Of a stretch of 64,000 nucleotides of DNA, positions 1 through 64,000 are shown piece after piece. This DNA comes from Nitrospira sp. KM1 (GTDB lineage Bacteria; Nitrospirota; Nitrospiria; Nitrospirales; Nitrospiraceae): positions 3,782,001 through 3,846,000 of the forward strand of contig NZ_AP022671.1 of assembly GCF_011405515.1 (NCBI RefSeq). Direction: 5' to 3'. Every line of letters starts with the position of its first letter. Position 1 is the first letter of the stretch. The notes beneath the pieces were generated by a model, which was not told the DNA's origin, ran no database searches, and saw only the letters and a list, made by a program, of their open reading frames with translations. Both the position numbers and the translations under genes were made by a program.

Positions 1-216
1 CTTGACGGTGCCCAGGGCAAGGGGTTGACCGGCCATGTTCCCGGTTCGAGCATGTGGGGCGGTGCGAATACGGTGGTGCTGCTGGCCGTATCGGACGACA
101 GGCTGGCCAGCTTTCGTGAGCGTATTCTCAAGTACAATGAAGACTGCAAGTCACGCCCCAAGCCGGTTACCGTGCCGTTTCACGTCTTTATCCTCCCCTG
201 CATCCAGTGGTTTTGA
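1..216 (+). CDS. C-terminal end of an unidentified protein (5' end outside window)
   Basis: An open frame enters from the left edge and stops at TGA 214-216, giving 71 residues that end in LPCIQWF. The GHVPG and WGGANTVVLL stretches faintly resemble small ferredoxin-fold regulators of the PII/CutA type, but too little is present to name it. The internal ATG at 52 and the GTG-like starts have no ribosome site, so this is better read as the tail of a gene that begins upstream. I am fairly sure it is coding and unsure of its family. Confidence 0.5.
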   Translation, partial: LDGAQGKGLTGHVPGSSMWGGANTVVLLAVSDDRLASFRERILKYNEDCKSRPKPVTVPFHVFILPCIQWF

Positions 217-385
217 CGAACCTCGTTTACTTCTACGCAAAAGTCTGACGCGTCCCCGGCGGATTGCTCCTTCCGGGGACGCCATCTATACTTCATGCGC
301 TCGCTTTTCGGTGTGGGCGCCGAATCGACATTCACCGCCACAGAGTTCAGTGATCGCATCATCTGTTTGATGAGGAGGTATCACG

Positions 386-1189
386 ATGCCCGCCATGGAA
401 TTCATCAAAGACTATGCCATCAGCTATGGTTTTCAGGTTATCGGTGCACTGGTCGTGCTTGTGGTGGGGATCGTCGTCGCCAGATGGGTGGGCAAATTGA
501 CGCAGCAATGGCTCGAACGCCAGGATCTGGAGCCGCCGGTTCGCATGCTGCTCGTCAAAGTCATACAGATTGTCGTCGTGGCCTTCGCCGGACTGGCGGC
601 CTTGGGCCAACTGGGAGTGCAGATTGCGCCGCTCTTGGCCGGCGTCGGTGTGGCCGGCCTGGGCGTCGGCCTTGCATTGCAGGGAGTCCTGAGCAATGTG
701 GTCGCGGGACTCTCGATCATTTTTACGAAACCCTATCGTGTGGGAGAACACATTTCGATCCTCGGCGTTCACGGAGATGTGCAGACCATCAGCATCTTTT
801 CGACGGTGCTCCTGCATCCCGATCGATCGCGCGTGGTCATTCCGAACCGGAAGATCGTGGGCGAGATTCTTCATAACTTTGGTACGATCCGGCAGTTACA
901 TCTTCAAGTGGGCGTGGCCTACTCGACGAACCTCACGCAGGCTCTGACGTTGGTGCGCGAGATTCTGACCCGGCATCCCTCGGTGCTCAAGGACCCGATG
1001 CCGGTGATCGGGGTCTCGCAACTCGGAGATTCGACCGTCACGATTGCCATCGAACCATGGACGTCGATCTCCAATTATGGTGCGGCACAGGGAGAACTGA
1101 ATCAGGCCGTCATCGAGCGGTTTCGCGAAGCGCACATCGACATGCCTTTCCCGCAACGGGAGGTTCGGCTACTGTCCATTCCTGAATAA
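386..1189 (+). CDS. MscS-family small-conductance mechanosensitive channel
   Basis: A 267-residue inner-membrane protein, close to the size of minimal MscS. Hydrophobic segments lie at about residues 10-32, 52-75 and 80-105. The third carries the Gly/Ala-rich pore-helix pattern GVGVAGLGVGLALQG, followed by SNVVAGLSIIFTKPYRVGEHI, the hallmark entry into the beta domain. The rest forms the cytoplasmic beta and alpha/beta cage. Family role: a tension-gated pore that releases solutes on hypo-osmotic shock. GAGGAGG ends 7 bases before ATG 386, which fixes the start. It stands alone, with a gap before the downstream MFS gene. Confidence 0.93.
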   Translation: MPAMEFIKDYAISYGFQVIGALVVLVVGIVVARWVGKLTQQWLERQDLEPPVRMLLVKVIQIVVVAFAGLAALGQLGVQIAPLLAGVGVAGLGVGLALQGVLSNVVAGLSIIFTKPYRVGEHISILGVHGDVQTISIFSTVLLHPDRSRVVIPNRKIVGEILHNFGTIRQLHLQVGVAYSTNLTQALTLVREILTRHPSVLKDPMPVIGVSQLGDSTVTIAIEPWTSISNYGAAQGELNQAVIERFREAHIDMPFPQREVRLLSIPE

Positions 1190-1280
1190 AGAATTCCGAG
1201 TCTCGCCTCCATGGCTCGCATAGCGGGCCACGGCCGTTTCCGCGTAGCGCATGCTCAGAGTGCCCTGTTACTCTGGGCGT

Positions 1281-2573
1281 ATGGCTACCCAACAAGGTTT
1301 TTCAACTGGAATCGCCGCCTGGCGGCGCCTGCTCAAGAACAAGAACGTGGCATGGTTGTGGGTCGGCCAAGCCGTTTCGCAGATCGGGGACGGTCTCTCG
1401 AAGGTCGCCTTGCTGTGGTTCGTCTATGATCTGACGGGTTCGGCGCTGAAGATGACGATGATCGGCATTCTTCAGACCGTGCCTCCGCTCCTGTTCGGGC
1501 CATTCGTCGGAGTGCTGTTGGACCGGGTGCCCAAGCGTCTCGCGATGATCGTGATCGATTCTGTGCGGGCCGTCTTCTTATTCGTGATCCCGAGTTTATA
1601 TTGGATGGGAATGCTGACGCTGCCAGGATTGTACGTACTGGTGTTCGTCACGGCGATGTTTTCGACGGCGTTCGGTCCGGCGCTGAAGGCGATGGAGCCG
1701 TTGCTGGTTGAATCAGACCAGTTGACGCAAATTAACGCGCTCGATCAGAGCACGATGACGGTGGGGCAACTGCTAGGCCCGGCGATCAGCGGCATGCTCA
1801 TTGCCATTATCGGTGCGCAGAACGTCCTGTTCGTCAATGCGGGCACTTTCCTCATCTCGGCGCTTTGCAAGATTCCACTGAAAATTGAGGAGCGTTTACG
1901 GCGGACTAAGCGAACGTCACCCATGCACGACGCCTGGATCGATTTGAAGGAAGGCATAGGGTTCGTATTTGGCAGGAAACGGCTGATGGTCTTGCTGATG
2001 GGCGTCGCTTCCGTGTTTACGCTCGGGACTACGGCATTTATCTACCTGCTGCCGGTATTGGCCAAAGACCATTTCCATTTGAACTCTGTCGAGCTGGGTT
2101 GGTTGTGGGCATCTCTGAGCATCGGACTACTGGTCGTGACTGTCTGGATGATCGGCGCCTCCCCGAAAGGTCTCTGCCTCCGCCTCTGGATGATTGCCGC
2201 AGCGGCAGCGCTTGGGGGGATTGCGATGTTTGGGCTCACCATAATGAACTCCTTTCCGTTGGCCGCGCTGCTGATCGTCGTGATCGGGGCCAGCTCCGGG
2301 GTTGTGAATCCGTTTGTGTCCGCATCGCTTCAGGAACAGACTCCGAAGTATATGATGGCCAGGGTCTTCAGCGTCTTCAACACCGGGACACTCGTGGCCG
2401 CCATGGTCGGCATGACCGTCTGTGGTTATCTGGCCGATTCCATGGGGCCTGCCATCAGCCTCGCGGCCACGGCAGCCGTAAATGTCGCGGCAGCCATCGT
2501 CACGGTTGCGGTGATTCCGTTCTGCCAGCGCCTGCAGTCCCATGGGGCTCGTGCACGCGTGGTATACGGGTAG
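1281..2573 (+). CDS. MFS transporter
   Basis: About 430 residues if it starts at ATG 1281 (MATQQGF); an in-frame ATG at 1251 would add ten residues, and neither has a good ribosome site. The conserved early stretch KNKNVAWLWVGQAVSQIGDG opens TM1, and the loop GVLLDRVPKR between TM2 and TM3 matches the MFS signature with its Asp-Arg pair. About 10-12 hydrophobic segments follow, with a central cytoplasmic loop near residues 200-225 (KIEERLRRTKRTS). It looks like the enterobactin-exporter-like MFS_3 branch that includes drug and siderophore exporters. The substrate is unknown and the neighbours give no clue. Confidence 0.88.
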   Translation: MATQQGFSTGIAAWRRLLKNKNVAWLWVGQAVSQIGDGLSKVALLWFVYDLTGSALKMTMIGILQTVPPLLFGPFVGVLLDRVPKRLAMIVIDSVRAVFLFVIPSLYWMGMLTLPGLYVLVFVTAMFSTAFGPALKAMEPLLVESDQLTQINALDQSTMTVGQLLGPAISGMLIAIIGAQNVLFVNAGTFLISALCKIPLKIEERLRRTKRTSPMHDAWIDLKEGIGFVFGRKRLMVLLMGVASVFTLGTTAFIYLLPVLAKDHFHLNSVELGWLWASLSIGLLVVTVWMIGASPKGLCLRLWMIAAAAALGGIAMFGLTIMNSFPLAALLIVVIGASSGVVNPFVSASLQEQTPKYMMARVFSVFNTGTLVAAMVGMTVCGYLADSMGPAISLAATAAVNVAAAIVTVAVIPFCQRLQSHGARARVVYG

Positions 2574-2657
2574 GGCGCATCATTTATACGGTCTGAATGT
2601 CCGGGATCCCTCAGCCAGCCCGCCTCAATTTGCCAGACTACAAAGGGGGAAGGTATC

Positions 2658-2807
2658 GTGAAAGACGGGTACCGTTTAATCATCGTGGACCGAGCCGGTG
2701 TTCTCGTATCCGAGTTTCAATTGACTGAGCGTGCATTGGCCGATCCTGCGCGCTTCGTCACAGCGATTAAGCAAGCGATCGAAGATGTGGAAAGCGAAGA
2801 GATGTGA
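2658..2807 (+). CDS. Small hypothetical protein, 49 aa
   Basis: A short frame starting at GTG 2658, preceded by AGGGGGAAGG at good spacing. The product begins VKDGYRLIIVDRAGVLVSEF and ends in an acidic amphipathic helix (AIKQAIEDVESEEM). It has no signal peptide, membrane segment or cysteine. The pattern of two beta strands and a helix suggests a small folded cytoplasmic protein. I do not recognise the family. The strong ribosome site is the main reason for believing in it. Confidence 0.55.
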   Translation: MKDGYRLIIVDRAGVLVSEFQLTERALADPARFVTAIKQAIEDVESEEM

Positions 2808-3399
2808 GAGAGCAAGAAAATCTGCTTATGCCAGTCGGTCTAAAAAATGTGGAAATGGCACTAAAAACGACCTCAAACCCCAGTAAAACCCTTAGGGCTG
2901 TGGATATGTGCTGATTGCGTGGCGCTCTGATCGCCTTATTTATAGCTGATTTTTGAGAGTCAAGAGTTTTAACCTGGGAATGTATAAAAATTCAGTTAGG
3001 TTCGTTTACCACCACTACATATAGCGGTGATACCCAAACGGTCCCAATGCCTAAAATGTAGGCATTCTGTTGGAATAGCCCTCGATTCGTGGCGGCCAGG
3101 GATCACTTTCGTAACTTTTGCACAGGTTTATCCACAGAAGATGGGGACCGAGAGATTCTGTGCCAAGGATGCCAACTCCACGGATATTTTTCATTCAGTG
3201 AGGAAGTTCAACTTTGTGACCAAATTTTCCTGTTCTTGAAAAAATATTTTGACAAATTTCCCCAGCTCAGTACAATGGGCCAACTTTTTTCGAGTTCGGT
3301 CCTCGTTCTTTTCCATTCCGTCCTCTTTCCATTTTTCTCGAGTAGGTTTACGTCTTCGCAGAGACCGGCAGGGAGGCGGCTGCTTCAGCCGCTTATTCA
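2808..3399 (+). other. Non-coding stretch, locally AT-rich
   Basis: No convincing gene. The stretch is richer in A and T than its surroundings and contains runs of A and T. The only clear structure is a hairpin at 3046-3066. Open frames through it have no ribosome sites and implausible composition. Confidence 0.6.
3046..3066. repeat. Perfect 8-bp inverted repeat with 5-nt loop
   Basis: AATGCCTA at 3046-3053 pairs exactly with TAGGCATT at 3059-3066 around the loop AAATG. No T-run follows, so it is not a standard terminator. It could be an operator or a short RNA hairpin. Confidence 0.5.
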
Positions 3400-3585
3400 A
3401 TGTCTGAATCATCGACGACGGTTAGACCGACTTGCGTTCTGGGGACGCCACCTTGCCCGACTTGCAAGGACACAGGTATGGAGTCCAACGGCGGATTCCT
3501 GACCTGCGCCTCCTGTGGTCTGGCCATTACACGCCAGGCGCTCCTCCAAGATTTGGTCGGATCGACCACTGTCGAACGCGTCTAG
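3400..3585 (+). CDS. Small zinc-ribbon-like protein, 61 aa
   Basis: A 61-residue product with two Cys pairs, CPTC at about residues 19-22 and CASC at 36-39. Their 13-residue spacing suggests a single zinc ribbon. The second half (GLAITRQALLQDLVGS) looks like a short helix. No Shine-Dalgarno site is visible before ATG 3400; a small GC hairpin (GCGGCTGCTTCAGCCGC) lies just upstream instead. Zinc ribbons of this size often bind nucleic acid or protein partners, but nothing here fixes the role. Confidence 0.5.
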   Translation: MSESSTTVRPTCVLGTPPCPTCKDTGMESNGGFLTCASCGLAITRQALLQDLVGSTTVERV

Positions 3586-3837
3586 AGAACGCCTATAGAA
3601 GAGGCGTGGCTACGCAAACGAGGCCAGCCATTTCTGGCGATGTCTCGATTCCGTTTTTCGAAACCATCCGCGCTCACATTCCATCCCATTGTGAATACCA
3701 CTCATTATTAATAATTCCACCACGTGCATCTTCGGCTCATGGTGCCTTGACTCTGTACGAGGGACAGCCTAGCTTATCCGCCGTGCGACCAGTCTCGTTC
3801 CATATTCAGGTCTTCTATAAATGAACAGGGGATGATT

Positions 3838-4566
3838 ATGACGTGGATGGTCCTACTTGCGGCATTCCTCCTTGTCCCACTGCCAGCACGAGGCGCGGAC
3901 GGAATAAAACACGAGATTCCCACGTTGGCCGTTTCTTCGACGGGAACGATCTCGGTCTCACCCGACACCGCGTTTGTAACCTTTGGAACGGAAACTGCGG
4001 GTAAGTCGCTGGCCGACGCCCAGCGCCAGAATTCGGCCATCATGCTCAAGGTGCTCTCACGACTCTTGGACCTGAAAATTGATAAGGAACGCATCCAGAC
4101 CTCCTCCTTCACGGTCAATCCACAATATCGACAGCCACCCAAGCGTCCCTCCGATGCTCCGCCGGCTCCGCCTGAGATTATGGGGTATACGGTCGGTAAC
4201 ACGATGGTGGTCGAGGTCCGCGATCTCCAACTCGTTGCCACGGTGATTGAGGAATCGTTGGCTGCCGGTGCAAACCACTTTCAGGGTATTCAATGGGGAC
4301 TTCGGGATGAGCAGCCATCGCGCATCGCCGCGCTGAAGCTGGCGGCGACAAAAGCCCGCGAAAAAGCCGCATCGCTGGGTGAGGCGCTGAACGTCAAGCT
4401 GGTCAAGGTGTTTCATGCCACAGAGGGCGTTCACGTGGTCCGCCCTGCGGCGTACATGGGGCGCGCCATGATGGCCATGGACGGCGGAGGGAGCGAGGTG
4501 CCCGTTTCTCCCGGGGAAATGAAAGTCGAGGCCACAGTCACGTTGGAATACGAAATCGCTCAATAG
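3838..4566 (+). CDS. SIMPL domain (DUF541) periplasmic protein
   Basis: About 242 residues. A signal peptide (MTWMVLLAAFLLVPLPARGADG) is followed by the DUF541 fold: VSSTGTISVSPDTAFVTFGTE at about residues 32-52, the repeat-like strand and helix KVLSRLLDLKIDKERIQTSS, and the typical ending VEATVTLEYEIAQ. E. coli YggE and mammalian SIMPL belong to this family; bacterial members are periplasmic or outer-membrane-associated proteins linked to oxidative stress, with no known enzymatic activity. ATG 3838 is preferred over ATG 3832 because the AGGGG ribosome site is directly against 3832 but 6 bases from 3838. Confidence 0.88.
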   Translation: MTWMVLLAAFLLVPLPARGADGIKHEIPTLAVSSTGTISVSPDTAFVTFGTETAGKSLADAQRQNSAIMLKVLSRLLDLKIDKERIQTSSFTVNPQYRQPPKRPSDAPPAPPEIMGYTVGNTMVVEVRDLQLVATVIEESLAAGANHFQGIQWGLRDEQPSRIAALKLAATKAREKAASLGEALNVKLVKVFHATEGVHVVRPAAYMGRAMMAMDGGGSEVPVSPGEMKVEATVTLEYEIAQ

Positions 4567-4755
4567 CAGAAGGGCTGGTTCACACCGTTTGTAGGCCAGT
4601 TCCACGTCTCTTCAGTGCTTGCCACATAACTCCCCGCTGCGCCGATATAATCCACTGTGTTAGCTTCCTGGGAGCTGCGAACGTCTTCGTAGCGGCGCGC
4701 CAATACGCGCGGTAAATCCGCCGTGTACCGTAATGAACCTCTTGAGGGGTGTCCT

Positions 4756-6024
4756 ATGCGCGAGGAAGCAACAGCGGAACCGGATGGCATACCGGATGCC
4801 TATCGCCGCACGCGAATAGCAGCCACCGGGCTTTTCTTCCTCATGGCCGGGCTGTTTGTCACTACGCTTCTATGGCAAGAGAGCTATCCCGCCCTATCCT
4901 GGCTACGGGCCTTTGCCGAAGCGGCGATGGTCGGAGCTCTGGCCGATTGGTATGCAGTGACGGCGCTGTTCAGGCAACCGCTTGGCCTGCCGATTCCCCA
5001 TACGGAAATCATCCCCCGCAATAAGAACCGCATAGCTCTCAGCATCGGCAGCCTGACTCAACGGAAGCTGGTGACACCCGACGCGATCGGCCGGTTGATT
5101 GAATCCTGGCACGTCCCTCAAGAGGTCATGGCCATGTTGATCGATCCCGGCCGCCGGCGAGTGCTCACTCAGGAATGGGCGGGCCTCCTGGCTCGGTTGC
5201 TCGAAGCGTCCGAAGATGCCGCCATGCAGCGGTTCTTCCGGCATCTCGCCACGCAGGCGATTCGTCATTCGACCATCGCACCGCTGCTGGGCCGCATGCT
5301 GTCGAGTTTTCTGCAGAGCCCGCGTCGTGACCGGCTGGTGGACGATGCATGTGGCGCCGTCACAGAGTATGTCGAAACGCATCGCGATCAATTGGTACGG
5401 CTCATCGCTGATAAGTTGCCCTGGTCTCGAATGCTCAGTCTCATCAATCTCGACGAGAAGGTGGCCAACAAGTTCGTCGATTGGTTCGGCAATGTCCTGT
5501 ACGACATGCAGGCCGACCATGAAGACCCAGTACGCCTGCAGCTGATCGAGCGTCTCGAGATGGGAGCCCAATGGCTCATGCAGTCCGAACAGGCATTGCG
5601 CCGCGAGGCGGACGTGAAAGAAAAGATACTCACCTATGAAGCGCTCCTCGACCTGGTCGACGAATCCTGGCATAACCTGAAGCGCTGGCTGCTGATGGAT
5701 TTGAAGGCTGAGCATTCGGAAGTGCGGGACTATCTCGATGAAGTGCTGAGCGGGCTTGGCAAGATGGTCCAGGACGATCAGGCATTACTGTCCATGCTCC
5801 AGCGAGGACTTCAGGACTTGGTCGTGGAGTTGGCGAGCCGACACCGGGACAAAATCGGTGAACTTGTGACCACGACGGTCAGCGACTGGACGGTTGCGCA
5901 TATGGTCGCAACTATCGAGCGAGAGGTCGGGAAGGACCTTCAATTCATTAGAATCAACGGCACCATCGTCGGAGGGATCGTGGGCCTGCTGCTGCATGCC
6001 ATTGCGGTCGTCATGGGCAAGTAG
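4756..6024 (+). CDS. DUF445 family membrane-anchored protein
   Basis: About 422 residues. TM1 is at about residues 17-39 (ATGLFFLMAGLFVTTLLW), followed by the family signature FAEAAMVGALADWYAVTALFRQPLGLPIPHTEIIPRNKNRI, which defines DUF445. A long, mostly helical region follows, then a final TM near the C terminus (GTIVGGIVGLLLHAIAVVMG). This arrangement places a large helical domain between two membrane anchors. The family (E. coli YjiN type) has no established function. TTGAGGGG ends about 5 bases before ATG 4756, so I prefer it to an in-frame upstream ATG at 4723. Confidence 0.85.
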   Translation: MREEATAEPDGIPDAYRRTRIAATGLFFLMAGLFVTTLLWQESYPALSWLRAFAEAAMVGALADWYAVTALFRQPLGLPIPHTEIIPRNKNRIALSIGSLTQRKLVTPDAIGRLIESWHVPQEVMAMLIDPGRRRVLTQEWAGLLARLLEASEDAAMQRFFRHLATQAIRHSTIAPLLGRMLSSFLQSPRRDRLVDDACGAVTEYVETHRDQLVRLIADKLPWSRMLSLINLDEKVANKFVDWFGNVLYDMQADHEDPVRLQLIERLEMGAQWLMQSEQALRREADVKEKILTYEALLDLVDESWHNLKRWLLMDLKAEHSEVRDYLDEVLSGLGKMVQDDQALLSMLQRGLQDLVVELASRHRDKIGELVTTTVSDWTVAHMVATIEREVGKDLQFIRINGTIVGGIVGLLLHAIAVVMGK

Positions 6025-6204
6025 CCTCATACCGATGCATTGAGAAAACGCTCGCGGGGTTTTTCACACAACTTCGATGGGTAAATGAAACACCTTGTGA
6101 TCCACTGGGGTAGACTATCCCAGATACCTTGGAAAATATCCTGGCGCAGTTCTTGATATCTCTGACCATCGGCCTATATAGTTCCTTATAGCTATGTTGG
6201 AACG

Positions 6205-6699
6205 ATGGTCATGAGAAGCCTGGCTGCCTTATTTTCAATCGGTCTAAGTCTAATTGGTTCGCTCCTCTCAATTTCTATCAACCCCGCTTCGACATTCGCT
6301 GCCGAATTGATAACAACTCCTGCAGGCCAAACATTACCGGTGGGGCCTATGCCCGAACATGAAGCTATGAAACCTGATCAACCCCTGGATCTCGGATCGG
6401 CCCAGACCTTTGAACATGAAGACGTGACGACTGACAGCACAACCGTGTGGTCGATGCCCAGCGTGAGTTCACCCTCAACGCTGTATCGCGAGGTCCCATC
6501 GATCAACGGTGAATATTCGGTGGGCGGGCAGACATTTCTTCCGTATCTCGGAGCAGGCTTCAACAGTGGCTATTCCTCCCAGTTGGACCGTTCCCTCAAT
6601 AGCGGCCTTTCCCCGACAGCCGTCCCAGGTGTCGGCAATAATCTCGGGCAATCGCTCTCTCCCAACGAATTCCAAATGGGAGTTCGCATCCCGTTCTAA
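6205..6699 (+). CDS. Secreted hypothetical protein
   Basis: About 164 residues with an N-terminal signal peptide (hydrophobic to about residue 32, then STFAAELIT). The mature part is rich in Ser, Pro, Gly and Asn and contains YREVPSINGEYSVGGQTFLPYLGAGFNSGYSSQLD, with no cysteines and no charged core. It ends in MGVRIPF; a terminal Phe is common in outer-membrane beta proteins, but this one is too short to be a full barrel. ATG 6205 and ATG 6211 are both possible starts. No family recognised. Confidence 0.6.
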   Translation: MVMRSLAALFSIGLSLIGSLLSISINPASTFAAELITTPAGQTLPVGPMPEHEAMKPDQPLDLGSAQTFEHEDVTTDSTTVWSMPSVSSPSTLYREVPSINGEYSVGGQTFLPYLGAGFNSGYSSQLDRSLNSGLSPTAVPGVGNNLGQSLSPNEFQMGVRIPF

Positions 6700-6812
6700 A
6701 AGCTCACTCGCTCCTGGTGCTCCTCGATGCGGGACTACCCCGCCGTCTGTCGCAACTTGCCTCGCTATGATAGGCTCCGCGGAAGACGTGTCATCATCCT
6801 TTGCCGACAACC

Positions 6813-7784
6813 ATGAAATATATTCATCTTGGTCGTTCGGGCGTGAAAGTCAGCCGGTTGTGCCTCGGGACCATGAATTTCGGACCTGAGACCGGCGAGG
6901 CAGACAGCTTCGCCATCATGGATCGGGCGCTGGAGCGTGGCATCAATTTTTATGACACCGCCAATGTCTACGGATGGAAAGTCGGCGAGGGCGTGACCGA
7001 ACAGATAGTCGGTCGGTGGTTTGCGCAGGGCGGGGGGCGTCGTGACAAGGTCGTGCTGGCGACGAAAGTGTTCGGCCGGATGGGGGAATGGCCGAATCAA
7101 TCGCGTCTCTCGGCTCTCCATATTCGCCGGGCCTGTGAGGACAGCCTTCGGCGTCTGAAAACGGAGTATATCGATCTCTATCAAATGCATCACGTGGATC
7201 GTGAAACGCCTTGGGAAGAAGTCTGGCAGGCGATGGAACAACTGGTCCGCGAAGGCAAGATTCTCTATGCCGGTAGCAGCAATTTCGCAGGTTGGCATCT
7301 GGCTCAAGCCCAGGAGCTGGCCAAGAACCGTCATTTCATGGGCCTTGTCTCCGAGCAAAGCCTCTACAATTTGAACGAGCGGATGATCGAGTTGGAAGTG
7401 ATTCCCGCATGCCAGGCATACGGCATTGGTCTCATTCCCTGGAGTCCGTTAGCCCGAGGTCTCCTGGCGGGCGCGCTGAAGCCGGTCACGACAGGGAGGC
7501 GGGCGGACGAGGATGTCAAAAAGGATATCGAAAAATTCCGTCCGAAGCTCGAAGCCTATGAAGCGCTCTGTCAAACGTTGGGTGAACGGCCGGCGGACGT
7601 GGCGCTTGCCTGGCTGTTGCATCAACCTTCCGTGACGTCCCCGATCATCGGCCCGCGCACCATGGACCAACTCAATGGCACGATGCGCGTGCTCGATCTC
7701 AGCTTGAGCCGCGAGACGTTGAAACGCTTGGACGAAATTTTCCCCGGGCCAGGCGGACAGGCTCCTGAAGCCTATGCATGGTAG
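6813..7784 (+). CDS. Aldo/keto reductase
   Basis: A 323-residue cytoplasmic NADPH-dependent oxidoreductase of the AKR (TIM-barrel) superfamily. The start MKYIHLGRSGVKVSRLCLGTM at ATG 6813 is the standard AKR opening, so the upstream TTG at 6801 is not needed. The catalytic tetrad is visible: Asp48 and Tyr53 in DTANVYG, Lys85 in ATKVF and His126 in QMHHVD. The cofactor-side motif GSSNFAGWHL and the later IIGPRT are also present. It matches the YghZ/YajO-like group, which reduces aldehydes and ketones, though the physiological substrate cannot be inferred. It stands alone between two secreted-protein genes. Confidence 0.92.
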   Translation: MKYIHLGRSGVKVSRLCLGTMNFGPETGEADSFAIMDRALERGINFYDTANVYGWKVGEGVTEQIVGRWFAQGGGRRDKVVLATKVFGRMGEWPNQSRLSALHIRRACEDSLRRLKTEYIDLYQMHHVDRETPWEEVWQAMEQLVREGKILYAGSSNFAGWHLAQAQELAKNRHFMGLVSEQSLYNLNERMIELEVIPACQAYGIGLIPWSPLARGLLAGALKPVTTGRRADEDVKKDIEKFRPKLEAYEALCQTLGERPADVALAWLLHQPSVTSPIIGPRTMDQLNGTMRVLDLSLSRETLKRLDEIFPGPGGQAPEAYAW

Positions 7785-7891
7785 CGTCTCTGTTTGATGA
7801 TCGGAACGTGACTTTGCCGTTGCCTCATGTCCAAGGGGAGAAAAAAGGCGTTAAAGTTGCACTAAATGCGATTCAAGAGTAGTCTGTGCCC

Positions 7892-8230
7892 ATGTTTCGT
7901 CCAGGCTCCATCCGGATTGTATGGTATGGGGTCCTCCTAGGCCAGTTGTTCGCTTCCGTACCTGCGCTTGCCCAAGTCAACTTCGAGGAGAAGTTTCGTC
8001 GCGACTACAACGTGTTTCAAGACACGAAACAATACCGTCCCGCAATGCCGCCCAATCCACTCGATGCCCTCGACGCCAAGAATCCGAACAACATCGTCAG
8101 TCCACTGGACTCCATCGCTCCGTCCAATGCGGCCGATGCCTATAAGCCCGATCCCAACCTGCGTATGAACAATCCTCTGAATCCGAAAGCGCCACGCACC
8201 GGCCAGCAATCCCCCGGGCGCACGCCGTAA
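7892..8230 (+). CDS. Secreted Pro/Asn-rich hypothetical protein
   Basis: About 112 residues from ATG 7892. A signal peptide (MFRPGSIRIVWYGVLLGQLFASVPALAQ) is followed by NFEEKFRRDYNVFQDTKQY and then a low-complexity tail rich in Pro, Asn and Asp (PPNPLDALDAKNPNNIVSPL). The tail has no predicted fold, cysteines or membrane segment. An upstream GTG at 7886 is in frame and only two codons longer. Not recognised; probably periplasmic or a cell-surface component. Confidence 0.6.
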   Translation: MFRPGSIRIVWYGVLLGQLFASVPALAQVNFEEKFRRDYNVFQDTKQYRPAMPPNPLDALDAKNPNNIVSPLDSIAPSNAADAYKPDPNLRMNNPLNPKAPRTGQQSPGRTP

Positions 8231-8683
8231 CGTTTTGCCCCAGAATCATGCATCGACGGCGCCGTGCGATATGCCGGCTATGGCGATTTTTCGCGTGAAC
8301 GGAAGGAGTTGGCCAGGAAAACTATGTGTATGGCCTGCGAGGTGAGTCATAGCGGCCCAAGTACATGAAATAAGGGAGTTTTCGTTTAGACAGCGAATGT
8401 TGGCCGTGGGCCGAGCCGCCCGCCTTCCATCACGACGACAAGATTTAGATTCCGACATGAAGCGGGGTGCTGGCAAGAAGCTGCAGAGAGGTCATCGATG
8501 ATCATTCTGTTTTGAATCGATAGCAATCCACTCTGTATGTTTTTTCCCTGCGATTCGGACGCCTGATACATATTTTTACACCGGAAAGAATTTCCCATTC
8601 GGAAAATCAAAAACTTAAAGGTCCAATTTCCTCAGGAGATTCGGCACGATCATTGCTGTTGTAATTGTTAGCCAGGAGCGTTC
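8231..8683 (+). other. Non-coding stretch
   Basis: No gene supported. Frames on the minus strand (8246-8476, 8386-8610) lack ribosome sites and have basic, low-complexity products typical of shadows. The last 100 bases are AT-rich and probably hold the promoter of the sheath-domain gene. Confidence 0.5.
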
Positions 8684-9133
8684 ATGGAACAGACCGCAAT
8701 GCAAGATAGTCATGGAAGCCGATGGGGATCATTTTTGACCAAATACGTGTCGATTGAGGAAATCGGGACCGAGCACGGGGGAGGAGCTGGTGGAGAAATC
8801 CATACCGCCAGGACCCTCATCAAGAATTGGTGTGCAACTGAGCTCCAGTGGGTCAGCGATCAGACGACCAATGCCCCGAAATTATGGAGGCAAGTCATCC
8901 GGCATGTCCGAGGCTACTTGGGTGTGTTGTGGGTAATGGGAGCCCTTCGAGGAGAACGGTCGAAAGAAGCATTCTGCGTGCAATGCGATGAGAGCGTCAT
9001 GACCGACGCCGACATCCGGGAAGGGCGGATCGTGTGCCAGGTCGGAATCGCGCCACAGAAGCCGTCGGAGTTTGTCTTTTATCGAATCCGCATTCGAATG
9101 CAACCGCTCCAAAAATCCCGCGCTGCAGCCTGA
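8684..9133 (+). CDS. Stand-alone contractile tail-sheath C-terminal domain protein
   Basis: 149 residues. From about residue 40 the protein follows the C-terminal domain of phage-type contractile sheath proteins (Phage_sheath_1C): TARTLIKNWCATELQWV, then LWRQVIRHVRGYLGVLW, then the conserved GALRG....EAFCVQCDES.MT..DI..GRIVCQVGIAPQKPSEFVFYRI. A full sheath protein is roughly 350-500 residues, so only the last third is present, with a short unrelated N terminus (MEQTAMQDSHGSRW). No tube, baseplate, spike or ATPase gene lies nearby. It is either a remnant of a contractile system or a repurposed sheath domain. The GC-rich coding pattern and intact frame suggest it is still expressed. Confidence 0.75.
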   Translation: MEQTAMQDSHGSRWGSFLTKYVSIEEIGTEHGGGAGGEIHTARTLIKNWCATELQWVSDQTTNAPKLWRQVIRHVRGYLGVLWVMGALRGERSKEAFCVQCDESVMTDADIREGRIVCQVGIAPQKPSEFVFYRIRIRMQPLQKSRAAA

Positions 9134-9628
9134 TCTCTTTACTATAGATCTTTATCCTATCCGTTGCTCTGAATGAGCAGGCGAGTGCATTCGCCATTCC
9201 AGAACAGCTGATGACGTGATCACTCAGGCGATCTGCGTCCAATCCAGGGCAATGACCGGTCAGATTGGGTAGTTCGAAATACTGGCCTGGCACAATCTAT
9301 TTGATGTTCCGGCAGTCAAGCCTCTTCTCTCCTTGATAGATCTAGCAGTCTCCGCGAACTTCCAGCGCATGGTTGCAGTGTTTTAGTTGGCTCCTCACGC
9401 AGTTAGGTGCGCCACTTCATTGCGTATGGGCGGGCCAAAAAGTTTGCGCCAATTTGAGGCGCGCCTGATTGATTCATCTGTGTCCAAATGGTTGCTTTAA
9501 TAGGCGAATACAACCATATCTGGCGCATAAAAATGCTTGCGCGGAGGGGAGGCTTCATGTAGAAGAAGTGAAAATTCGTAATGCTAAATAGTTCTTCTCA
9601 TCGAGTAACGAAAATTTTAGGAGGACAT
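9134..9628 (+). other. Non-coding stretch
   Basis: No gene supported on either strand. It holds only weak 5-bp inverted repeats (for example GCGCC...GGCGC near 9445-9465). The ribosome site of the next small ORF (AGGAGG at 9619-9624) lies at its end. Confidence 0.5.
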
Positions 9629-9817
9629 ATGAGTGAGATGAACGAAGCCGACCTACTGAAAATCACCTCGCCGGTTAGCATCAACCTTCGAGCCACAGGG
9701 CAACTAGTTCACCCCCATTCCGTCAATTACGTGAACGTCTCTTTGATGCAAAGTATTGCCTATCCGATTTCTTTGACTGGTTGCGAGAGGATGAATAGTC
9801 TCCATCGGCAGGTGTGA
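9629..9817 (+). CDS. Short DUF3467-like protein, probably a truncated paralogue of the next gene
   Basis: 62 residues from ATG 9629, which has a perfect AGGAGG site 4 bases upstream. Residues 14-45 (VSINLRATGQLVHPHSVNY then VNVSLMQSIAY) line up with the next gene's VNVRLRPVERPDQPTTANF then STVAVAQGIAY. After that the sequences part and this ORF ends about 50 residues early. The longer paralogue resembles DUF3467-type small proteins, so this is probably a shortened copy from a local duplication, though the strong ribosome site means it may still be made. Confidence 0.5.
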   Translation: MSEMNEADLLKITSPVSINLRATGQLVHPHSVNYVNVSLMQSIAYPISLTGCERMNSLHRQV

Positions 9818-9858
9818 GTGGGGTGAGGGGCGAAGAATTACCGGGAAAGGAGCAAGCC

Positions 9859-10215
9859 ATGCAGGACGTCACGCCGGAGAACGGGGCCAAGCAGGATCAG
9901 TCATCGACTCGAGTCAACGTGAGATTGCGTCCGGTTGAACGGCCGGATCAGCCCACGACAGCCAATTTTTCAACCGTGGCCGTGGCACAAGGGATTGCGT
10001 ATTTGGATTTCGGATTCATCGAGCCGGCGCTGCTCGGACGAATCGCTCGAACCGTTCAAGATGGGCAATCTGCGCCGAAGAGTATCGACGGTCAGCGTGT
10101 CACCCGCATGGCGATGCCACTCGAACAGCTGGTCGGGTTGCATCAACAGATTCAACAGGTGTTGGTCGGCTTGCGTGATGCCAGTCAACTGAAGACCAGC
10201 CCTAGCCCACATTGA
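9859..10215 (+). CDS. DUF3467-like small protein
   Basis: 118 residues from ATG 9859 (GAAAGGAG upstream); a longer frame from GTG 9814 is less likely. The pattern TTANFSTVAVAQGIAYLDFGFIE, followed by RVTRMAMPLEQLVGLHQQIQQVL, resembles DUF3467: a short beta unit, then a helix with hydrophobic residues every three to four positions. The function of that family is unknown. The N-terminal 25 residues are polar and probably disordered. It ends 33 bases before the glycosyltransferase remnant and may be co-transcribed with it. Confidence 0.6.
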   Translation: MQDVTPENGAKQDQSSTRVNVRLRPVERPDQPTTANFSTVAVAQGIAYLDFGFIEPALLGRIARTVQDGQSAPKSIDGQRVTRMAMPLEQLVGLHQQIQQVLVGLRDASQLKTSPSPH

Positions 10216-10247
10216 GCAATAGAAGGGAGTCGGACGCTTCGTCCGCT

Positions 10248-11049
10248 ATGCAGCTCCTCTTCATCCATCCGAACTTCCCCGGACAGTTTGGCCCGCTGCT
10301 GTCCCGCCTCGGCAGGCAGCCGGATCTCGACTGCGTTTTTCTCTCGGCCAATGCCAGTGATCTCCGAGCGGGTGTCCGATGCATCAAGTTCACACCGCGC
10401 GGCGGAGCCAGACAGACGACGCAGTTCTGTTCGCGGACATTCGAGAACGCCGTCTGGTCCGCGCATGCCGTCTACGAAGCCTGTGAGCACACGCAGCTCA
10501 ATCCGGATGTGATCATCGGACGCAGTGGTTTCCGCACGACGGTGTTTCTGCAAGAACTGTATGACTGCCCCATCGTCTGCTACGGCAATGATCTCGGACA
10601 CATCAAGACGAAGACCTTTCGCGAGCATGTGATGCAAACCGGGCAGCCGGATGTGTCGCGGTTCCGATTTCTGAGCACGGTATCGCAAGCCCGGCTGTGG
10701 GATCTTTTTCCCCTGAGAGATTTGCATATCTATCCCACCGTGCCGTTCGTGCTCTCCTGGTCGTTGCTCAATGCGCTGGCCTGTGAATGCACCTTGCTCG
10801 CGTCGAATGTCGCGCCGGTCCGGGAGGTCATCGAGCATGAGTGCACCGGTTTGTTCGGAGACTTTTGTGATGTGGATGCCTGGCTGAACAAGCATTCCGG
10901 GTATTATGCGATCGAACACAACATCGCGAGTTCGGTCAGGCGGGGGGCGCGTTGGTCGAGCGCTCGTACACTCTCGACAAAAACTGCCGCAGTTTCTTGG
11001 GCTGCTCGACCGTGTGATGCAAAGGGAACAAACGGTGATGTCTGAGTGA
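10248..11049 (+). pseudogene. Decayed GT4-type glycosyltransferase
   Basis: The start MQLLFIHPNFPGQFGPLL matches the N terminus of the GT4 family with the Glyco_trans_4_3 domain, and ALACECTLLASNVAPVREVIEHECTGLFGDFCDVDAW matches the donor-binding C-terminal part. Between them most of the usual linker and first half of the C-terminal domain is missing: about 277 residues instead of about 400. Near the end the open frame becomes nonsense from about 10890 and stops at 11045. The expected ending can be read in the other frames: VERSYTLDKN at about 10952-10981, then PQFLGLLDRVMQREQTVMSE ending in TGA 11047-11049. At least two frameshifts and an internal deletion make it non-functional. The original stop overlaps the next start by one base, so the two genes were once translationally coupled. 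Confidence 0.75.
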
Positions 11050-12758
11050 TGAATCATCCCGTATACAAGCAGGTCCTCATTCTCAATATCGCGCGCATGG
11101 GTGATGTCGTTCAGACGATGCCGCTCATCAATCGACTTCACCATGAATGGCCCGGTGTGGCGATCGATCTGATCGTCGACCGGCGGGTTGCCCCAGCGGC
11201 CTCATTGCTTCCAGGACTTCGCCGGGTATTGAGCCGAGACCTCAGCGAACGCACGAGCAAGGGGTCCGAAGACACGAGCGAAGATTTGCAATCGTCTGCC
11301 GGCTTGGCGGCATGGCTGCAAGCGTTAAAGGCAAGAGGCTATGACCGTGTAATCAATCTGACCTTCACTCGCCGAAGCGGGCAGCTCGCCTCGCTCGTGG
11401 TAGCGCCGGATACACGCGGGGTCATCTCCGTGAACGGAATCTCTGTCCTCAACAATCCCTGGTTTGCCTATTGTGTCGATATGCATCGCAGCCGGCGGCT
11501 CAACCGCTTTCATATTGCCGATTTGCTGGCGCTGGGAGGCAGCGGCCCCGGCCCTTGGATGCCGATTCGACTCTCGGTTCCTTTGTGGGCAGAAAGTTGG
11601 GCCGACCAATTTTTTGAATCGCTGGGTCACCGCCACACGGTTATCGCGGTCCAGATCGGTGCCAGTCATGGGCGTAAGACCTGGCGACCGGAGAATTTTG
11701 GTCGCACGCTGGCAGCGATCAGTCGCCAAGCGGATGCCGCATTCGTGTTGATCGGAACTGCCGGTGAAACGGAGCCGGCCGCCCATGCCCTGGCGGCGTA
11801 TCACGCAGCAGGAGGGACTCAGCCGTTGCATAACGCAATCGGGCGAACTGACATCCCGCAACTCGCGGCATTGTTACGTCGTAGCCGTTTCCTGCTGACC
11901 AACGATACGGGACCAATGCATGTGGCTGCCGGGGTTGGCACGCCCGTGATCAATCTTTCTTTAGGGCACGTGGATTTTCACGAAACCGGTCCTCATGGGC
12001 CAGGACATTGGATCATCCAACCGGACATCGCTTGTGCGCCGTGCGACATCGAACAAACCTGTGTGCATCACGTCTGCAAAGACCAGATCATTCCGGAGCA
12101 GGTGGCGGCACTGAGCCTCCACGCTCTTGGCCTAAGGTCGTTCCCGCAATCCTGGACGGGTGTACGAATCTATGAATCCGATGTGGATGCCGATGGCCTT
12201 GTCCGCTATCGACAAAGAGTCGGCGAACGGGATCTCTCAGTTGATTGGTACGGCGCCTTCTGGCGGCGCTATTGGTACGAACAATTCACTGATTGTGTGA
12301 GCAACTTGGAATGCCAGGAGGATGCTCCTGATTTTGTCGAGCAGCACCAGCGTTTCCAGCGTCTTGCTCCGGCACTGAACCGGATCGTCGAGTGTGCCGA
12401 GCGCCTTCGTGATATTTCCCGGCATGCGTCCTCTTCCTCTTCGACGGCCATGCTGAAGGCGGCGCAGAACGAGTTGGTCGCAGAACGACAACGAGTCCTG
12501 TTCTTTATAAAAGATTCTCCTGTCTTCGGCCCGCTTACGACAGTCTTGCTGCGGGAGCTGTACGATCTCCGTGTGTTGGATCAAGCGGCGAGGGTCGAGC
12601 GACAAGTCCAGACGTATCGAATATGGAGGAAACGGATGCATCAGGTCGGCAATCGACTCGGTCAAACACCGGGTGCGCCGGTTGGCGCTCAGCCGGCAGG
12701 GCAGTTCAGGGAGGATTGCACGACCGAGGTGGGTAGGGAACAGCGAGCGAATAACTAA
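11049..12758 (+). CDS. GT9-family (heptosyltransferase-like) glycosyltransferase with C-terminal extension
   Basis: 569 residues from ATG 11049 (a GTG lies one codon upstream). The N-terminal half is a GT9 enzyme: VLILNIARMGDVVQTMPLINRLHHEWPG at residues 9-36, the donor-side motifs VIAVQIGASHGRKTWRPENFGRTLAAI, and FLLTNDTGPMHVAAGVGTPVINL with the GT9 TNDTGPMH box. GT9 enzymes transfer ADP-heptose or related sugars, mostly onto LPS core; relatives with long extensions occur in flagellin glycosylation. Here about 200 residues follow the catalytic part, largely helical and charged (NRIVECAERLRDI, VERQVQTYRIWRKR), with a Ser-rich linker. The adjacent broken GT4 gene suggests that a two-enzyme glycan pathway has been partly lost. 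Confidence 0.85.
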   Translation: MNHPVYKQVLILNIARMGDVVQTMPLINRLHHEWPGVAIDLIVDRRVAPAASLLPGLRRVLSRDLSERTSKGSEDTSEDLQSSAGLAAWLQALKARGYDRVINLTFTRRSGQLASLVVAPDTRGVISVNGISVLNNPWFAYCVDMHRSRRLNRFHIADLLALGGSGPGPWMPIRLSVPLWAESWADQFFESLGHRHTVIAVQIGASHGRKTWRPENFGRTLAAISRQADAAFVLIGTAGETEPAAHALAAYHAAGGTQPLHNAIGRTDIPQLAALLRRSRFLLTNDTGPMHVAAGVGTPVINLSLGHVDFHETGPHGPGHWIIQPDIACAPCDIEQTCVHHVCKDQIIPEQVAALSLHALGLRSFPQSWTGVRIYESDVDADGLVRYRQRVGERDLSVDWYGAFWRRYWYEQFTDCVSNLECQEDAPDFVEQHQRFQRLAPALNRIVECAERLRDISRHASSSSSTAMLKAAQNELVAERQRVLFFIKDSPVFGPLTTVLLRELYDLRVLDQAARVERQVQTYRIWRKRMHQVGNRLGQTPGAPVGAQPAGQFREDCTTEVGREQRANN

Positions 12759-12774
12759 AAGGAGCACTCGACTG

Positions 12775-13212
12775 ATGAGCGTGGATAGGAAATGGTCTCG
12801 CTCCATATGCATCGGGATCGCCGGTTTGTTCGTGATGTGCTGGGGAGGCAGCGGTCATGCAGAGGACCGCATCGTTCCGATTGAGAAGATTCTCTGGAAT
12901 CCGAGTGCGTATCACCGTCATGAGGTCGTGTTGAAGGGCGGGCTGACACAGATTGGGCGATGGGACAGCAAAGATATGATGGGCAGGTCCACGTGCGGTC
13001 CCATTTTTACGCTGCAAGATGATACGGGAGCAATACCGATCTTCTATTTCGTCCTGTGCGAGCCGAAGGAAGTGGACAGAGTGTCGGCATTCGCTGGAAG
13101 CCAGGTGGTGGTCTACGCGACGATCGAATCGGAAACAGTCATGCACTCGGCCGACGGCGCTGAATTTCGGATCAGGGGCATGGCGTCGAAGATTCGGCGC
13201 GAAAACCAATAA
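12775..13212 (+). CDS. Secreted hypothetical protein with OB-like pattern
   Basis: 145 residues from ATG 12775, with AAAGGAG about 8 bases upstream. The signal peptide ends near GGSGHAEDRI. The mature part (VPIEKILWNPSAYHRHEVVLKGGLTQIG, FTLQDDTGAIPIFYF, GSQVVVYATIE, FRIRGMASKI) follows the strand order of a small OB-fold domain like those of periplasmic BOF/NirD-type proteins: Tyr/His then a beta barrel with a DDTG turn. Two cysteines (in RSTCGP and FVLCEP) could form a disulfide. The function is unknown. Confidence 0.65.
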   Translation: MSVDRKWSRSICIGIAGLFVMCWGGSGHAEDRIVPIEKILWNPSAYHRHEVVLKGGLTQIGRWDSKDMMGRSTCGPIFTLQDDTGAIPIFYFVLCEPKEVDRVSAFAGSQVVVYATIESETVMHSADGAEFRIRGMASKIRRENQ

Positions 13213-13375
13213 GAGAAAAATGAGACTGTTAGGTCGGAAGTGTGGAAGACGGAGGCGATTCGTGAACCACAGGGGTTCGTAAGCGCATCGAGCCCAGACT
13301 TCATGGTGACCGGCGTGCTCACAGCGAATAAAAACCGCCAGAGCGGACAGTTGGAGATTCAACAAGACGGAAGGA

Positions 13376-14407
13376 ATGAGCAAGTCGGCGGTAGTCAATT
13401 ACAAAAGGCGGCGTGACATGACCATGTGTGGCCAGAAGCCCATCATGATTTCCCTAGGATTAGGGCTGATCTTCTTGACCAGCAGTGGAGCCTCACCGTT
13501 CAAGAAGGACGAAACGCCGGGGGAACGATTTCGCAAGGCGATTGAGCGGGAGGCCGAGTACTGTGTCACGCATAAGATCAAGCCGACAAATCGCCGGTGT
13601 GATATCACCAAGCTTCAACCCGCCGATCCGCTTGCTACGGAAGAAGGGCGCTTCGCGCACAGCATCAAAATTCCCAGCCCCGTGCCCGAGGACAGCGGTT
13701 ACAAGTTGGAGATGACGCCGGAACAATATTTCGATCATCTCTGTAAAACCGAGTCGGGAGAGTTCATCTACAAAACGGTGGAGAATGTCGAAGGTCTCTA
13801 CATGATGCGGCCGCGGAAGGAAGCCACGGATTATGAGTTGGAACATCTGTATGCGCTGGAGGATCCATATGGATATACGAATCACGAAGCAAAGAGAGCC
13901 GAGTATGGTTTTGTTTCGCCGAATCGGTACATCTATTTTGAGCGGGCACCTCAACCGCCAAGATTTGGCCAGGGTACTCATCAATCTGATGGAAGTAGAA
14001 CCGCTGCGCAGCGGTCCGCAGGGTACGAGCGGTTTACCGGCTATGACGCACGCCATTTAGAATCGATGAAAAGAGAGCCCGTTGAAAGTCGTGAGAGTCG
14101 TTATGGCTTCACCTGGCGCGGTATCACGAGACCACACGACCGAGAACTTGGGATTGCTGGTGGAGAATTGATCGTACTGAATCTTGAAACGAATGAAGTA
14201 TTAGGCGTCCGCCGTGGGTATATCCGCAGCGGAATGGTTCGCAACAATCTGACCGGCATCTGGTGGCTGACTGGACAAACTTGCCCTGCGTACGGTTACC
14301 GAAATGGGCGTAACAAGGATTTCGACTTTTCCTATTGGTTTATCGGCAAGGTGCTCAAGCCAAAAAATTATGAACAAAGCTTCAAGGAGCTGACCAATGG
14401 CAAATGA
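13376..14407 (+). CDS. Secreted hypothetical protein next to the RTX gene
   Basis: 343 residues from ATG 13376; ATG 13418 (MTMCGQKPIMISLGLGLIFLTSSG) gives a better signal peptide and is perhaps the true start. The mature protein is polar and aromatic-rich, with two Cys-containing stretches (YCVTHKIKPTNRRCDI, HLCKTESG) and a region rich in Tyr and Arg (YELEHLYALEDPYGYTNHEAKRAEYGF). I recognise no domain. Its last 11 bases overlap the start of the giant RTX gene, so the two are probably co-translated, which suggests a role in secretion or function of that protein. Confidence 0.65.
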   Translation: MSKSAVVNYKRRRDMTMCGQKPIMISLGLGLIFLTSSGASPFKKDETPGERFRKAIEREAEYCVTHKIKPTNRRCDITKLQPADPLATEEGRFAHSIKIPSPVPEDSGYKLEMTPEQYFDHLCKTESGEFIYKTVENVEGLYMMRPRKEATDYELEHLYALEDPYGYTNHEAKRAEYGFVSPNRYIYFERAPQPPRFGQGTHQSDGSRTAAQRSAGYERFTGYDARHLESMKREPVESRESRYGFTWRGITRPHDRELGIAGGELIVLNLETNEVLGVRRGYIRSGMVRNNLTGIWWLTGQTCPAYGYRNGRNKDFDFSYWFIGKVLKPKNYEQSFKELTNGK

Positions 14408-17400
14408 AATCTCTACGTGGTTCAAGTTTGCGATCCAGCAGATGGCCGCAGAGAGCTACCTGGACGGCATCAATCTTCAAGATCCAGATGCCGTGATTGA
14501 GCGGCTTGTGGATGGGAACAATAATGGCCAGATCATCCCGCCGGATCAGTTTACCGGCAAGACGCGCTTTGTTGATCTCGATGGCGTGCCCAACGCTAAT
14601 CAAATCACGGGCAGTGCACAGGCTTTTGTGTCTCGTTATCAAATCATCGACCACCATGCGAACGATGCAACCGGGTTCTCGGCGACGCTCATGCGAGACA
14701 TGACGACAGGAGAGTACGCCCTCTCATTCCGCAGCCTTGAATATCAGGACCAAGCCCAAGGTGGGGACTGGGAGCGCGATGGGCAGGGCGGGGCGGCGGG
14801 AGAAATCGCGGGGGCGGGGTTTGCGCTGGGGCAGTTGGTTAGTATGGAACGGTATTACGAAGGACTGAAAAACTCGGGCAAGCTGCCAATGGGAGCGGCA
14901 TTAAATGTCACCGGGCATTCCCTCGGCGGGCATCTGGCCACGGTGTTCACAGAACTCCACAGTGCCGACATCCAACAAACTACCATCTTCAATGGTGCAG
15001 GCCGTGGCTTAATCGGTGGCGTGACGACGGTTGTGACGGAAACGGACCGCATCCGTCAGCTCATCGACGCGATGGATGCGAAGTTTGTCGAGTTTGATCC
15101 GACGGGGGCGCTGATGAGCAGTGGGTCGACCGCCAATGTGCAAACCCTGTCCTGGTATCAGCCAGCCGTGATTCAGGTTACCGGACAGTTTCAGACGACA
15201 GGAACAGCCAGTCTCCCTGGTGGAGTAATGCGGACTGACGGTGCGTTTGCGAAGATCACCCAACTGTTTGGCCATGCGACCAGCGGTGTCGATACCGAGG
15301 TGGTTGCCAATTCGGGGGTCCATGGACCAGTCACCCCAATTCTCATTGAAGGGCAGCCGTTGCTGGAAGGCCTGAATCAGGAGCTTGAGTTGCAATACGG
15401 CAACAGCCATAGCATCACGCTCATCGTCGACAGCCTGGCGCTGCAGGACCTGTTTCAGACAGTTGATCTGGCGCTCACCCAGGTGCATATGGAGGGAATC
15501 TTTCAGGCTGCCTCAGATGCGACGGCCGCGGTGATTGGCCAGACTCGGGTGGCCGAAGGCGATACACTGGAGCTAGCGCTGGATGGGCTACGGAAGGTCT
15601 TTTTGGATGCCGCGACTCCTCCGACCAACTTCAATGAGAATGCCGGCGGCTTCGGTGACCTGACGTTTCGCAATGAGTTCTACACCCATCTTGCAGATGT
15701 ACAGACACAGTTAGCGACCACCTTTACAGGACAAACCTTCCAGATTGGGTCCTTGGTGGGACGTCCGACCAACGATCTTCGCGCAGCGGCCGAAGCGCCG
15801 GGGCCAACAAGCCTCGCCTACCGCTTTGCGCTAAAAGAGCTGACGCCGTTTGTAGTACTCGGCGCTGATCTTGCCACGACCCAGGCGCTGTATGATCGGC
15901 AGAACCAGACCGGGGAGCTCTCGCTCGTGAATCCCGAGACGGGAGTGGGCGAACTCACCCCGCAATATCTCACTGATCGCGCGGCGTTCCTGGCGGAGAA
16001 AATCCTTGTCAACAGCAATGCGTCTGTACTGTTTAACACCACCCATTTCCACGACAAGGTCAGCGAGTACGAGATTACGCCGCTGCCTGGTTTTACTCGC
16101 AGGCAGATGATTTTTGGCGATGGAACAAACGAGACCATCGTTGGTGGAATCGGTGCAGATCATTTCTACGGCGGCAGCGGCGACGACCAGCTCAACGGAT
16201 TAGCGGGCAATGACTATCTCGAAGGCAACCGCGGAGACGACACGCTAAACGGTGGGAGTGGCGCCGACACGATGCTGGGGGGCTCAGGGAACGATACCTA
16301 TATTGTGGACCATGCCGGCGATGTGGTGCGCGAGTATGCCAATAGTGGAGTCGACACGGTGCAGAGTTCGGTCACGTTCACGCTGGACTCACAGGTCGAG
16401 AATCTCACGTTGACGGGGACCAGCGACATTCATGGCACGGGCAATGAGCTGGCGAATCTCATCGCCGGCAATGACGGAGTGAATCGCCTTGAGGGCAGGG
16501 ATGGAGCCGATACGCTCCGAGGCGGCCTTGGTAACGACATCCTTGCGGGTGGCATCGGCAACGATCTCCTCGAGGGCGGAGCCGGGTTCGACACGTACAT
16601 GTACAACAATGGCGACGGACTCGATCAGATTGAAGATTCGGATGCAACGGGCCGGATCGTCTTCAACGGCTCGCTCTTACAGGGCGGAGTGAGCACCGAC
16701 GGCGGCGCTACCTATCGCAGCCTGGATGGCAGCACTGGCTATGTCCTCTCCGGCGGGCATCTGATCGTCAACGGCGTGCTGACCGTGAACGCCAATTTTC
16801 AAAGCGGGCAATTTGGAATTCAACTGCGAGACGCTACTGAGGCGGATTACAACAACGGATTGGAGACGACGTTTTGGACTTTCGGGACTGCGGACGACAT
16901 TTTGGGCGGGATCGGTAGTGGGAATCACGTCGCCCATATGGGCGGAGGGAATGACCTGGCTATTATGCGGCTCAATGTCGGAGCCGGCAACGACCAATTG
17001 TTTGGCGAGGATGGCAACGATCAGCTGTTTGGTGGAGGATTCCATGATCGTCTCTATGGCGGAACCGGGAATGATCTGCTGGTGGGAGATAATGCGGATC
17101 CTGGGACGGTCGATGGGAACGACTATCTTGCCGGTGAGGCGGGGAACGATCTCCTAGTCGGAGGATACGGAGACGATCTTCTCTATGGAGGGGATGGGAT
17201 TGATGTTCTCTGGGGCGACTATGACGCCATTTATCCCGGAAAGATGCCGGACGGGGCGCCTCAGGACGATTTTCTGGACGGCGGGGACGGAGATGACGAG
17301 CTGCATGGTGGGGACGGCAATGATGTGCTGCTCGGCGGAACGGGGAATGATTTCCTTTCCGGTGAAGAGGGTGATGATTTCGCGGATGGCGGTGCAGGAG

Positions 17401-20400
17401 ATGATCTCATTCTCGGATACATCGGCAATGATTCATTGGCCGGCGATTCAGGTGTGGATACTCTCTACGGGGATCAAGGCGATGACGTTCTTGACGGCGG
17501 TGATGAGAACGACACCCTGCACGGAGGAGATGGGGCAGACGAATTGTATGGAGGAGCAGGGGACGATCAGGTCTTTGGAGATGGCCTGAACAATCCGTCG
17601 CAACTGAGCGCGGCCAGCGGCTCAGATTTTCTTGACGGCGGCGCGGGCAACGACCATCTCGAAGGCGGCATCGGCGACGACCTGCTCTTCGGCGGGGAAG
17701 GAAACGATGTCCTTTTCGGGCAAGGAGGTGCGGATTCTCTATTCGGAGACGCCGGGGACGACGAGCTGCAAGGTGGAGCGGGAAATGATCTGCTGAGCGG
17801 CGACGCCGGAAACGACCGCCTCTTTGGCCAGGACGGAGCAGATCGGCTCTACGGTGGTGGAGGCCATGATGAACTCGCCGGAAACGAGGGGAATGACAAC
17901 TTGATCGGCGAGGCGGGGAACGATGTGCTTGAAGGCGGGCACGGAGACGACGTGCTGGAGGGTGGATCGGGTGATGACACCTACATCTTCAATCTTGGCG
18001 ATAGCCACGATACCATCACCGACACGGTGAGGGCCGGCGAGGGCAACCTCATACTATTTGGCCCTGGTATCACCCTCGATAATTTGGTTTTTACTCCCGA
18101 TCCAACTCAGCACACGCTCACGATTCACGCCGGCGCGGACGATTCCCTGACGCTGCTCGGCTTCGATTTGAACAGCTTCCAGTATGGCGTCGAGACTCTC
18201 GCCTTTGACAACGGAAGTCAGGTCCCGTTGGCGGATCAATTGCCGCTCCCCAGCGGATTAATCGAGGGCGATGACTCGGGCAATGTTATTCAGTCCGGAT
18301 CCGGAGACGATGTCGTTTATGCCGGTGCAGGCGATGATACGGTCGATGCCGGGGCGGGACACGATACGTTGATCGGCGGATGGGGAAACGATGTGCTGAC
18401 TGGTGGGGCTGGGGACGACACGTATGTGTTCAGCCGCGGCGATGGAACGGACACGATCCATGATACGGCTGCAGCTGGCGAAAGCAACATCCTCATGCTT
18501 GGCGGGGGAATCACCCTTGACGGTCTTCATCTGGGGTTGAGATCGGGCGGTGGATTGCAGGTGGAGACGGGAGCGCCGGGGGATGCAATTGTCTTTCCAC
18601 TATTCAATCGATTCGACGCTCTGGGCGCGCATGCCGTCGATCAATTTCAGTTCAGTGACGGCACGACGCGCTCGTATGCAGAAATCCTGGGTCTTGGATT
18701 CGATATCGTTGGAACCGAGAACGGAGAGTTCCTCAACGGGACGAGCGTGAACGACCGCATCACCGGGCTGGGCGGTTCGGATTCTATCCAAGGCCATGAG
18801 GGGAGTGACACGATCGACGCCGGATCCGGTGATGATGTTGTCGATGCCGGGGAGGGCAACGATATCGTGATGGGTGGCGACGGCAATGACACCTTGCTCG
18901 GAAGGGAAGGGCACAATCAGATTTTGGGCGGCCCCGGCAATGACACGATCTTCGGGCAGGGCGGCACGGATTTCATCGATGGAGGGACGGGCGACGATGA
19001 ATTCATCGGGTTTTCCGGGCAGTATACGTTCGCCTTTGGAAACGGCAGCGGTCACGATGTGATCTCGAGCGCCAATGGCGGCACATACCTGATTCAACTG
19101 ACTCCTGGTGTGGTGCCGGCCGACGTGACGGTCGGCCGAACGGGTGGAGGTCTTGCTTTGAGTCTGGGCGGAGGTCCGGATACGCTTTCAATCCCGGCTT
19201 TTTATCAAAATCCGTCTTTCGAGGTTCATTTTGCAGATGGAACAGCCTGGAACGCGACGACCCTCCACAGCGAGGCCGGTATGACGCAGATCGGGACGGA
19301 AGGCGATGACGTTCTGACAGGCTTTAGAGGTTTCACAGACGAATTGATTGGTCTGGCAGGCAATGACACCTACATTATCAACGACGCGACGGATTCCGTG
19401 GTGGAGCAACCGGACGGAGGCCGTGATCTCGTTGTGAGCGCCGTCGACTATACGCTCTCGGAGACGCTGGAAGATTTGACCCTCAGCGGCGCAAAGTTTG
19501 GGACAGGGAACGCCCTGGATAACGTTTTAACCGGTGATGCGTCGGCCAACGTCCTTTCAGGAGAAGCTGGAGACGACATTCTGGACGGCGGGAGATTGGG
19601 CTACAGCTTCTCTCCTCCAGTCACAATCAACGATGACACGCTGATCGGTGGGGCGGGGAGTGACACCTATCTCTATGATGGAAATTTGGGCGGCGTCACT
19701 ACGATCATCGACCAGTCCGCTAACGGCGACATGAATACGCTTAAGTTAAGCGCATCGAGTTTCTTTGCGAGTGCAGACCCGCTGCAATGGTTTCGTCTGC
19801 GCCTGGATGGAAGCGTGCTCGTGATGAGGATGGACTTTCCAACATGGTCGGTCGTTGAACATACACGCGAAGTACGGTTTCCGGATTTCGATCCAGCTGA
19901 CGCCTACGGTCCCCATGCCATCGATGTGTTCGATTTTGGTGAGGGCACGACGACGCGGACGTATCAGCAGTTGCTCGATCTGGGCATTGATGTGTACGGA
20001 ACGAACCAAGGAGAAGTCGTCGCCGGAACGAGTGCGCCAAACCGGATTCACGGTGGTGCGGGTAACGATACGCTAGTCGGCGGGCCGCGCAACGATGTCT
20101 ATCTTTTCAACCGCGGGAATGGTGCGGACACAATTATAGATACTGCAGTGCCTGGCGCAATGAATGCGATCCAATTCGGCGAGGGCCTGAATCCAGGAGA
20201 CCTTGAGTTTGTCCGGGGTGCGGAAATTCTCACGATCGATGTCGGCTCTAACGGAGACGCGGTTATCCTTTCCAACTATGATCCGACGGGGCAGGCTGGT
20301 TCTTCAGTTGTCGAGAGCTTGATTTTTGCGAACGGAATGGAAATGAGTCTCGACGAGTTGCTGAATTTCCCGGGCGGGACGGAGGGAACCGATACGTTCC

Positions 20401-23400
20401 TTGGAACGGAGGCCTCCGACCGCTACCACGGGAAAGGGAGCGACGATCTAATCGCGGGTGGTGGTGGAAACGACCTGCTTCTGGGAGGCTCCGGGGAGGA
20501 TGATCTCAAAGGAGAGGCGGGAGACGATCAGTTGTTCGGAGGAGCAGGCGATGATCATCTGGACGGAGGAATCGGCGATGATGAATTGGGTGGAGGATAT
20601 GGCAACGATACATTGACCGGCGGAGCTGGAAACGATGTCTTGGACGGCGGCGCCGGCGCCGATACCTATGTCTTTAACTTCGGAAATGGACAAGATGTCA
20701 TTCGTGACACAGCAAATATCGGAGGAGATAATCGTCTGTTCTTTGGACCGGGGATCATCTTGTCGGATCTCCAATTCTCCCAAAATTATGGTGGACAAGT
20801 CGGGGTGCCCATCAACGGCGTCCATGTGATCGTTGATGCGATCTATGTCGGGAACACCGGGGATCGCGTTGATCTTCCCAACATTCCAGATGTGACCCCA
20901 GGTCTTCGGACCATCTCGTTCGCAGACGGCCTCACGATCGATCTGTTCGACTATTACGCCGCCAGCCAGATTCAGGAAGATCAGAATCTGACCGCTGTTG
21001 ACGCAGGTGCGACGCTTATAGGCGGAGCTGGAAACGATACTTTGCATGGAGGAGTAGGGAACAATGTGTTGATAGGCGGCGGAGGGAGCAACACTCTGAT
21101 CGGTGGGGCTGGTCCTAACATGTTTTATAGTGCTTCGGCGGCAAATAATACGGTGTTTTTTGGAACTGGTTCAAATGTTCTTGCCATTCCAGCCGGTTCG
21201 AGCAGCAATATTGTGCATGTCTTGGGAACTCCGGCTTCGAACAAGGTCGTGTTTGCCGGGGGCTACCATACCTTTCTTCCGAATCTCACATTTGGCTCGC
21301 TCTTGATCCGATATGGATCTGAAGGAGGCGAGTTGCACATCGAAGGGTTCAACCCGAACGATGCGTATGCAAATCCAGGAATTGGGACGTTCGAATTCAC
21401 TGACCGGACATTGACCTATCAACAATTAATCGATTTGGGTTTCGATGTTTCGGGGACCGAAGGCGATGATCTATTGACCGGGAGCAGCGCGACGGACCGA
21501 ATGAAGGGATTTGGTGGGAACGATACGCTGAGCACCGGTCTGGGAAATGACGTGCTCGAAGGGGGAATCGGAAACGATACTCTCGTGGGCGGGTCCGGCG
21601 ATGACACGTATCTGTTCAACCTCGGCGACGGCGTGGATACGATCGAAGATGCCGCCTTGACGGGTGAAGGCAATCGGATCGTGTTTGGCGCCAGCATTCA
21701 GCTGAGCGATCTGACGCTCACCGAGGATCAGGCTGCACGGACGCTCACCATTCAGGTGGGGAGCGGCGGAACGGATCGGCTGATTCTGACCTCCTTCGAT
21801 CACACGGGAGCGAATGGGTCGCTGGTCGTGGAGACGCTGGAATTTGCGGCCGGCAGCACGGCGAACCTCGCCGAACTCGTTGGTGTCCCGATCAACCATG
21901 CTCCGACTGTCGCCAACCCGCTGGCGGATCAGACGGTTCAGGAAGACACGCCATTCAGTATCGGGGTGCCGGCGGATGTTTTTGCCGATCCCGATGCGGG
22001 CGATCTTTTGACGCTCAGCGCGAGTTTGGTCGACGGGAGCGCGTTGCCCTCTTGGTTGAGCTTCGATGCGAGCACGCGCATGTTTAGCGGGACACCGACC
22101 AACGGTGACGTGGGCAGCTTGGAAGTGAAAGTGAGGGCAACGGATGCCGGGAATTTGAGTGTCTCGGATAGCTTCAGCCTGACAGTAGAAAATGTGAATG
22201 ACGCTCCGACGGTGGCCGATCCGATCGTCGACCAATCGGCACAGACCGGATCGGCCTTCTCCTTCAGGGTGCCGGCGGATGTTTTTAAGGACGTCGATAT
22301 GGGCGATATATTGACCTACAGCGCCACGCTGGCCGACGGCAGCGCTCTGCCGGCCTGGCTGGGCTTCGACACCGGCACAAGGACTTTCAGCGGGACGCCG
22401 GGAAGCAGCGATGCCGGAGTCTTGACTCTCAAAGTCATGGTGACGGATTCAGGGAGCCTGAGCGCCGCTGATGACTTTACACTTACCGTCAGCACTGCTG
22501 ATCAGACTCTGACGGGCACCGCCGGGAATGATGTCCTCACGGGCGGCGTCGGGAACGATCAGCTCTTCGGACTGGCCGGCAACGATACACTTATCGGCGG
22601 GGCAGGCAACGATCTCTTGGATGGTGGACCGGGCGCGGACAACATGCAGGGCGGATCGGGCAACGATACCTACGTGGTCGACAATATCGGAGATGTCGTC
22701 GCCGAGAACGCCAATGAAGGCACGGACGGCGTGCAGAGTGTGATCACCTATACGCTCGGGGCGAACGTGGAGAACCTCACGCTCACCGGGACCGCCAATA
22801 TCGCAGGGACCGGCAGCGCGTTCGACAACGTCCTGATCGGCAACAATGGAAACAATACCTTGACCGGCCTGGCCGGCAACGATCGGCTGGACGGCGGCTC
22901 CGGCAGCGACACGATGATCGGCGGGACCGGAAACGACACCTATGTCGTGAACCAGACCGGCGATGTGGTCACGGAATCGGCGAATCAGGGGATCGATACC
23001 GTCGAAAGCGCCGTGACCTACAACCTGGGTTCCAATGTCGAGAACCTCACCCTGACCGGCACGGCCAACATCAACGGTACTGGAAGTTCGGCCGACAACG
23101 TGCTCATCGGGAACAGGGGCAACAATCAACTCGTCGGCGGCTCGGGGAACGACACCTTGGATGGCGGAGCCGGCAACGATATGCTGCAAGGAGGAAGTGG
23201 GAATGACCGGCTCGTTGGTGGACTCGGCGGCGACGCGCTCACCGGCGGCAGCGGCAATGATGTATTGGACGGCGGTGGCGGGCTCGACATACTCGACGGC
23301 GGTTCTGGTGATGACATTCTCCGAGGCGGCGCAGGAAACGATAACCTGACGGGTGGCAGCGGAGCCGATCAGTTTACGGGAGGAACCGGCAACGACATGT

Positions 23401-23798
23401 TGACCGGCGGGTCCGGCAACGACCTCTACAATTTCGCTCGTGGCGACGGCCAGGATACGATCAGGGACATCGATTCGACATCCGGCAACCAAGACCGCGC
23501 GGTCTTCGGCGCAACGATCAATCCCTTGGATGTGATCATTAGTCGCCAGGCCAATGATCTGCGCCTGGCGGTGTACGGCTCGACCGACCAGGTGACGATT
23601 CAGAATTGGTATGCCGGTGCAACCAACCAGATCGAGACGATCCATGCCGGCAACGGCCAGAGACTGCTCAGCACGCAGGTGGATCAGCTCATCCAGGCAA
23701 TGGCGACCTTTACCACCCAGACGGGCCTCACCTGGGAGCAGGGTCTCGCGCAACAGCCGCAGCAAGTCGAGAGTATTCTTGCCGCCAGCTGGCAGTAG
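14397..23798 (+). CDS. Giant RTX protein with N-terminal lipase-like domain
   Basis: 3133 residues. AAGGAG precedes ATG 14397. Residues 1-400 contain the lipase nucleophile elbow GHSLGGHLA with Ser175, in the setting of class 3 (DUF2974-like) lipases; the Asp and His partners are not certain. Calcium-binding nonapeptide repeats (GGxGxDxLx) start near residue 570 and fill most of the protein in several blocks. They are interspersed with at least six haemolysin-related modules of form DTYxFxxGDGxDTIxD...LxFxDG (about residues 1195-1275, 1340-1430, 1900-1990, 2085-2185, 2400-2490, 3010-3100). Two cadherin-like Ig domains (about 2500-2600 and 2600-2700; APTVANPLADQTV, DAPTVADPIVDQS) precede the final RTX block. 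There is no signal peptide, as expected for export by the adjacent type I system with a C-terminal signal. Confidence 0.9.
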   Translation: MANEISTWFKFAIQQMAAESYLDGINLQDPDAVIERLVDGNNNGQIIPPDQFTGKTRFVDLDGVPNANQITGSAQAFVSRYQIIDHHANDATGFSATLMRDMTTGEYALSFRSLEYQDQAQGGDWERDGQGGAAGEIAGAGFALGQLVSMERYYEGLKNSGKLPMGAALNVTGHSLGGHLATVFTELHSADIQQTTIFNGAGRGLIGGVTTVVTETDRIRQLIDAMDAKFVEFDPTGALMSSGSTANVQTLSWYQPAVIQVTGQFQTTGTASLPGGVMRTDGAFAKITQLFGHATSGVDTEVVANSGVHGPVTPILIEGQPLLEGLNQELELQYGNSHSITLIVDSLALQDLFQTVDLALTQVHMEGIFQAASDATAAVIGQTRVAEGDTLELALDGLRKVFLDAATPPTNFNENAGGFGDLTFRNEFYTHLADVQTQLATTFTGQTFQIGSLVGRPTNDLRAAAEAPGPTSLAYRFALKELTPFVVLGADLATTQALYDRQNQTGELSLVNPETGVGELTPQYLTDRAAFLAEKILVNSNASVLFNTTHFHDKVSEYEITPLPGFTRRQMIFGDGTNETIVGGIGADHFYGGSGDDQLNGLAGNDYLEGNRGDDTLNGGSGADTMLGGSGNDTYIVDHAGDVVREYANSGVDTVQSSVTFTLDSQVENLTLTGTSDIHGTGNELANLIAGNDGVNRLEGRDGADTLRGGLGNDILAGGIGNDLLEGGAGFDTYMYNNGDGLDQIEDSDATGRIVFNGSLLQGGVSTDGGATYRSLDGSTGYVLSGGHLIVNGVLTVNANFQSGQFGIQLRDATEADYNNGLETTFWTFGTADDILGGIGSGNHVAHMGGGNDLAIMRLNVGAGNDQLFGEDGNDQLFGGGFHDRLYGGTGNDLLVGDNADPGTVDGNDYLAGEAGNDLLVGGYGDDLLYGGDGIDVLWGDYDAIYPGKMPDGAPQDDFLDGGDGDDELHGGDGNDVLLGGTGNDFLSGEEGDDFADGGAGDDLILGYIGNDSLAGDSGVDTLYGDQGDDVLDGGDENDTLHGGDGADELYGGAGDDQVFGDGLNNPSQLSAASGSDFLDGGAGNDHLEGGIGDDLLFGGEGNDVLFGQGGADSLFGDAGDDELQGGAGNDLLSGDAGNDRLFGQDGADRLYGGGGHDELAGNEGNDNLIGEAGNDVLEGGHGDDVLEGGSGDDTYIFNLGDSHDTITDTVRAGEGNLILFGPGITLDNLVFTPDPTQHTLTIHAGADDSLTLLGFDLNSFQYGVETLAFDNGSQVPLADQLPLPSGLIEGDDSGNVIQSGSGDDVVYAGAGDDTVDAGAGHDTLIGGWGNDVLTGGAGDDTYVFSRGDGTDTIHDTAAAGESNILMLGGGITLDGLHLGLRSGGGLQVETGAPGDAIVFPLFNRFDALGAHAVDQFQFSDGTTRSYAEILGLGFDIVGTENGEFLNGTSVNDRITGLGGSDSIQGHEGSDTIDAGSGDDVVDAGEGNDIVMGGDGNDTLLGREGHNQILGGPGNDTIFGQGGTDFIDGGTGDDEFIGFSGQYTFAFGNGSGHDVISSANGGTYLIQLTPGVVPADVTVGRTGGGLALSLGGGPDTLSIPAFYQNPSFEVHFADGTAWNATTLHSEAGMTQIGTEGDDVLTGFRGFTDELIGLAGNDTYIINDATDSVVEQPDGGRDLVVSAVDYTLSETLEDLTLSGAKFGTGNALDNVLTGDASANVLSGEAGDDILDGGRLGYSFSPPVTINDDTLIGGAGSDTYLYDGNLGGVTTIIDQSANGDMNTLKLSASSFFASADPLQWFRLRLDGSVLVMRMDFPTWSVVEHTREVRFPDFDPADAYGPHAIDVFDFGEGTTTRTYQQLLDLGIDVYGTNQGEVVAGTSAPNRIHGGAGNDTLVGGPRNDVYLFNRGNGADTIIDTAVPGAMNAIQFGEGLNPGDLEFVRGAEILTIDVGSNGDAVILSNYDPTGQAGSSVVESLIFANGMEMSLDELLNFPGGTEGTDTFLGTEASDRYHGKGSDDLIAGGGGNDLLLGGSGEDDLKGEAGDDQLFGGAGDDHLDGGIGDDELGGGYGNDTLTGGAGNDVLDGGAGADTYVFNFGNGQDVIRDTANIGGDNRLFFGPGIILSDLQFSQNYGGQVGVPINGVHVIVDAIYVGNTGDRVDLPNIPDVTPGLRTISFADGLTIDLFDYYAASQIQEDQNLTAVDAGATLIGGAGNDTLHGGVGNNVLIGGGGSNTLIGGAGPNMFYSASAANNTVFFGTGSNVLAIPAGSSSNIVHVLGTPASNKVVFAGGYHTFLPNLTFGSLLIRYGSEGGELHIEGFNPNDAYANPGIGTFEFTDRTLTYQQLIDLGFDVSGTEGDDLLTGSSATDRMKGFGGNDTLSTGLGNDVLEGGIGNDTLVGGSGDDTYLFNLGDGVDTIEDAALTGEGNRIVFGASIQLSDLTLTEDQAARTLTIQVGSGGTDRLILTSFDHTGANGSLVVETLEFAAGSTANLAELVGVPINHAPTVANPLADQTVQEDTPFSIGVPADVFADPDAGDLLTLSASLVDGSALPSWLSFDASTRMFSGTPTNGDVGSLEVKVRATDAGNLSVSDSFSLTVENVNDAPTVADPIVDQSAQTGSAFSFRVPADVFKDVDMGDILTYSATLADGSALPAWLGFDTGTRTFSGTPGSSDAGVLTLKVMVTDSGSLSAADDFTLTVSTADQTLTGTAGNDVLTGGVGNDQLFGLAGNDTLIGGAGNDLLDGGPGADNMQGGSGNDTYVVDNIGDVVAENANEGTDGVQSVITYTLGANVENLTLTGTANIAGTGSAFDNVLIGNNGNNTLTGLAGNDRLDGGSGSDTMIGGTGNDTYVVNQTGDVVTESANQGIDTVESAVTYNLGSNVENLTLTGTANINGTGSSADNVLIGNRGNNQLVGGSGNDTLDGGAGNDMLQGGSGNDRLVGGLGGDALTGGSGNDVLDGGGGLDILDGGSGDDILRGGAGNDNLTGGSGADQFTGGTGNDMLTGGSGNDLYNFARGDGQDTIRDIDSTSGNQDRAVFGATINPLDVIISRQANDLRLAVYGSTDQVTIQNWYAGATNQIETIHAGNGQRLLSTQVDQLIQAMATFTTQTGLTWEQGLAQQPQQVESILAASWQ

Positions 23799-23813
23799 CT
23801 CAGGCTTGGAAGG

Positions 23814-26006
23814 ATGATGCCGTCCGCACCATCGCCTCCCGATGGGATTTCACGCGAGACTCCGTCATCTGCACCGACCGTTGTGTCCGATACCGGACTC
23901 CTGTGCCTTCTCATTCTTTCGCGCTTGTGCGACATCCCGGCCGATGCCGCTCAACTCCGGCATCAGTTTGCCGTGGGACCGCAACCGTTGTCCGACCGTG
24001 AGCTGCTCCGCGCGGCCAAGCACCTGGGATTCAAGGCTGGCCGGCTTCGCACGACCTGGGACGAGTTGGCCGGCACTCCCCTTCCGGCCATGGCCAAACG
24101 CACCGATGGTCGCTACGTGGTCATCGCGAAGGTCGAGCCGGGAAAGGTGCTCTTGCAGGACCCCCTTGAGCCTCGCCCGCTGATCGTGCCGCGACAGGCG
24201 TTCGAGTTCGTCTGGAGCGGAGAGCTGCTGCTCCTGGCCAAGCGGGCCCACCTGCGCGTTCAGGACCTCCGCTTTGATTTCACCTGGTTCATCCCGGCGA
24301 TCGTGAAGTATCGCCGGCTGCTCGGCGAGGTTTTTGTCGCCTCCTTCATGCTGCAACTGTTTGCGCTGCTGACGCCGCTCTTCATGCAGGTCGTGATCGA
24401 CAAGGTGCTCGTTCATAAGGGATTTACGACGCTCCACGTGTTGGCCGTCGGGATGATCGTGCTGGCGCTGTTCGAGGTGTCATTGGGAGGGCTGCGCACC
24501 TATGTTTTTGCCCACACCACGAATCGCATCGACGTCGGGCTCGGGGCGCAACTGTTCCGGCACGTCCTCACCCTGCCGCTGGCGTATTTCGAAGCGCGGC
24601 GGGTCGGCGATACGATGGCGCGGGTGCGCGAGCTGGAGCACATCCGGCAGTTTCTCACGAGCCACTCCGTCACGACCGTGCTGGACCTGTTGTTTACGAT
24701 TGTGTTCCTGTCCGTCATGTGGATGTACAGCGCGTCGCTCACCCTGATCGTAATGGCCTCGCTGCCGTGCTACGCGCTGCTCTCGATCGTCGTCACCCCG
24801 ATGATCCGGGCGCGACTGAACGAGAAGTTCAACCGGGGGGCGGAGAATCAAGCGTTCCTGGTGGAGGCGATCAGCGGAATCCAGACGATCAAGACCTTGG
24901 CGGTCGAACCGCCCCTCCAACGCCGATGGGATGAGCAGCTCGCCGAGTATGTCCGCGCCAGTTTCCGGGTCGTCACCCTCACGACGGTGGCGAGCCAGAC
25001 CGCGGGGTTGGTTCAAAAGATCACCACGATCGCCATCTTATGGTACGGCGCCTATCTGGTCATCGGCGGAGACCTGAGCATCGGACAGCTCATCGCGTTC
25101 AATATGCTCTCCGGCCAGGTGACCGGGCCTCTGTTGCGAATCGTGAGCCTCTGGCAGGAATTTCAGCAAGTCGGAGTGTCGGTCGAGCGGTTGGGCGACG
25201 TGCTTAATACCAAGCCGGAGCCGCTGTATCGCCCGGATCGGATTTCGCTGCCGCAGGTTCAAGGCCACGTCAGTTTCGAAGAGGTGACCTTCCGCTACCG
25301 GCCCGATGGTCCTGAAGTGTTGCGGAAGATGTCGTTTCACGTGCAGCCAGGCCGCGTGATTGGGATCGTCGGGCGGTCGGGATCCGGCAAAAGCACCATT
25401 GCCAAGCTGATCCAGCGGCTTTACGTGCCGGAACGGGGGCGGGTGATTGTGGATGGAATCGATCTGGCGCAAGCGGACCCCGCCTGGCTGCGACGGCAGG
25501 TGGGCGTCGTGCTTCAGGAAAACTTTCTCTTTCACCGCTCGATACGGGACAACATCGCTCTGACCGATCCCGGTTGTTCGATCGATCGAGTCATCGAAGC
25601 GGCCAAGCTTGCCGGCGCCCATGAATTCATCCTGGAGCTTCCGGAAAGCTATGACACATCGGTCGGGGAACAAGGCTGCTCCCTCTCCGGCGGCCAGCGG
25701 CAACGGATCGCCATCGCCCGGGCCCTCGTCTCGAATCCGAGCGTTCTGATCTTCGATGAAGCGACCAGCGCCTTGGATTATGAATCCGAAGCCGTGATTC
25801 AACGCAACATGTCGCAGATCTGCAACGGGCGCACGGTCTTCATCATCGCCCATCGCCTCAGCACAGTCAGGCCGGCGAACCGGATCGATGTGATCGAGAA
25901 GGGAGAAATCGTCGAAACGGGCACACACGATGATCTGCTCGCGCTCAACGGCTTCTATGCCAAGCTTCACCGGCATCAGGACGGACGCTTCGCGTTCGCG
26001 ACGTGA
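23814..26006 (+). CDS. Type I secretion ABC transporter with degenerate C39 peptidase domain
   Basis: 730 residues, the HlyB/LapB-type exporter. Residues 20-140 are a C39-like domain in which the catalytic Cys position reads DTGLLCLLIL instead of DCG, so it is a non-cleaving C39-like domain that binds the substrate, as in HlyB. The membrane domain follows with about six TM segments (FVASFMLQLFALLTPLFMQVVIDKVL onward). The ATPase domain has Walker A GRSGSGKST near residue 520, the signature LSGGQRQRIAIARAL, Walker B VLIFDEATSALD and H-loop IIAHRLST. The gene starts 15 bases after the RTX stop and ends overlapping the adaptor gene. Confidence 0.93.
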   Translation: MMPSAPSPPDGISRETPSSAPTVVSDTGLLCLLILSRLCDIPADAAQLRHQFAVGPQPLSDRELLRAAKHLGFKAGRLRTTWDELAGTPLPAMAKRTDGRYVVIAKVEPGKVLLQDPLEPRPLIVPRQAFEFVWSGELLLLAKRAHLRVQDLRFDFTWFIPAIVKYRRLLGEVFVASFMLQLFALLTPLFMQVVIDKVLVHKGFTTLHVLAVGMIVLALFEVSLGGLRTYVFAHTTNRIDVGLGAQLFRHVLTLPLAYFEARRVGDTMARVRELEHIRQFLTSHSVTTVLDLLFTIVFLSVMWMYSASLTLIVMASLPCYALLSIVVTPMIRARLNEKFNRGAENQAFLVEAISGIQTIKTLAVEPPLQRRWDEQLAEYVRASFRVVTLTTVASQTAGLVQKITTIAILWYGAYLVIGGDLSIGQLIAFNMLSGQVTGPLLRIVSLWQEFQQVGVSVERLGDVLNTKPEPLYRPDRISLPQVQGHVSFEEVTFRYRPDGPEVLRKMSFHVQPGRVIGIVGRSGSGKSTIAKLIQRLYVPERGRVIVDGIDLAQADPAWLRRQVGVVLQENFLFHRSIRDNIALTDPGCSIDRVIEAAKLAGAHEFILELPESYDTSVGEQGCSLSGGQRQRIAIARALVSNPSVLIFDEATSALDYESEAVIQRNMSQICNGRTVFIIAHRLSTVRPANRIDVIEKGEIVETGTHDDLLALNGFYAKLHRHQDGRFAFAT

Positions 26007-26008
26007 CG

Positions 26009-27421
26009 ATGGCCGTGATCCAGACCCTTGCTCGGTATGTCGCGGCGTGGTGCGCGGCATGGTCGGACGACGCTCAACCTTCGGTCAAGGTGAAGCCGGC
26101 CGGCCGAGCGGTCGAATTTCTTCCGGCGGTGCTGGAGATTCAGGATCGGCCTCCGTCTCCGGTCGGACGCGCGATCCTGTGGACGATTGTGGCCGTGTTC
26201 GCGGCGGGGATCCTCTGGGCATGGCTTGGATGGATCGACATCATCGCGACCGCGCAGGGCAAGATCATTCCGAGCGGTTATTCCAAAGTGATCCAACCCT
26301 ACGAGGCGGGGGTCGTTGCGGCGATCCACGTCCAGGATGGGCAGTTGGTTCAGAAGGGCGAGACGCTCGTCGAGCTGGATCCGACGCAGAATCGCGCCGA
26401 TCATGACCGGTCGTCCAATGAGTATCGGGCCGCCAGAGTCGAGGCCGCCCGATTGCGCGCGCTCATCGCCGGCCGGTCGGACTTCGACACGCCTCCCGGC
26501 GCCGATCCACAGTATGTTCGGTTGCAGCAGCAACTGCTTCAGGATCAGTTCGCGGAGTACCGCGCTCGAACGGCTTCGGCGCAGCACTTGATCGATCAGC
26601 GGAAGGCGGCAATCGAGCAGACGCGGGAAAATATTCGCCGGCTCGAGACGATCGTCCCGATGGAGGCTGAACGGGCGGAGGCCTTCAAGAGGCTGTTCGA
26701 GCATGATGCAGTGACGAAAATGGATTTTCTGCAAGCCGAGACGCAGCGGATCGATAAGACTCAGGAATTGGCCGGACAGAAGCAACGGTTGGTCCAAGAC
26801 CGATCGGCCCTTGCGGAAGCGGAAAAGAATCTGCGCGCGCTCGTCTCGGAATTCCAGCAGACGAAACAGACCGAGCTTTCGACCGCGGAAACGAAGGTAG
26901 CCTCGCTGGTGCAGGAAGTTACCAAGGCAAGCCAAAAGGCGGATCTTCAACGGCTGACGTCTCCGATCGACGGGGTTGTCCAGCAACTGGCGATCCATAC
27001 GGTGGGTGGCGTCGTGACCTCAGCCCAGCCGCTCCTCATTGTCGTGCCGCAGGATCACCCGGTCGAGGTGGAAGCGCACGTCGAGAACAAAGATGTAGGG
27101 TTCGTGAGGGAGGGGCAGGACGTGGAAATCAAAGTGGAGACGTTTCCGTTCACGCTGTACGGGACCGTTCCCGGGCGGGTCATCAGCCTGTCGGATGATG
27201 CGGTGCCGATCGAAAAGGGCAAAGACAAACCCCAGGCGGGGCTGATCTTCAGCGCACGGGTCAGTCTGGATCGTTCGATGATCAAGGTCGAAGGTCAGCC
27301 GGTACAACTCTCTCCCGGCATGGCGGTGACTGTGGAAATCAAGACCGGCAGGCGTCGCGTAATGGAGTATCTCTTGAGTCCGTTGCTCAAGTCGGTCAAG
27401 GAAAGCCTTAGGGAACGGTAG
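26009..27421 (+). CDS. Type I secretion periplasmic adaptor (HlyD family)
   Basis: About 470 residues. The N-terminal cytoplasmic part (to about 55) is followed by one TM (ILWTIVAVFAAGILWAWLGWIDIIA), then a lipoyl-like half-motif (AQGKIIPSGYSKVIQPYEAGVVAAIHVQDGQLVQKGETLVELDPT), a long coiled-coil hairpin rich in Gln, Glu and Arg (about 170-310), the second lipoyl half with the family signature near LQRLTSPIDGVVQQLAIHTVGGVV, and a beta barrel. It bridges the ABC exporter and the TolC-like channel. ATG 26009 lies 3 bases past the exporter stop; a GTG at 26003 would overlap it. Confidence 0.92.
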   Translation: MAVIQTLARYVAAWCAAWSDDAQPSVKVKPAGRAVEFLPAVLEIQDRPPSPVGRAILWTIVAVFAAGILWAWLGWIDIIATAQGKIIPSGYSKVIQPYEAGVVAAIHVQDGQLVQKGETLVELDPTQNRADHDRSSNEYRAARVEAARLRALIAGRSDFDTPPGADPQYVRLQQQLLQDQFAEYRARTASAQHLIDQRKAAIEQTRENIRRLETIVPMEAERAEAFKRLFEHDAVTKMDFLQAETQRIDKTQELAGQKQRLVQDRSALAEAEKNLRALVSEFQQTKQTELSTAETKVASLVQEVTKASQKADLQRLTSPIDGVVQQLAIHTVGGVVTSAQPLLIVVPQDHPVEVEAHVENKDVGFVREGQDVEIKVETFPFTLYGTVPGRVISLSDDAVPIEKGKDKPQAGLIFSARVSLDRSMIKVEGQPVQLSPGMAVTVEIKTGRRRVMEYLLSPLLKSVKESLRER

Positions 27422-27451
27422 GCGCGTATCGATTGGAGAAGAGCGATCATC

Positions 27452-28804
27452 ATGACCGGTGGAGGCAAGAAAATACTTCCAAGCCTGATGCTTGTAGGGG
27501 GCCTTGCTCTGGGAGCTCTGAGCGGCGCCTTTGCCGGAGACGAGTCCGTACGCCAGGCCGCGCCGGTTTCTCCGTCGAAGCTCACGCTGACATTACGAGA
27601 GGCGTTGGCGGCCGCGGCCGACAATAATCCCGATGTGCTGCTGCATAAGGAGCGGATCGAGGCGTCAAAAGGACAAGTGTTGACGCAATTGGGAGCCATG
27701 CTCCCCAATCTTTCATCGACCGTCCGGCAAACCCGCCAGACGCAGTTTTTAGGCACCTTCGGCTTGGCGCCGGTGCGAACCGATCCTTTCAGTATTTTCG
27801 ATGCGCGGGTAAACGCTTCTCAAAATCTGTTCAGCCTTAGCCTCATCCAACGGTGGCGGGCGTCGCGGGAAACACTCCACGCGACGGAATTCGAGGCGGA
27901 GATGAGGAAGTTGGATACGATGGCAAGCGTTGCCCTGGTCTATATGGAAAACCTGAAAGCCGCGGCCATGGTCAAAATGCGCGACGCCAATCAGCGTGTC
28001 ATGATCGATTTGCTCGGCAAGATTCGGCACCGGCAGAGTCAGGGGGCAGCGACGGGACTCGATCGCGCGCGATTGGAAGGCCAACTGGCGAATGAGCGGC
28101 AACAGACGACCGAAGCGCGCTATGAAATGCAACGCACCATGCTCACTCTCATCAATCTGCTCGCGCTTCCCTATGACCTCGCGCTGTCTCTGACCGATGA
28201 ATTCCATCGCGAGGTGGGAGCGGTATCGACTCCTGAAGCTGCAGTGGAAGAGGCGCTGACCAACCGCCCGGAGGTGCGGGCGCAATACACGCGAGTGCGC
28301 GCGTCGGAGTTGACCTACTCGTCCATTGCGGGCGAACGGGTGCCTTCTCTCGTGGCGCAGGGAGATTACGGCCTCATCGGGAACCGGTGGAACAACAGTG
28401 CGGACACCTACAACATGGCGGTTCTGCTCCAGGTCCCGATCTTTGACGGGGTACAACGGGAAGGGCGCGTCGTCGAAGCCCGCAGCCAGCTGCGCCAGGA
28501 GGCGCTCCGCATGCGTTCGGTGCTCAATCAGGTCAAGATGGAAGTGTACGATGCGCTGGCGGCGTCGGCCTCGGCCCAGGAACAAATGGCCGTGGCGCAA
28601 GCAGGCTTGGACGCGGCGACGAAGGAATTGGCCTTGGCGTTAGAGAGATACGGCTTGCTCACCGCGGCGAGCCCGTTCGAAGTGACGAACGCGTTGAATG
28701 CCGTCGCGCGGGCAAAAGAAAATCACGTCAATGCGCTGTTTCAATTGAACGCGGCCCGCGTCAATTTGGCGCGGGCGACCGGAGCCTTGCAGACGTTGAA
28801 GTGA
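27452..28804 (+). CDS. TolC-family outer-membrane channel
   Basis: 450 residues. The signal peptide ends near GAFAGDESV. Two OEP (outer membrane efflux) repeats follow: LREALAAAADNNPDVLLHKERIEASKG near residue 50, and EEALTNRPEVRAQYTRVRASELTYSSIAGERVPSLVAQGDYG near 265. Each is followed by long helices, and the strands include NNSADTYNMAVLLQVPIFDG. Such proteins form the trimeric tunnel of type I secretion. The gene lies 30 bases after the adaptor, so the RTX gene, exporter, adaptor and channel form one operon. A convergent gene ends 2 bases away. Confidence 0.92.
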   Translation: MTGGGKKILPSLMLVGGLALGALSGAFAGDESVRQAAPVSPSKLTLTLREALAAAADNNPDVLLHKERIEASKGQVLTQLGAMLPNLSSTVRQTRQTQFLGTFGLAPVRTDPFSIFDARVNASQNLFSLSLIQRWRASRETLHATEFEAEMRKLDTMASVALVYMENLKAAAMVKMRDANQRVMIDLLGKIRHRQSQGAATGLDRARLEGQLANERQQTTEARYEMQRTMLTLINLLALPYDLALSLTDEFHREVGAVSTPEAAVEEALTNRPEVRAQYTRVRASELTYSSIAGERVPSLVAQGDYGLIGNRWNNSADTYNMAVLLQVPIFDGVQREGRVVEARSQLRQEALRMRSVLNQVKMEVYDALAASASAQEQMAVAQAGLDAATKELALALERYGLLTAASPFEVTNALNAVARAKENHVNALFQLNAARVNLARATGALQTLK

Positions 28805-28806
28805 TG

Positions 28807-29535
28807 CTATTTGACCAGCCAGACGCGATAGGTCTTGGCTATGGTAGGACGGGTCACCTTCAAGACACCTTCGGCGCCCGGGTTCATGACATCTGAGCCG
28901 TTGGGAGTCAGCCGTGCGGGAAACCGTTCGGTTTTGATTAAGAAGCCCTGCGCATCGTAGAAGTCCACCATGATATCGGCTGATTCACGCAACCCTCCGT
29001 CATAGTTGGTGCTCAACCAATCCAGTCGCTTGAGGGCTTGGTACTGAATGGCCAATAGATTCGGCCCCTCTTCACGCACCGCGACGATTTTCAGGACTCG
29101 GTTCTGATCGATGGCATCGGATGGAGGCGGCCCGCCAGCCAGCTGTGTCCGGATGACCCGCACACTATCCTCGGTCGGCAGGTATCCCTTGACCCGACAC
29201 GTGATGAGGCGGCCTTTTTCGGTCTGTTCGACAATCTGGCCGTCTTGCACTTGGTTGGCTGCGAGTGAATAGGCCAGATCCCTGAGAATCGGCGAATCAA
29301 CGATGGCCGCGGTTTGATCCTTATAGAGAGGAGAGTTAATGACGGCTTGTCGCCAGGCCTCACGGCAGGCGAGATCTCTGGCCCGGTCCTTCGGCTCGAA
29401 TTCGTGCGAGGCGTAACGGTAATCGCCAGAAATTTCTATTCGCCCGTTTGGCGCGTCCGCACTATGTCCAACGACAGGGAGGGAAATGAATGTTGCCAAT
29501 GTTAAGACCACGAATTGAGCCCGTCGGGTGAACAT
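28807..29535 (-). CDS. Secreted FlgT/LPP20-like hypothetical protein
   Basis: 242 residues from ATG 29535, with GGAGAGG upstream on the minus strand; an in-frame longer reading to 29586 is possible. A signal peptide (MFTRRAQFVVLTLATFISLPVVGHSAD) is followed by GRIEISGDYRYASHE and DLACREAWRQAVINS. That beta-alpha pattern is like the N-terminal domain shared by FlgT and LPP20-type proteins, in which a helix carries A.R.A...A. The C-terminal half has several beta strands (LDWLSTNYDGGL, MVDFYDAQGFLIKTERFPARLTPNG). It is the only minus-strand gene here. A role in the cell envelope is likely but not proven. Confidence 0.6.
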   Translation of the reverse strand: MFTRRAQFVVLTLATFISLPVVGHSADAPNGRIEISGDYRYASHEFEPKDRARDLACREAWRQAVINSPLYKDQTAAIVDSPILRDLAYSLAANQVQDGQIVEQTEKGRLITCRVKGYLPTEDSVRVIRTQLAGGPPPSDAIDQNRVLKIVAVREEGPNLLAIQYQALKRLDWLSTNYDGGLRESADIMVDFYDAQGFLIKTERFPARLTPNGSDVMNPGAEGVLKVTRPTIAKTYRVWLVK

Positions 29536-29741
29536 GGACCTCTCCTTCTGTTGATGCGGTTGGTCGGGCCACCATGGGGGGTGCATCTGGATGCTACCAC
29601 GCGGAGAAAATGGTCACAATGGCGGTGGCGGCGCAGGAGACGGATGTTCATACTTCCGAGATCTCTTGAGTCTCCTTCCGCAAGGGTTGAAGCCTAAGTC
29701 TAGGGGTGAATCCTCGAAGACTTTCTCACTGTAGTTCCCCA

Positions 29742-29758
29742 TTTGGTCTCGGACCAAA
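29742..29758. promoter_or_regulatory. Inverted repeat TTTGGTC/GACCAAA
   Basis: TTTGGTC at 29742-29748 and GACCAAA at 29752-29758 are perfect complements around TCG. Operator-like, upstream of the TonB cassette. The cognate regulator is unknown. Confidence 0.4.
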
Positions 29759-29857
29759 CCAATCTCTTCTCAATTAGAAAGAAACATAGAACGTATATTC
29801 AAATCACCTTTAAATTGCGGTCTGGCATCCATTGACAGATGCCGATAAAAACATGTA

Positions 29858-29874
29858 TTGATAACAGTTATCAA
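29858..29874. promoter_or_regulatory. 17-bp palindrome, Fur-box-like operator
   Basis: TTGATAACAGTTATCAA is a perfect palindrome about a central A. It shares the GATAA...TTATC arms of Fur-type boxes but is shorter than the 19-bp consensus. A repressor sensing metal would fit its place ahead of the TonB and sigma genes. Confidence 0.45.
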
Positions 29875-30107
29875 ATTCACGCGATAGCCGGATGTCCCTA
29901 GCCATTACTAGGGACGTATGGCAAGAGGCCAGAGCACTTTTAAGTCCAAAGGCCAAGACCCATGACTCCAGCGGTACTTTCTGGGGGCTAATGCATAGTG
30001 CAACGAACGGTTCGGGATATTCCACTCCGTCGCATTGTGAACAGAGGAGAGGCAGCCGAGAAGTCGAAAAATTCGAATCGGATCCGCGGAACGGCACGGA
30101 TACCAAG

Positions 30108-30986
30108 GTGAAATCCTGCAAGCGGGCTCCGAGGTCCTACAAACGCACCATTGCACTTGGATGGAGCGTCTCCGCGTTGGTGCATGTGTTTGCTGCAGTG
30201 ACAGCAGCGTTTCTGGGCTTGTATACCGCGTCGAAGCAGGCAGATATCCGGAGTGAGCCGTTTCGCTGGGAAGTCTCCCTCATAGCTGCCCCCCAGCAGA
30301 CGACGATGGTAGCGGAGGGCGCGCAGGCGCAGGTCAATGCACCAATGGCTGAAACGGATCGTCAGAGCATGCCCGACGATCGAGTCATGAAACACGTGGC
30401 GGAATATTCAGATCAAGCGGCTGAAACGGATTTGAGCGAGGCCATCGCACCTCCTGTCGTGGCCAGCCTGAGTTCTTCGGCCGTTCCCCGGGTTGACCAG
30501 GTGATCACAGAGCCTGACTCGGTTACACCCTCCACCGCGATGACCGTGCCTAATCCCGCTGCTTCCTTCGAACCTCCCCCCGATATCGCCACGCCTGTCG
30601 ATGCAGAGCGTTTGCAGGTCGAGACCCAGATCGAGATTCCCAAGATCCTCCAGCGCCCCCAGGCCATGACCAGAAATCTCATCAACCGGCCTGTTCTTCC
30701 AGATTACGGTTGGTTGAGGGATACCTTGCGAAATAAGCTCGAGCGCGTGAAAGTGTATCCTCCTTCGGCGAAAGCCAGTCACGCACAAGGCCGCGTCGTT
30801 GTGCAGGTCAACATTTTGGGCGACGGCAGCATTGTGCGTTCGGAAATCGAAGAGAGCTCAGGGCATCCGGTTCTGGATCAGGCGGCATTGGACGCCCTGC
30901 GAGCGGCTTCTCCGCTAAGGCTCGTGCACCAGCTGGACGGCCACGCCGTCGTCATGTTGGTTCCGCTCAATTACCAGCTCGAGTAG
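30108..30986 (+). CDS. tonB: TonB-family energy transducer (first copy)
   Basis: About 292 residues if it starts at GTG 30108 (VKSCKRAPRSYKRTIALGWS); the frame is open from 29892, but the extra residues look random. An N-terminal anchor (ALGWSVSALVHVFAAVTAAFLGLY) is followed by a Pro/Glu-poor but extended periplasmic linker. The TonB_C domain starts near PDYGWLRDTLRNKLERVKVYPP and ends VMLVPLNYQLE, with the conserved YP, GxVxVxVxIxxDGxI and SSGHPVLDQAALDAL elements. It passes energy from ExbB/ExbD to receptors. A second TonB lies at 33529-34509 with a similar C-terminal domain. The sigma gene starts 5 bases later. Confidence 0.8.
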   Translation: MKSCKRAPRSYKRTIALGWSVSALVHVFAAVTAAFLGLYTASKQADIRSEPFRWEVSLIAAPQQTTMVAEGAQAQVNAPMAETDRQSMPDDRVMKHVAEYSDQAAETDLSEAIAPPVVASLSSSAVPRVDQVITEPDSVTPSTAMTVPNPAASFEPPPDIATPVDAERLQVETQIEIPKILQRPQAMTRNLINRPVLPDYGWLRDTLRNKLERVKVYPPSAKASHAQGRVVVQVNILGDGSIVRSEIEESSGHPVLDQAALDALRAASPLRLVHQLDGHAVVMLVPLNYQLE

Positions 30987-30991
30987 CCACG

Positions 30992-31510
30992 ATGCATGAC
31001 CAGCGCCTCGCGCTCGAAACTTCGCTGTTCCATCAATACTACGGTGAGCTGCTTCGTTTCCTGACGGTACGATTAGGGTGCCGGGATCAGGCGGCGGATG
31101 TCGTGCAGGACACGTTTCTCAGGGTCCGAAATGTAAAAGATCTCGCGGGCGTGACGCAGCCGAGGGCATTCCTATACAAGACCGCCCTCAATCTGACGGT
31201 CGATGTGTTCCGGAGGCGGAAAATCCGCACGGAACGGACCACACATCTGGACGAGACGGTGGACCTCCCGTCATCATTGCCCCGCCAAGACGACGTCATC
31301 GATGCGAAACAGCGAGTCAGACTGCTCCATGACGCGATTGCCGAACTGCCTCCAAAATGCCGAGAGGTGTTTCTTTTACACAAGTTTATGTTTCTTCCTC
31401 ATTCTGACATCGCGGAACGACTGGGGATCTCTCGGAACATGGTGGAAAAGCATGTGATAAAGGCGATGGCCCATTGCCGGAGGCGTGTCGAGGGTCATGA
31501 AGAGTCATAG
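30992..31510 (+). CDS. ECF RNA polymerase sigma factor, FecI-like (cassette 1)
   Basis: 172 residues. Region 2 spans about residues 12-78 (FHQYYGELLRFLTVRLGCRDQAADVVQDTFLRVR, then PRAFLYKTALNLTVDVFRRRK). Region 4 spans about 110-165 (AIAELPPKCREVFLLHKFMFLPHSDIAERLGISRNMVEKHVIKAM) with a helix-turn-helix. FecI-type factors are held by FecR and released when a receptor is occupied. The gene follows the first TonB by 5 bases and precedes fecR by 115 bases. Confidence 0.9.
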   Translation: MHDQRLALETSLFHQYYGELLRFLTVRLGCRDQAADVVQDTFLRVRNVKDLAGVTQPRAFLYKTALNLTVDVFRRRKIRTERTTHLDETVDLPSSLPRQDDVIDAKQRVRLLHDAIAELPPKCREVFLLHKFMFLPHSDIAERLGISRNMVEKHVIKAMAHCRRRVEGHEES

Positions 31511-31625
31511 GGCCAATAAGGCTCTTGAATTTGAATCCCGTATGACCTCAGGATGGACACCGTTCATGCGTCACATTCGCAAGGAATGGACTGACGAGGA
31601 CGGACGAACTGCGGATTGCCGGTAG

Positions 31626-32657
31626 ATGCGCATGACCTCACTACCCACGAATTCCAGTCATCAGAATTCTGCAGCCGAAGAGGCTCTCGAATGGTTTGCC
31701 CGTTTGAAGTCGGGCGATGCGACGCAGGCTGAGCGAACGCGTTTTCAATCGTGGCTCGCGGTCGATATTGGACGTAAGCGGGAATTTGACAAGCTTTCGG
31801 GGCTATGGGCAGACCTGGACGCGACCAGGCCTCTTTTCGCAGAGGAACTCGTTCGCATCGCAAGCTGTCGCGAGCATTCAGATCGAGAGCGGGCGGGGCG
31901 CCGATTTGGACGGAGAACCGCCTGGATATCGGCAGTCGCTGCTTGTCTCGGATTGGTCATCATGGGCGGATGGTATTTCATGCAACCGGAGACCGCCTCG
32001 TTCCGGACGGCCAAGGGAGAGCAGCGGACCATCACGCTTGCCGACGGATCCTCGGTGATGCTCAATACCGATACCATCGTCGATGCGGAACTATCCCGCA
32101 GCCGGAGATCTCTTATTCTGCATCGAGGAGAGGCTCTCTTTACGGTATCCCACGAACGGGACCGCCCATTTGAAGTGCAGGCGGGTCTTCGTGTCATCCG
32201 CGATGTGGGGACCAAGTTTGCTGTTCGCCGAGATGCGGACAATGTGACGGTCGCGGTCATTGAGGGGGCGGTCGAAGTCCAGGGTGACAAGGACGGGAAA
32301 GGGCCTGGTTGGCGACTGTTGACTGCCGGGGAACAAGTATCGTATGACCGAGGGGACCCTCTGTCCCCGGTCGGGGAAATGTCCGGTTCTGTCGCAACGG
32401 CGTGGACAAAAGGCAAGGTGTCGTTCGAGGACCGCTCCCTCGGGGAGGTCGTCCGGGAATTCAGTCGGTATCACGAAGGGGAGGTTCGCATCCTCGATCC
32501 GAAACTCGCAGACCTCAAAGTCAGCGGAGTATTTGGGATAAACGAGCGGCTGGGGTTCTTCAAGGCTCTTGAAAGTGTCGTGCCCGTTACAGTCGTTCAA
32601 GCCGGTAAGGGTTTATTCATTTTGGAGGGGCGGAAGAATTCTCCTCACGAACGGTGA
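31626..32657 (+). CDS. FecR-family sigma regulator (cassette 1)
   Basis: 343 residues. The cytoplasmic N-terminal DUF4880 part (AAEEALEWFARLKSGDATQAERTRFQSWLA) binds the sigma factor. One TM segment lies near residues 97-115 (WISAVAACLGLVIMGGWYF). The periplasmic FecR domain then shows the usual motifs AKGEQRTITLADGSSVMLNTDT, RGEALFTVSHERDRPFEVQAG and RDVGTKFAVRRD. The C-terminal STN-like part (LKVSGVFGINERLGFFKALESVVPV) contacts the receptor signalling domain. Start ATG 31626 or 31632. The candidate ECF promoter for the downstream genes overlaps its stop codon. Confidence 0.9.
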   Translation: MRMTSLPTNSSHQNSAAEEALEWFARLKSGDATQAERTRFQSWLAVDIGRKREFDKLSGLWADLDATRPLFAEELVRIASCREHSDRERAGRRFGRRTAWISAVAACLGLVIMGGWYFMQPETASFRTAKGEQRTITLADGSSVMLNTDTIVDAELSRSRRSLILHRGEALFTVSHERDRPFEVQAGLRVIRDVGTKFAVRRDADNVTVAVIEGAVEVQGDKDGKGPGWRLLTAGEQVSYDRGDPLSPVGEMSGSVATAWTKGKVSFEDRSLGEVVREFSRYHEGEVRILDPKLADLKVSGVFGINERLGFFKALESVVPVTVVQAGKGLFILEGRKNSPHER

Positions 32658-32680
32658 GGGATTTCCTGTCTCATTCGTCT
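32653..32680 (+). promoter_or_regulatory. Candidate ECF (FecI-type) promoter before exbB
   Basis: GGTGAGGGATTT at 32653-32664 and GTCT at 32677-32680, 24 bases between element starts. The same pair occurs before the receptor genes of four other cassettes, always on the + strand and between fecR and the receptor. Confidence 0.6.
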
Positions 32681-32742
32681 CATAAAAATGAGATGCCGGG
32701 ACGGCCTAGCGTCCCTTTGTCATCTCGAAAGGTGAAGTTGCC

Positions 32743-33168
32743 GTGGATTCGTTAAAACATTTAGTGGATTACGGGGTGATCGGACTGCTAATCGTCCTGA
32801 GCCTATGGGCGCTGGCTGTGGCGATCGAACGCTGGCTCTATTATCGGCGGGTGTCTCCGACGGAATTCCCCAACATTCAGACCTTGGAAATTGCCTTGAC
32901 CAGGCGGCTGGTCATTATTGGCACGGTCGCGGCCAATGCTCCCTACATTGGATTATTGGGGACAGTGCTCGGTATCATGCTGACCTTTCATACTATGGGG
33001 ACCTCCGGGACGATGGCTGTCAGTACGATCATGGTCGGCCTCAGCCTGGCTCTCAAGGCGACCGCGGTGGGATTGCTCGTTGCGATTCCCTGCGTGGTGT
33101 TGAATAATATCCTCCGCCGACGAGTGATGGAATTGCTCACGCTCTATAAGGTTCAGCATGGAGCGTGA
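32743..33168 (+). CDS. exbB: ExbB/TolQ-type proton channel subunit (short)
   Basis: 141 residues from GTG 32743 (GAAAGGTG upstream). It has three TM segments: YGVIGLLIVLSLWALAVAIE, RLVIIGTVAANAPYIGLLGTVLGIMLTF and MVGLSLALKATAVGLLVAIPCVVLNNI. The GTVLGI and T-rich lumen motif (ALKATAVGLLVAIP) are the MotA/TolQ/ExbB signature. ExbB is usually about 210-240 residues, so this is a short form lacking most of the cytoplasmic loop. It powers TonB together with ExbD, which overlaps it by 11 bases. Confidence 0.9.
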   Translation: MDSLKHLVDYGVIGLLIVLSLWALAVAIERWLYYRRVSPTEFPNIQTLEIALTRRLVIIGTVAANAPYIGLLGTVLGIMLTFHTMGTSGTMAVSTIMVGLSLALKATAVGLLVAIPCVVLNNILRRRVMELLTLYKVQHGA

Positions 33169-33532
33169 GCTGAACGAGATCAACGTCATCCCGTTGGTTG
33201 ACGTGATGCTGGTGTTGCTGGTCATTGTCCTGACCACGGCCACGTTCATTTCCACCGGTCAGGTTCCTGTCGAACTGGCAAAGGCCAAGGAAGCCAGCGA
33301 TCACAAAGACGTTCCACTCGTCATCACTCTCACCTCCGATGGCCATCTTTTTCTCAACGATCAACCTATTGTTGAAGATGGATTAAAGGCCGTGCTGAAT
33401 CCGCACCCGCGCGAATCCGTTGTGGTCGTCAGGGCTGACCGGATAACGATACTGGAGCGTTTTGTGGGAGTGGTCGATGAAGTAAGGGGCCTGGGATTCC
33501 GGCAGGTCAGTCTGGAGGTGGTTCGATCATGA
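33158..33532 (+). CDS. exbD: ExbD biopolymer transport protein
   Basis: 124 residues. A short cytoplasmic N terminus is followed by a TM bearing the functional Asp (NVIPLVDVMLVLLVIVLTTATF), where the D in PLVDVML matches the conserved proton-carrying Asp of ExbD/TolR. A periplasmic domain (VELAKAKEASDHKDVPLVITLTSDGHLFLNDQPI) follows. The start overlaps exbB by 11 bases and the stop overlaps the TonB start by 4 bases (ATGA), so the three are one operon. Confidence 0.92.
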   Translation: MERELNEINVIPLVDVMLVLLVIVLTTATFISTGQVPVELAKAKEASDHKDVPLVITLTSDGHLFLNDQPIVEDGLKAVLNPHPRESVVVVRADRITILERFVGVVDEVRGLGFRQVSLEVVRS

Positions 33533-34509
33533 CCGCCATAGAATTCAATCGATTCACGAACGGGACCGGACCGCATCATGCCCACGGTTGGGGCGTCTCG
33601 TTGCTTTGCCATGCACTCGGGATTTGGTGCGCGATTTTTATCATGGCCGAGATCGATAAGCCGACGATCCCCAAGCCGTTTAATTGGGAAGTGGCCATGA
33701 TAGAACCCCCGGCCCCGGTCGAACCGACACCGGTGCAACCCACTCCTCCTCCGCCCCCGCAAGCCAAGCCCGTTCAGAAAGTCGTCGAGCCGCGTCCAGT
33801 GGAAAAACCGGTCGTGCCGGTGCAGCAACAAACCGTCGCTCCCACTCCCGTGGAAACCGTTCAACCCATCGAACAAATGACGCAAGACGTTGTCATGCCC
33901 GTTGAGACCGTCACGGAACGAGTTCCCCAGCAGGTCACTGAAACCAGGCAGGAAAGCCGTCCCCTCGTGGCTCAGACCGTGACGCCCACTCAGGAAACTC
34001 CCATCATTGAACAGACAAGCCCGGCACCCACGGTTTCTGAGTTCGTCGAACGGTCTCAACCTACGACGGTCGAATCAACGCCGCATGCCAAACGTCCTGA
34101 AGTGGTGGAGCACAATGCCCCGCCGGTCATGGATGCGCCGGCAGTGGTAGAAAAATCCGCTCCGGCAATCGAACATCGTTCCGTAGAACATCGCCAGGTG
34201 CACGTTCGTCAGACGCAGGCCGATTATGGCTGGCTGAGGAGCCTGTTGTATGGACGCATCGAGCAGCTCAAACGATATCCGACCATCGCCAAGTCCAATC
34301 ATTGGGAAGGCAAGGTCGTGATCCAAGCGGTGATTCGAGAGGATGGAACGGTTCTGGGGGTTCGAATCGCGGAAAGTTCCGGACGGTCCGTGCTCGATCA
34401 AGAGGCGCTTGCCGTCATGCAGAAGCTGTCGCCGCTGAAGCTGCCGCATCCGCTTGGCGCCAAGCAGATGACGATTCTCGTTCCGATCAGCTATCGGTTG
34501 GATGGGTAA
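33529..34509 (+). CDS. tonB: TonB-family energy transducer (second copy)
   Basis: 326 residues. TM anchor near residues 20-40 (GVSLLCHALGIWCAIFIMAEI). A long Pro/Val/Glu-rich linker (about 55-210, with PVEPTPVQPTPPPPPQAKPV) spans the periplasm. The C-terminal TonB domain (ADYGWLRSLLYGRIEQLKRYPTIAKSNHWEGKVVIQAVIREDGTVLGVRIAESSGR, ending LVPISYRLDG) is clear. The linker is longer than in the first TonB of this cluster. It is translationally coupled to exbD and forms the energising motor for the receptor at 35598 and probably the others. Confidence 0.92.
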   Translation: MTAIEFNRFTNGTGPHHAHGWGVSLLCHALGIWCAIFIMAEIDKPTIPKPFNWEVAMIEPPAPVEPTPVQPTPPPPPQAKPVQKVVEPRPVEKPVVPVQQQTVAPTPVETVQPIEQMTQDVVMPVETVTERVPQQVTETRQESRPLVAQTVTPTQETPIIEQTSPAPTVSEFVERSQPTTVESTPHAKRPEVVEHNAPPVMDAPAVVEKSAPAIEHRSVEHRQVHVRQTQADYGWLRSLLYGRIEQLKRYPTIAKSNHWEGKVVIQAVIREDGTVLGVRIAESSGRSVLDQEALAVMQKLSPLKLPHPLGAKQMTILVPISYRLDG

Positions 34510-34582
34510 CCGGATGGATAACCGATGGTCGTCAATTACGAGACCGATAACCTCAGCCTGTGAACCAAAAAGGAGAAAAGGT

Positions 34583-35038
34583 ATGAATCGCCAGACGATC
34601 ATGCGTACCACGACATTGATCTCTTCGACCGTCTTTGCCATGACGATGGTGTGCCTGCTCGGCAGCCCCGCATGGGCGGAGAAGTCCGACAAAGTCTTCC
34701 ATGCCGTCGCCACCGATACCAAAGGCGTCGATACCGATGTGAAGAACGTTATTTTCTATTGGGAAGAGAAGATCAGTGAAACGGCATTCGTTCCGCACGA
34801 ACTTCGGGAAGTGCCCGTCAAGCGAGGTACTGCGACGGTCAAGATCAAGTTCGAGGGGATCAAGCACATCGATCTCAAGCCGTCAGGGAACGGAGCCCCT
34901 CCCCACGTGACCATTACACTCAACGATGGGAAGACGGGGGAATTCGTCCTCGCCATCGCGGGAAGCTTCAAGGGCCAGTCTGATTTCGGCGAGGTTGAAC
35001 TTCCTGCAGCCGAATTGAAGAAGCTCACGTTCAAGTAG
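34583..35038 (+). CDS. Secreted hypothetical protein in the TonB operon
   Basis: 151 residues from ATG 34583, with AAAAAGGAGAAAA upstream. The signal peptide ends near SPAWAEKSD. The mature part is a beta-rich domain (VFHAVATDTKGVDTDVKNVIFYWEEKI, KRGTATVKIKFEGIKHIDLKPSG, HVTITLNDGKTGEFVLAIAGSFKGQ) like a short immunoglobulin-type fold, with no cysteines. No family recognised. Its position between TonB and the receptor suggests a periplasmic helper for the system, perhaps substrate binding. A hairpin follows the stop. Confidence 0.7.
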   Translation: MNRQTIMRTTTLISSTVFAMTMVCLLGSPAWAEKSDKVFHAVATDTKGVDTDVKNVIFYWEEKISETAFVPHELREVPVKRGTATVKIKFEGIKHIDLKPSGNGAPPHVTITLNDGKTGEFVLAIAGSFKGQSDFGEVELPAAELKKLTFK

Positions 35039-35042
35039 TCCC

Positions 35043-35065
35043 TCTCGCCGGGGTCATCGGCGAGA
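35043..35065. terminator. Hairpin after the TonB operon helper gene
   Basis: TCTCGCCG at 35043-35050 pairs exactly with CGGCGAGA at 35058-35065 around a 7-base loop. No clear T-run follows, so termination would be weak or the structure may stabilise the transcript. Confidence 0.45.
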
Positions 35066-35100
35066 CATCAGTCAGTCAGTCTTGAGCCGCAGTGGCGGCT

Positions 35101-35118
35101 TCTCTCTACCCAGAGAGA
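35101..35118. repeat. Hairpin in the leader of the Com-like gene
   Basis: TCTCTCT at 35101-35107 pairs with AGAGAGA at 35112-35118 around ACCC. One of three hairpins in the stretch between the helper gene and the Com-like gene. Confidence 0.4.
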
Positions 35119-35156
35119 GCTGCCAGGGGTGTGCTGTTATCTGCGGAGACCTTAGT

Positions 35157-35176
35157 CGGTAGAATTTTTTCTACCG
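35157..35176. repeat. Hairpin with AT-rich loop in the leader of the Com-like gene
   Basis: CGGTAGA at 35157-35163 pairs with TCTACCG at 35170-35176 around ATTTTT. Its position about 110 bases before the Com-like gene could suit an RNA control element. Confidence 0.4.
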
Positions 35177-35286
35177 TGCATCAGGTTTGTTCCCGCTCAT
35201 GCGTCACACGCACCATGGACGGGTTCAGATCGACACTCGTGTGGAGGGGTGCTTCGCCTCGCATGCGGCGGAGCGCCGGAGATAAG

Positions 35287-35469
35287 GTGAGCGAAATGCG
35301 CACAAACATGGCCTCTTCGGATCTGCGGTGCCAGTGTGGGAAACTGATCGCGCGCTGGCAAGGCGGCAATCTGGTCATCAAGTGCGCTCGCTGCGCCCGC
35401 TTCATCACCATTCACCACACGGCCATTCAAGGTACACCTCCCGATCTCAATCCCGATCAACATCGGTAG
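35287..35469 (+). CDS. Com-like zinc-finger protein, 60 aa
   Basis: 60 residues from GTG 35287; ATG 35296 is also possible. The pattern LRCQCGKLIARWQGGNLVIKCARCARFI has the Cys-x-Cys and CxxC spacing and the basic linker of the Com family, best known from phage Mu, where Com binds RNA and activates mom translation. The Arg/Lys-rich character supports nucleic-acid binding. Nothing phage-like is adjacent; it sits inside a TonB/receptor operon after three hairpins, so a post-transcriptional role there is possible but unproven. Its tail (GTPPDLNPDQHR) is polar. Confidence 0.65.
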   Translation: MSEMRTNMASSDLRCQCGKLIARWQGGNLVIKCARCARFITIHHTAIQGTPPDLNPDQHR

Positions 35470-35597
35470 GTCCCGTCCTAACAACGCATCGTACACGAGG
35501 CCAACGGAACTTGCGTCCAGAGCCCATGCCCGCTGCACGCGGTCGTGGGCTCTGTTGTGTCGAGACGCGGACCGCTTAACGATAGAAGGGACTTTCC

Positions 35598-38018
35598 ATG
35601 ATGATACCGTGGCCGTTGAGAATCGGATCATGTGTCATAGCGTTGGCGGTTGCCGGCATACTCTTTGGTCCTGCCGTCTATGCGCAAACCGAGGCCGTCA
35701 AGTTGGACATCCCGCCACAGGACCTGTCGGGAGGGTTATCGGCATTGGCTGCGCAGGCGAATATCCAAGTGTTGTATGCATCGGATCTCGTCGCCGGAAA
35801 AACTACGAAGGGTGTGGTCGGTACGGTCACCCCCGACGAAGCGATGCAGCAATTATTGGACGGGACAGGGCTTCAGCACACGTTCACCGATTCGAAGACG
35901 GTGACGATTCAGCGTAGGATTCCAGCCGGCGCAGCGCTTGGCGGAGCCGCGGTTGCGGCGGAAGCCGCATCGAAGCCGGTCAAGGTTCCGGAGATCGTCG
36001 TGAAAGACGTGCGTGAGCGGGATGATTTCAATAACTACGTGGCGGAGGATTCCAACACCGCGACTCGTACGGATACGCCCATGCTTCAAGTGCCGCAATC
36101 CGTCGAAGTCGTGACGCAGAAAGTCATGCAGGACCAGCGTGCCATTCGTGTGGAGCAGGCGCTCCGGAACGTCAGCGGCGTGGCGCTTGGCGATGTCGGG
36201 CAGTCGGGTATCGCAGCCGATGTCGCGTATTGCCGTGGATTCCCGTGCGGATATTTCAAGAATTATCTCCGGAACGAAGATCAAAACCAAGCGTTGACGT
36301 ATAGAGATGTTTCCAACATGCAGCGGCTTGAAGTGTTGAAGGGGCCGGCCTCGGTCCTGTACGGGCGGAGCGAGCCGGGCGGGATCATCAACATCATCAC
36401 CAAACAGCCGCAGGCGGACCGCTACGCTTCGATCGACCAGGTCTTTGGCAGCTACAACTATTATCGTACGATGATCGATGTGACCGGGCCTCTCGATGAA
36501 GGCAAGAAGGTGCTCTTTCGCGTCAACGGCGCCTACGAGAATACGGGAAGCTTCCGCGACTTCGTTCACGGACAACGCTATTTCATCGCCCCGGTCTTCT
36601 TGTGGCAAGCAGGCAACAATACGACGCTGACATTCGAAGGGGAATACATCAGGGATCGCCGCACCCCGGACTTCGGTGTTCCCGCCATCGGCGATCGGCC
36701 GGTCAACATGGCGAAGAGCACGTTTTATGGAGAGGCGTTCGATACGCTCGCGTTCGAAGAGGGTCGGGCAGGCGCGGTCCTCACGCATCGATTCAGCGAT
36801 CAGTGGCGCATCGAGAGCCGGCTGAGAGCGGATATCTCGAAAGCGTCGGCGTACAGGACCTTTGCGCTTAGCGTGCTGCCAGGCAATCAGGACATGGCGC
36901 GGTTCTTTTTCAACCAACTGGCGAAGATTCAGAGTTACTATTGGCGCAACGACGTCATCGGCAAAGTGTCGACCGGATCGATCAAGCATGAAATCTTGAC
37001 CGGCGTAGAGATAGGCCGGCAATATGCCTCGTATGATCAAGGGTTCGGGTTTTTCGATACCATCAGCATCTATAATCCTGTCCATGGCCTGACTCCCGGA
37101 CCGGATCCGGGGAAAACCCCTGTCAGCAGGAATTTTGCCAATGCCCTCGGCGGGTATGTGCAGGATCAGATTTCGGTGCTTGATAATTTTCAGGTGCTGA
37201 TTGGCGCCCGCGGGGACTACTTCTACCAACATACCGACCTGCCGGGGTCTGAGGCGAAGGCTGAAAACTATGGCTTCAGCCCGCGAATCGGCGTGAGTTA
37301 TCAGCCTATTCCCCAGGCATCCGTCTATGCCAACGTCACGCGTTCGTTCCAACCGAACTTCGGCCCATTTACCGTTGCCGACAATCAATTTAAGCCGACG
37401 ACCGCCACGCAGTACGAAGCCGGGGTCAAGACCGTGATCGTGCCCGATCGCCTGACCTCAACCCTTGCGATCTATCGCATTCTGAAAAAAGACGTGCTGG
37501 CCGTCAATCCGGCGGATCCGACCGGCTTTTCCTTCGTCCAGACCGGCGCACAGCGCAGCCAGGGAGTCGAATTCGATGTCACGGCCCAACTTGCGCAGGG
37601 ATGGAGAGCCATCGCCACATATGCATACACGGACGCTCGAATCGCCGCCGATACGTCCATTGCAGTTGGAAATCGGATTCCGCTGGTCGCACGGCACACT
37701 GGCAGTCTCTGGACGACCTATGATTTCCAAGTTGCCCCGCTGAAAGGATTTGGTGTCGGCGGCGGTATGTTTGCCGTCGGCGAGCGGGCTGGAGACTTGG
37801 CCAATACCTTTGAGTTGCCCGGCTATGTGAGGGCCGACGCTGCCGTCTATTACCGTAAACCGGAAATCTTTCCTCATACCAATCTCATCGCACAGCTGAA
37901 CGTGCAGAATCTTTTAAATCAGAATTATTTCTATAGCGGTGGACAGAGCCAGACCTCGGCGGCGTATTGGGGCGCGCCGGTCACCTTTTTCGGCTCTATC
38001 AAGTTGGAGTTTTATTGA
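35598..38018 (+). CDS. TonB-dependent siderophore-type receptor with STN domain (type A, cassette 1)
   Basis: 806 residues. The signal peptide ends near AVYAQ. An STN signalling domain (about 33-105, KLDIPPQDLSGGLSALAAQAN) is followed by a linker with the TonB-box-like KPVKVPEIVVKDV, the plug (QVPQSVEVVTQKVMQDQRAIR, RLEVLKGPASVLYGRSEPGGIINI) and a 22-strand-type barrel ending FGSIKLEFY. The plug contains CRGFPC with Cys212 and Cys217, shared only with the receptor at 49473. The STN domain means it signals through FecR. GAAGGGA lies upstream of ATG 35598. Substrate unknown; probably a metal chelate. Confidence 0.92.
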   Translation: MMIPWPLRIGSCVIALAVAGILFGPAVYAQTEAVKLDIPPQDLSGGLSALAAQANIQVLYASDLVAGKTTKGVVGTVTPDEAMQQLLDGTGLQHTFTDSKTVTIQRRIPAGAALGGAAVAAEAASKPVKVPEIVVKDVRERDDFNNYVAEDSNTATRTDTPMLQVPQSVEVVTQKVMQDQRAIRVEQALRNVSGVALGDVGQSGIAADVAYCRGFPCGYFKNYLRNEDQNQALTYRDVSNMQRLEVLKGPASVLYGRSEPGGIINIITKQPQADRYASIDQVFGSYNYYRTMIDVTGPLDEGKKVLFRVNGAYENTGSFRDFVHGQRYFIAPVFLWQAGNNTTLTFEGEYIRDRRTPDFGVPAIGDRPVNMAKSTFYGEAFDTLAFEEGRAGAVLTHRFSDQWRIESRLRADISKASAYRTFALSVLPGNQDMARFFFNQLAKIQSYYWRNDVIGKVSTGSIKHEILTGVEIGRQYASYDQGFGFFDTISIYNPVHGLTPGPDPGKTPVSRNFANALGGYVQDQISVLDNFQVLIGARGDYFYQHTDLPGSEAKAENYGFSPRIGVSYQPIPQASVYANVTRSFQPNFGPFTVADNQFKPTTATQYEAGVKTVIVPDRLTSTLAIYRILKKDVLAVNPADPTGFSFVQTGAQRSQGVEFDVTAQLAQGWRAIATYAYTDARIAADTSIAVGNRIPLVARHTGSLWTTYDFQVAPLKGFGVGGGMFAVGERAGDLANTFELPGYVRADAAVYYRKPEIFPHTNLIAQLNVQNLLNQNYFYSGGQSQTSAAYWGAPVTFFGSIKLEFY

Positions 38019-38034
38019 GGTATGAATAGACCGT

Positions 38035-39183
38035 ATGACGATCGATTCCTTTAAGCGCTGGTACGCCATTCATAAGTGGACCAGCCTGGTGAGCACGCTC
38101 TTTTTGTTGATGCTCTGTCTCACCGGTCTGCCCCTCGTGTTCAGCGACGAAGTGCGCTTGTGGCTCGGCGAGTCGGTCGAGCCCCCCGAGTATGTAACGG
38201 ACACGGCGCCCGTCGTGCTCGATGCATTGGTCAAGGATGCACAAGCGAAGCGGCCGTCAGACGTCGTCAAATTCCTTACGCGCGATGATGACGGTCCGGC
38301 TTGGTTTGTCTCGATGGGAGAGACTGCCACGGCGCAGGATAACAGCGCACTGTTCATGTATGACTCCCGCACCGGGGCCTTCCTCCACGCCATTCCTCCG
38401 GACGAAGGGGTGGTGAACTTTCTGTTCAAACTGCACGTCGAGATGCTGGCCGGTCTTCCGGGAACGTTGTTTCTCGGTGTAATGGGCCTCCTACTCGTCG
38501 CGTCCGTGGTGTCAGGCATTGTGGTCTACGCGCCGTTTATGAGGAAATTGCCGTTCGGGGCGGTGCGGCGGGAACGTAGCGCCAGGCTCGCATGGCTCGA
38601 CCTGCACAATCTTCTCGGAATCGTCACGGTGATGTGGGTGCTGGTCGTGGGCGTGACGGGAGTCATCAACACACTGGACCGGCCGCTGCTGGGTTACTGG
38701 CAGATGACCGAGATTGCCGGGATGCTGGCGCCGTGGAAGGACAAGCCCGCACCGGCAACGATACGGCCAGTGGATGACGCGGTGCGCGCTGCGGAAACGG
38801 CAGCTCCGGACATGGCCGTTCGCTTCATCGCATTCCCGGGAACACCGTTCGCGAGTCCGTATCACTACATGGTGTTCATGCGCGGCCAGGATCCGTTGAC
38901 GGCGCGGCTGCTGAAACCGATGCTGGTGGACGCGGAGACGGGCCGGATGAGCGACAGCAGAAATTTGCCGTGGTATCTGACAGCATTGCTGGTTTCCCAG
39001 CCGCTGCATTTTGGAGATTACGGGGGCATGCCGTTGAAGATCCTATGGGCCGGCTTGGACGTGATCACCATCGTCGTCTTGGGCAGCGGCCTCTATTTGT
39101 GGTGGAAAAAACGGCGGCAGACTGTCGAGGATGTGATCTTTGCCGATGCCTATCGGGGACTAGCGGCCGGAGGAAGGTCCTGA
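38035..39183 (+). CDS. PepSY-associated TM protein (cassette 1)
   Basis: 382 residues in the inner membrane. It has four TM segments: SLVSTLFLLMLCLTGLPLVF at 15-34, LFLGVMGLLLVASVVSGIVVYAPF near 145-170, LGIVTVMWVLVVGVTGVIN near 195-215, and a final one near 340-362 (ILWAGLDVITIVVLGSGLYLWW). PepSY-type loops lie between them, and the paired His residues on TM1 and TM2 (HKWT, HVEM) could bind haem. Such proteins occur with TonB-dependent receptors and are thought to act as reductases or chelate processors. The gene starts 17 bases after the receptor and resembles the gene at 51899. Confidence 0.88.
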   Translation: MTIDSFKRWYAIHKWTSLVSTLFLLMLCLTGLPLVFSDEVRLWLGESVEPPEYVTDTAPVVLDALVKDAQAKRPSDVVKFLTRDDDGPAWFVSMGETATAQDNSALFMYDSRTGAFLHAIPPDEGVVNFLFKLHVEMLAGLPGTLFLGVMGLLLVASVVSGIVVYAPFMRKLPFGAVRRERSARLAWLDLHNLLGIVTVMWVLVVGVTGVINTLDRPLLGYWQMTEIAGMLAPWKDKPAPATIRPVDDAVRAAETAAPDMAVRFIAFPGTPFASPYHYMVFMRGQDPLTARLLKPMLVDAETGRMSDSRNLPWYLTALLVSQPLHFGDYGGMPLKILWAGLDVITIVVLGSGLYLWWKKRRQTVEDVIFADAYRGLAAGGRS

Positions 39184-39481
39184 ATGGATGGGGCGCCTCA
39201 AACCCCATTCGTGATGTCAAAGCCAAAAACGGTGCTTGCCCGGCTGCATGCTCAGGGAAGTCTCGAGGTCAAACATTTTATTCCGTACGGCATACGATAT
39301 TTCCTGACCAGGTCTCTCCTTCGCCGTGACCCGGATATTCCTGGAATTTTCTGCAGGACAAACTCGTCCCACTTCATCCGGATCGATGCCGCTGGCCTGC
39401 GTGCCGTTCGTTCCTGCAAGCGGATTCCGCTCTGTCTGGGTGGCTTATAACGGTGGAGTTGAACTCTCTGCCCGTGTCTAG
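39184..39481 (+). pseudogene. Remnant of a SAM-dependent methyltransferase (internal deletion)
   Basis: It starts where the intact paralogue at 53048 starts relative to its PepSY gene. The first part (VLARLHAQGSLEVKHFIPYG...RRDPDIP) matches the paralogue's VLAKLQAQGDREFKYLAAHG...RRKPDIH; it then continues in another frame (NFLQDKLVPLHPD). The C-terminal end (GFRSVWVAYNGGVELSARV, stop 39479-39481) matches the paralogue's GFRSMLWPYKGGVELSVKV. About 400 bases of the middle, including the SAM-binding motif, are missing, so no enzyme can be made. Confidence 0.8.
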
Positions 39482-39505
39482 AGTCCCCCGCGATCTCGTT
39501 TTTCC

Positions 39506-39527
39506 GGAAAATAGACATTCCCTCCTC
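39506..39527 (+). promoter_or_regulatory. Motif upstream of sigma gene, cassette 2
   Basis: GGAAAATAGACATTCC with the exact palindrome TTTTCCGGAAAA at 39500-39511, about 60 bases before the sigma start. Similar GGAA...ACATTCC/ATGTTC elements precede three other sigma genes. Could be an autoregulatory promoter or a repressor site. Confidence 0.4.
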
Positions 39528-39583
39528 ATCTACAAACATGGTAGCGTCGCCGCGCTCGGAAGGACTAGTCCGCGGAGAAATGC

Positions 39584-40102
39584 ATGACGCTCTCCTACGC
39601 ACAGATCGAAAGCCTGTTTCATCAGTATCGGGACGAGTTGACCAGGCGGTTGGCGATGATGGTCAATTCCCGGGATACGGCAGCCGACCTGGTGCAGGAA
39701 ACCTATCTAAGACTGCTGGGGCTTGCCGAGAAGCAAGTCGTCGAACAGCCGCGCGCGCTGCTTCATCGCATTGCAACGAACCTGGCGATTGATCATGTCC
39801 GGAAGGACAAGAGCCGTCTTCATGTCGATGATTCGATGGATGCGGCAATGGCTATTCCCTCTCATGCGCCGTCACAAGAACGGGCACTGGAAGGAAAACA
39901 ACGGTTTCAGCGCTTTTTGCAATCGACTGAGCATTTGCCGCCGAGGACCCGTGAAGCATTCCTGCTCTATCGTGTGTATGGCTATACCTATCCCGAGATC
40001 GCCGAGCGCATGAAGATTTCAGAAAGCGGAGTCGAGAAACTGCTCATGCGGGCCTTGGATCAATTTTGCAGGGCTGCCGAAGCGTCCGATGATGACGAGT
40101 GA
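39584..40102 (+). CDS. ECF sigma factor, FecI-like (cassette 2)
   Basis: 172 residues. Region 2: LFHQYRDELTRRLAMMVNSRDTAADLVQETYLRLLGLAEKQVV, with PRALLHRIATNLAIDHVRKDK. Region 4: LPPRTREAFLLYRVYGYTYPEIAERMKISESGVEKLLMRAL with the helix-turn-helix. Compared with cassette 1 it has a more acidic C terminus (AAEASDDDE). The start follows GCGGAGAAATGC; fecR starts 13 bases after its stop. Confidence 0.9.
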   Translation: MTLSYAQIESLFHQYRDELTRRLAMMVNSRDTAADLVQETYLRLLGLAEKQVVEQPRALLHRIATNLAIDHVRKDKSRLHVDDSMDAAMAIPSHAPSQERALEGKQRFQRFLQSTEHLPPRTREAFLLYRVYGYTYPEIAERMKISESGVEKLLMRALDQFCRAAEASDDDE

Positions 40103-40114
40103 GGGGATTGGCCG

Positions 40115-41176
40115 GTGAAATCGTCAGACGGTATACTACATCCCTCCTATCCGTATCCTTCGCACCGGCAGGACATGATGAAGCCACCCTCTCGTCCCCA
40201 TGAGGCCGTGTCGGAATCCGGAGAAAAGTCCGATCTCCGCAGCGAAGCCATCGCCTGGGTCATCCGGTTGCGAAACAGCCGGCTGTCATCGGAAGACCGC
40301 AAAGCCTTCGAGTCCTGGCAGGCCCAAAGTCCCGCACACGCCACCGCCTTTCAGCAAGTCTCAGCAGTCTGGGACGACCCTGAATTGGGTGCGGCAGCCA
40401 CCCATGCGGCTCGGATTCATGCTCCCCAGGCCGTCGTTCAAAGAAATCCGTTCCGGCGATCGTGGAGGTATCAGGCGGCGGCCGTTGCAGCCGGCGTCGT
40501 GCTGTTGGTTCTAGCGGTCGTCCCATTGGACTTCCTCACCAGGATGCAGGCGGACTATTACACGGTTGCCGGGGAGCGGCGCACTGTACAATTGCCTGAT
40601 CAATCGACCGTGATGCTCAACACGCAAACCGCCATTGCAATGTCCTTTGACGGGTCAACCCGGCAAATCCGGCTCCTGAAAGGCGAGGCTTTCTTCAAAA
40701 TCCGGCAGGATCCGGACCGGCCTTTTATCGTCGAAAGCGACGACACCTCGACCCGCGCCGTAGGAACGGAGTTCGTCGTGAGAGCGCAACGCGATCGCGA
40801 TCAGGTCACGGTCGTCGAAGGGATCGTCGAAGTCCGCAGTCGGGCCGGTCACGACGCCGCTGCACGGGTCGGCGGGGGATTCCAGGTGCGGATGACCGAC
40901 GGCCATCTTGGACAACCGCAGGCCGTCGATGCGTCGGCGGCATCAGCCTGGATCAAAGGACGATTGGTCGTGAACGGCGTGCCGTTGGCACAAGTGATCG
41001 ACGAAGTGCGCCGGTACCATCCAGGCACGATCATATTCTTGAACCACGGTATCGGCGATACGAAAGTCACCGGCACGTACAACCTGACTGAGCCTTCCAA
41101 GATCCTCACTCTCCTCTCGAACACATTCCCACTGCACGTGGTCGGGCTGGCCGACCGAATCGTTCTTATGTACTAA
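40115..41176 (+). CDS. FecR-family sigma regulator (cassette 2)
   Basis: 353 residues from GTG 40115; ATG 40175 (MKPPSRPHEAV region) is an alternative. N-terminal DUF4880 (AIAWVIRLRNSRLSSEDRKAFESWQAQ); TM near 118-138 (YQAAAVAAGVVLLVLAVVPL); FecR domain with VAGERRTVQLPDQSTVMLNTQT, KGEAFFKIRQDPDRPFIVES and RAVGTEFVVRAQ; C-terminal segment ITGTYNLTE-like (TKVTGTYNLTEPSKILTLLSNTF). A candidate ECF promoter lies between it and the receptor. Confidence 0.9.
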   Translation: MKSSDGILHPSYPYPSHRQDMMKPPSRPHEAVSESGEKSDLRSEAIAWVIRLRNSRLSSEDRKAFESWQAQSPAHATAFQQVSAVWDDPELGAAATHAARIHAPQAVVQRNPFRRSWRYQAAAVAAGVVLLVLAVVPLDFLTRMQADYYTVAGERRTVQLPDQSTVMLNTQTAIAMSFDGSTRQIRLLKGEAFFKIRQDPDRPFIVESDDTSTRAVGTEFVVRAQRDRDQVTVVEGIVEVRSRAGHDAAARVGGGFQVRMTDGHLGQPQAVDASAASAWIKGRLVVNGVPLAQVIDEVRRYHPGTIIFLNHGIGDTKVTGTYNLTEPSKILTLLSNTFPLHVVGLADRIVLMY

Positions 41177-41272
41177 ACGCCTGGAACCCCTTCATCGCCT
41201 GACTTCCTCAAGTGATGCACCAACCCGGGCGAGCCGTCCGGATTCGCCAAGCCAAAAGTATTTTCCGATCGA

Positions 41273-41301
41273 GGTGAGGGATTTTCTGCCTCCTTCCGTC
41301 T
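41273..41301 (+). promoter_or_regulatory. Candidate ECF promoter before type B receptor (cassette 2)
   Basis: GGTGAGGG at 41273-41280, ATTTT, and GTCT at 41298-41301; the -35-like and -10-like parts start 25 bases apart, one more than in the other four sites. It lies 32 bases before the receptor start. Confidence 0.6.
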
Positions 41302-41332
41302 ACGCAGGCATGCAACGGACAAGGAGGAGGTC

Positions 41333-43879
41333 ATGCGGCGTACCGGTTTGATTGTGGCGATGGTGTTCTTCATGGGTGGAACCGGCGCTTCCATCACGCT
41401 GGCTCAGGATGCCATGCCGGTCGTCAAGAGCGGATCGACTGTCGAGTTCGACATTCCGCCGCAGTCTCTCGGCACGGCATTGAACGCATTTGCCGAACGG
41501 ACGGGATGGCAGATCAGCGTGCCCACCGACAAGACCGCCGGCATAGACTCGCCCGGGGTAACGGGACCGCATACACCTGAATCTGCGCTGGGCGCCCTGC
41601 TTGCAGGAAGCGGCCTGGTGTATGTGTTGACCGATGCCAGTTCCATCACAGTGATGCCCGGAGCCGCTCCGCTCGCTGCTCCTGCCGTGGTCGGACCGGG
41701 TTCGGCGGTTCCCGCTGATCCTGCCGACGGTGGCTTGAGCGCCAATGGAAAAACCAAGCCGGTCAAAGTGCCCGAGATTCTCGTGAAGGACGTGAAGCAT
41801 CGCGATGATGACACGAAATCCTATGTGGCGGAGGAGGCGAGTACAGCCATGCGGACCGATACGCCGATCCGTGATACGCCACAGTCGATCCAGGTGATTA
41901 CGCGGAAGGTGATAGAGGAACAACGCGCGATCAGACTGGATACCGCCCTGCAAAATGTCAGCGGCATTTTTACGGGGGTGTCAAACAGCGCCGATGTCAA
42001 TGATGCGTGGTTTATTCGAGGATTTCCAGCGAACAATAACAATATCGTGCGCAACGGCCTGTTCGATCCGAACTCTGCACAGACGGCGTCCGATCCCTAT
42101 AACATCCAGCGGCTGGAGGTATTAAAAGGGCCATCGTCAGTGATGTACGGATTGGGAGATCCAGGCGGCATCATCAATATCGTCACTCGGAAACCGCTTC
42201 CGGACGCGGCGTATTCCGCCAATGTCACTCTTGGTAATTTCAATCTTTATCGATCTGAACTTGACGCGACAGGCCCGCTCAATGTCGATAAAACGCTGCT
42301 CTACCGGCTGACAGTCGTTGGTCAAAAGGCCGACAGTTTCATCGATTATGCCAATCGCGATGTGGTGGGCATTACTCCAGTCGTCACATGGCTGATGGGA
42401 TCTCGAACAACGCTGACCGTAGAAGGTGAGTATTTCAGGCGGTGGACCCAACGGATCACCGGGCTTCCAGCGCAAGGAACGGTGCTGCCCAATATCAACG
42501 GACCACTCCCTCGGAGTCTTTTCACCGGCATGGGCGATTTTGGGAGAAATGATCGCACAGTCTATCGGATTGGTTATGACTTGAGCCATCAATTCAACAA
42601 CAATTGGTCCATTCGGAATACGTATCGGTACTCGATTCAGGAGATTGATCAAATAAACGGTGGTCCACTTGGGTTACTTCCAGACCAGCGGACCATCACA
42701 CGATTCTGGGCTGGTTCCGACACAGGTCTCAGTCGTTCGCATTACCACGATATGATAACCAATCTTATTGGCCATTTCAGACTGTTAGAGATGGATCATA
42801 CGTTATTGACGGGGTTTGAGCTTCGAGAACAGCGCTTTAACCCTTTACAGAACACGCAACGCAGAGGGCCTTCGCTGGATCTGGATCTCTTCGCACCGAA
42901 TTACAGTATCAATCCATACAGCGCCCCCTTTTTCAGCAGCAACCGCTTTGACCAAGCTCAGAAGGTTGCCGCGGCGTATATCCAGGATCAGGTAGCTCTG
43001 TTGCCGAACCTCAAGTTCGTCGGCGCGATTCGATTCGACTATGTCCACCAGTGGGGCCGGAACGGTCCCTATGCGAGTAATCCCCCCGAACAAAACTCTG
43101 ATGACACTGGCATCAGTCCGCGACTCGGTCTGGTTTACCAGCCGATCGAGCCGGTGTCGCTCTATACGTCATGGATGCGGGGATTCTTGCCCAATGATCC
43201 AGGGGCCTTCAATCCTGGGGGCGCGTTGTTCGAGCCTCAGCGCTCCACGCAATATGAAGTCGGGATCAAGACCTTCTTTCTACAAAATCGTCTGTCCGCG
43301 AGCCTTGCTTGGTACCATTTAACCAGGGAAAATCTCCTCACACCCGACCCGGATCCTTCCCTGGCCGCCCAGAACTTCCAAGTCCAGACCGGCGAGCAGC
43401 GGAGTCAGGGAATCGAATTTGATGTCACGGCGAGCCTGGCCGCCGGATGGAACGTCATTGCCAGTTATAGTTACACCGACGCGGAAGTGACGAAGGACAA
43501 CGATCTAGCGCTGGTGAACAAGCGTCTGGGGATGATCCCGTACAATAAAGCGACGCTTTGGTCCACGTATCACTTCCAAGAAGGACCATTGGCAGGATTC
43601 GGTCTTGGAGGGGGTGTGATTGGCTACGGTAAAATGAATGCCGCAATTTTTGGTGCAAACCAAGTGGAGGTACCCGGCTATGTGATTGCCAACGCAGCAC
43701 TGTATTACAACCATGATATGCAGGCAGGCAATTGGCTGGGAGCAAAGCAAGTAAACGTCGCCGTGAATTTACACAATTTGTTAGATCAACGCTATGTCGC
43801 ACAGGCGTTCAACACCACCACAGGGTTCTTTTTCGGTGATCCTCGTACCGTGCTTGCCACGGTGGGGCTGCGGTTCTGA
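41333..43879 (+). CDS. TonB-dependent siderophore-type receptor with STN domain (type B, cassette 2)
   Basis: 848 residues. AAGGAGGAGG ends 2 bases before ATG 41333. Signal peptide to about residue 25 (ITLAQD). STN domain (EFDIPPQSLGTALNAFAERTGWQI, about 37-105); TonB-box-like KPVKVPEILVKDV; plug (DTPQSIQVITRKVIEEQRAIR, RLEVLKGPSSVMYGLGDPGGIINI); barrel ending LATVGLRF. It lacks the plug Cys pair of type A and has RGFPANNNNIVRNGLFDP there instead. It is closest to the receptor at 57339 (shared LYTSWMRGFLPN, LTRENLLTPDP). Confidence 0.92.
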   Translation: MRRTGLIVAMVFFMGGTGASITLAQDAMPVVKSGSTVEFDIPPQSLGTALNAFAERTGWQISVPTDKTAGIDSPGVTGPHTPESALGALLAGSGLVYVLTDASSITVMPGAAPLAAPAVVGPGSAVPADPADGGLSANGKTKPVKVPEILVKDVKHRDDDTKSYVAEEASTAMRTDTPIRDTPQSIQVITRKVIEEQRAIRLDTALQNVSGIFTGVSNSADVNDAWFIRGFPANNNNIVRNGLFDPNSAQTASDPYNIQRLEVLKGPSSVMYGLGDPGGIINIVTRKPLPDAAYSANVTLGNFNLYRSELDATGPLNVDKTLLYRLTVVGQKADSFIDYANRDVVGITPVVTWLMGSRTTLTVEGEYFRRWTQRITGLPAQGTVLPNINGPLPRSLFTGMGDFGRNDRTVYRIGYDLSHQFNNNWSIRNTYRYSIQEIDQINGGPLGLLPDQRTITRFWAGSDTGLSRSHYHDMITNLIGHFRLLEMDHTLLTGFELREQRFNPLQNTQRRGPSLDLDLFAPNYSINPYSAPFFSSNRFDQAQKVAAAYIQDQVALLPNLKFVGAIRFDYVHQWGRNGPYASNPPEQNSDDTGISPRLGLVYQPIEPVSLYTSWMRGFLPNDPGAFNPGGALFEPQRSTQYEVGIKTFFLQNRLSASLAWYHLTRENLLTPDPDPSLAAQNFQVQTGEQRSQGIEFDVTASLAAGWNVIASYSYTDAEVTKDNDLALVNKRLGMIPYNKATLWSTYHFQEGPLAGFGLGGGVIGYGKMNAAIFGANQVEVPGYVIANAALYYNHDMQAGNWLGAKQVNVAVNLHNLLDQRYVAQAFNTTTGFFFGDPRTVLATVGLRF

Positions 43880-43891
43880 ACGTTTAGGGTT

Positions 43892-43917
43892 GCTGCTAGG
43901 AAAGTTCTGTTAGCAGC
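43892..43917. terminator. Possible terminator hairpin after type B receptor
   Basis: GCTGCTA at 43892-43898 pairs with TAGCAGC at 43911-43917, loop of 12. No T-run follows, so this is a weak call. Confidence 0.3.
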
Positions 43918-44007
43918 TGTTCGGATCTTCATAGAGCGGCTGAGTGAGCGCTTAAGAGAATTGGATCAACCGGCGGCGAATGTAGGTCACCAACAAAGGA
44001 GTGAGAA

Positions 44008-44100
44008 GTGGCTGAGTTGGCCATGAAAGACCCTTTTAATTTGTCCTTATCTCATGAGGGCAACAAATCCTTCTTGCTCGAAGTGCGTGGTCAGTGGTAA
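44008..44100 (+). CDS. Possible 30-aa ORF
   Basis: GTG 44008 follows AAAGGAGTGAGAA, a good ribosome site; the product begins VAELAMKDPFNLSLSHEG. Too short to judge, and nothing else supports it. Confidence 0.2.
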   Translation: MAELAMKDPFNLSLSHEGNKSFLLEVRGQW

Positions 44101-44574
44101 GGGCGTGGATGATTCTTCGCTGACGCATGATGGTCATTGACGCGCAGTCGGTCAGGCTGTACCCCCTTGTCCGCACGAGCTTTATAGAAGGCGAATCCCT
44201 TCAAAAACAGCTTGTGTGTCTGGGCAATTACCATCACCCGGTATTATGTAGGATCTGTTGGCGGATCTGACGGCAGCCAGGCGGACTGTCGATCCTTTGT
44301 CGGGGAATCGTGATGGGTCCCTTCCGAGTTAGACCGTTGCGGCTATGCTGGGACAAGGGCTCAATCTTGATTTTCCGGCTTGCTGGCACATCTCGATGCC
44401 ATCATACCAGGCCTGCCTCTGGAGGATGGTCCTTTACAGGGTGTCACGGATTTTCGTCTTTTTTTGAGAAGGCTTCATTAAAGATCAGAGACGCCGGATC
44501 AATATCTTGCCACCGGTCTTGAAGAGAGGGTAAATATATCGAGCCTGAAGGATTGTCTTCCCTGAGCCGTAGAT

Positions 44575-46131
44575 ATGAAAGACAGCGTCGCACAGTCGAT
44601 GGATTGGCTGCATACGTGGAGCGGGTTGCTCTTCGGCTGGCTGTTGTTCGCCATCTTCCTGACCGGCACGCTGGCCGTGTTCGACAAAGAGATCACCCAT
44701 TGGATGCAGCCGGAGATCCATCCCGTCACCGCATCTCATCCGAATCTCGACGCCGCGGCCCGGCATCTGAGCCGTCTCGCTCCGAAGGCCGAGCTCTGGT
44801 GGATCAATTTACCAGGCGAGCGGTCCCCCGTAGCGGACATCTATTGGCGGCAGGCCGGCGTCACGTCTCACCGCGTCATGGATCCGCGCTCGGACGAGCT
44901 GATTGTGTCGCGCGAGACGCGCGGCGGCGACTTCTTCTTTCGGTTCCATTACCAACTGCTGCTGGAGCGGCCCGGCATCTGGATCGTGGGGGCTGCGGCC
45001 ATGGCCATGCTCGCGGCCTTGGTGACGGGGTTGATCATCCATCGGCGGATCTTCAAGGACTTTTTTACATTCCGGCCTCGATCGTCGGCGCATCGGGCAT
45101 GGCTGGACGTCCACAACGTCACGAGCATCCTCGTGCTCCCGTTTCATTTAATGATTACCTTCACCGGGCTCGTCATTTTCTGGTCGGTGTACATGCCGGC
45201 CGGATTGCAAGCCATGTATGGAGGAAATCGCGAGGCGTTTCAGGCAGAGACGGATTCCCGCGTCATCCGGAAACCGGCCCATGAGGCAGCTCCTCTGGTT
45301 TCTCTCACCGAGTTCGAGCAGGAGGGGAGATCGTTTTGGCAGGGCGGGCAAACGCGGAGAGTCGTCGTGTCGAATCCCGGGGATCGTCATGCGATCGTGG
45401 ATGTCTATCGTCAGCTCGACGATCGATTGGCCTTGGTAAGCGATCGTGTGAGTTTCGACGGGACCACCGGCGAACGGCTGAATGTCAGAACGACCTATGC
45501 TCCGGCCTTCCTGACCCAGTCCGTACTGTCCGGACTGCATTTCGTGCAGTTCGGAGGGCCTCCCATGCGGTGGCTGTATTTCCTCATGGGGCTGGCGGCC
45601 AGCGCCATGATTGCGACCGGGCTGGTGCTCTGGGTCATCAAGCGGCTGGAGCGTCATGCCGGCCGTGCACAGGCAGTGGGCTATCGTCTGGTTGAAGTCC
45701 TGAATGTGACGGCCGTGGCAGGGTTGCTGGTCGCGACCGCCGCATTCTTCTGGGCGAACCGTCTCATACCGGTCGAAGTCGACCGTCGCGAGTTGTGGGA
45801 ACTGCGCGGGTTCTTCCTGGTATGGGTCCTGTGCTGCGTGCACAGCTTCGCGCGAGCCGGCTCCATGTCCGCCTGGAAAGAACAATTGTACACGGGAGCG
45901 TTCCTGTTGGGTTTCCTGCCGGTCCTCAATGCGCTGACGGCCGGGAGTCATCTGCTGGCGAGCGTGCCGAACGGACAATGGGTGGTGGCGGGTTTCGATC
46001 TTACGGCCGTGGCCGCAGGCGCAATGCTGGGCTGGACGGCTTGGCGTCTGGGGCACCCGGTGAAGGAGAAATCCCTGGACCGCCTCGCGCCGGTTGCGCT
46101 GCCGGAGGGACAACAGGCTGAGCAGATTTGA
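44575..46131 (+). CDS. PepSY-associated TM protein, long form (cassette 2)
   Basis: 518 residues, six to eight TM segments. TM1 with SGLLFGWLLFAIFLTGTLAVFDKE; then PepSY-type periplasmic loop; TM2 near 145-165 (IWIVGAAAMAMLAALVTGLIIHR); TM3 near 185-205 (TSILVLPFHLMITFTGLVIFW); later segments WLYFLMGLAASAMIATGLVLWVIK, VLNVTAVAGLLVATAAFFWANR and a C-terminal pair. Resembles iron-regulated PiuB/PepSY_TM proteins found next to siderophore receptors and is longer than the cassette 1 and 3 forms. It may reduce or process imported metal chelates in the inner membrane. Confidence 0.87.
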   Translation: MKDSVAQSMDWLHTWSGLLFGWLLFAIFLTGTLAVFDKEITHWMQPEIHPVTASHPNLDAAARHLSRLAPKAELWWINLPGERSPVADIYWRQAGVTSHRVMDPRSDELIVSRETRGGDFFFRFHYQLLLERPGIWIVGAAAMAMLAALVTGLIIHRRIFKDFFTFRPRSSAHRAWLDVHNVTSILVLPFHLMITFTGLVIFWSVYMPAGLQAMYGGNREAFQAETDSRVIRKPAHEAAPLVSLTEFEQEGRSFWQGGQTRRVVVSNPGDRHAIVDVYRQLDDRLALVSDRVSFDGTTGERLNVRTTYAPAFLTQSVLSGLHFVQFGGPPMRWLYFLMGLAASAMIATGLVLWVIKRLERHAGRAQAVGYRLVEVLNVTAVAGLLVATAAFFWANRLIPVEVDRRELWELRGFFLVWVLCCVHSFARAGSMSAWKEQLYTGAFLLGFLPVLNALTAGSHLLASVPNGQWVVAGFDLTAVAAGAMLGWTAWRLGHPVKEKSLDRLAPVALPEGQQAEQI

Positions 46132-46191
46132 GCAGCTTGTGAACACAGGCGGTCTTGCAGTGTGCGAAAAGACGAAAGGAAGGATGATGCA

Positions 46192-46380
46192 ATGAGTGCA
46201 ACTCTCTCAACACGCGAAATCTGGGGCATGCCAATTATCCTTGGCGTCGTCAGTGCGGTGGGACTGATATCGGCTTTGCTGGGCGATGGAATCTGGGACG
46301 CGTTATCCTGGGTGGCCCTGGCTGCACCTCTCATCGTCATCGGATGGCATCTCTCGCGTCCGACTCCCCGAAAAATATAG
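46192..46380 (+). CDS. Small membrane protein next to PepSY protein
   Basis: 62 residues from ATG 46192, with GGAAGGA upstream. Two hydrophobic segments (MPIILGVVSAVGLISALLGDG and LSWVALAAPLIVIGWHL). Small two-helix proteins with this GDG.WD.LSW pattern are common beside PepSY_TM proteins in TonB loci. The function is unknown; probably a partner of the PepSY protein. Confidence 0.65.
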   Translation: MSATLSTREIWGMPIILGVVSAVGLISALLGDGIWDALSWVALAAPLIVIGWHLSRPTPRKI

Positions 46381-46390
46381 AAGATCGCAT

Positions 46391-46420
46391 ATGGCCCCAG
46401 GCGTGAGTGCCTGGGGCCAT
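46391..46420. terminator. Strong bidirectional terminator hairpin
   Basis: ATGGCCCCAGGC at 46391-46402 pairs perfectly with GCCTGGGGCCAT at 46409-46420 around GTGAGT: a 12-bp stem. T-rich sequence (CGATTCTTCTT) follows on the + strand and ATATGCGATCTTC on the minus strand. It lies between convergent genes and probably serves both. Confidence 0.75.
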
Positions 46421-46455
46421 CGATTCTTCTTGCGCGATCCGTCTAAACCAGCAGT

Positions 46456-47433
46456 TCATGTGGTCGCGGTTCTCGTGACTCCCGGCCGTACGTCCGTGGT
46501 GTAGGAAGCCCCATGTGTTTCGACTGTCCCGTCCTCGGAGGTTCCCACGATTCCGCCGGCGGCTGACAGCCCAAGCGTCACCAAGGCCAATGCGAACAGC
46601 CAAATGGCGATCGTACCGACACGATTGATCGCCTTGGTTCCGACCTCGGCGGACTGCTGTTTTATTTCTTCGGCTTTTTGTTTGATCGGCCCGGCGATGC
46701 CGATGGTCATTTGTACGAGCTGACGCGCCTGCGGCTCCGTCATACCGAACTTATTAACCATGATATTGACAGCCGCGTTGCGGTCCAATGCCGCTAATTT
46801 CTGTTGGAGTTCGCTGAGAGCGGCGTCCGTGATCTGTTGCGGCGATTGACCGCTCTGAGCTTCGGCTCGTACCTTGTCCGCATCCTTCCGAACTTCACTG
46901 GGTTGAAGCTCCTTCTTGCCCGTGGCCTGCATGACGGATTCGACCTGTTTCTTGAGTTCGTCGGTCGAAATGGCTATGCCGGATGTTTGGGAAATGGCGG
47001 CGGATGTCGCTTCACTCACACCGCGTGACATGGCCTGCACGGTTGTGCCGAGTGCACTGAACAGTCCGCCTGCCAGGTATGACATCGCGGTCGTGGTCAG
47101 CCAGGCGAATATGAGCCAATTCACTCCCCAGACGACGATGCCATGATAGAGCCCGTCGGTTCTGACGTAACTGCCTGATCCCCGTGCCGTGACGTAGCCG
47201 CCGACGAAAGCTGAGATCAGCATGGAGATGCCGGTCCACACTCCGGTCCCCATTGGGATGCCATCGGTCGCCTGGGGGTCGCGCAGATCAATCGACCATG
47301 CGCCGATCGCCAGACCCAAGAGAGTAAGCATCATTTGCGTAGCCAGCCCGACGGACCATCCGGCAAACACGGCGCCCCATTTGATGCGTGTAGAACCTAC
47401 CGACCACTGTTGTATTGTCCGTTCCACTTCCAT
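46456..47433 (-). CDS. PhnA-like membrane protein of unknown function
   Basis: 325 residues on the minus strand; GGAGG lies about 8 bases before ATG 47433. TM segments near residues 17-45 (IKWGAVFAGWSVGLATQMMLTLLGLAIGAW), 62-80, 98-118 (YHGIVVWGVNWLIFAWLTTTAMSYLAGG) and 275-298 (AIWLFALALVTLGLSAAGG). A long helical, charged region lies between (ELKKQVESVMQATGKKELQPSEVRKDADKV). The arrangement matches annotated PhnA-like alphaproteobacterial proteins; no function is established. The sigma gene of cassette 3 lies divergently, 304 bases away. Confidence 0.6.
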   Translation of the reverse strand: MEVERTIQQWSVGSTRIKWGAVFAGWSVGLATQMMLTLLGLAIGAWSIDLRDPQATDGIPMGTGVWTGISMLISAFVGGYVTARGSGSYVRTDGLYHGIVVWGVNWLIFAWLTTTAMSYLAGGLFSALGTTVQAMSRGVSEATSAAISQTSGIAISTDELKKQVESVMQATGKKELQPSEVRKDADKVRAEAQSGQSPQQITDAALSELQQKLAALDRNAAVNIMVNKFGMTEPQARQLVQMTIGIAGPIKQKAEEIKQQSAEVGTKAINRVGTIAIWLFALALVTLGLSAAGGIVGTSEDGTVETHGASYTTDVRPGVTRTATT

Positions 47434-47737
47434 TGTGAGTTCCTCCGTCGATGCGTGAAAAGTATTGGGAAGAAGGTGTTCGAATGCCGATCAAAGGGGA
47501 GCAACGCAAGTATCGGACCTCAGAGAACCTTGGAAGTTCTGCAGTCTTTTGACGACTTACCGCTCGAGATAACCGGCGCACCTATCGAGGGGGTCCGGAA
47601 TATCTGTCTCGTAAGACAAGCTGTCTCAGGCCCGGTTTTATCCATTTTCCGGAAAAGAAACATGTTCATCGACTTCTCTGCCGTGGTAGGTTTCCGTTTT
47701 CGACGGCGTACATTCTGCATAACGGCCGCACTTCATC
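47434..47737 (+). other. Intergenic region between divergent genes
   Basis: About 304 bases between the minus-strand membrane protein gene and the cassette 3 sigma gene. It contains the sigma-upstream motif at 47645-47672. No gene seen in it. Confidence 0.5.
47645..47672 (+). promoter_or_regulatory. Motif upstream of sigma gene, cassette 3
   Basis: TTTTCCGGAAAA (47645-47656), an exact 12-bp palindrome also present before cassette 2, continues as GGAAAAGAAACATGTTCATC. It lies about 66 bases before the sigma start. Confidence 0.4.
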
Positions 47738-48247
47738 ATGGCTGCTCAGGACTACGAACAATTGTTTCATTCCGCCGGGGACGATTTGAGGCGGTTTCTC
47801 TCGCGCCGCATCACCTGTCCGCATGCCGTGTCCGACATGATGCAGGAGGCGTTTCTAAAACTCATGGGCGCTCAACCGGCTACGGACATTAAGGACCCGC
47901 GCGCGTATCTCTTTAGAATCGCTGCCAATTTGGCCATCAATCATGGAACAAGACGACGTGATGTGGCACCGCCGTCCGCGGTGAGCAACTCGACTGAGGC
48001 TCTGCCGGAGGTGTCGGATGAACGCACGCCGGAACGGGTCGTGGAGGGTAATCGCCAGCTTCGACGAGTCATGGACGCGATTGAATCTCTGCCCGAACGC
48101 TGTAAGGAAGTGTTTATTCTCTATCGATTTCATAGCATGAGCCAAACGGAGATCGCCGAGCAGCTTGGGATTTCCGTCAGCATGGTGGAAAAGCATGTGA
48201 TTCGGGCCATGCGGTATTGTCGCGACGCCAGGGATCAGGCAGACTGA
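47738..48247 (+). CDS. ECF sigma factor, FecI-like (cassette 3)
   Basis: 169 residues. Region 2: LFHSAGDDLRRFLSRRITCPHAVSDMMQEAFLKLMGAQPA, PRAYLFRIAANLAINHGTRRRD. Region 4: LPERCKEVFILYRFHSMSQTEIAEQLGISVSMVEKHVIRAM. It is the closest in pattern to the cassette 1 and 4 sigma factors (MVEKHVIRAMRYC). The fecR start lies 10 bases after its stop. Confidence 0.9.
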   Translation: MAAQDYEQLFHSAGDDLRRFLSRRITCPHAVSDMMQEAFLKLMGAQPATDIKDPRAYLFRIAANLAINHGTRRRDVAPPSAVSNSTEALPEVSDERTPERVVEGNRQLRRVMDAIESLPERCKEVFILYRFHSMSQTEIAEQLGISVSMVEKHVIRAMRYCRDARDQAD

Positions 48248-48257
48248 GGGAGATCGC

Positions 48258-49292
48258 GTGGATTGTGTCGAAGGGGTAAGGGGCTTTTTTATGAATCCGC
48301 CTGAAAAGGGCCGTACCGGATCGACGAGTTCGCCGGACGTGTACGATGAGGCCGTGCGTTGGCTCATGGCGTTGAAGCGCCCTTCCGAATCTTTGCATGA
48401 TCGGCATGCATTCGAACGATGGCTCGCTGCGGACCCCGAACATGCACGCGCCTATGCCCGTTGCCGTGCCGATTGGGAAGGAATGGAACCGCTGGCCGTG
48501 GTCTATGGTCCTCAGGCCGACGGGGAGCGTACGGCAACGGGTTCATTCAGCCGTTCAACCGGTTGGAAGTGGATGACGGCCATGGCGGCCATGCTGGCCG
48601 CATTAGTCACCATCGGATGGTTCACCGCGTCATGGTTCCTGCCCACCTTCGAGGTGACGGCGCAAACACAGGCGGCGGAACGAAAGACAATGCAGTTAGC
48701 GGACGGGTCGAACATCGAACTCAACGGGCGTTCGCACGTGCGCGTGAAGTATTTCCGCGGCCGGCGCGTGGCTCATCTCGAGCAAGGGGAAGCGATATTC
48801 GATGTGACCCCCGATTCGTCCCGCCCGTTCACCGTGGAAGCAGGCATCGGCAGGGTTCGCGTGATCGGGACGTCGTTTCAGGTGACCCGTGAAGCGGATC
48901 ATCTGGCCGTGGCGGTATTGAGAGGTCGCGTCCAGGTCGATCGCGTGGGCACGCCGAAGACAACCGTCGTGCTTTCAGCCGGTCAGGGTACCGACGTGAC
49001 AGCAGCCGGCATTGATGAGGTCAAGGAGGTGACGGCTGCAGCGGTGGGATCTTGGACTCGAAAAGTCCTGGTGTTTGACCATGCTCCGCTTCGGGATGTT
49101 GTTTCGGCCATTCAGCGCCAGTATGCAGGCACCATCCAATTAGATGCTGAGGCCGCCGAAATTCCGCTGACGGCGGTTGTGCAGTTTGCCGATATCGATA
49201 CGACTCTCACGGCCCTCTCCTCAAGCCTTCCCGTCCAAGTCGACCATCCTGCGCCGGCGCGTTGGTATATCCGACGGAACGGCAAATCATAG
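48258..49292 (+). CDS. FecR-family sigma regulator (cassette 3)
   Basis: 344 residues from GTG 48258 (GGGAG upstream). DUF4880 part (AVRWLMALKRPSESLHDRHAFERWLAADPEH), TM near 105-127 (WMTAMAAMLAALVTIGWFTAS), FecR domain with ERKTMQLADGSNIELNGRS, QGEAIFDVTPDSSRPFTVEAG and VIGTSFQVTRE, then the C-terminal segment (PLTAVVQFADIDTTLTALSSSLPV). No unusual features. Confidence 0.9.
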   Translation: MDCVEGVRGFFMNPPEKGRTGSTSSPDVYDEAVRWLMALKRPSESLHDRHAFERWLAADPEHARAYARCRADWEGMEPLAVVYGPQADGERTATGSFSRSTGWKWMTAMAAMLAALVTIGWFTASWFLPTFEVTAQTQAAERKTMQLADGSNIELNGRSHVRVKYFRGRRVAHLEQGEAIFDVTPDSSRPFTVEAGIGRVRVIGTSFQVTREADHLAVAVLRGRVQVDRVGTPKTTVVLSAGQGTDVTAAGIDEVKEVTAAAVGSWTRKVLVFDHAPLRDVVSAIQRQYAGTIQLDAEAAEIPLTAVVQFADIDTTLTALSSSLPVQVDHPAPARWYIRRNGKS

Positions 49293-49400
49293 CTCCTCAT
49301 TCCTGGCAGCCCCCGTACACACGAACGTTTCGCGCATCCTGTGATCTCCTCCTGTTTCTGATGCGTCCACATTAATTTTTACTGCTTCTCGCTGAAACAA

Positions 49401-49428
49401 GGTCAGGGTTTCTCGGATTGCTGTGTCG
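49401..49428 (+). promoter_or_regulatory. Candidate ECF promoter before type A receptor (cassette 3)
   Basis: GGTCAGGGTTTC at 49401-49412 and GTCG at 49425-49428, 24 bases between starts, as in the other cassettes. The receptor start at GTG 49473 lies 44 bases downstream. Confidence 0.55.
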
Positions 49429-49472
49429 TATGGGATATGGCCATCAAGATGTCTTTGAAGGAGGGAGGTCCC

Positions 49473-51884
49473 GTGCTACAGCAGTGCGTTGGGTTTATCA
49501 AACGTGTCAGGGCGCCTTGGCTGATCATGACAGGCATTGCATTGGTCCCCGCGCTGTGGAGTACGGGTGCCGGCGCGCAAGAACATGCTTTCAGCATTGG
49601 CCCTCAACCGCTGAACAAGGCATTGATCGAATATGCCACGCAGGCGGGAGTGTCGGTGAATGCCGATCCCGAAATCCTGGAAGGCAGGCAGACGATGGGG
49701 GTGACCGGCCAGTTCAGTAACGAGGCCGCGCTCCAACAGCTGCTGCAGGGAACAGGATTGCAGTTGCAGCAGGCTGGCGCGAATACCTTTACGATCCTGC
49801 CGGCAGCGGTCGTGCCCATGAAAACCCCGCACGGGAGTGCCGAAAAACCTGTCAAAGTCCCCGAGATCCTCGTCAAAGAGGTTCGAGCCCGTGATGAGAG
49901 CAACAGCTATGTCGCGGAAGAGGCGAGTACGGCGACGAGGACGGATACGCCTCTTATCCAGGTTCCCCAGTCCATCGAAGTCGTGACGCGGAAGGTGATG
50001 GACGATCAGCGCGCGATCAGGGTGGAACAGGCATTGCGCAACGTGAGCGGCGTCAACATCGGTTATACCGCGCAAGGACGCGCGGCGAACGACACGATGT
50101 TTTGCCGTGGATTTCCCTGCGCCTTCTTCAAGGACAACATGCGCAATGACGACTTCGTGCAGGCGTTCGCGTTTCGCGACGTCGCGAACATCCAGCGGCT
50201 CGAAGTGCTCAAAGGGCCGGCGTCGGTCCTGTACGGCAGGAGCGAGCCGGGCGGCATCATCAATATCATGACGAAGCAGCCGCAGGCGGATCGGTATGCT
50301 TCGATCGAGCAGATCGTCGGCAGCTATAACTACTATCGCACGATGCTGGACGCCACGGGTCCGCTCGACGAAGGGAAGAAGTTTCTCTACCGCATCAACG
50401 GCGCCTATGAAAATACCGAGAGCTTTCGAGACCTCGTGCACGGGCAGCGCTACTTCGTTTCGCCAGTCTTTCTCTGGAAGGCGGGCAATAATACGTCGGT
50501 GACGATAGAAGGCGAGTACATCCGAGACCGCATGTCTTCCGATGCCGGGTTGCCGGCGATCGGCCGGAGCGTGGCCCCATTGCCGAGGAGCCGCTTTCTT
50601 GGAGAACCGTTTGATACTTCAGGAGTAGAGGAGGGACGTGTCAGCCTGCGTGTGAACCACCGGTTCAGCGATGCCTGGCGCATCGAGAGCCAGATCCGGA
50701 TAGATGAAAGTACGATCAGCGGCCATTTCACGAACCCGATCGCAGTCCAGGCCAACAATACGACCCTCACCCGTAACGTGCTTGATCAACTCGCGGATAC
50801 GTCCAGTTACTATTGGCGCAACGACGTCATCGGCAAGGTGGCAACCGGCTCCATCAAGCATGAAATTCTGACCGGCGTGGAACTGGGCAGGCAGAGCTCC
50901 TCGCTGGATCGAGCGCAGGCGCCGTTTGGCTCGATCAATATCTATAATCCGATCTACAACCAATTTCTGGTGCCCCCGCTGAATCTGACGAGATTTGCCC
51001 GGTCCTTCGCGAATGCCGTCGGCGGCTACGTGCAGGACCAGATCGCGCTCACGGATAATCTGTTTGTGCTCGCGGGCGCGCGAGGAGATTACTTCTACCA
51101 ACACAGCACGGTCGCCGGAGGGGATACGAAAGCCGAAAACTGGGGCTTTAGCCCCCGTATCGGTGTCACGTATCAGCCGCTTCCAGCCGTAGCGTTTTAT
51201 GCGAACGTCACGCGCTCGTTTCAGCCGACGTTCGGCCCGTTTGCCGCGGTGTCCAACTTGTACTTGCCGACGACCGGCACGCAGTACGAGGCGGGCATGA
51301 AAACCGATATTGTGCCCGGACGTTTAACCTCCACGATTGCGGTGTACCGCATCGACAAAAAGAACGTGCTGGCGGTCGATCCCACCAATTTCTTACTGCA
51401 GATTCAGACCGGCGGCCAACGCAGTCAAGGTGTGGAGCTCGACTTGGCGGCCCAACTCACCGATGCGTGGAAAGTCATTGCCACGTACGCATATACGGAT
51501 GCGCGTGTCACCGCCGACACGACCATTCAAGTGGGGAACCGGTTACCGCTGATTTCCCGCAACACAGCCAGCTTCTGGACGACGTACGATTTCCTCGAGG
51601 GACCGCTCAAAGGATTCGGAACTGGAGCCGGCGTATTCATCGCGGGAGAACGAGCCGGCGATATCAACAACAGTTTCGAGTTGCCGGGATATGTGCGGAC
51701 CGACGCGGCCTTGTATTATCGCAAGAACGAGATCTTCGACCGCACGAATCTGGTGGCTCAACTGAACTTCCAGAACCTCCTCAATCAGGACTATTACTAC
51801 GGAGGGTTTCAAACCCGAGGGTCGGCTGGTTTCCCGGGAGCTCCGCTCAGCGTGTTAGGATCGATCAAATTTGAATTTTTTTAG
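49473..51884 (+). CDS. TonB-dependent siderophore-type receptor with STN domain (type A, cassette 3)
   Basis: About 803 residues from GTG 49473, which is preceded by GGAGGGAGG; frames from ATG 49437 are longer but lack a site. Signal peptide to TGAGAQEHAF; STN (FSIGPQPLNKALIEYATQAGVSV); KPVKVPEILVKEV TonB-box-like linker; plug (QVPQSIEVVTRKVMDDQRAIR, RLEVLKGPASVLYGRSEPGGIINI) with the Cys211/Cys216 pair in CRGFPC; barrel ending LGSIKFEFF. It shares with the receptor at 35598 the stretches QPQADRYASI, VGSYNYYRTM and YYWRNDVIGK. Confidence 0.92.
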   Translation: MLQQCVGFIKRVRAPWLIMTGIALVPALWSTGAGAQEHAFSIGPQPLNKALIEYATQAGVSVNADPEILEGRQTMGVTGQFSNEAALQQLLQGTGLQLQQAGANTFTILPAAVVPMKTPHGSAEKPVKVPEILVKEVRARDESNSYVAEEASTATRTDTPLIQVPQSIEVVTRKVMDDQRAIRVEQALRNVSGVNIGYTAQGRAANDTMFCRGFPCAFFKDNMRNDDFVQAFAFRDVANIQRLEVLKGPASVLYGRSEPGGIINIMTKQPQADRYASIEQIVGSYNYYRTMLDATGPLDEGKKFLYRINGAYENTESFRDLVHGQRYFVSPVFLWKAGNNTSVTIEGEYIRDRMSSDAGLPAIGRSVAPLPRSRFLGEPFDTSGVEEGRVSLRVNHRFSDAWRIESQIRIDESTISGHFTNPIAVQANNTTLTRNVLDQLADTSSYYWRNDVIGKVATGSIKHEILTGVELGRQSSSLDRAQAPFGSINIYNPIYNQFLVPPLNLTRFARSFANAVGGYVQDQIALTDNLFVLAGARGDYFYQHSTVAGGDTKAENWGFSPRIGVTYQPLPAVAFYANVTRSFQPTFGPFAAVSNLYLPTTGTQYEAGMKTDIVPGRLTSTIAVYRIDKKNVLAVDPTNFLLQIQTGGQRSQGVELDLAAQLTDAWKVIATYAYTDARVTADTTIQVGNRLPLISRNTASFWTTYDFLEGPLKGFGTGAGVFIAGERAGDINNSFELPGYVRTDAALYYRKNEIFDRTNLVAQLNFQNLLNQDYYYGGFQTRGSAGFPGAPLSVLGSIKFEFF

Positions 51885-51898
51885 ACCGGAAGTTCTCC

Positions 51899-53044
51899 AT
51901 GCTCACCGTCTCTGCACTGAAGCGATGGTATTTCATTCATAAATGGACCAGTCTGATTTGTACCGTCTTTCTTCTGCTCCTCTGCTTGACCGGATTACCG
52001 ATTGTCTTTCGTGATGAACTGTCGGTTTGGTCGGGAGAAGCCGTCGAGCCGCCCGAGCATGTGACGGCGAGCGTGCCAATGAGTCTGGACACGATGCTTG
52101 CGGATGCGCGAGCGAGACGTCCGGGCGAGCAGGTGAATGTCCTGTCGCTCGACGACGAACAACCGGCTTGGTTCGTGTCGATGGGGGCGAGCCCTGCCAC
52201 GCCGCGAGGCACGGCGTTATTCATGTACGATTCACGCACGGGCGAGTTCTTGCACGACCGTCCTCTCGAGGATGGCATAATCAACTTCATCCTGAAATTG
52301 CATGTCGAGATGCTGGCCGGCTTGCCGGGCACGCTCTTCCTGGGGCTCATGGGGATCGTATTTCTGTTGTCGGTCGTCTCCGGCATCGTGGTGTATGGGC
52401 CGTTCATGCGAAAGCTGCCGTTTGGAGCAATCAGAAGGGATGGGAGCAGTCGATTGACGTGGCTCGACCTGCATAACCTATTGGGGATCGTGACGGTCTC
52501 GTGGGTCATGGTCGTGGGAGCCACGGGCGTCATCAATGCGTTGGAGGTTCCGTTGCTCAGTTATTGGCAGCGGACCGAATTGCGCGATATGGTTCTATCG
52601 TGGAAAAACAAGCCTGCTTCAGGTGTCACGAAGCCGGTGGATGACATCGTCGCGACGGCACAGTCCGCCGCCCCTGATATGATCGTCCGGTTCGTAGCAT
52701 TTCCAGGCAGCCGCTTCTCGACGCCGCACCATTTCATGGTATTCATGCGCGGCCAGACTCCATTGACGGCGAGACTGCTCACGCCGCTGCTCATCGACGC
52801 CGAGACGGCCCGGGTCAGCGATGCCCGCTCCCTTCCCTGGTATCTCACGATGTTGCGCGTGTCCCAACCATTGCACTTTGGGGATTACGGAGGACTGCCG
52901 TTGAAGATCGTCTGGGCGGTCCTCGATCTGATTACGATTCTCGTACTGTTCAGCGGACTGTTTCTTTGGTGGAAGAAACGCCAGTCCGCAGACGATCTGG
53001 CGCTCGCAGAAGCCTTTCGGCAACTGTCGCTTCAGGAGCGTTAG
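51899..53044 (+). CDS. PepSY-associated TM protein (cassette 3)
   Basis: 381 residues, closely paralogous to the gene at 38035: the same order HKWTSLICTVFLLLLCLTGLPIVFRDE, LKLHVEMLAGLPGTLFLGLMGIVFLLSVVSGIVVYGPF, LTWLDLHNLLGIVTVSWVMVVGATGVIN and a last TM with LFLWWKKR. It starts 15 bases after the receptor stop and is followed within 4 bases by the intact methyltransferase. Same proposed role as the paralogue. Confidence 0.88.
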   Translation: MLTVSALKRWYFIHKWTSLICTVFLLLLCLTGLPIVFRDELSVWSGEAVEPPEHVTASVPMSLDTMLADARARRPGEQVNVLSLDDEQPAWFVSMGASPATPRGTALFMYDSRTGEFLHDRPLEDGIINFILKLHVEMLAGLPGTLFLGLMGIVFLLSVVSGIVVYGPFMRKLPFGAIRRDGSSRLTWLDLHNLLGIVTVSWVMVVGATGVINALEVPLLSYWQRTELRDMVLSWKNKPASGVTKPVDDIVATAQSAAPDMIVRFVAFPGSRFSTPHHFMVFMRGQTPLTARLLTPLLIDAETARVSDARSLPWYLTMLRVSQPLHFGDYGGLPLKIVWAVLDLITILVLFSGLFLWWKKRQSADDLALAEAFRQLSLQER

Positions 53045-53047
53045 CCG

Positions 53048-53743
53048 ATGCCCGAGGTCATTCCCAACCCGCTCCATGATGGACGGGCCGAAGCGGTCCT
53101 CGCGAAATTGCAGGCGCAGGGCGACCGTGAGTTCAAATATCTCGCGGCGCATGGGCTGGCCGGTATGATTCGTCGGTGGATGACCCGGCGCAAGCCCGAC
53201 ATCCATTGGGATTTTCTCCGTGACAAACTGATTCCGCTGCATCCGGACAAATGCCGGCTGGCCTATGTCCTGTGCCGTTCGTTGAATGCTCAACGAGTCG
53301 TAGAATTCGGGACATCATTCGGCGTATCGACGATTTATCTGGCGGCTGCGGTACGCGACAATGCGCAGTCTGGCAGGCGGGGGATCGTCATTGGAACGGA
53401 AATCGAGCCGACGAAGGTGGCAGCGGCCCGCGGCAATCTTGCCGAAGCCGGATTAGCGGATTTCGTCGATATCAGAGAGGGCGACGCGCTTGAGACATTG
53501 AAGGATATCGGTGGCCCGGGCGATTTTCTCCTCATGGATAGCTGGACGAGATATGCCAGGGGCATCATCGAGATCGTCGCTCCCCAACTGCGGCCCGGTG
53601 CCATTGTGATGGCCGATAATGTCGGGCAGTTGCCCGGAGCCTACCGTGCGTATACCGATTACATCCGCAATCCCTCCAATGGGTTCCGCTCGATGCTCTG
53701 GCCTTATAAGGGAGGGGTCGAACTCTCGGTCAAGGTGGACTAG
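53048..53743 (+). CDS. Class I SAM-dependent methyltransferase
   Basis: 231 residues. The Rossmann-type SAM motif is VVEFGTSFGVSTIYLAAAV near residues 83-101, followed by the acidic end of strand 2 in GTEIEPTKVAAARGNLAEAGL, then VDIREGDALETL, DFLLMDSW and VMADNVGQLPGAYRAY. This is the order of O-methyltransferase-like enzymes acting on small molecules. The gene follows a PepSY gene by 4 bases and ends the type A cassette; the matching gene of the first cassette is a deletion remnant. A role in modifying an imported or secreted chelator is an inference. Confidence 0.87.
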   Translation: MPEVIPNPLHDGRAEAVLAKLQAQGDREFKYLAAHGLAGMIRRWMTRRKPDIHWDFLRDKLIPLHPDKCRLAYVLCRSLNAQRVVEFGTSFGVSTIYLAAAVRDNAQSGRRGIVIGTEIEPTKVAAARGNLAEAGLADFVDIREGDALETLKDIGGPGDFLLMDSWTRYARGIIEIVAPQLRPGAIVMADNVGQLPGAYRAYTDYIRNPSNGFRSMLWPYKGGVELSVKVD

Positions 53744-53803
53744 TCGAAGCTTGGAGTGGCGGCTATTGGTGAAGTGAGAAGAATCGCATCCCGTTAACCT
53801 GAA

Positions 53804-53916
53804 GGCGGGAAACGAGGACATTCTCCTTTCAACGCTGAACATCGCTGAACATCGTGCAGATGAGCCTATGTGAGGTGAAAATTGTCTGACGAAAAGAGAA
53901 TGCCCCATTCTGCCCC
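53804..53916. repeat. Repeated palindromic element, copy 1
   Basis: 113 bases that match 55017-55120, except for a 10-bp internal tandem duplication (GCTGAACATC twice) and a few substitutions. Imperfect inverted arms of about 17 bases lie at 53814-53830 and 53891-53906. Looks like a small non-autonomous or REP-type element. Confidence 0.65.
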
Positions 53917-53954
53917 TCGTACTGTGCTGGCCACAATGGGCTGCGGTTTCGAGG
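53915..53954 (+). pseudogene. Decayed 3' end of a TonB receptor gene
   Basis: The stretch CCTCGTACTGTGCTGGCCAC and what follows match the last codons of the receptor at 43841-43879 (PRTVLATVGLRF) with a few substitutions and shifts. Read in frame it gives ATMGCGF instead of ATVGLRF, and no stop follows. It is a fragment, not a gene. Confidence 0.5.
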
Positions 53955-54219
53955 TGTCAGAAAGATTCGAGATGCAGCACAGAAGGGCGAGTATCGCAGT
54001 CAGCTTACTGTTATGCGCGAGATCGCGCCGGTGCAGTCGAAAAAATCGGAGCGAGCATCGGTTTGGGTTCAAACGTGGGAAAGGTCGTGAATGATTGAGG
54101 GGGCGTCAAACTCTCCGGCCGGGTTCCAGCGTCATGCCGTAGCGCGGACCTTCACCGTCAGGCGTACCTATGCTCCGAGTTTAGCAAGCATGTCAAGCGT
54201 AAGGGTCGAGCATTAGTCT

Positions 54220-54242
54220 GCCACGGTGGGCTGCGGTTCTGA
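54220..54242 (+). pseudogene. Second decayed receptor 3' end
   Basis: GCCACGGTGGGCTGCGGTTC then TGA matches the end of the receptor at 43856-43879 with a single missing G. A second, separate fragment from the first, about 300 bases away. Confidence 0.5.
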
Positions 54243-54372
54243 GGCGAGTATGAGACCGCTGGATCGAGGTCGAGTCTTAAGCCGACTGGGAACACTGTAA
54301 GGCCGATGTTCTGGGGGCGTGGGATACCAGAAGAATACGGTGGCGGGCTGCAAAACCGAAGTCGGTCAACCT

Positions 54373-54669
54373 CTAGGCAGAAACCCGCTCCCACTCGCGC
54401 GCGCGACGTACCAGCGCAGCTTGGTGGGCAGGCCAGTCGTGCAGCGTGGCCGGATCAAAATCGGCTCCGTTTGGCCATACGAGTGTGCGTACCTCGGGGT
54501 CAATACGGACTTGATTGAAGATCTCTTCATTCCGCAGCGGTCCGAGCAGCTCCCCGGCGAGCACAGGCCGGAAATTAATTACCTGTTCCGTCCGGTCCTC
54601 AAACTGTACACGCAAGGTATAGGGTCCGACAATCTCGACGGCTTGAACGTGATGAATCGGGTGGTGCAT
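54373..54669 (-). CDS. DUF2442 family protein
   Basis: 98 residues from ATG 54669; a TTG at 54696 would add nine. Reads MHHPIHHVQAVEIVGPYTLRVQFEDRTEQVINFRPVL, then DPEVRTLVWPNGADFDPATLH, the standard DUF2442 pattern with the conserved WPNGADF. It lies 10 bases after the DUF4160 gene on the minus strand. This pair recurs in many genomes and is often suggested to be a toxin-antitoxin-like unit, though its function is not established. Confidence 0.8.
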   Translation of the reverse strand: MHHPIHHVQAVEIVGPYTLRVQFEDRTEQVINFRPVLAGELLGPLRNEEIFNQVRIDPEVRTLVWPNGADFDPATLHDWPAHQAALVRRAREWERVSA

Positions 54670-54679
54670 GCGCAGCTTC

Positions 54680-54949
54680 TTACGCGAGAGGTGCAATAGG
54701 CAGGGCTTTCTGTCCGCCTTGTAGCCTGTTCCAATCGATCTTCAGTTCCTCCTGATGCAGTTCGGCCCATGCCTCGACGAGCCGCTGCTGGCGTTGAGGG
54801 AGAGAACCCGCTATCAGTTCCACCGGCTCGATCCCGTACACGGCGACATGCTCTTGATAATAGGCATGAAAGTGCGGTGTGTGATGCCCAGTGTGAACTT
54901 CGACATACATGCGAATGATGATCCCAAAGAATCGGCTGAGTTCAGGCAC
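54680..54949 (-). CDS. DUF4160 family protein
   Basis: 89 residues from ATG 54949: MPELSRFFGIIIRMYVEVHT, then HTPHFHAYYQEHVAVYGI, then GSLPQRQQRLVEAWAELHQEEL. This is the DUF4160 pattern, with HFHA as the conserved core. It is read before the DUF2442 gene in one short operon. The pair lies between two copies of a repeated palindromic element. Confidence 0.82.
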   Translation of the reverse strand: MPELSRFFGIIIRMYVEVHTGHHTPHFHAYYQEHVAVYGIEPVELIAGSLPQRQQRLVEAWAELHQEELKIDWNRLQGGQKALPIAPLA

Positions 54950-55016
54950 GCTCTGATTCTAGAGAACCGTTCGATTCACCGCAAGGGAAACCTCGCGAAG
55001 CACCTCCTAAGACGTA

Positions 55017-55120
55017 GGCGGAGAACGGGAACATTCTCCTTTCAACGCTGAACATCATGCAGATGAGCCTATGTGAGGTAAAAATTGTCTGACGAAAAGA
55101 GAATGTCCCCATTCTGCCCC
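55017..55120. repeat. Repeated palindromic element, copy 2
   Basis: 104 bases matching 53804-53916. The inverted arms GGGAACATTCTCCTTTC (55027-55043) and GAAAAGAGAATGTCCCC (55094-55110) pair at 15 of 17 positions. The pair of copies flanks the DUF4160/DUF2442 genes and the decayed receptor ends. Confidence 0.65.
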
Positions 55121-55140
55121 CGCGAACACCGCGTGGTTCC

Positions 55141-55193
55141 GAAATTCAGTATGTCTCTTTCCGGATGACGCGAAATTCTGAATGTTCTTTCCG
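55141..55193 (+). promoter_or_regulatory. Doubled motif upstream of sigma gene, cassette 4
   Basis: GAAATTCAGTATGTCTCTTT (55141 on) and GAAATTCTGAATGTTCTTT (55172 on) are near-identical direct repeats, each ending TTTCCG. Similar to GGAATCTGAACATTCC before cassette 5. Could be two binding sites of one regulator or a promoter and its duplicate. Confidence 0.4.
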
Positions 55194-55398
55194 ACAGTCC
55201 TTTCCCCCATAGCTTTCGAGCAAAATTGTGCTGACCTGAATCATTGTAACCTCGCGTGATATCGAGGCGTTCTACCTCCGCCTGTGCTCAGGCTCTCAGA
55301 GCCGGTTCATATATTTTCAGCTCGGTGGTTGGGTTTTTTGCGCCTGATCCGTCTGCTTTGCCAGTGAGGTGTGAATTGAATTGTCCTGGAGTCTGAAC

Positions 55399-55986
55399 AT
55401 GGCCGTCTTCGTGTCCTCGCCCTATGATTCGCAGGGTATTCCTCAGTCTGCGGAGGCATCCCCATCGACTATGGCGACACCTGAGACAACAGGCTGGACT
55501 CTTGGAGAGTATGCCCGCTACTACCGGGAGCTTCTGGGGTTTCTGACTGCGAGATTGCGCTGTCCACACGAGGCGGCCGATATGGCGCAGGAAACCTTTG
55601 CGCGCGCCTTGGCGCACGACGATCCTGCTGCGATCAGGCAACCGAGAGCATTTCTCTATCGAATCGCCCGCAATCTGGCCGTCGACTCTGCACGCAAACA
55701 ATCGATTCGGACACGGCATCTCATCGATTTGACCGAGGTGGAGGATGCTCCCTCCGCTACCCCGCTGCCGGATCATGTTCTGGAGAAAGAACAACTCCGC
55801 CGGGCATTGGACCAGACGATCCTGAAGATGCCTCCGCGCCGGCGCGAGGTATTTCTCTTATACCGGTTTGGTGGATTGAGCCAGGCCGAAATCGCAGAGA
55901 AGCTGGATATTTCGACGTCAATGGTCGAGCGCCATCTCATGAAAGCGATGACACAGTGCAAGGAACGGCTGCAAGCATTTCGATGA
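55399..55986 (+). CDS. ECF sigma factor, FecI-like (cassette 4)
   Basis: About 195 residues from ATG 55399; a TTG at 55381 would add six. The first 45 residues are polar and not part of the fold. Region 2: YYRELLGFLTARLRCPHEAADMAQETFARAL with PRAFLYRIARNLAVDSARKQS. Region 4: MPPRRREVFLLYRFGGLSQAEIAEKLDISTSMVERHLMKAM. The fecR start follows after 31 bases. Confidence 0.88.
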   Translation: MAVFVSSPYDSQGIPQSAEASPSTMATPETTGWTLGEYARYYRELLGFLTARLRCPHEAADMAQETFARALAHDDPAAIRQPRAFLYRIARNLAVDSARKQSIRTRHLIDLTEVEDAPSATPLPDHVLEKEQLRRALDQTILKMPPRRREVFLLYRFGGLSQAEIAEKLDISTSMVERHLMKAMTQCKERLQAFR

Positions 55987-56017
55987 TGGGAATTGGATGC
56001 GGTCTCGCAGAGGCTGA

Positions 56018-57040
56018 ATGATCATGGACGTCTCGTTTCACAGGCATTCCCCGTCGGCATCCGACAGAGCACTAAAGTGGTTTCTCCGCTTGCGGGAGCC
56101 CGCATGCACCGATGCTGAACGAGTTGCATTCGAGCAATGGCTCGCGGCTGATGGAACACATCGAGGCGAGTATGAGGCGATCACAGATGTGTGGACTGGA
56201 TTGGAACCGGTGGCCGAGAGTCCGAGTCATGAATTGCAGGGCCAACTGTCGCAGGCGATGAAACCCCGTGGCCGAAGCCCACAAACTGCCCGATCCGGAT
56301 CGCCATGGCGCGCAGTAGGATATTGGACGGCCATCGCCGCTACGATCGTTCTGACGAGCGCCACGGCCTGGTGGTGGATCGAAGGGAAACCGATCGTGAC
56401 CGCCTATCATACGGCTAAGGGAGAACAGCGGTCGGTCGTCCTGGATGACGGAACGGTCATGGACCTGAATACCGGCACCGATGTGACCGTTCGCATGTGG
56501 AAACGTGGCAGACAGGTGGTCGTAGAATCCGGCGAAGTCTATTTCACCGTGGCGCAGGATCCTGCCAGACCGTTTGAAGTACTGGCCTCCGAGGGCCACA
56601 TTCATGATATCGGGACGCAGTTTGCGGTTTATAAACAGCCGGATCGAGTCGTTGTCTCGGTCGAAAGCGGTGCCGTCAACGTCGAACTCCCTTCAGAAGG
56701 AAAAGCCATATCCGCCGGGCATGTATTGAACGCAGGGGAACGGGGAGCGTACGTAACCCATGGCGGCTGGGCGCCGCTTGATACGGTGATGCCGAAGTAC
56801 GTGGCTGCCTGGCGTCATGGGACATTGCGTTTCGACGGTGTGCCGCTGTCTGAAGCCCTCTCCGAAGTCGAACGCTATTGGCCTGGGCGCGTGCTCCTCG
56901 TCGATGCAGCTCTTGGGACGACGCAGATCAGAGGAGTGTTCAACACCCGCAATCTTGCCGAATTCTTTACCGCTCTGCCGAATATCGTGCCGGTCGAGAT
57001 CGCAAATCGATCGGGCGATATCATCATCAGCCGGCGTTGA
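56018..57040 (+). CDS. FecR-family sigma regulator (cassette 4)
   Basis: 340 residues (ATG 56018 or 56024). DUF4880 part (ALKWFLRLREPACTDAERVAFEQWLAADGTH); TM near 98-119 (AVGYWTAIAATIVLTSATAWWW); FecR domain with AKGEQRSVVLDDGTVMDLNTGT, SGEVYFTVAQDPARPFEVLA and HDIGTQFAVYKQ; C-terminal segment IRGVFNTRNLAEFFTALPNIVPV. Between it and the receptor lie a low-complexity stretch and a candidate ECF promoter. Confidence 0.9.
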   Translation: MIMDVSFHRHSPSASDRALKWFLRLREPACTDAERVAFEQWLAADGTHRGEYEAITDVWTGLEPVAESPSHELQGQLSQAMKPRGRSPQTARSGSPWRAVGYWTAIAATIVLTSATAWWWIEGKPIVTAYHTAKGEQRSVVLDDGTVMDLNTGTDVTVRMWKRGRQVVVESGEVYFTVAQDPARPFEVLASEGHIHDIGTQFAVYKQPDRVVVSVESGAVNVELPSEGKAISAGHVLNAGERGAYVTHGGWAPLDTVMPKYVAAWRHGTLRFDGVPLSEALSEVERYWPGRVLLVDAALGTTQIRGVFNTRNLAEFFTALPNIVPVEIANRSGDIIISRR

Positions 57041-57084
57041 GCGAAAAAGTCACAAATTCGAAATAACAAGCACCGGATTCCAGG

Positions 57085-57259
57085 GTGAGAACATCCGAAG
57101 TTCGAATTTCGAAATTCGAGTTTCGAGATTCGGACTTTTGAATTCGTGCGTCAGATTCACGGGTCGAGCTTCGGATTGCGAGTCTCGAACTTCTCATTCC
57201 TTGGTTTAGATTTCAGGATTCGGATTTCGAGCTGCGAATTGCAGGATTCGGTTTTCAGA
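57085..57259 (+). repeat. Low-complexity tract of TTCGA/ATTCG repeats
   Basis: About 175 bases built from degenerate repeats of TTCGAATTTCG, GATTCGG and similar. It includes the exact 16-bp palindrome CGAATTTCGAAATTCG at 57103-57118. It sits between fecR and the promoter motif of cassette 4. No coding role is visible. Confidence 0.6.
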
Positions 57260-57287
57260 GGTTGGGGATTTCCATTGTTGTCCGTCT
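57260..57287 (+). promoter_or_regulatory. Candidate ECF promoter before type B receptor (cassette 4)
   Basis: GGTTGGGGATTT at 57260-57271 and GTCT at 57284-57287, 24 bases between starts; 52 bases before the receptor start. Confidence 0.6.
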
Positions 57288-57338
57288 ACCTCGTCAGTTG
57301 AGCGTAAAGGTCGGGTCACCCGGATGAGGCGAGGGGCA

Positions 57339-59825
57339 ATGATGGACACAATCAGCAAGATCGCAGGACGGATTCTGAATGTAACGGGCGAATGCCCATG
57401 GACGATCACCGCGCGTGGAGTGATCTGGATGGCCGTGTCTTGCACGTGGGCGGCGTCTGCATGGGCGCAGACGATCACCTTCGACATTCCAGCGCAGCCG
57501 TTACCATCGGCACTTGATGCATTTGCCGAACAGACGCACGTTCAGATGTTGTATAAAATGGAGGCCGTTCAGGGGTTGCAATCCGCCAGGGTGTCCGGCG
57601 AGTTCACGAGAGAGGAGGCTCTTCAAACCCTGCTGCAAGGCACGGGATTGTCCTTTCAACCCGGCGGGCCGAATACGTTCACGCTCCAGCCCGTTGCCGC
57701 GCCGCCCATTGGCCAACCGCACAGTAATGGCCAGAAACCGGTCAAAGTCCCTGAGATTCTAGTGAAAGACGTGCGGGAACGCGATAACGACACGAAATCC
57801 TATGTAGCTGAAGAAGCGAGCACGGCGACCAGAACGGATACACCGATCAGAGATGTACCGCAGTCGATCCAGGTGATTACGCGAAAGGTAATCGAAGAGC
57901 AGCGGACGTTTCGCTTGCAGGATGCTCTAGAAAATGTGTCCGGCGTTGTGACCAACCGGAGTTCACAGAGTCTTAATGATGCTTTTTTTGTTCGCGGCTT
58001 CGCGGTTAACAATGTGTATCGTAATGGGCTCGTCGATCCAACCAATAATCTCAACGGTACGGACAACTACAGTCTTCAGCGTCTAGAGGTGCTAAAAGGT
58101 CCGGCGGCAGTGCTCTATGGCATGGGCGATCCGAGCGGGATCATCAACCTCGTTACGAAAAAACCGTTGCCAGACCCGTACTATTCCATCAATGCGACTT
58201 TCGGCAATTACAACTTCTATCGCAGTGAGATCGATGCGAGTGGGCCTCTCAATGCTGGCAAGACGTTCCTATACCGGCTTAACGTTGTCGGCCAGAATGC
58301 CGGTAGCTTCGTTGATTATGTTAATCGGGACCTCGTCGGGATCTCGCCCTCTTTGACCTGGTTGATGAGCAATCGGACAACCCTGACAGTTGAAGCGGAT
58401 TACTTTAGGCGATGGCTTCCTCGGTACAGCGGTGTCCCGGCGCTGGGAACAGTTTTGCCGAATGTGAACGGAGAAATTCCTCGCAACCGCAATGCGTCGC
58501 TGGGCGATTTTGAGCGGCAAGATAGGGAAACGATGCGCGTGGGGTATGACCTCACGCATCAATTCAACAATAGTTGGGCGATTCGAAACGCTTATAGATA
58601 TTCGGTGTTCAACGAATATCAACTCATTGCCGCCAACCCGTCCACGCTACTTCCCGATCAACGTACATTGATGCGCAACGGCATAGAAGACGGGTCAGTC
58701 GGATCGGTCTGGCATAAGCATTTTCACAACATGTTTACGAATCTAACCGGCCGATTCGACTTGTTGGGTATGGGACACAACTTTCTCGCTGGCGTAGAAT
58801 TTCGACAAGACAAGACCGATTCAAGTACGGCTGTCTCAAGGCGGGCTCCAAATCTGGATCTGTTTGCACCAGACTATTCTCAAGGATTGGGCGGAATCAC
58901 CGCTGCCTCTCTCTTGAAAGATGACAGTAAAATGGCTGGTGCCTATCTTCAGGATTTGGTCGCGCTGCTGCCCAATTTCAAATTGTTGGCAGGGATTCGT
59001 TTTGATTATGTGCACCAGAGCATCAACCCGACTGCGAGTACTCAACAAACGTCCGACGACACCGCCGTAAGTCCCCGCTTGGGCTTGGTCTATCAACCGA
59101 TCGAACCGGTATCGCTCTACACGTCTTGGACCCGGGGCTTTCTTCCCAATCTGCCATCTACCTTCAATCCAACTGGACAGTTGTTCAGTCCCGAAAGATC
59201 CACTCAGTACGAAGTCGGTATGAAGACGTTTTTCCTGGACGATCGAGTTTCGATGTCACTGGCTTGGTACCACTTGACGAGAGAAAATTTGTTGACGCCC
59301 GATCCGATTCTGGGTCCGCAAGGGTTTCAAATACAGACCGGTGAACAGCGGAGCCAGGGGATCGAATTCGATGTGACTGCCAGCATCAGGAGCGGTTGGA
59401 ATGTAATCGCCAGTTACGCATATACCGATGCAGAAGTGACTGCAGATAATAATCCGGCTTTATTGCACAAACGTCTAGGCATGGTTCCCTATAACAAAGC
59501 AACGCTGTGGTCTACTTATTATTTCCAGGAGGGGTTTCTACAAGGATTCGGTATAGGCGGAGGCATCTTTGGATACACCAACCGCAACGCAGCGATCTTG
59601 GGACCGCAACTCAATATTCCGGGATATGCCCGTATAGACACCGCGTTATACTACAACCACGATCTGCAACCTGGAAATTGGCTCCGCGCGAAACAGGTCA
59701 ACATTGCCCTAAATCTCCGCAATCTTTTGGACCAAGGCTACATTGAATCGGCAAACAATTCGACGACGCGATTGTTCTTCGGCGAACCGCGTACAGTCCT
59801 GGCCACCGTTGGATTGAAGTTTTAA
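57339..59825 (+). CDS. TonB-dependent siderophore-type receptor with STN domain (type B, cassette 4)
   Basis: About 828 residues from ATG 57339 (GAGGGGC upstream); a frame from 57324 is five longer. Signal peptide to ASAWAQTITF; STN (FDIPAQPLPSALDAFAEQTHVQM); KPVKVPEILVKDV linker; plug (DVPQSIQVITRKVIEEQRTFR, RLEVLKGPAAVLYGMGDPSGIINL); barrel ending LATVGLKF. Plug positions of the type A Cys residues read RGFAVNNVYRNGLVDP. Closest to the receptor at 41333. It is followed by a PepSY gene after 155 bases. Confidence 0.92.
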   Translation: MMDTISKIAGRILNVTGECPWTITARGVIWMAVSCTWAASAWAQTITFDIPAQPLPSALDAFAEQTHVQMLYKMEAVQGLQSARVSGEFTREEALQTLLQGTGLSFQPGGPNTFTLQPVAAPPIGQPHSNGQKPVKVPEILVKDVRERDNDTKSYVAEEASTATRTDTPIRDVPQSIQVITRKVIEEQRTFRLQDALENVSGVVTNRSSQSLNDAFFVRGFAVNNVYRNGLVDPTNNLNGTDNYSLQRLEVLKGPAAVLYGMGDPSGIINLVTKKPLPDPYYSINATFGNYNFYRSEIDASGPLNAGKTFLYRLNVVGQNAGSFVDYVNRDLVGISPSLTWLMSNRTTLTVEADYFRRWLPRYSGVPALGTVLPNVNGEIPRNRNASLGDFERQDRETMRVGYDLTHQFNNSWAIRNAYRYSVFNEYQLIAANPSTLLPDQRTLMRNGIEDGSVGSVWHKHFHNMFTNLTGRFDLLGMGHNFLAGVEFRQDKTDSSTAVSRRAPNLDLFAPDYSQGLGGITAASLLKDDSKMAGAYLQDLVALLPNFKLLAGIRFDYVHQSINPTASTQQTSDDTAVSPRLGLVYQPIEPVSLYTSWTRGFLPNLPSTFNPTGQLFSPERSTQYEVGMKTFFLDDRVSMSLAWYHLTRENLLTPDPILGPQGFQIQTGEQRSQGIEFDVTASIRSGWNVIASYAYTDAEVTADNNPALLHKRLGMVPYNKATLWSTYYFQEGFLQGFGIGGGIFGYTNRNAAILGPQLNIPGYARIDTALYYNHDLQPGNWLRAKQVNIALNLRNLLDQGYIESANNSTTRLFFGEPRTVLATVGLKF

Positions 59826-59980
59826 TTCCCAATGGGACGATCTGCAGCTCGTGCGATAAGTTAATGATTTTATTGAAAGTCCATATTCTTTGATGTCGCC
59901 AATTATCTTAGGTGGGTTTATCCCCCCTTGAACCGTCTTCATATATAGGAGTTGAGTCCAGTACCATTCGCTAAAGATAC

Positions 59981-61201
59981 ATGCGCGCTATAGGTGTCGT
60001 CATTCACCGTTGGGCAGGGCTGTTGACTGCCCTGTTCCTGCTCGTTTCGGGGCTGACCGGTGCGGTGATCTCCTGGGACCACGAGATTGACGAATGGCTC
60101 AACGACCATCTCTTTGACGTCTCCACGACAGGCCGCGCGATCCCCTATCTTGAGTTGGCCGCGCGCATCGAGGCCGCAGACCAGCGGGTGCGCGTCACCA
60201 ACATCCCACTGCAAACAGAGTCCGGTCATTCCCTATTGTTCGGCGTCCAACCGCGCGTGGACTCTCAAACCGAGAAACTGTACAAGGTCGGGTACAACCA
60301 GGTCTTTCTCGATCCGGTCACGGGGAAAGAACTCGGCCGCCGCGAGTGGGGTGCGGTTGCCGTGGACCGCGAACATCTCATGGCATTTCTCTACCGCCTG
60401 CATTACACGCTGCACATTCCCAACTTTGCCGGGCAGAATCGCTGGGGCCAGTGGTTCATGGGTGGCGTCGCCATCATCTGGCTGCTCGATTGCTTTGTCG
60501 CGCTGGCCATTTCGTTTCCAGACTGGCAACGCTGGCGGCGATCCTTTGTGGTTCGTCACGGGAGCCGCTATCAATTGAATTTCGATTTCCATCGGGCAGG
60601 CGGATTGTGGACCTGGGGCATTCTGTTGATTCTGGCCGTAAGCGCGGTGTATTTGAATCTCGCGCGGGAAATCGTTCGCCCCGCCGTGGCAGCGGTGACG
60701 ACGGTGACACCGAATCCATTTGACCTTCGGAAGCAGCGTCCACTCAATCAGCCGATCGAGCCAACCATTGACTATGGGACGGTCATCACCAAGGCCGAGC
60801 GGGAGGCCAAACAGAAAGGCTGGCGGGAACCGATCGGGGGAGTGTCCTACAATGCCCGTTATGGGATCTACCAGGTGAGATTCTTTCAGCCTGAAAACGA
60901 TCACGGGTCGGGAGGGTTTGGGGTACGAAGACTCTACTTCGATGGTTCGGACGGCGCCTATCTGGGTGAGCATATTCCCGGCAGCGGTACGGCAGGCGAC
61001 ATATTTCTTCAGCTTCAATTTCCGCTCCACAGCGGCCGCATTGCCGGCATCCCTGGCCGCATTTTCATTTCCCTGATGGGTTTGGTCGTGGCAGGTTTGT
61101 CGGTCACCGGCGTCGTCATCTGGCTCAAACGGCACGGCAGGCTGGCCATAGTGAGCGCAGCGCTTAGTAAGACTTCGCCCCGCCCGCTCGTCCAGCGGTA
61201 G
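59981..61201 (+). CDS. PepSY domain-containing TM protein (cassette 4)
   Basis: 406 residues. TM1 near 6-30 (VVIHRWAGLLTALFLLVSGLTGAVISW) with His9; then a PepSY-type loop; TM2 near 155-175 (GQWFMGGVAIIWLLDCFVALAISF); TM3 near 205-225 (FHRAGGLWTWGILLILAVSAVYLN); C-terminal TM near 365-388 (IFISLMGLVVAGLSVTGVVIWLKR). The length and pattern fit the siderophore-utilisation PepSY family, and it differs from the cassette 1 and 3 type. It sits in the usual place behind the receptor. Confidence 0.87.
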   Translation: MRAIGVVIHRWAGLLTALFLLVSGLTGAVISWDHEIDEWLNDHLFDVSTTGRAIPYLELAARIEAADQRVRVTNIPLQTESGHSLLFGVQPRVDSQTEKLYKVGYNQVFLDPVTGKELGRREWGAVAVDREHLMAFLYRLHYTLHIPNFAGQNRWGQWFMGGVAIIWLLDCFVALAISFPDWQRWRRSFVVRHGSRYQLNFDFHRAGGLWTWGILLILAVSAVYLNLAREIVRPAVAAVTTVTPNPFDLRKQRPLNQPIEPTIDYGTVITKAEREAKQKGWREPIGGVSYNARYGIYQVRFFQPENDHGSGGFGVRRLYFDGSDGAYLGEHIPGSGTAGDIFLQLQFPLHSGRIAGIPGRIFISLMGLVVAGLSVTGVVIWLKRHGRLAIVSAALSKTSPRPLVQR

Positions 61202-61247
61202 CCGGTTCATCGTTGACTGGGTCTGGATCAGGCTGCGACAATGAATC

Positions 61248-61583
61248 ATGATCCGGACCAAACAGATACTTCTCTCGTTTCTCCCGTTTCTAATGGTCGC
61301 CGGTCTGGTTGGCTGTACAACGACGCAGGCAGATGTGGAGCAGGCCGCCGATCAGCATTCCCAAACGGCTTCGCAGCGGAACCCTTGCGAGCTGCCAAAG
61401 ACCGAGCGGACCTATGTTGAGCCTTGTACGTCTTTCACCTCACGCAACCCTGATACTCCAATCAAGGACATCCCCGGCTCCGTTCAGGTCATCAATCGGG
61501 ACTTGATCGAGGATCAACGGGCCTTGCGTATCGGTGATGCCCTTCGCAATGTCAGCGGTGTGCAAGGCGGTGGAGGCCGGTGA
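61248..61583 (+). CDS. Lipoprotein fused to a fragment of receptor plug
   Basis: 111 residues. A lipoprotein signal (MIRTKQILLSFLPFLMVAGLVGC) with lipobox LVGC at Cys23 is followed by a short linker and then TPIKDIPGSVQVINRDLIEDQRALRIGDALRNVSGVQ. This closely follows the start of the plug in these receptors (TPIRDTPQSIQVITRKVIEEQRAIRLDTALQNVSGI). It stops after GGGGR, so no barrel can form. It may be a decayed receptor start fused to a lipoprotein gene, or a small decoy or signalling protein. The sigma gene of cassette 5 lies 94 bases on. Confidence 0.6.
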   Translation: MIRTKQILLSFLPFLMVAGLVGCTTTQADVEQAADQHSQTASQRNPCELPKTERTYVEPCTSFTSRNPDTPIKDIPGSVQVINRDLIEDQRALRIGDALRNVSGVQGGGGR

Positions 61584-61600
61584 CCCGCCTTCAGTAATCT

Positions 61601-61622
61601 GGAATCTGAACATTCCCTTTCC
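61601..61622 (+). promoter_or_regulatory. Motif upstream of sigma gene, cassette 5
   Basis: GGAATCTGAACATTCCCTTT, close to the sites before cassettes 2 and 4 (ACATTCC and GAATGTTC). It lies about 56 bases before the sigma start. Confidence 0.4.
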
Positions 61623-61677
61623 CGCTCGAATCCGCTAGTCTGCCCCCTAAGTCGACCTCTGCGCCCTCGGTATCCGT

Positions 61678-62256
61678 ATGAGTGCGTTACCTTCTTTAGA
61701 TCTCGAACAATTGTTCCAAGAACACCAGCGGGATTTGCTGGCGATGCTCCGGCGCATGGTTGGCTGCCAGGACACGGCTGCCGATCTGGCACAGGAAGCG
61801 TACGTGAGGCTCGCGCATCTCCCGGCTTCGCAGACCATTGCATCTCCAAAGGCATTTTTGTTCAGGACGGCAACCAATCTCGCGCTGGACCATTTTCGCA
61901 GAGAAAAACACCGGGGGCAGAAGCAACGCTCACTGGATGAGGCCGAGAAGATTCCAACTGAGGCTCCGCCGGCCGATCAGCAAGTGTATGACAGACAGCG
62001 GATTGCATCGCTGGAAGTCGCTCTGACGAATTTATCCGAACGGACAAGGTCCGTCTTTGTCTTGCGGAGGGTTTACGGATATTCGTATCAGGAAATCGCC
62101 GTGCAGTTGGGCATATCCGAACGGTCCGTCGAGAAACACCTCGTCAAAGCCATGACGCACTGCCAGCAGATGTGTCTCAACGAAGATGAGCCTCCGGCGG
62201 ATGACACCTCGGGGGGTGGCGATCCCGATGACACGTCTTTAGGAGAGAGGGTATAG
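61678..62256 (+). CDS. ECF sigma factor, FecI-like (cassette 5)
   Basis: 192 residues. Region 2: LFQEHQRDLLAMLRRMVGCQDTAADLAQEAYVRLAHLPASQTI, PKAFLFRTATNLALDHFRREK. Region 4: LSERTRSVFVLRRVYGYSYQEIAVQLGISERSVEKHLVKAM. It is closest to the cassette 2 sigma factor (YGYTYPEIAERM). It has a polar, acidic C-terminal tail (DEPPADDTSGGGDPDD) longer than in the others. The fecR start overlaps its stop. Confidence 0.9.
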   Translation: MSALPSLDLEQLFQEHQRDLLAMLRRMVGCQDTAADLAQEAYVRLAHLPASQTIASPKAFLFRTATNLALDHFRREKHRGQKQRSLDEAEKIPTEAPPADQQVYDRQRIASLEVALTNLSERTRSVFVLRRVYGYSYQEIAVQLGISERSVEKHLVKAMTHCQQMCLNEDEPPADDTSGGGDPDDTSLGERV

Positions 62257-63302
62257 TGATCGGCTCATTGTCGATGACGCTGTTCGGCAAGTTAGGCAAG
62301 GTGCGCATGACTCCGTCAGATACGAATCAAAATGGCGGTGCTAAACTCGATCAACGTCTCATGCGCGAAGCCACCGAATGGTTCATGCGCCAGTCGGCAT
62401 CCGATTTTTCCATGGATCAACGTGCGAGGTTGGAAGCCTGGCGGCGGACCAGCGCCGCGCACGATCGCGCGTATAAGAAAGTGGCCGCGCTATGGGAAGC
62501 ACCGGAAATGACTCTGGCTGCCAAACGGGTGGCGGGGACCGCCGTCCCGGCTGATATCGCGCGCATCTCTCGTTCCGGAAGGTGGAAACAGCAGCGGATC
62601 GCGGCAGTCGCGGCGACGGTCTTGCTGCTGAGTCTCGCGCTCTGGTCGAGTGATCTCCTGACCTGGTGGAAGGCCGACTATGCGACTGCCGTCGGAGAGC
62701 GCCGCGTCGTGACATTGACGGACCAATCGACCGTCACGTTGAACACCGATTCAGCTATCGCGGTGCGGTACGAGGCGGGCCGGCGCTTGATTCGCCTTCT
62801 GCACGGTGAAGCTTCGTTTGCAGTCCAACCGGATGCGGCCCGTCCCTTTACTGTCGAGACACATGGCGTGACGGCGACGGCCCTGGGAACGGAATTTCTG
62901 ATCCGCGACCGGCAAGACGATGTGCAAGTCACAGTCCTGCACGGTTCGGTGCAAGTGGATGACTCGAGAACATCGGCGGCCTCACCCGTTCGACTGGTCT
63001 CCGGGGATCAGGTCACAGTCGGCCCGCAGGGTCCGGGAGCCGTCGTGCAGGTCGATGCCGCCAGTCAGGTTGCGTGGCTTCAGGGACGGCTTGTTTTCGT
63101 GAGAGCGCCGCTCGCTGAAGTGGTGCGGGAATTGTCCCGTTACCACCGCGGCTATGTTGCGGTGTGGAATTCTTCGCTCGACTCTCTGCCGGTTACCGGG
63201 ATCTACAATCTCAACGATCCCGCCCGCGTCATCACGACGTTGGCCGATACGCTTCCGATTCACCTCGTGCGGCTCACGGATCACGTCATCGTCATCCGAT
63301 AA
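62256..63302 (+). CDS. FecR-family sigma regulator (cassette 5)
   Basis: 348 residues from GTG 62256, which overlaps the sigma stop; ATG 62307 is an alternative. DUF4880 part (EATEWFMRQSASDFSMDQRARLEAWRRTSAAH); TM near 114-135 (IAAVAATVLLLSLALWSSDLL); FecR domain with VGERRVVTLTDQSTVTLNTDS, HGEASFAVQPDAARPFTVET and ALGTEFLIRDRQ; C-terminal segment PVTGIYNLNDPARVITTLADTLPI. Similar in sequence to the cassette 2 FecR. Confidence 0.9.
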   Translation: MIGSLSMTLFGKLGKVRMTPSDTNQNGGAKLDQRLMREATEWFMRQSASDFSMDQRARLEAWRRTSAAHDRAYKKVAALWEAPEMTLAAKRVAGTAVPADIARISRSGRWKQQRIAAVAATVLLLSLALWSSDLLTWWKADYATAVGERRVVTLTDQSTVTLNTDSAIAVRYEAGRRLIRLLHGEASFAVQPDAARPFTVETHGVTATALGTEFLIRDRQDDVQVTVLHGSVQVDDSRTSAASPVRLVSGDQVTVGPQGPGAVVQVDAASQVAWLQGRLVFVRAPLAEVVRELSRYHRGYVAVWNSSLDSLPVTGIYNLNDPARVITTLADTLPIHLVRLTDHVIVIR

Positions 63303-63416
63303 CTCATAGTCTTACTGTCTTCCGGTTTCCCGTCGTCTCTTCCCATCGCATTCTCGTGAGATTGGTTTAGTCCCAGCCGGTATTTCTCTCAGCCTTGTTT
63401 GTATCCGGAGAGGGGA

Positions 63417-63444
63417 GGGGGGAATTTTTCAACTCCATACGTCC
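63417..63444 (+). promoter_or_regulatory. Candidate ECF promoter before receptor, cassette 5
   Basis: GGGGGGAATTTT at 63417-63428 and GTCC at 63441-63444, 24 bases between starts; the most divergent of the five sites. The receptor start is 69 bases on. Confidence 0.45.
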
Positions 63445-63512
63445 AGCATGCAGGGGTGAGAGGGCAAAACAGCGATGGCCATCCACACGCAAAAAGAGAA
63501 CCGGAGGCTGGC

Positions 63513-64000
63513 ATGCAGTTAAGTATTGCGGGCAGTCGTTGCAAAACGAGTCGTGACGGGCGGGAAACCGTGTTCACGCTAAACATAAGAGCCTGCACGA
63601 TGCTGGTTCTGGGCCTGTGGATCATGATCGGACAGGCGCTTCCGGCATTCAGTGAAACGGGAGCGGCTTCATCGACGAGCGCCGGCTCGAAGATCAACTA
63701 TGACATCGCGGGTCAACCGCTCAATACCGCGCTACGGGATTTTGCATTGGCATCAGGGCTTCAAGTGAGCTTTCACGACGATCTTGCCAACGGCCTGACA
63801 TCGCCCGGGGTGCGCGGTTCCTACACGGCGGAAGAAGCGCTGACGCAATTGCTGGCAGGCACCGGCTTGGGCTTTCGTTTTACGAGCGCTGATACGGTGA
63901 CGTTGGAACGATCGAACGGGTCGTCTCTCGCGCCGGTGCCGCTGGTGGGAGCGGCCGCTGGAGGAGCAGCCGGAGCAGGTATCAGCGAAGCAAATTCCGG
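63513..64000 (+). CDS. TonB-dependent receptor, N-terminal part (cassette 5, runs off window)
   Basis: The first 162 residues of a receptor, open to the window edge. CCGGAGG lies upstream of ATG 63513. A long signal region (TMLVLGLWIMIGQALPAFSE) is followed by the STN domain (INYDIAGQPLNTALRDFALASGLQVSFHDDLAN, then TAEEALTQLLAGTGLGFRFTSADTVTLER) and a linker rich in Gly and Ala. The KVPEI-type TonB box and the plug are not reached, so the A or B type cannot be told. Confidence 0.85.
   Translation, partial: MQLSIAGSRCKTSRDGRETVFTLNIRACTMLVLGLWIMIGQALPAFSETGAASSTSAGSKINYDIAGQPLNTALRDFALASGLQVSFHDDLANGLTSPGVRGSYTAEEALTQLLAGTGLGFRFTSADTVTLERSNGSSLAPVPLVGAAAGGAAGAGISEANS

Follow-up and report, generated by a model that had tools for sequence, protein, structure and literature searches.

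A hiuAB-like receptor-PepSY cassette with an added methyltransferase gene in Nitrospira sp. KM1

Described receptor-PepSY systems and the focal cassette

In Caulobacter crescentus, the operon hiuABC serves the uptake of hydroxamate xenosiderophores. Ferrioxamine use involves all three products, namely the receptor HiuA, the PepSY reductase HiuB and the membrane protein HiuC of 61 residues; the products of hiuA and hiuB suffice for the use of ferrichrome, and hiuABC is reported to be Fur-regulated (PMC12424826, PMC13001220). A siderophore receptor also stands beside a PepSY_TM reductase in FoxA-FoxB of Pseudomonas aeruginosa (7ABW) and in FhuA-FhuB of Burkholderia cenocepacia (PMC10866019), and CrtA-CrpH of Bordetella is a receptor plus a PepSY_TM protein (PMC12914433, PMC13038864). 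A methyltransferase is mentioned neither in the papers on hiuABC (PMC12424826, PMC13001220) nor in those on CrtA-CrpH (PMC12914433, PMC13038864), and none is reported for FoxA-FoxB or FhuA-FhuB in the available part of PMC10866019. In the literature searched, we found no description of a siderophore operon combining PepSY with a methyltransferase. Iron-induced class I methyltransferases are listed for Porphyromonas and Prevotella (PMC10434189).

We analyzed a window of 64,000 nucleotides, the whole stretch of DNA under study, which comprises bases 3782001-3846000 of the 4.51-Mb single-contig genome of Nitrospira sp. KM1. Family searches revealed a row of five genes, all on the plus strand. The row is led by a FecI-like ECF sigma factor (47738-48247; Sigma70_r2 and r4_2 over cut-off), followed by a FecR-type anti-sigma regulator (48258-49292; FecR 73.6 bits, with DUF4880 and FecR_C) and a TonB-dependent siderophore receptor with an N-terminal STN signalling domain (49437-51884), which occupies a HiuA/FhuA-like position. 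The fourth gene encodes a PepSY_TM inner-membrane protein, a HiuB/FoxB-like predicted ferri-siderophore reductase (51899-53044; PF03929 192.5 bits, cut-off 28.8), and the fifth a class I SAM-dependent, Mg-type O-methyltransferase, hereafter MT (53048-53743; Methyltransf_24 52.9 bits, cut-off 26.3; Methyltransf_3 27.0, cut-off 22.0). The receptor gene lies immediately 5' of the PepSY_TM gene with a gap of 14 bases, a trait of the hiuABC type, and 3 bases separate the PepSY_TM gene from MT. The receptor has STN, plug and barrel regions and scored 345 bits on TIGR01783 (cut-off 223.5); its best sub-models included FhuA and FoxA, every one of them under cut-off. With ECF sigma factor, FecR and STN-bearing receptor in a single row, the cassette has the make-up of a putative surface-signalling system of the FecI-FecR-FecA type.

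The cassette resembles hiuABC in the order of receptor and PepSY/PiuB-type reductase, in the four-histidine, FoxB-like character of the PepSY protein, and in having sister cassettes in Nitrospira and Proteobacteria with a protein of the size (59-71 versus 61 residues) and place of HiuC. It differs in being led by ECF/FecR, in lacking a hiuC-like gene of its own, and in the added MT, which comes third in Nitrospira and after the HiuC-like gene in Proteobacteria. The likeness to FoxA-FoxB extends to the fold and the histidines of the reductase, although FoxB and the focal PepSY protein are 17-18% identical in a fold alignment. CrtA-CrpH shares the pairing of receptor and PepSY_TM protein but is copper-regulated, with cruR.

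The original prediction had placed receptor, PepSY protein and methyltransferase in one row. That row is real, but its coordinates began at the PepSY gene and omitted the receptor, the ECF sigma factor and FecR. The locus had also been put forward as a possible undescribed chelate-processing system. The receptor-PepSY part is of a known kind, already described in FoxB and hiuABC; the new part is the MT, added to an operon of the hiuAB(C) type, repeatedly recruited and at least once decayed. Downstream of MT, on the minus strand, lie two short genes (54373-54949) that by eye have the appearance of a DUF2442/DUF4160 pair.

The PepSY protein and the HiuC-like gene

With a structure model of moderate confidence (pLDDT 75), the focal PepSY protein had FoxB (7abw) as its sole significant fold match (E 9.8e-12, TM-score 0.59). 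Four histidines, H14, H135, H192 and H326, were invariant in all nine PepSY sequences compared, distant paralogues included. Such histidines are named in published work as the haem ligands of FoxB, and those of the focal protein are candidate haem ligands on both faces of the membrane. By analogy, we infer a ferric reductase of the HiuB/FoxB kind. The earlier idea that a chelate is imported and then reduced or released in the membrane is thus supported by family, fold, invariant histidines and gene neighbourhood, but such a process has already been described for FoxB and hiuABC.

We built an HMM-oriented tree of 49 PepSY rows, with L146 left out and HiuB and CrpH not among the rows. The focal protein fell in a clade of 30 rows (SH-aLRT 99), 24 of which have a gene for a HiuC-like protein of about 60 residues in the operon, usually directly behind the PepSY gene. 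Among the other 19 rows, many of them from the same genomes, the sole HiuC-like neighbour was that of cassette 2 of the window. The HiuC-like proteins are 59-71 residues long and of membrane character, and a Pfam scan of them gave zero matches over cut-off; they are likened to HiuC by their length, gene position, gene overlap and membrane character. Eight relatives with a HiuC-like gene were found on plasmids, in Azospirillum, Comamonas, Brevundimonas, Methylosinus, Sphingobium, Sphingorhabdus and Novosphingobium. Along the same tree, the presence of MT switches at least three times.

The only HiuC-like gene of the KM1 genome (46192-46380, plus strand; 62 residues, profile E 1e-25) lies outside the focal cassette, within 61 bases downstream of the PepSY gene in cassette 2, whose PepSY protein belongs to a different clade, one otherwise without a HiuC-like gene; this copy probably moved there from a type A cassette.

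Where MT and the HiuC-like gene occur together, their order varies. It is receptor, PepSY, HiuC-like, MT in Pollutimonas, Pigmentiphaga and SZAS-10; in these three Proteobacteria the PepSY and HiuC-like genes overlap by 4 bases, and the HiuC-like gene and MT by 8, 8 and 1. Recognition of the HiuC-like protein was weak (profile E 0.0096 in Pollutimonas and 0.027 in Pigmentiphaga). In G306, a Nitrospiraceae genome, the order is receptor, PepSY, MT, HiuC-like. The first sister cassettes had hinted that the HiuC-like gene and MT exclude each other, which we rejected because both are present in G306, SZAS-10, Pollutimonas and Pigmentiphaga. The MT cassettes of the window and of Nitrospira UBC2 have no HiuC-like gene, and each of these genomes has exactly one elsewhere nearby. 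The focal cassette was therefore classed as a hiuAB plus MT variant and not as a member of hiuABC. In UBC2, a frameshifted PepSY pseudogene (L026 3138-3916) lies upstream of the lone HiuC-like gene.

Recurrence and loss of the methyltransferase gene

Failure of the gene order to recur beyond the window would, by the original prediction, have counted against it; this did not happen. We found the receptor-PepSY-MT order in five other sampled genomes, two from Nitrospiraceae, the family of KM1 itself, and three from Proteobacteria. Full-length close homologues of MT were present in 3 of 395 Nitrospirota genomes, the window included, and in all three the gene stands directly behind a receptor and a PepSY gene. 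Identity to the focal triad was 72% for the receptor, 72% for PepSY and 84% for MT in UBC2, and 62%, 62% and 72% in G306. In a scan of bacterial genomes, 4 of 80 MT relatives stood in the same order, those of UBC2, Pollutimonas bauzanensis, Pigmentiphaga humi and SZAS-10. The last, a proteobacterial metagenome genome, has a complete ECF-FecR-receptor-PepSY row with MT, and its operon is followed by frames that by eye resemble ExbB, Fur and a monooxygenase of the haem-degrading type.

The triad is rare: the family sampled around Pollutimonas has it in 2 of 250 genomes, and the 76 genomes sampled around SZAS-10 yielded a single operon. MT is absent from most sister receptor-PepSY cassettes (L032-L035, L040, L041 and the second cassette of the UBC2 tandem). 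On a rough estimate, with the genome taken to have some 4,500 genes of which about ten are PepSY_TM, an enzyme of this kind would land behind a PepSY gene by chance roughly two times in a thousand trials.

In UBC2 (L026 6954-18600) the regulators do not go with MT: the pair closest to the focal sigma/FecR genes (73% and 55%) stands at the head of the cassette next door, which has no MT, and the MT cassette has another pair, 34% and 33% like the focal one. From the sequences, regulators and transport genes appear to have been reshuffled among cassettes. In SZAS-10 (L157), a second methyltransferase-like gene, of a different kind that by eye resembles the leucine carboxyl methyltransferase type, lies behind a receptor next to another PepSY gene of the HiuB clade.

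The order had also been thought to recur in cassette 1 of the window. There the receptor (35598-38018, plus strand; 61% identical to the focal receptor) and the PepSY_TM protein (38035-39183, plus strand; 65% identical to the focal PepSY) are intact, but MT survives only as a decayed remnant with an internal deletion plus frameshifts (39184-39481, plus strand), so that cassette 1 does not count as another intact triad. The remnant begins immediately after the PepSY stop codon. It keeps the first ~79 residues, the first third of the gene, across three broken frames, and ends with the C-terminal ~19 residues (GFRSVWVAYNGGVELSARV) and the stop; ~130 residues in between are missing. Its alignment exceeded those of all 300 dinucleotide shuffles (z 5.8 to 7.8), and its boundaries were set by the translated ends, as alignment with lenient gap costs overstates the length. 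Judged from this remnant, cassette 1 formerly had the receptor-PepSY-MT order and then lost MT. Elsewhere in the genome there is no further close and intact MT gene; the next match is 29% identical over about half the length.

The methyltransferase and its possible role

The model of MT was confident (pLDDT 91) and had a Rossmann fold with a SAM site. In a profile comparison with solved structures, DesAOMT (8c9v; E 7e-25, 90.9 bits) came first, then Rv0187 and bacterial COMTs, with TrmR (YrrM) far weaker at 38.1 bits. Foldseek placed TrmR (5zw3) on top, with DesAOMT and Rv0187 nearly level. DesAOMT is reported to methylate catechols (PMC11143566) and, according to a report cited there, some non-catechols as well. 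As the nearest solved relative methylates catechols, MT is of the right class for the methylation of a chelator.

MT shares its fold, SAM site and metal-ligand pattern D...DN with DesAOMT (8C9V), SafC, NiCOMT and StrAOMT. The pattern, D164, D190 and N191, was kept in 37 of 37 relatives, and from the alignment we take it to correspond to D141, D169 and N170 of COMT. MT differs from the COMT-type enzymes in having extra N-terminal helices and Thr167 in place of the general base Lys144 of COMT; lysine occurs at this position in 0 of 37 relatives, and we did not assign MT as a COMT. DesAOMT likewise has no lysine at the aligned position yet methylates catechols, and a COMT-like function may therefore be compatible with the missing lysine. 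Nor did we assign MT as a TrmR-type tRNA methyltransferase, given the difference in profile scores.

Between species the dN/dS of MT was about 0.06-0.09, with dS saturated, which places the gene under purifying selection. Elsewhere, relatives of MT have TetR regulators as neighbours, together with genes for SDRs or an alkene reductase, and others, by eye, are flanked by an acyl-CoA dehydrogenase gene on one side and a TetR gene on the other; by these neighbourhoods the wider family is one of general small-molecule methyltransferases. In an MT tree with SZAS-10, the triad MTs as one clade were rejected (p-AU 6e-10), ruling out a single origin of the triad, and one origin for the MTs of Nitrospira and the two Alcaligenaceae was not rejected (p 0.48). 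Linkage to the PepSY clade therefore arose at least twice, and separate recruitment argues for a function shared by MT and that clade.

Our main reading, to which we assign a probability of about 0.45, is an ECF/FecR-controlled operon of the hiuAB(C)/foxAB kind for the uptake of xenosiderophores, plus an MT that modifies the ligand or a co-imported compound. The genes, their order and families, the invariant residues, the purifying selection on MT, the recurrence with at least two recruitments and the decayed copy are observed; from these we infer siderophore uptake, reduction and, above all, the substrate of methylation. As in hiuABC and FoxB, the receptor would bring the ferric chelate of a foreign siderophore into the periplasm. 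The PepSY_TM protein, with two membrane haems on its four histidines, would then reduce the bound Fe(III), and Fe(II) would be released in the periplasm. MT would most likely modify the organic part, whether this is the ligand set free (phenolic, catecholic or hydroxamate), one of its fragments or an aromatic compound imported alongside, and the modified compound would no longer chelate or harm the cell. The more specific proposal that MT O-methylates the released siderophore ligand, so that iron is stripped and the chelator then disabled, by an enzyme recruited at least twice, in Nitrospirota and in Proteobacteria, seems to us unlikely. That a metallophore is inactivated or modified by methylation, as first suggested, fits the enzyme class and the repeated linkage, but stays conjectural. 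In Hiu/Fox-type uptake, MT is a candidate for the step that deals with the foreign chelator after periplasmic removal of its iron. If this role holds, it would be the first function for a widespread, unassigned family of O-methyltransferases.

Several observations weigh against the main reading. Most relatives of MT lie in non-uptake contexts with TetR or acyl-CoA dehydrogenase neighbours, the triad is rare even around Pollutimonas (2 of 250), no hiuC-like gene belongs to the focal cassette itself, and none of the 37 relatives has the general-base lysine of COMT. Location is a further difficulty. MT has no visible export signal and looks cytoplasmic, and release of the HiuB/FoxB type is periplasmic. 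The sole FecCD permease of the genome lies in a B12 operon with BtuF-like and BtuB-like genes and two cobalamin riboswitches. In G306, too, there is one FecCD permease, flanked on both sides by a cobalamin riboswitch. The search for FecCD-type permeases thus gave none of the siderophore type in the Nitrospira genome, and FeoB_C (the C-terminal domain of FeoB) was not found in three Nitrospira genomes. Together, a seemingly cytoplasmic MT, periplasmic release and the lack of such a permease raise a difficulty for methylation of the chelator. The apparent lack of a siderophore ABC permease points to another entry route or to another target of MT, either of which would inform the iron supply of Nitrospira.

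Because of this difficulty, we keep as a strong rival, if on the unlikely side of even, an operon that takes up siderophores as proposed and whose MT acts on an unrelated intracellular target, such as a quinone, a metabolite with a phenol group or, as in the case of TrmR, tRNA; MT would then be in the operon only to be co-expressed under an iron or siderophore signal. Close MT relatives without uptake genes, beside TetR, SDR, alkene reductase and acyl-CoA dehydrogenase genes, are consistent with this, as are the cytoplasmic appearance of MT, the missing FecCD permease and the top Foldseek rank of TrmR 5zw3, though there the next matches, DesAOMT included, were nearly tied. By profile, however, DesAOMT beats TrmR by 90.9 to 38.1 bits, and the recruitments, at least two, were all to one PepSY clade, in genomes most of which (of six) hold PepSY proteins of several other clades.

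We consider it improbable that MT is a protective enzyme which methylates a toxic cargo, such as a phenolic or sideromycin-like antibiotic, once this has come in through the same receptor. Sideromycins enter cells by receptors of this class, and the available part of PMC10866019 puts forward periplasmic release as a protection. The TetR regulators beside many MT relatives recall drug- and xenobiotic-response genes, which often have such neighbours, and patchy presence with loss would suit a locally useful defence. A route into the cytoplasm is missing here too, as it is for the main reading.

Quite improbable, in our estimate, is copper or another metal in place of iron. The model for this is CrtA-CrpH of Bordetella, in which a receptor is likewise paired with a PepSY_TM protein whose histidines are FoxB-like (PMC13038864). 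The focal PepSY clade, however, carries the HiuC-like gene, as the ferri-hydroxamate operon does, the receptor is over cut-off on a siderophore-receptor model, and the SZAS-10 operon is followed by the ExbB-, Fur- and haem-degrading monooxygenase-like frames seen by eye. Last, MT as a functionless passenger of the operon is highly improbable: most sister cassettes do without it and the copy in cassette 1 is decaying, but the low dN/dS (about 0.06-0.09), invariant active-site residues, overlapping genes in Proteobacteria and at least two recruitments all speak against it.

The focal cassette is one of many. From 28 to 64 kb of the window and on through G000:C1:3846001-3942867, ECF-FecR-receptor(-PepSY) cassettes follow one another in a run of more than 100 kb, which holds eight of the genome's ten PepSY_TM genes. 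In cassette 4, the PepSY protein (59981-61201) has an N-terminus that by eye looks more FoxB-like than that of the focal protein, with a HEIDEWLN motif in common with 7abw. Between its gene and the next sigma factor sits a receptor plug fragment (61410-61571, plus strand; E about 1e-8 to 1e-10, 46-54% identity with the four receptors), the remnant of a lost cassette. Nearer the start of the window, a plus-strand gene (14397-23798) encodes a protein of 3133 residues that has Ig-like domains and 39 stretches of RTX nonapeptides; 3' of it lie a peptidase-C39-type ABC exporter, an HlyD and an outer-membrane factor-like gene, which makes the region a type I secretion locus serving this giant RTX protein.
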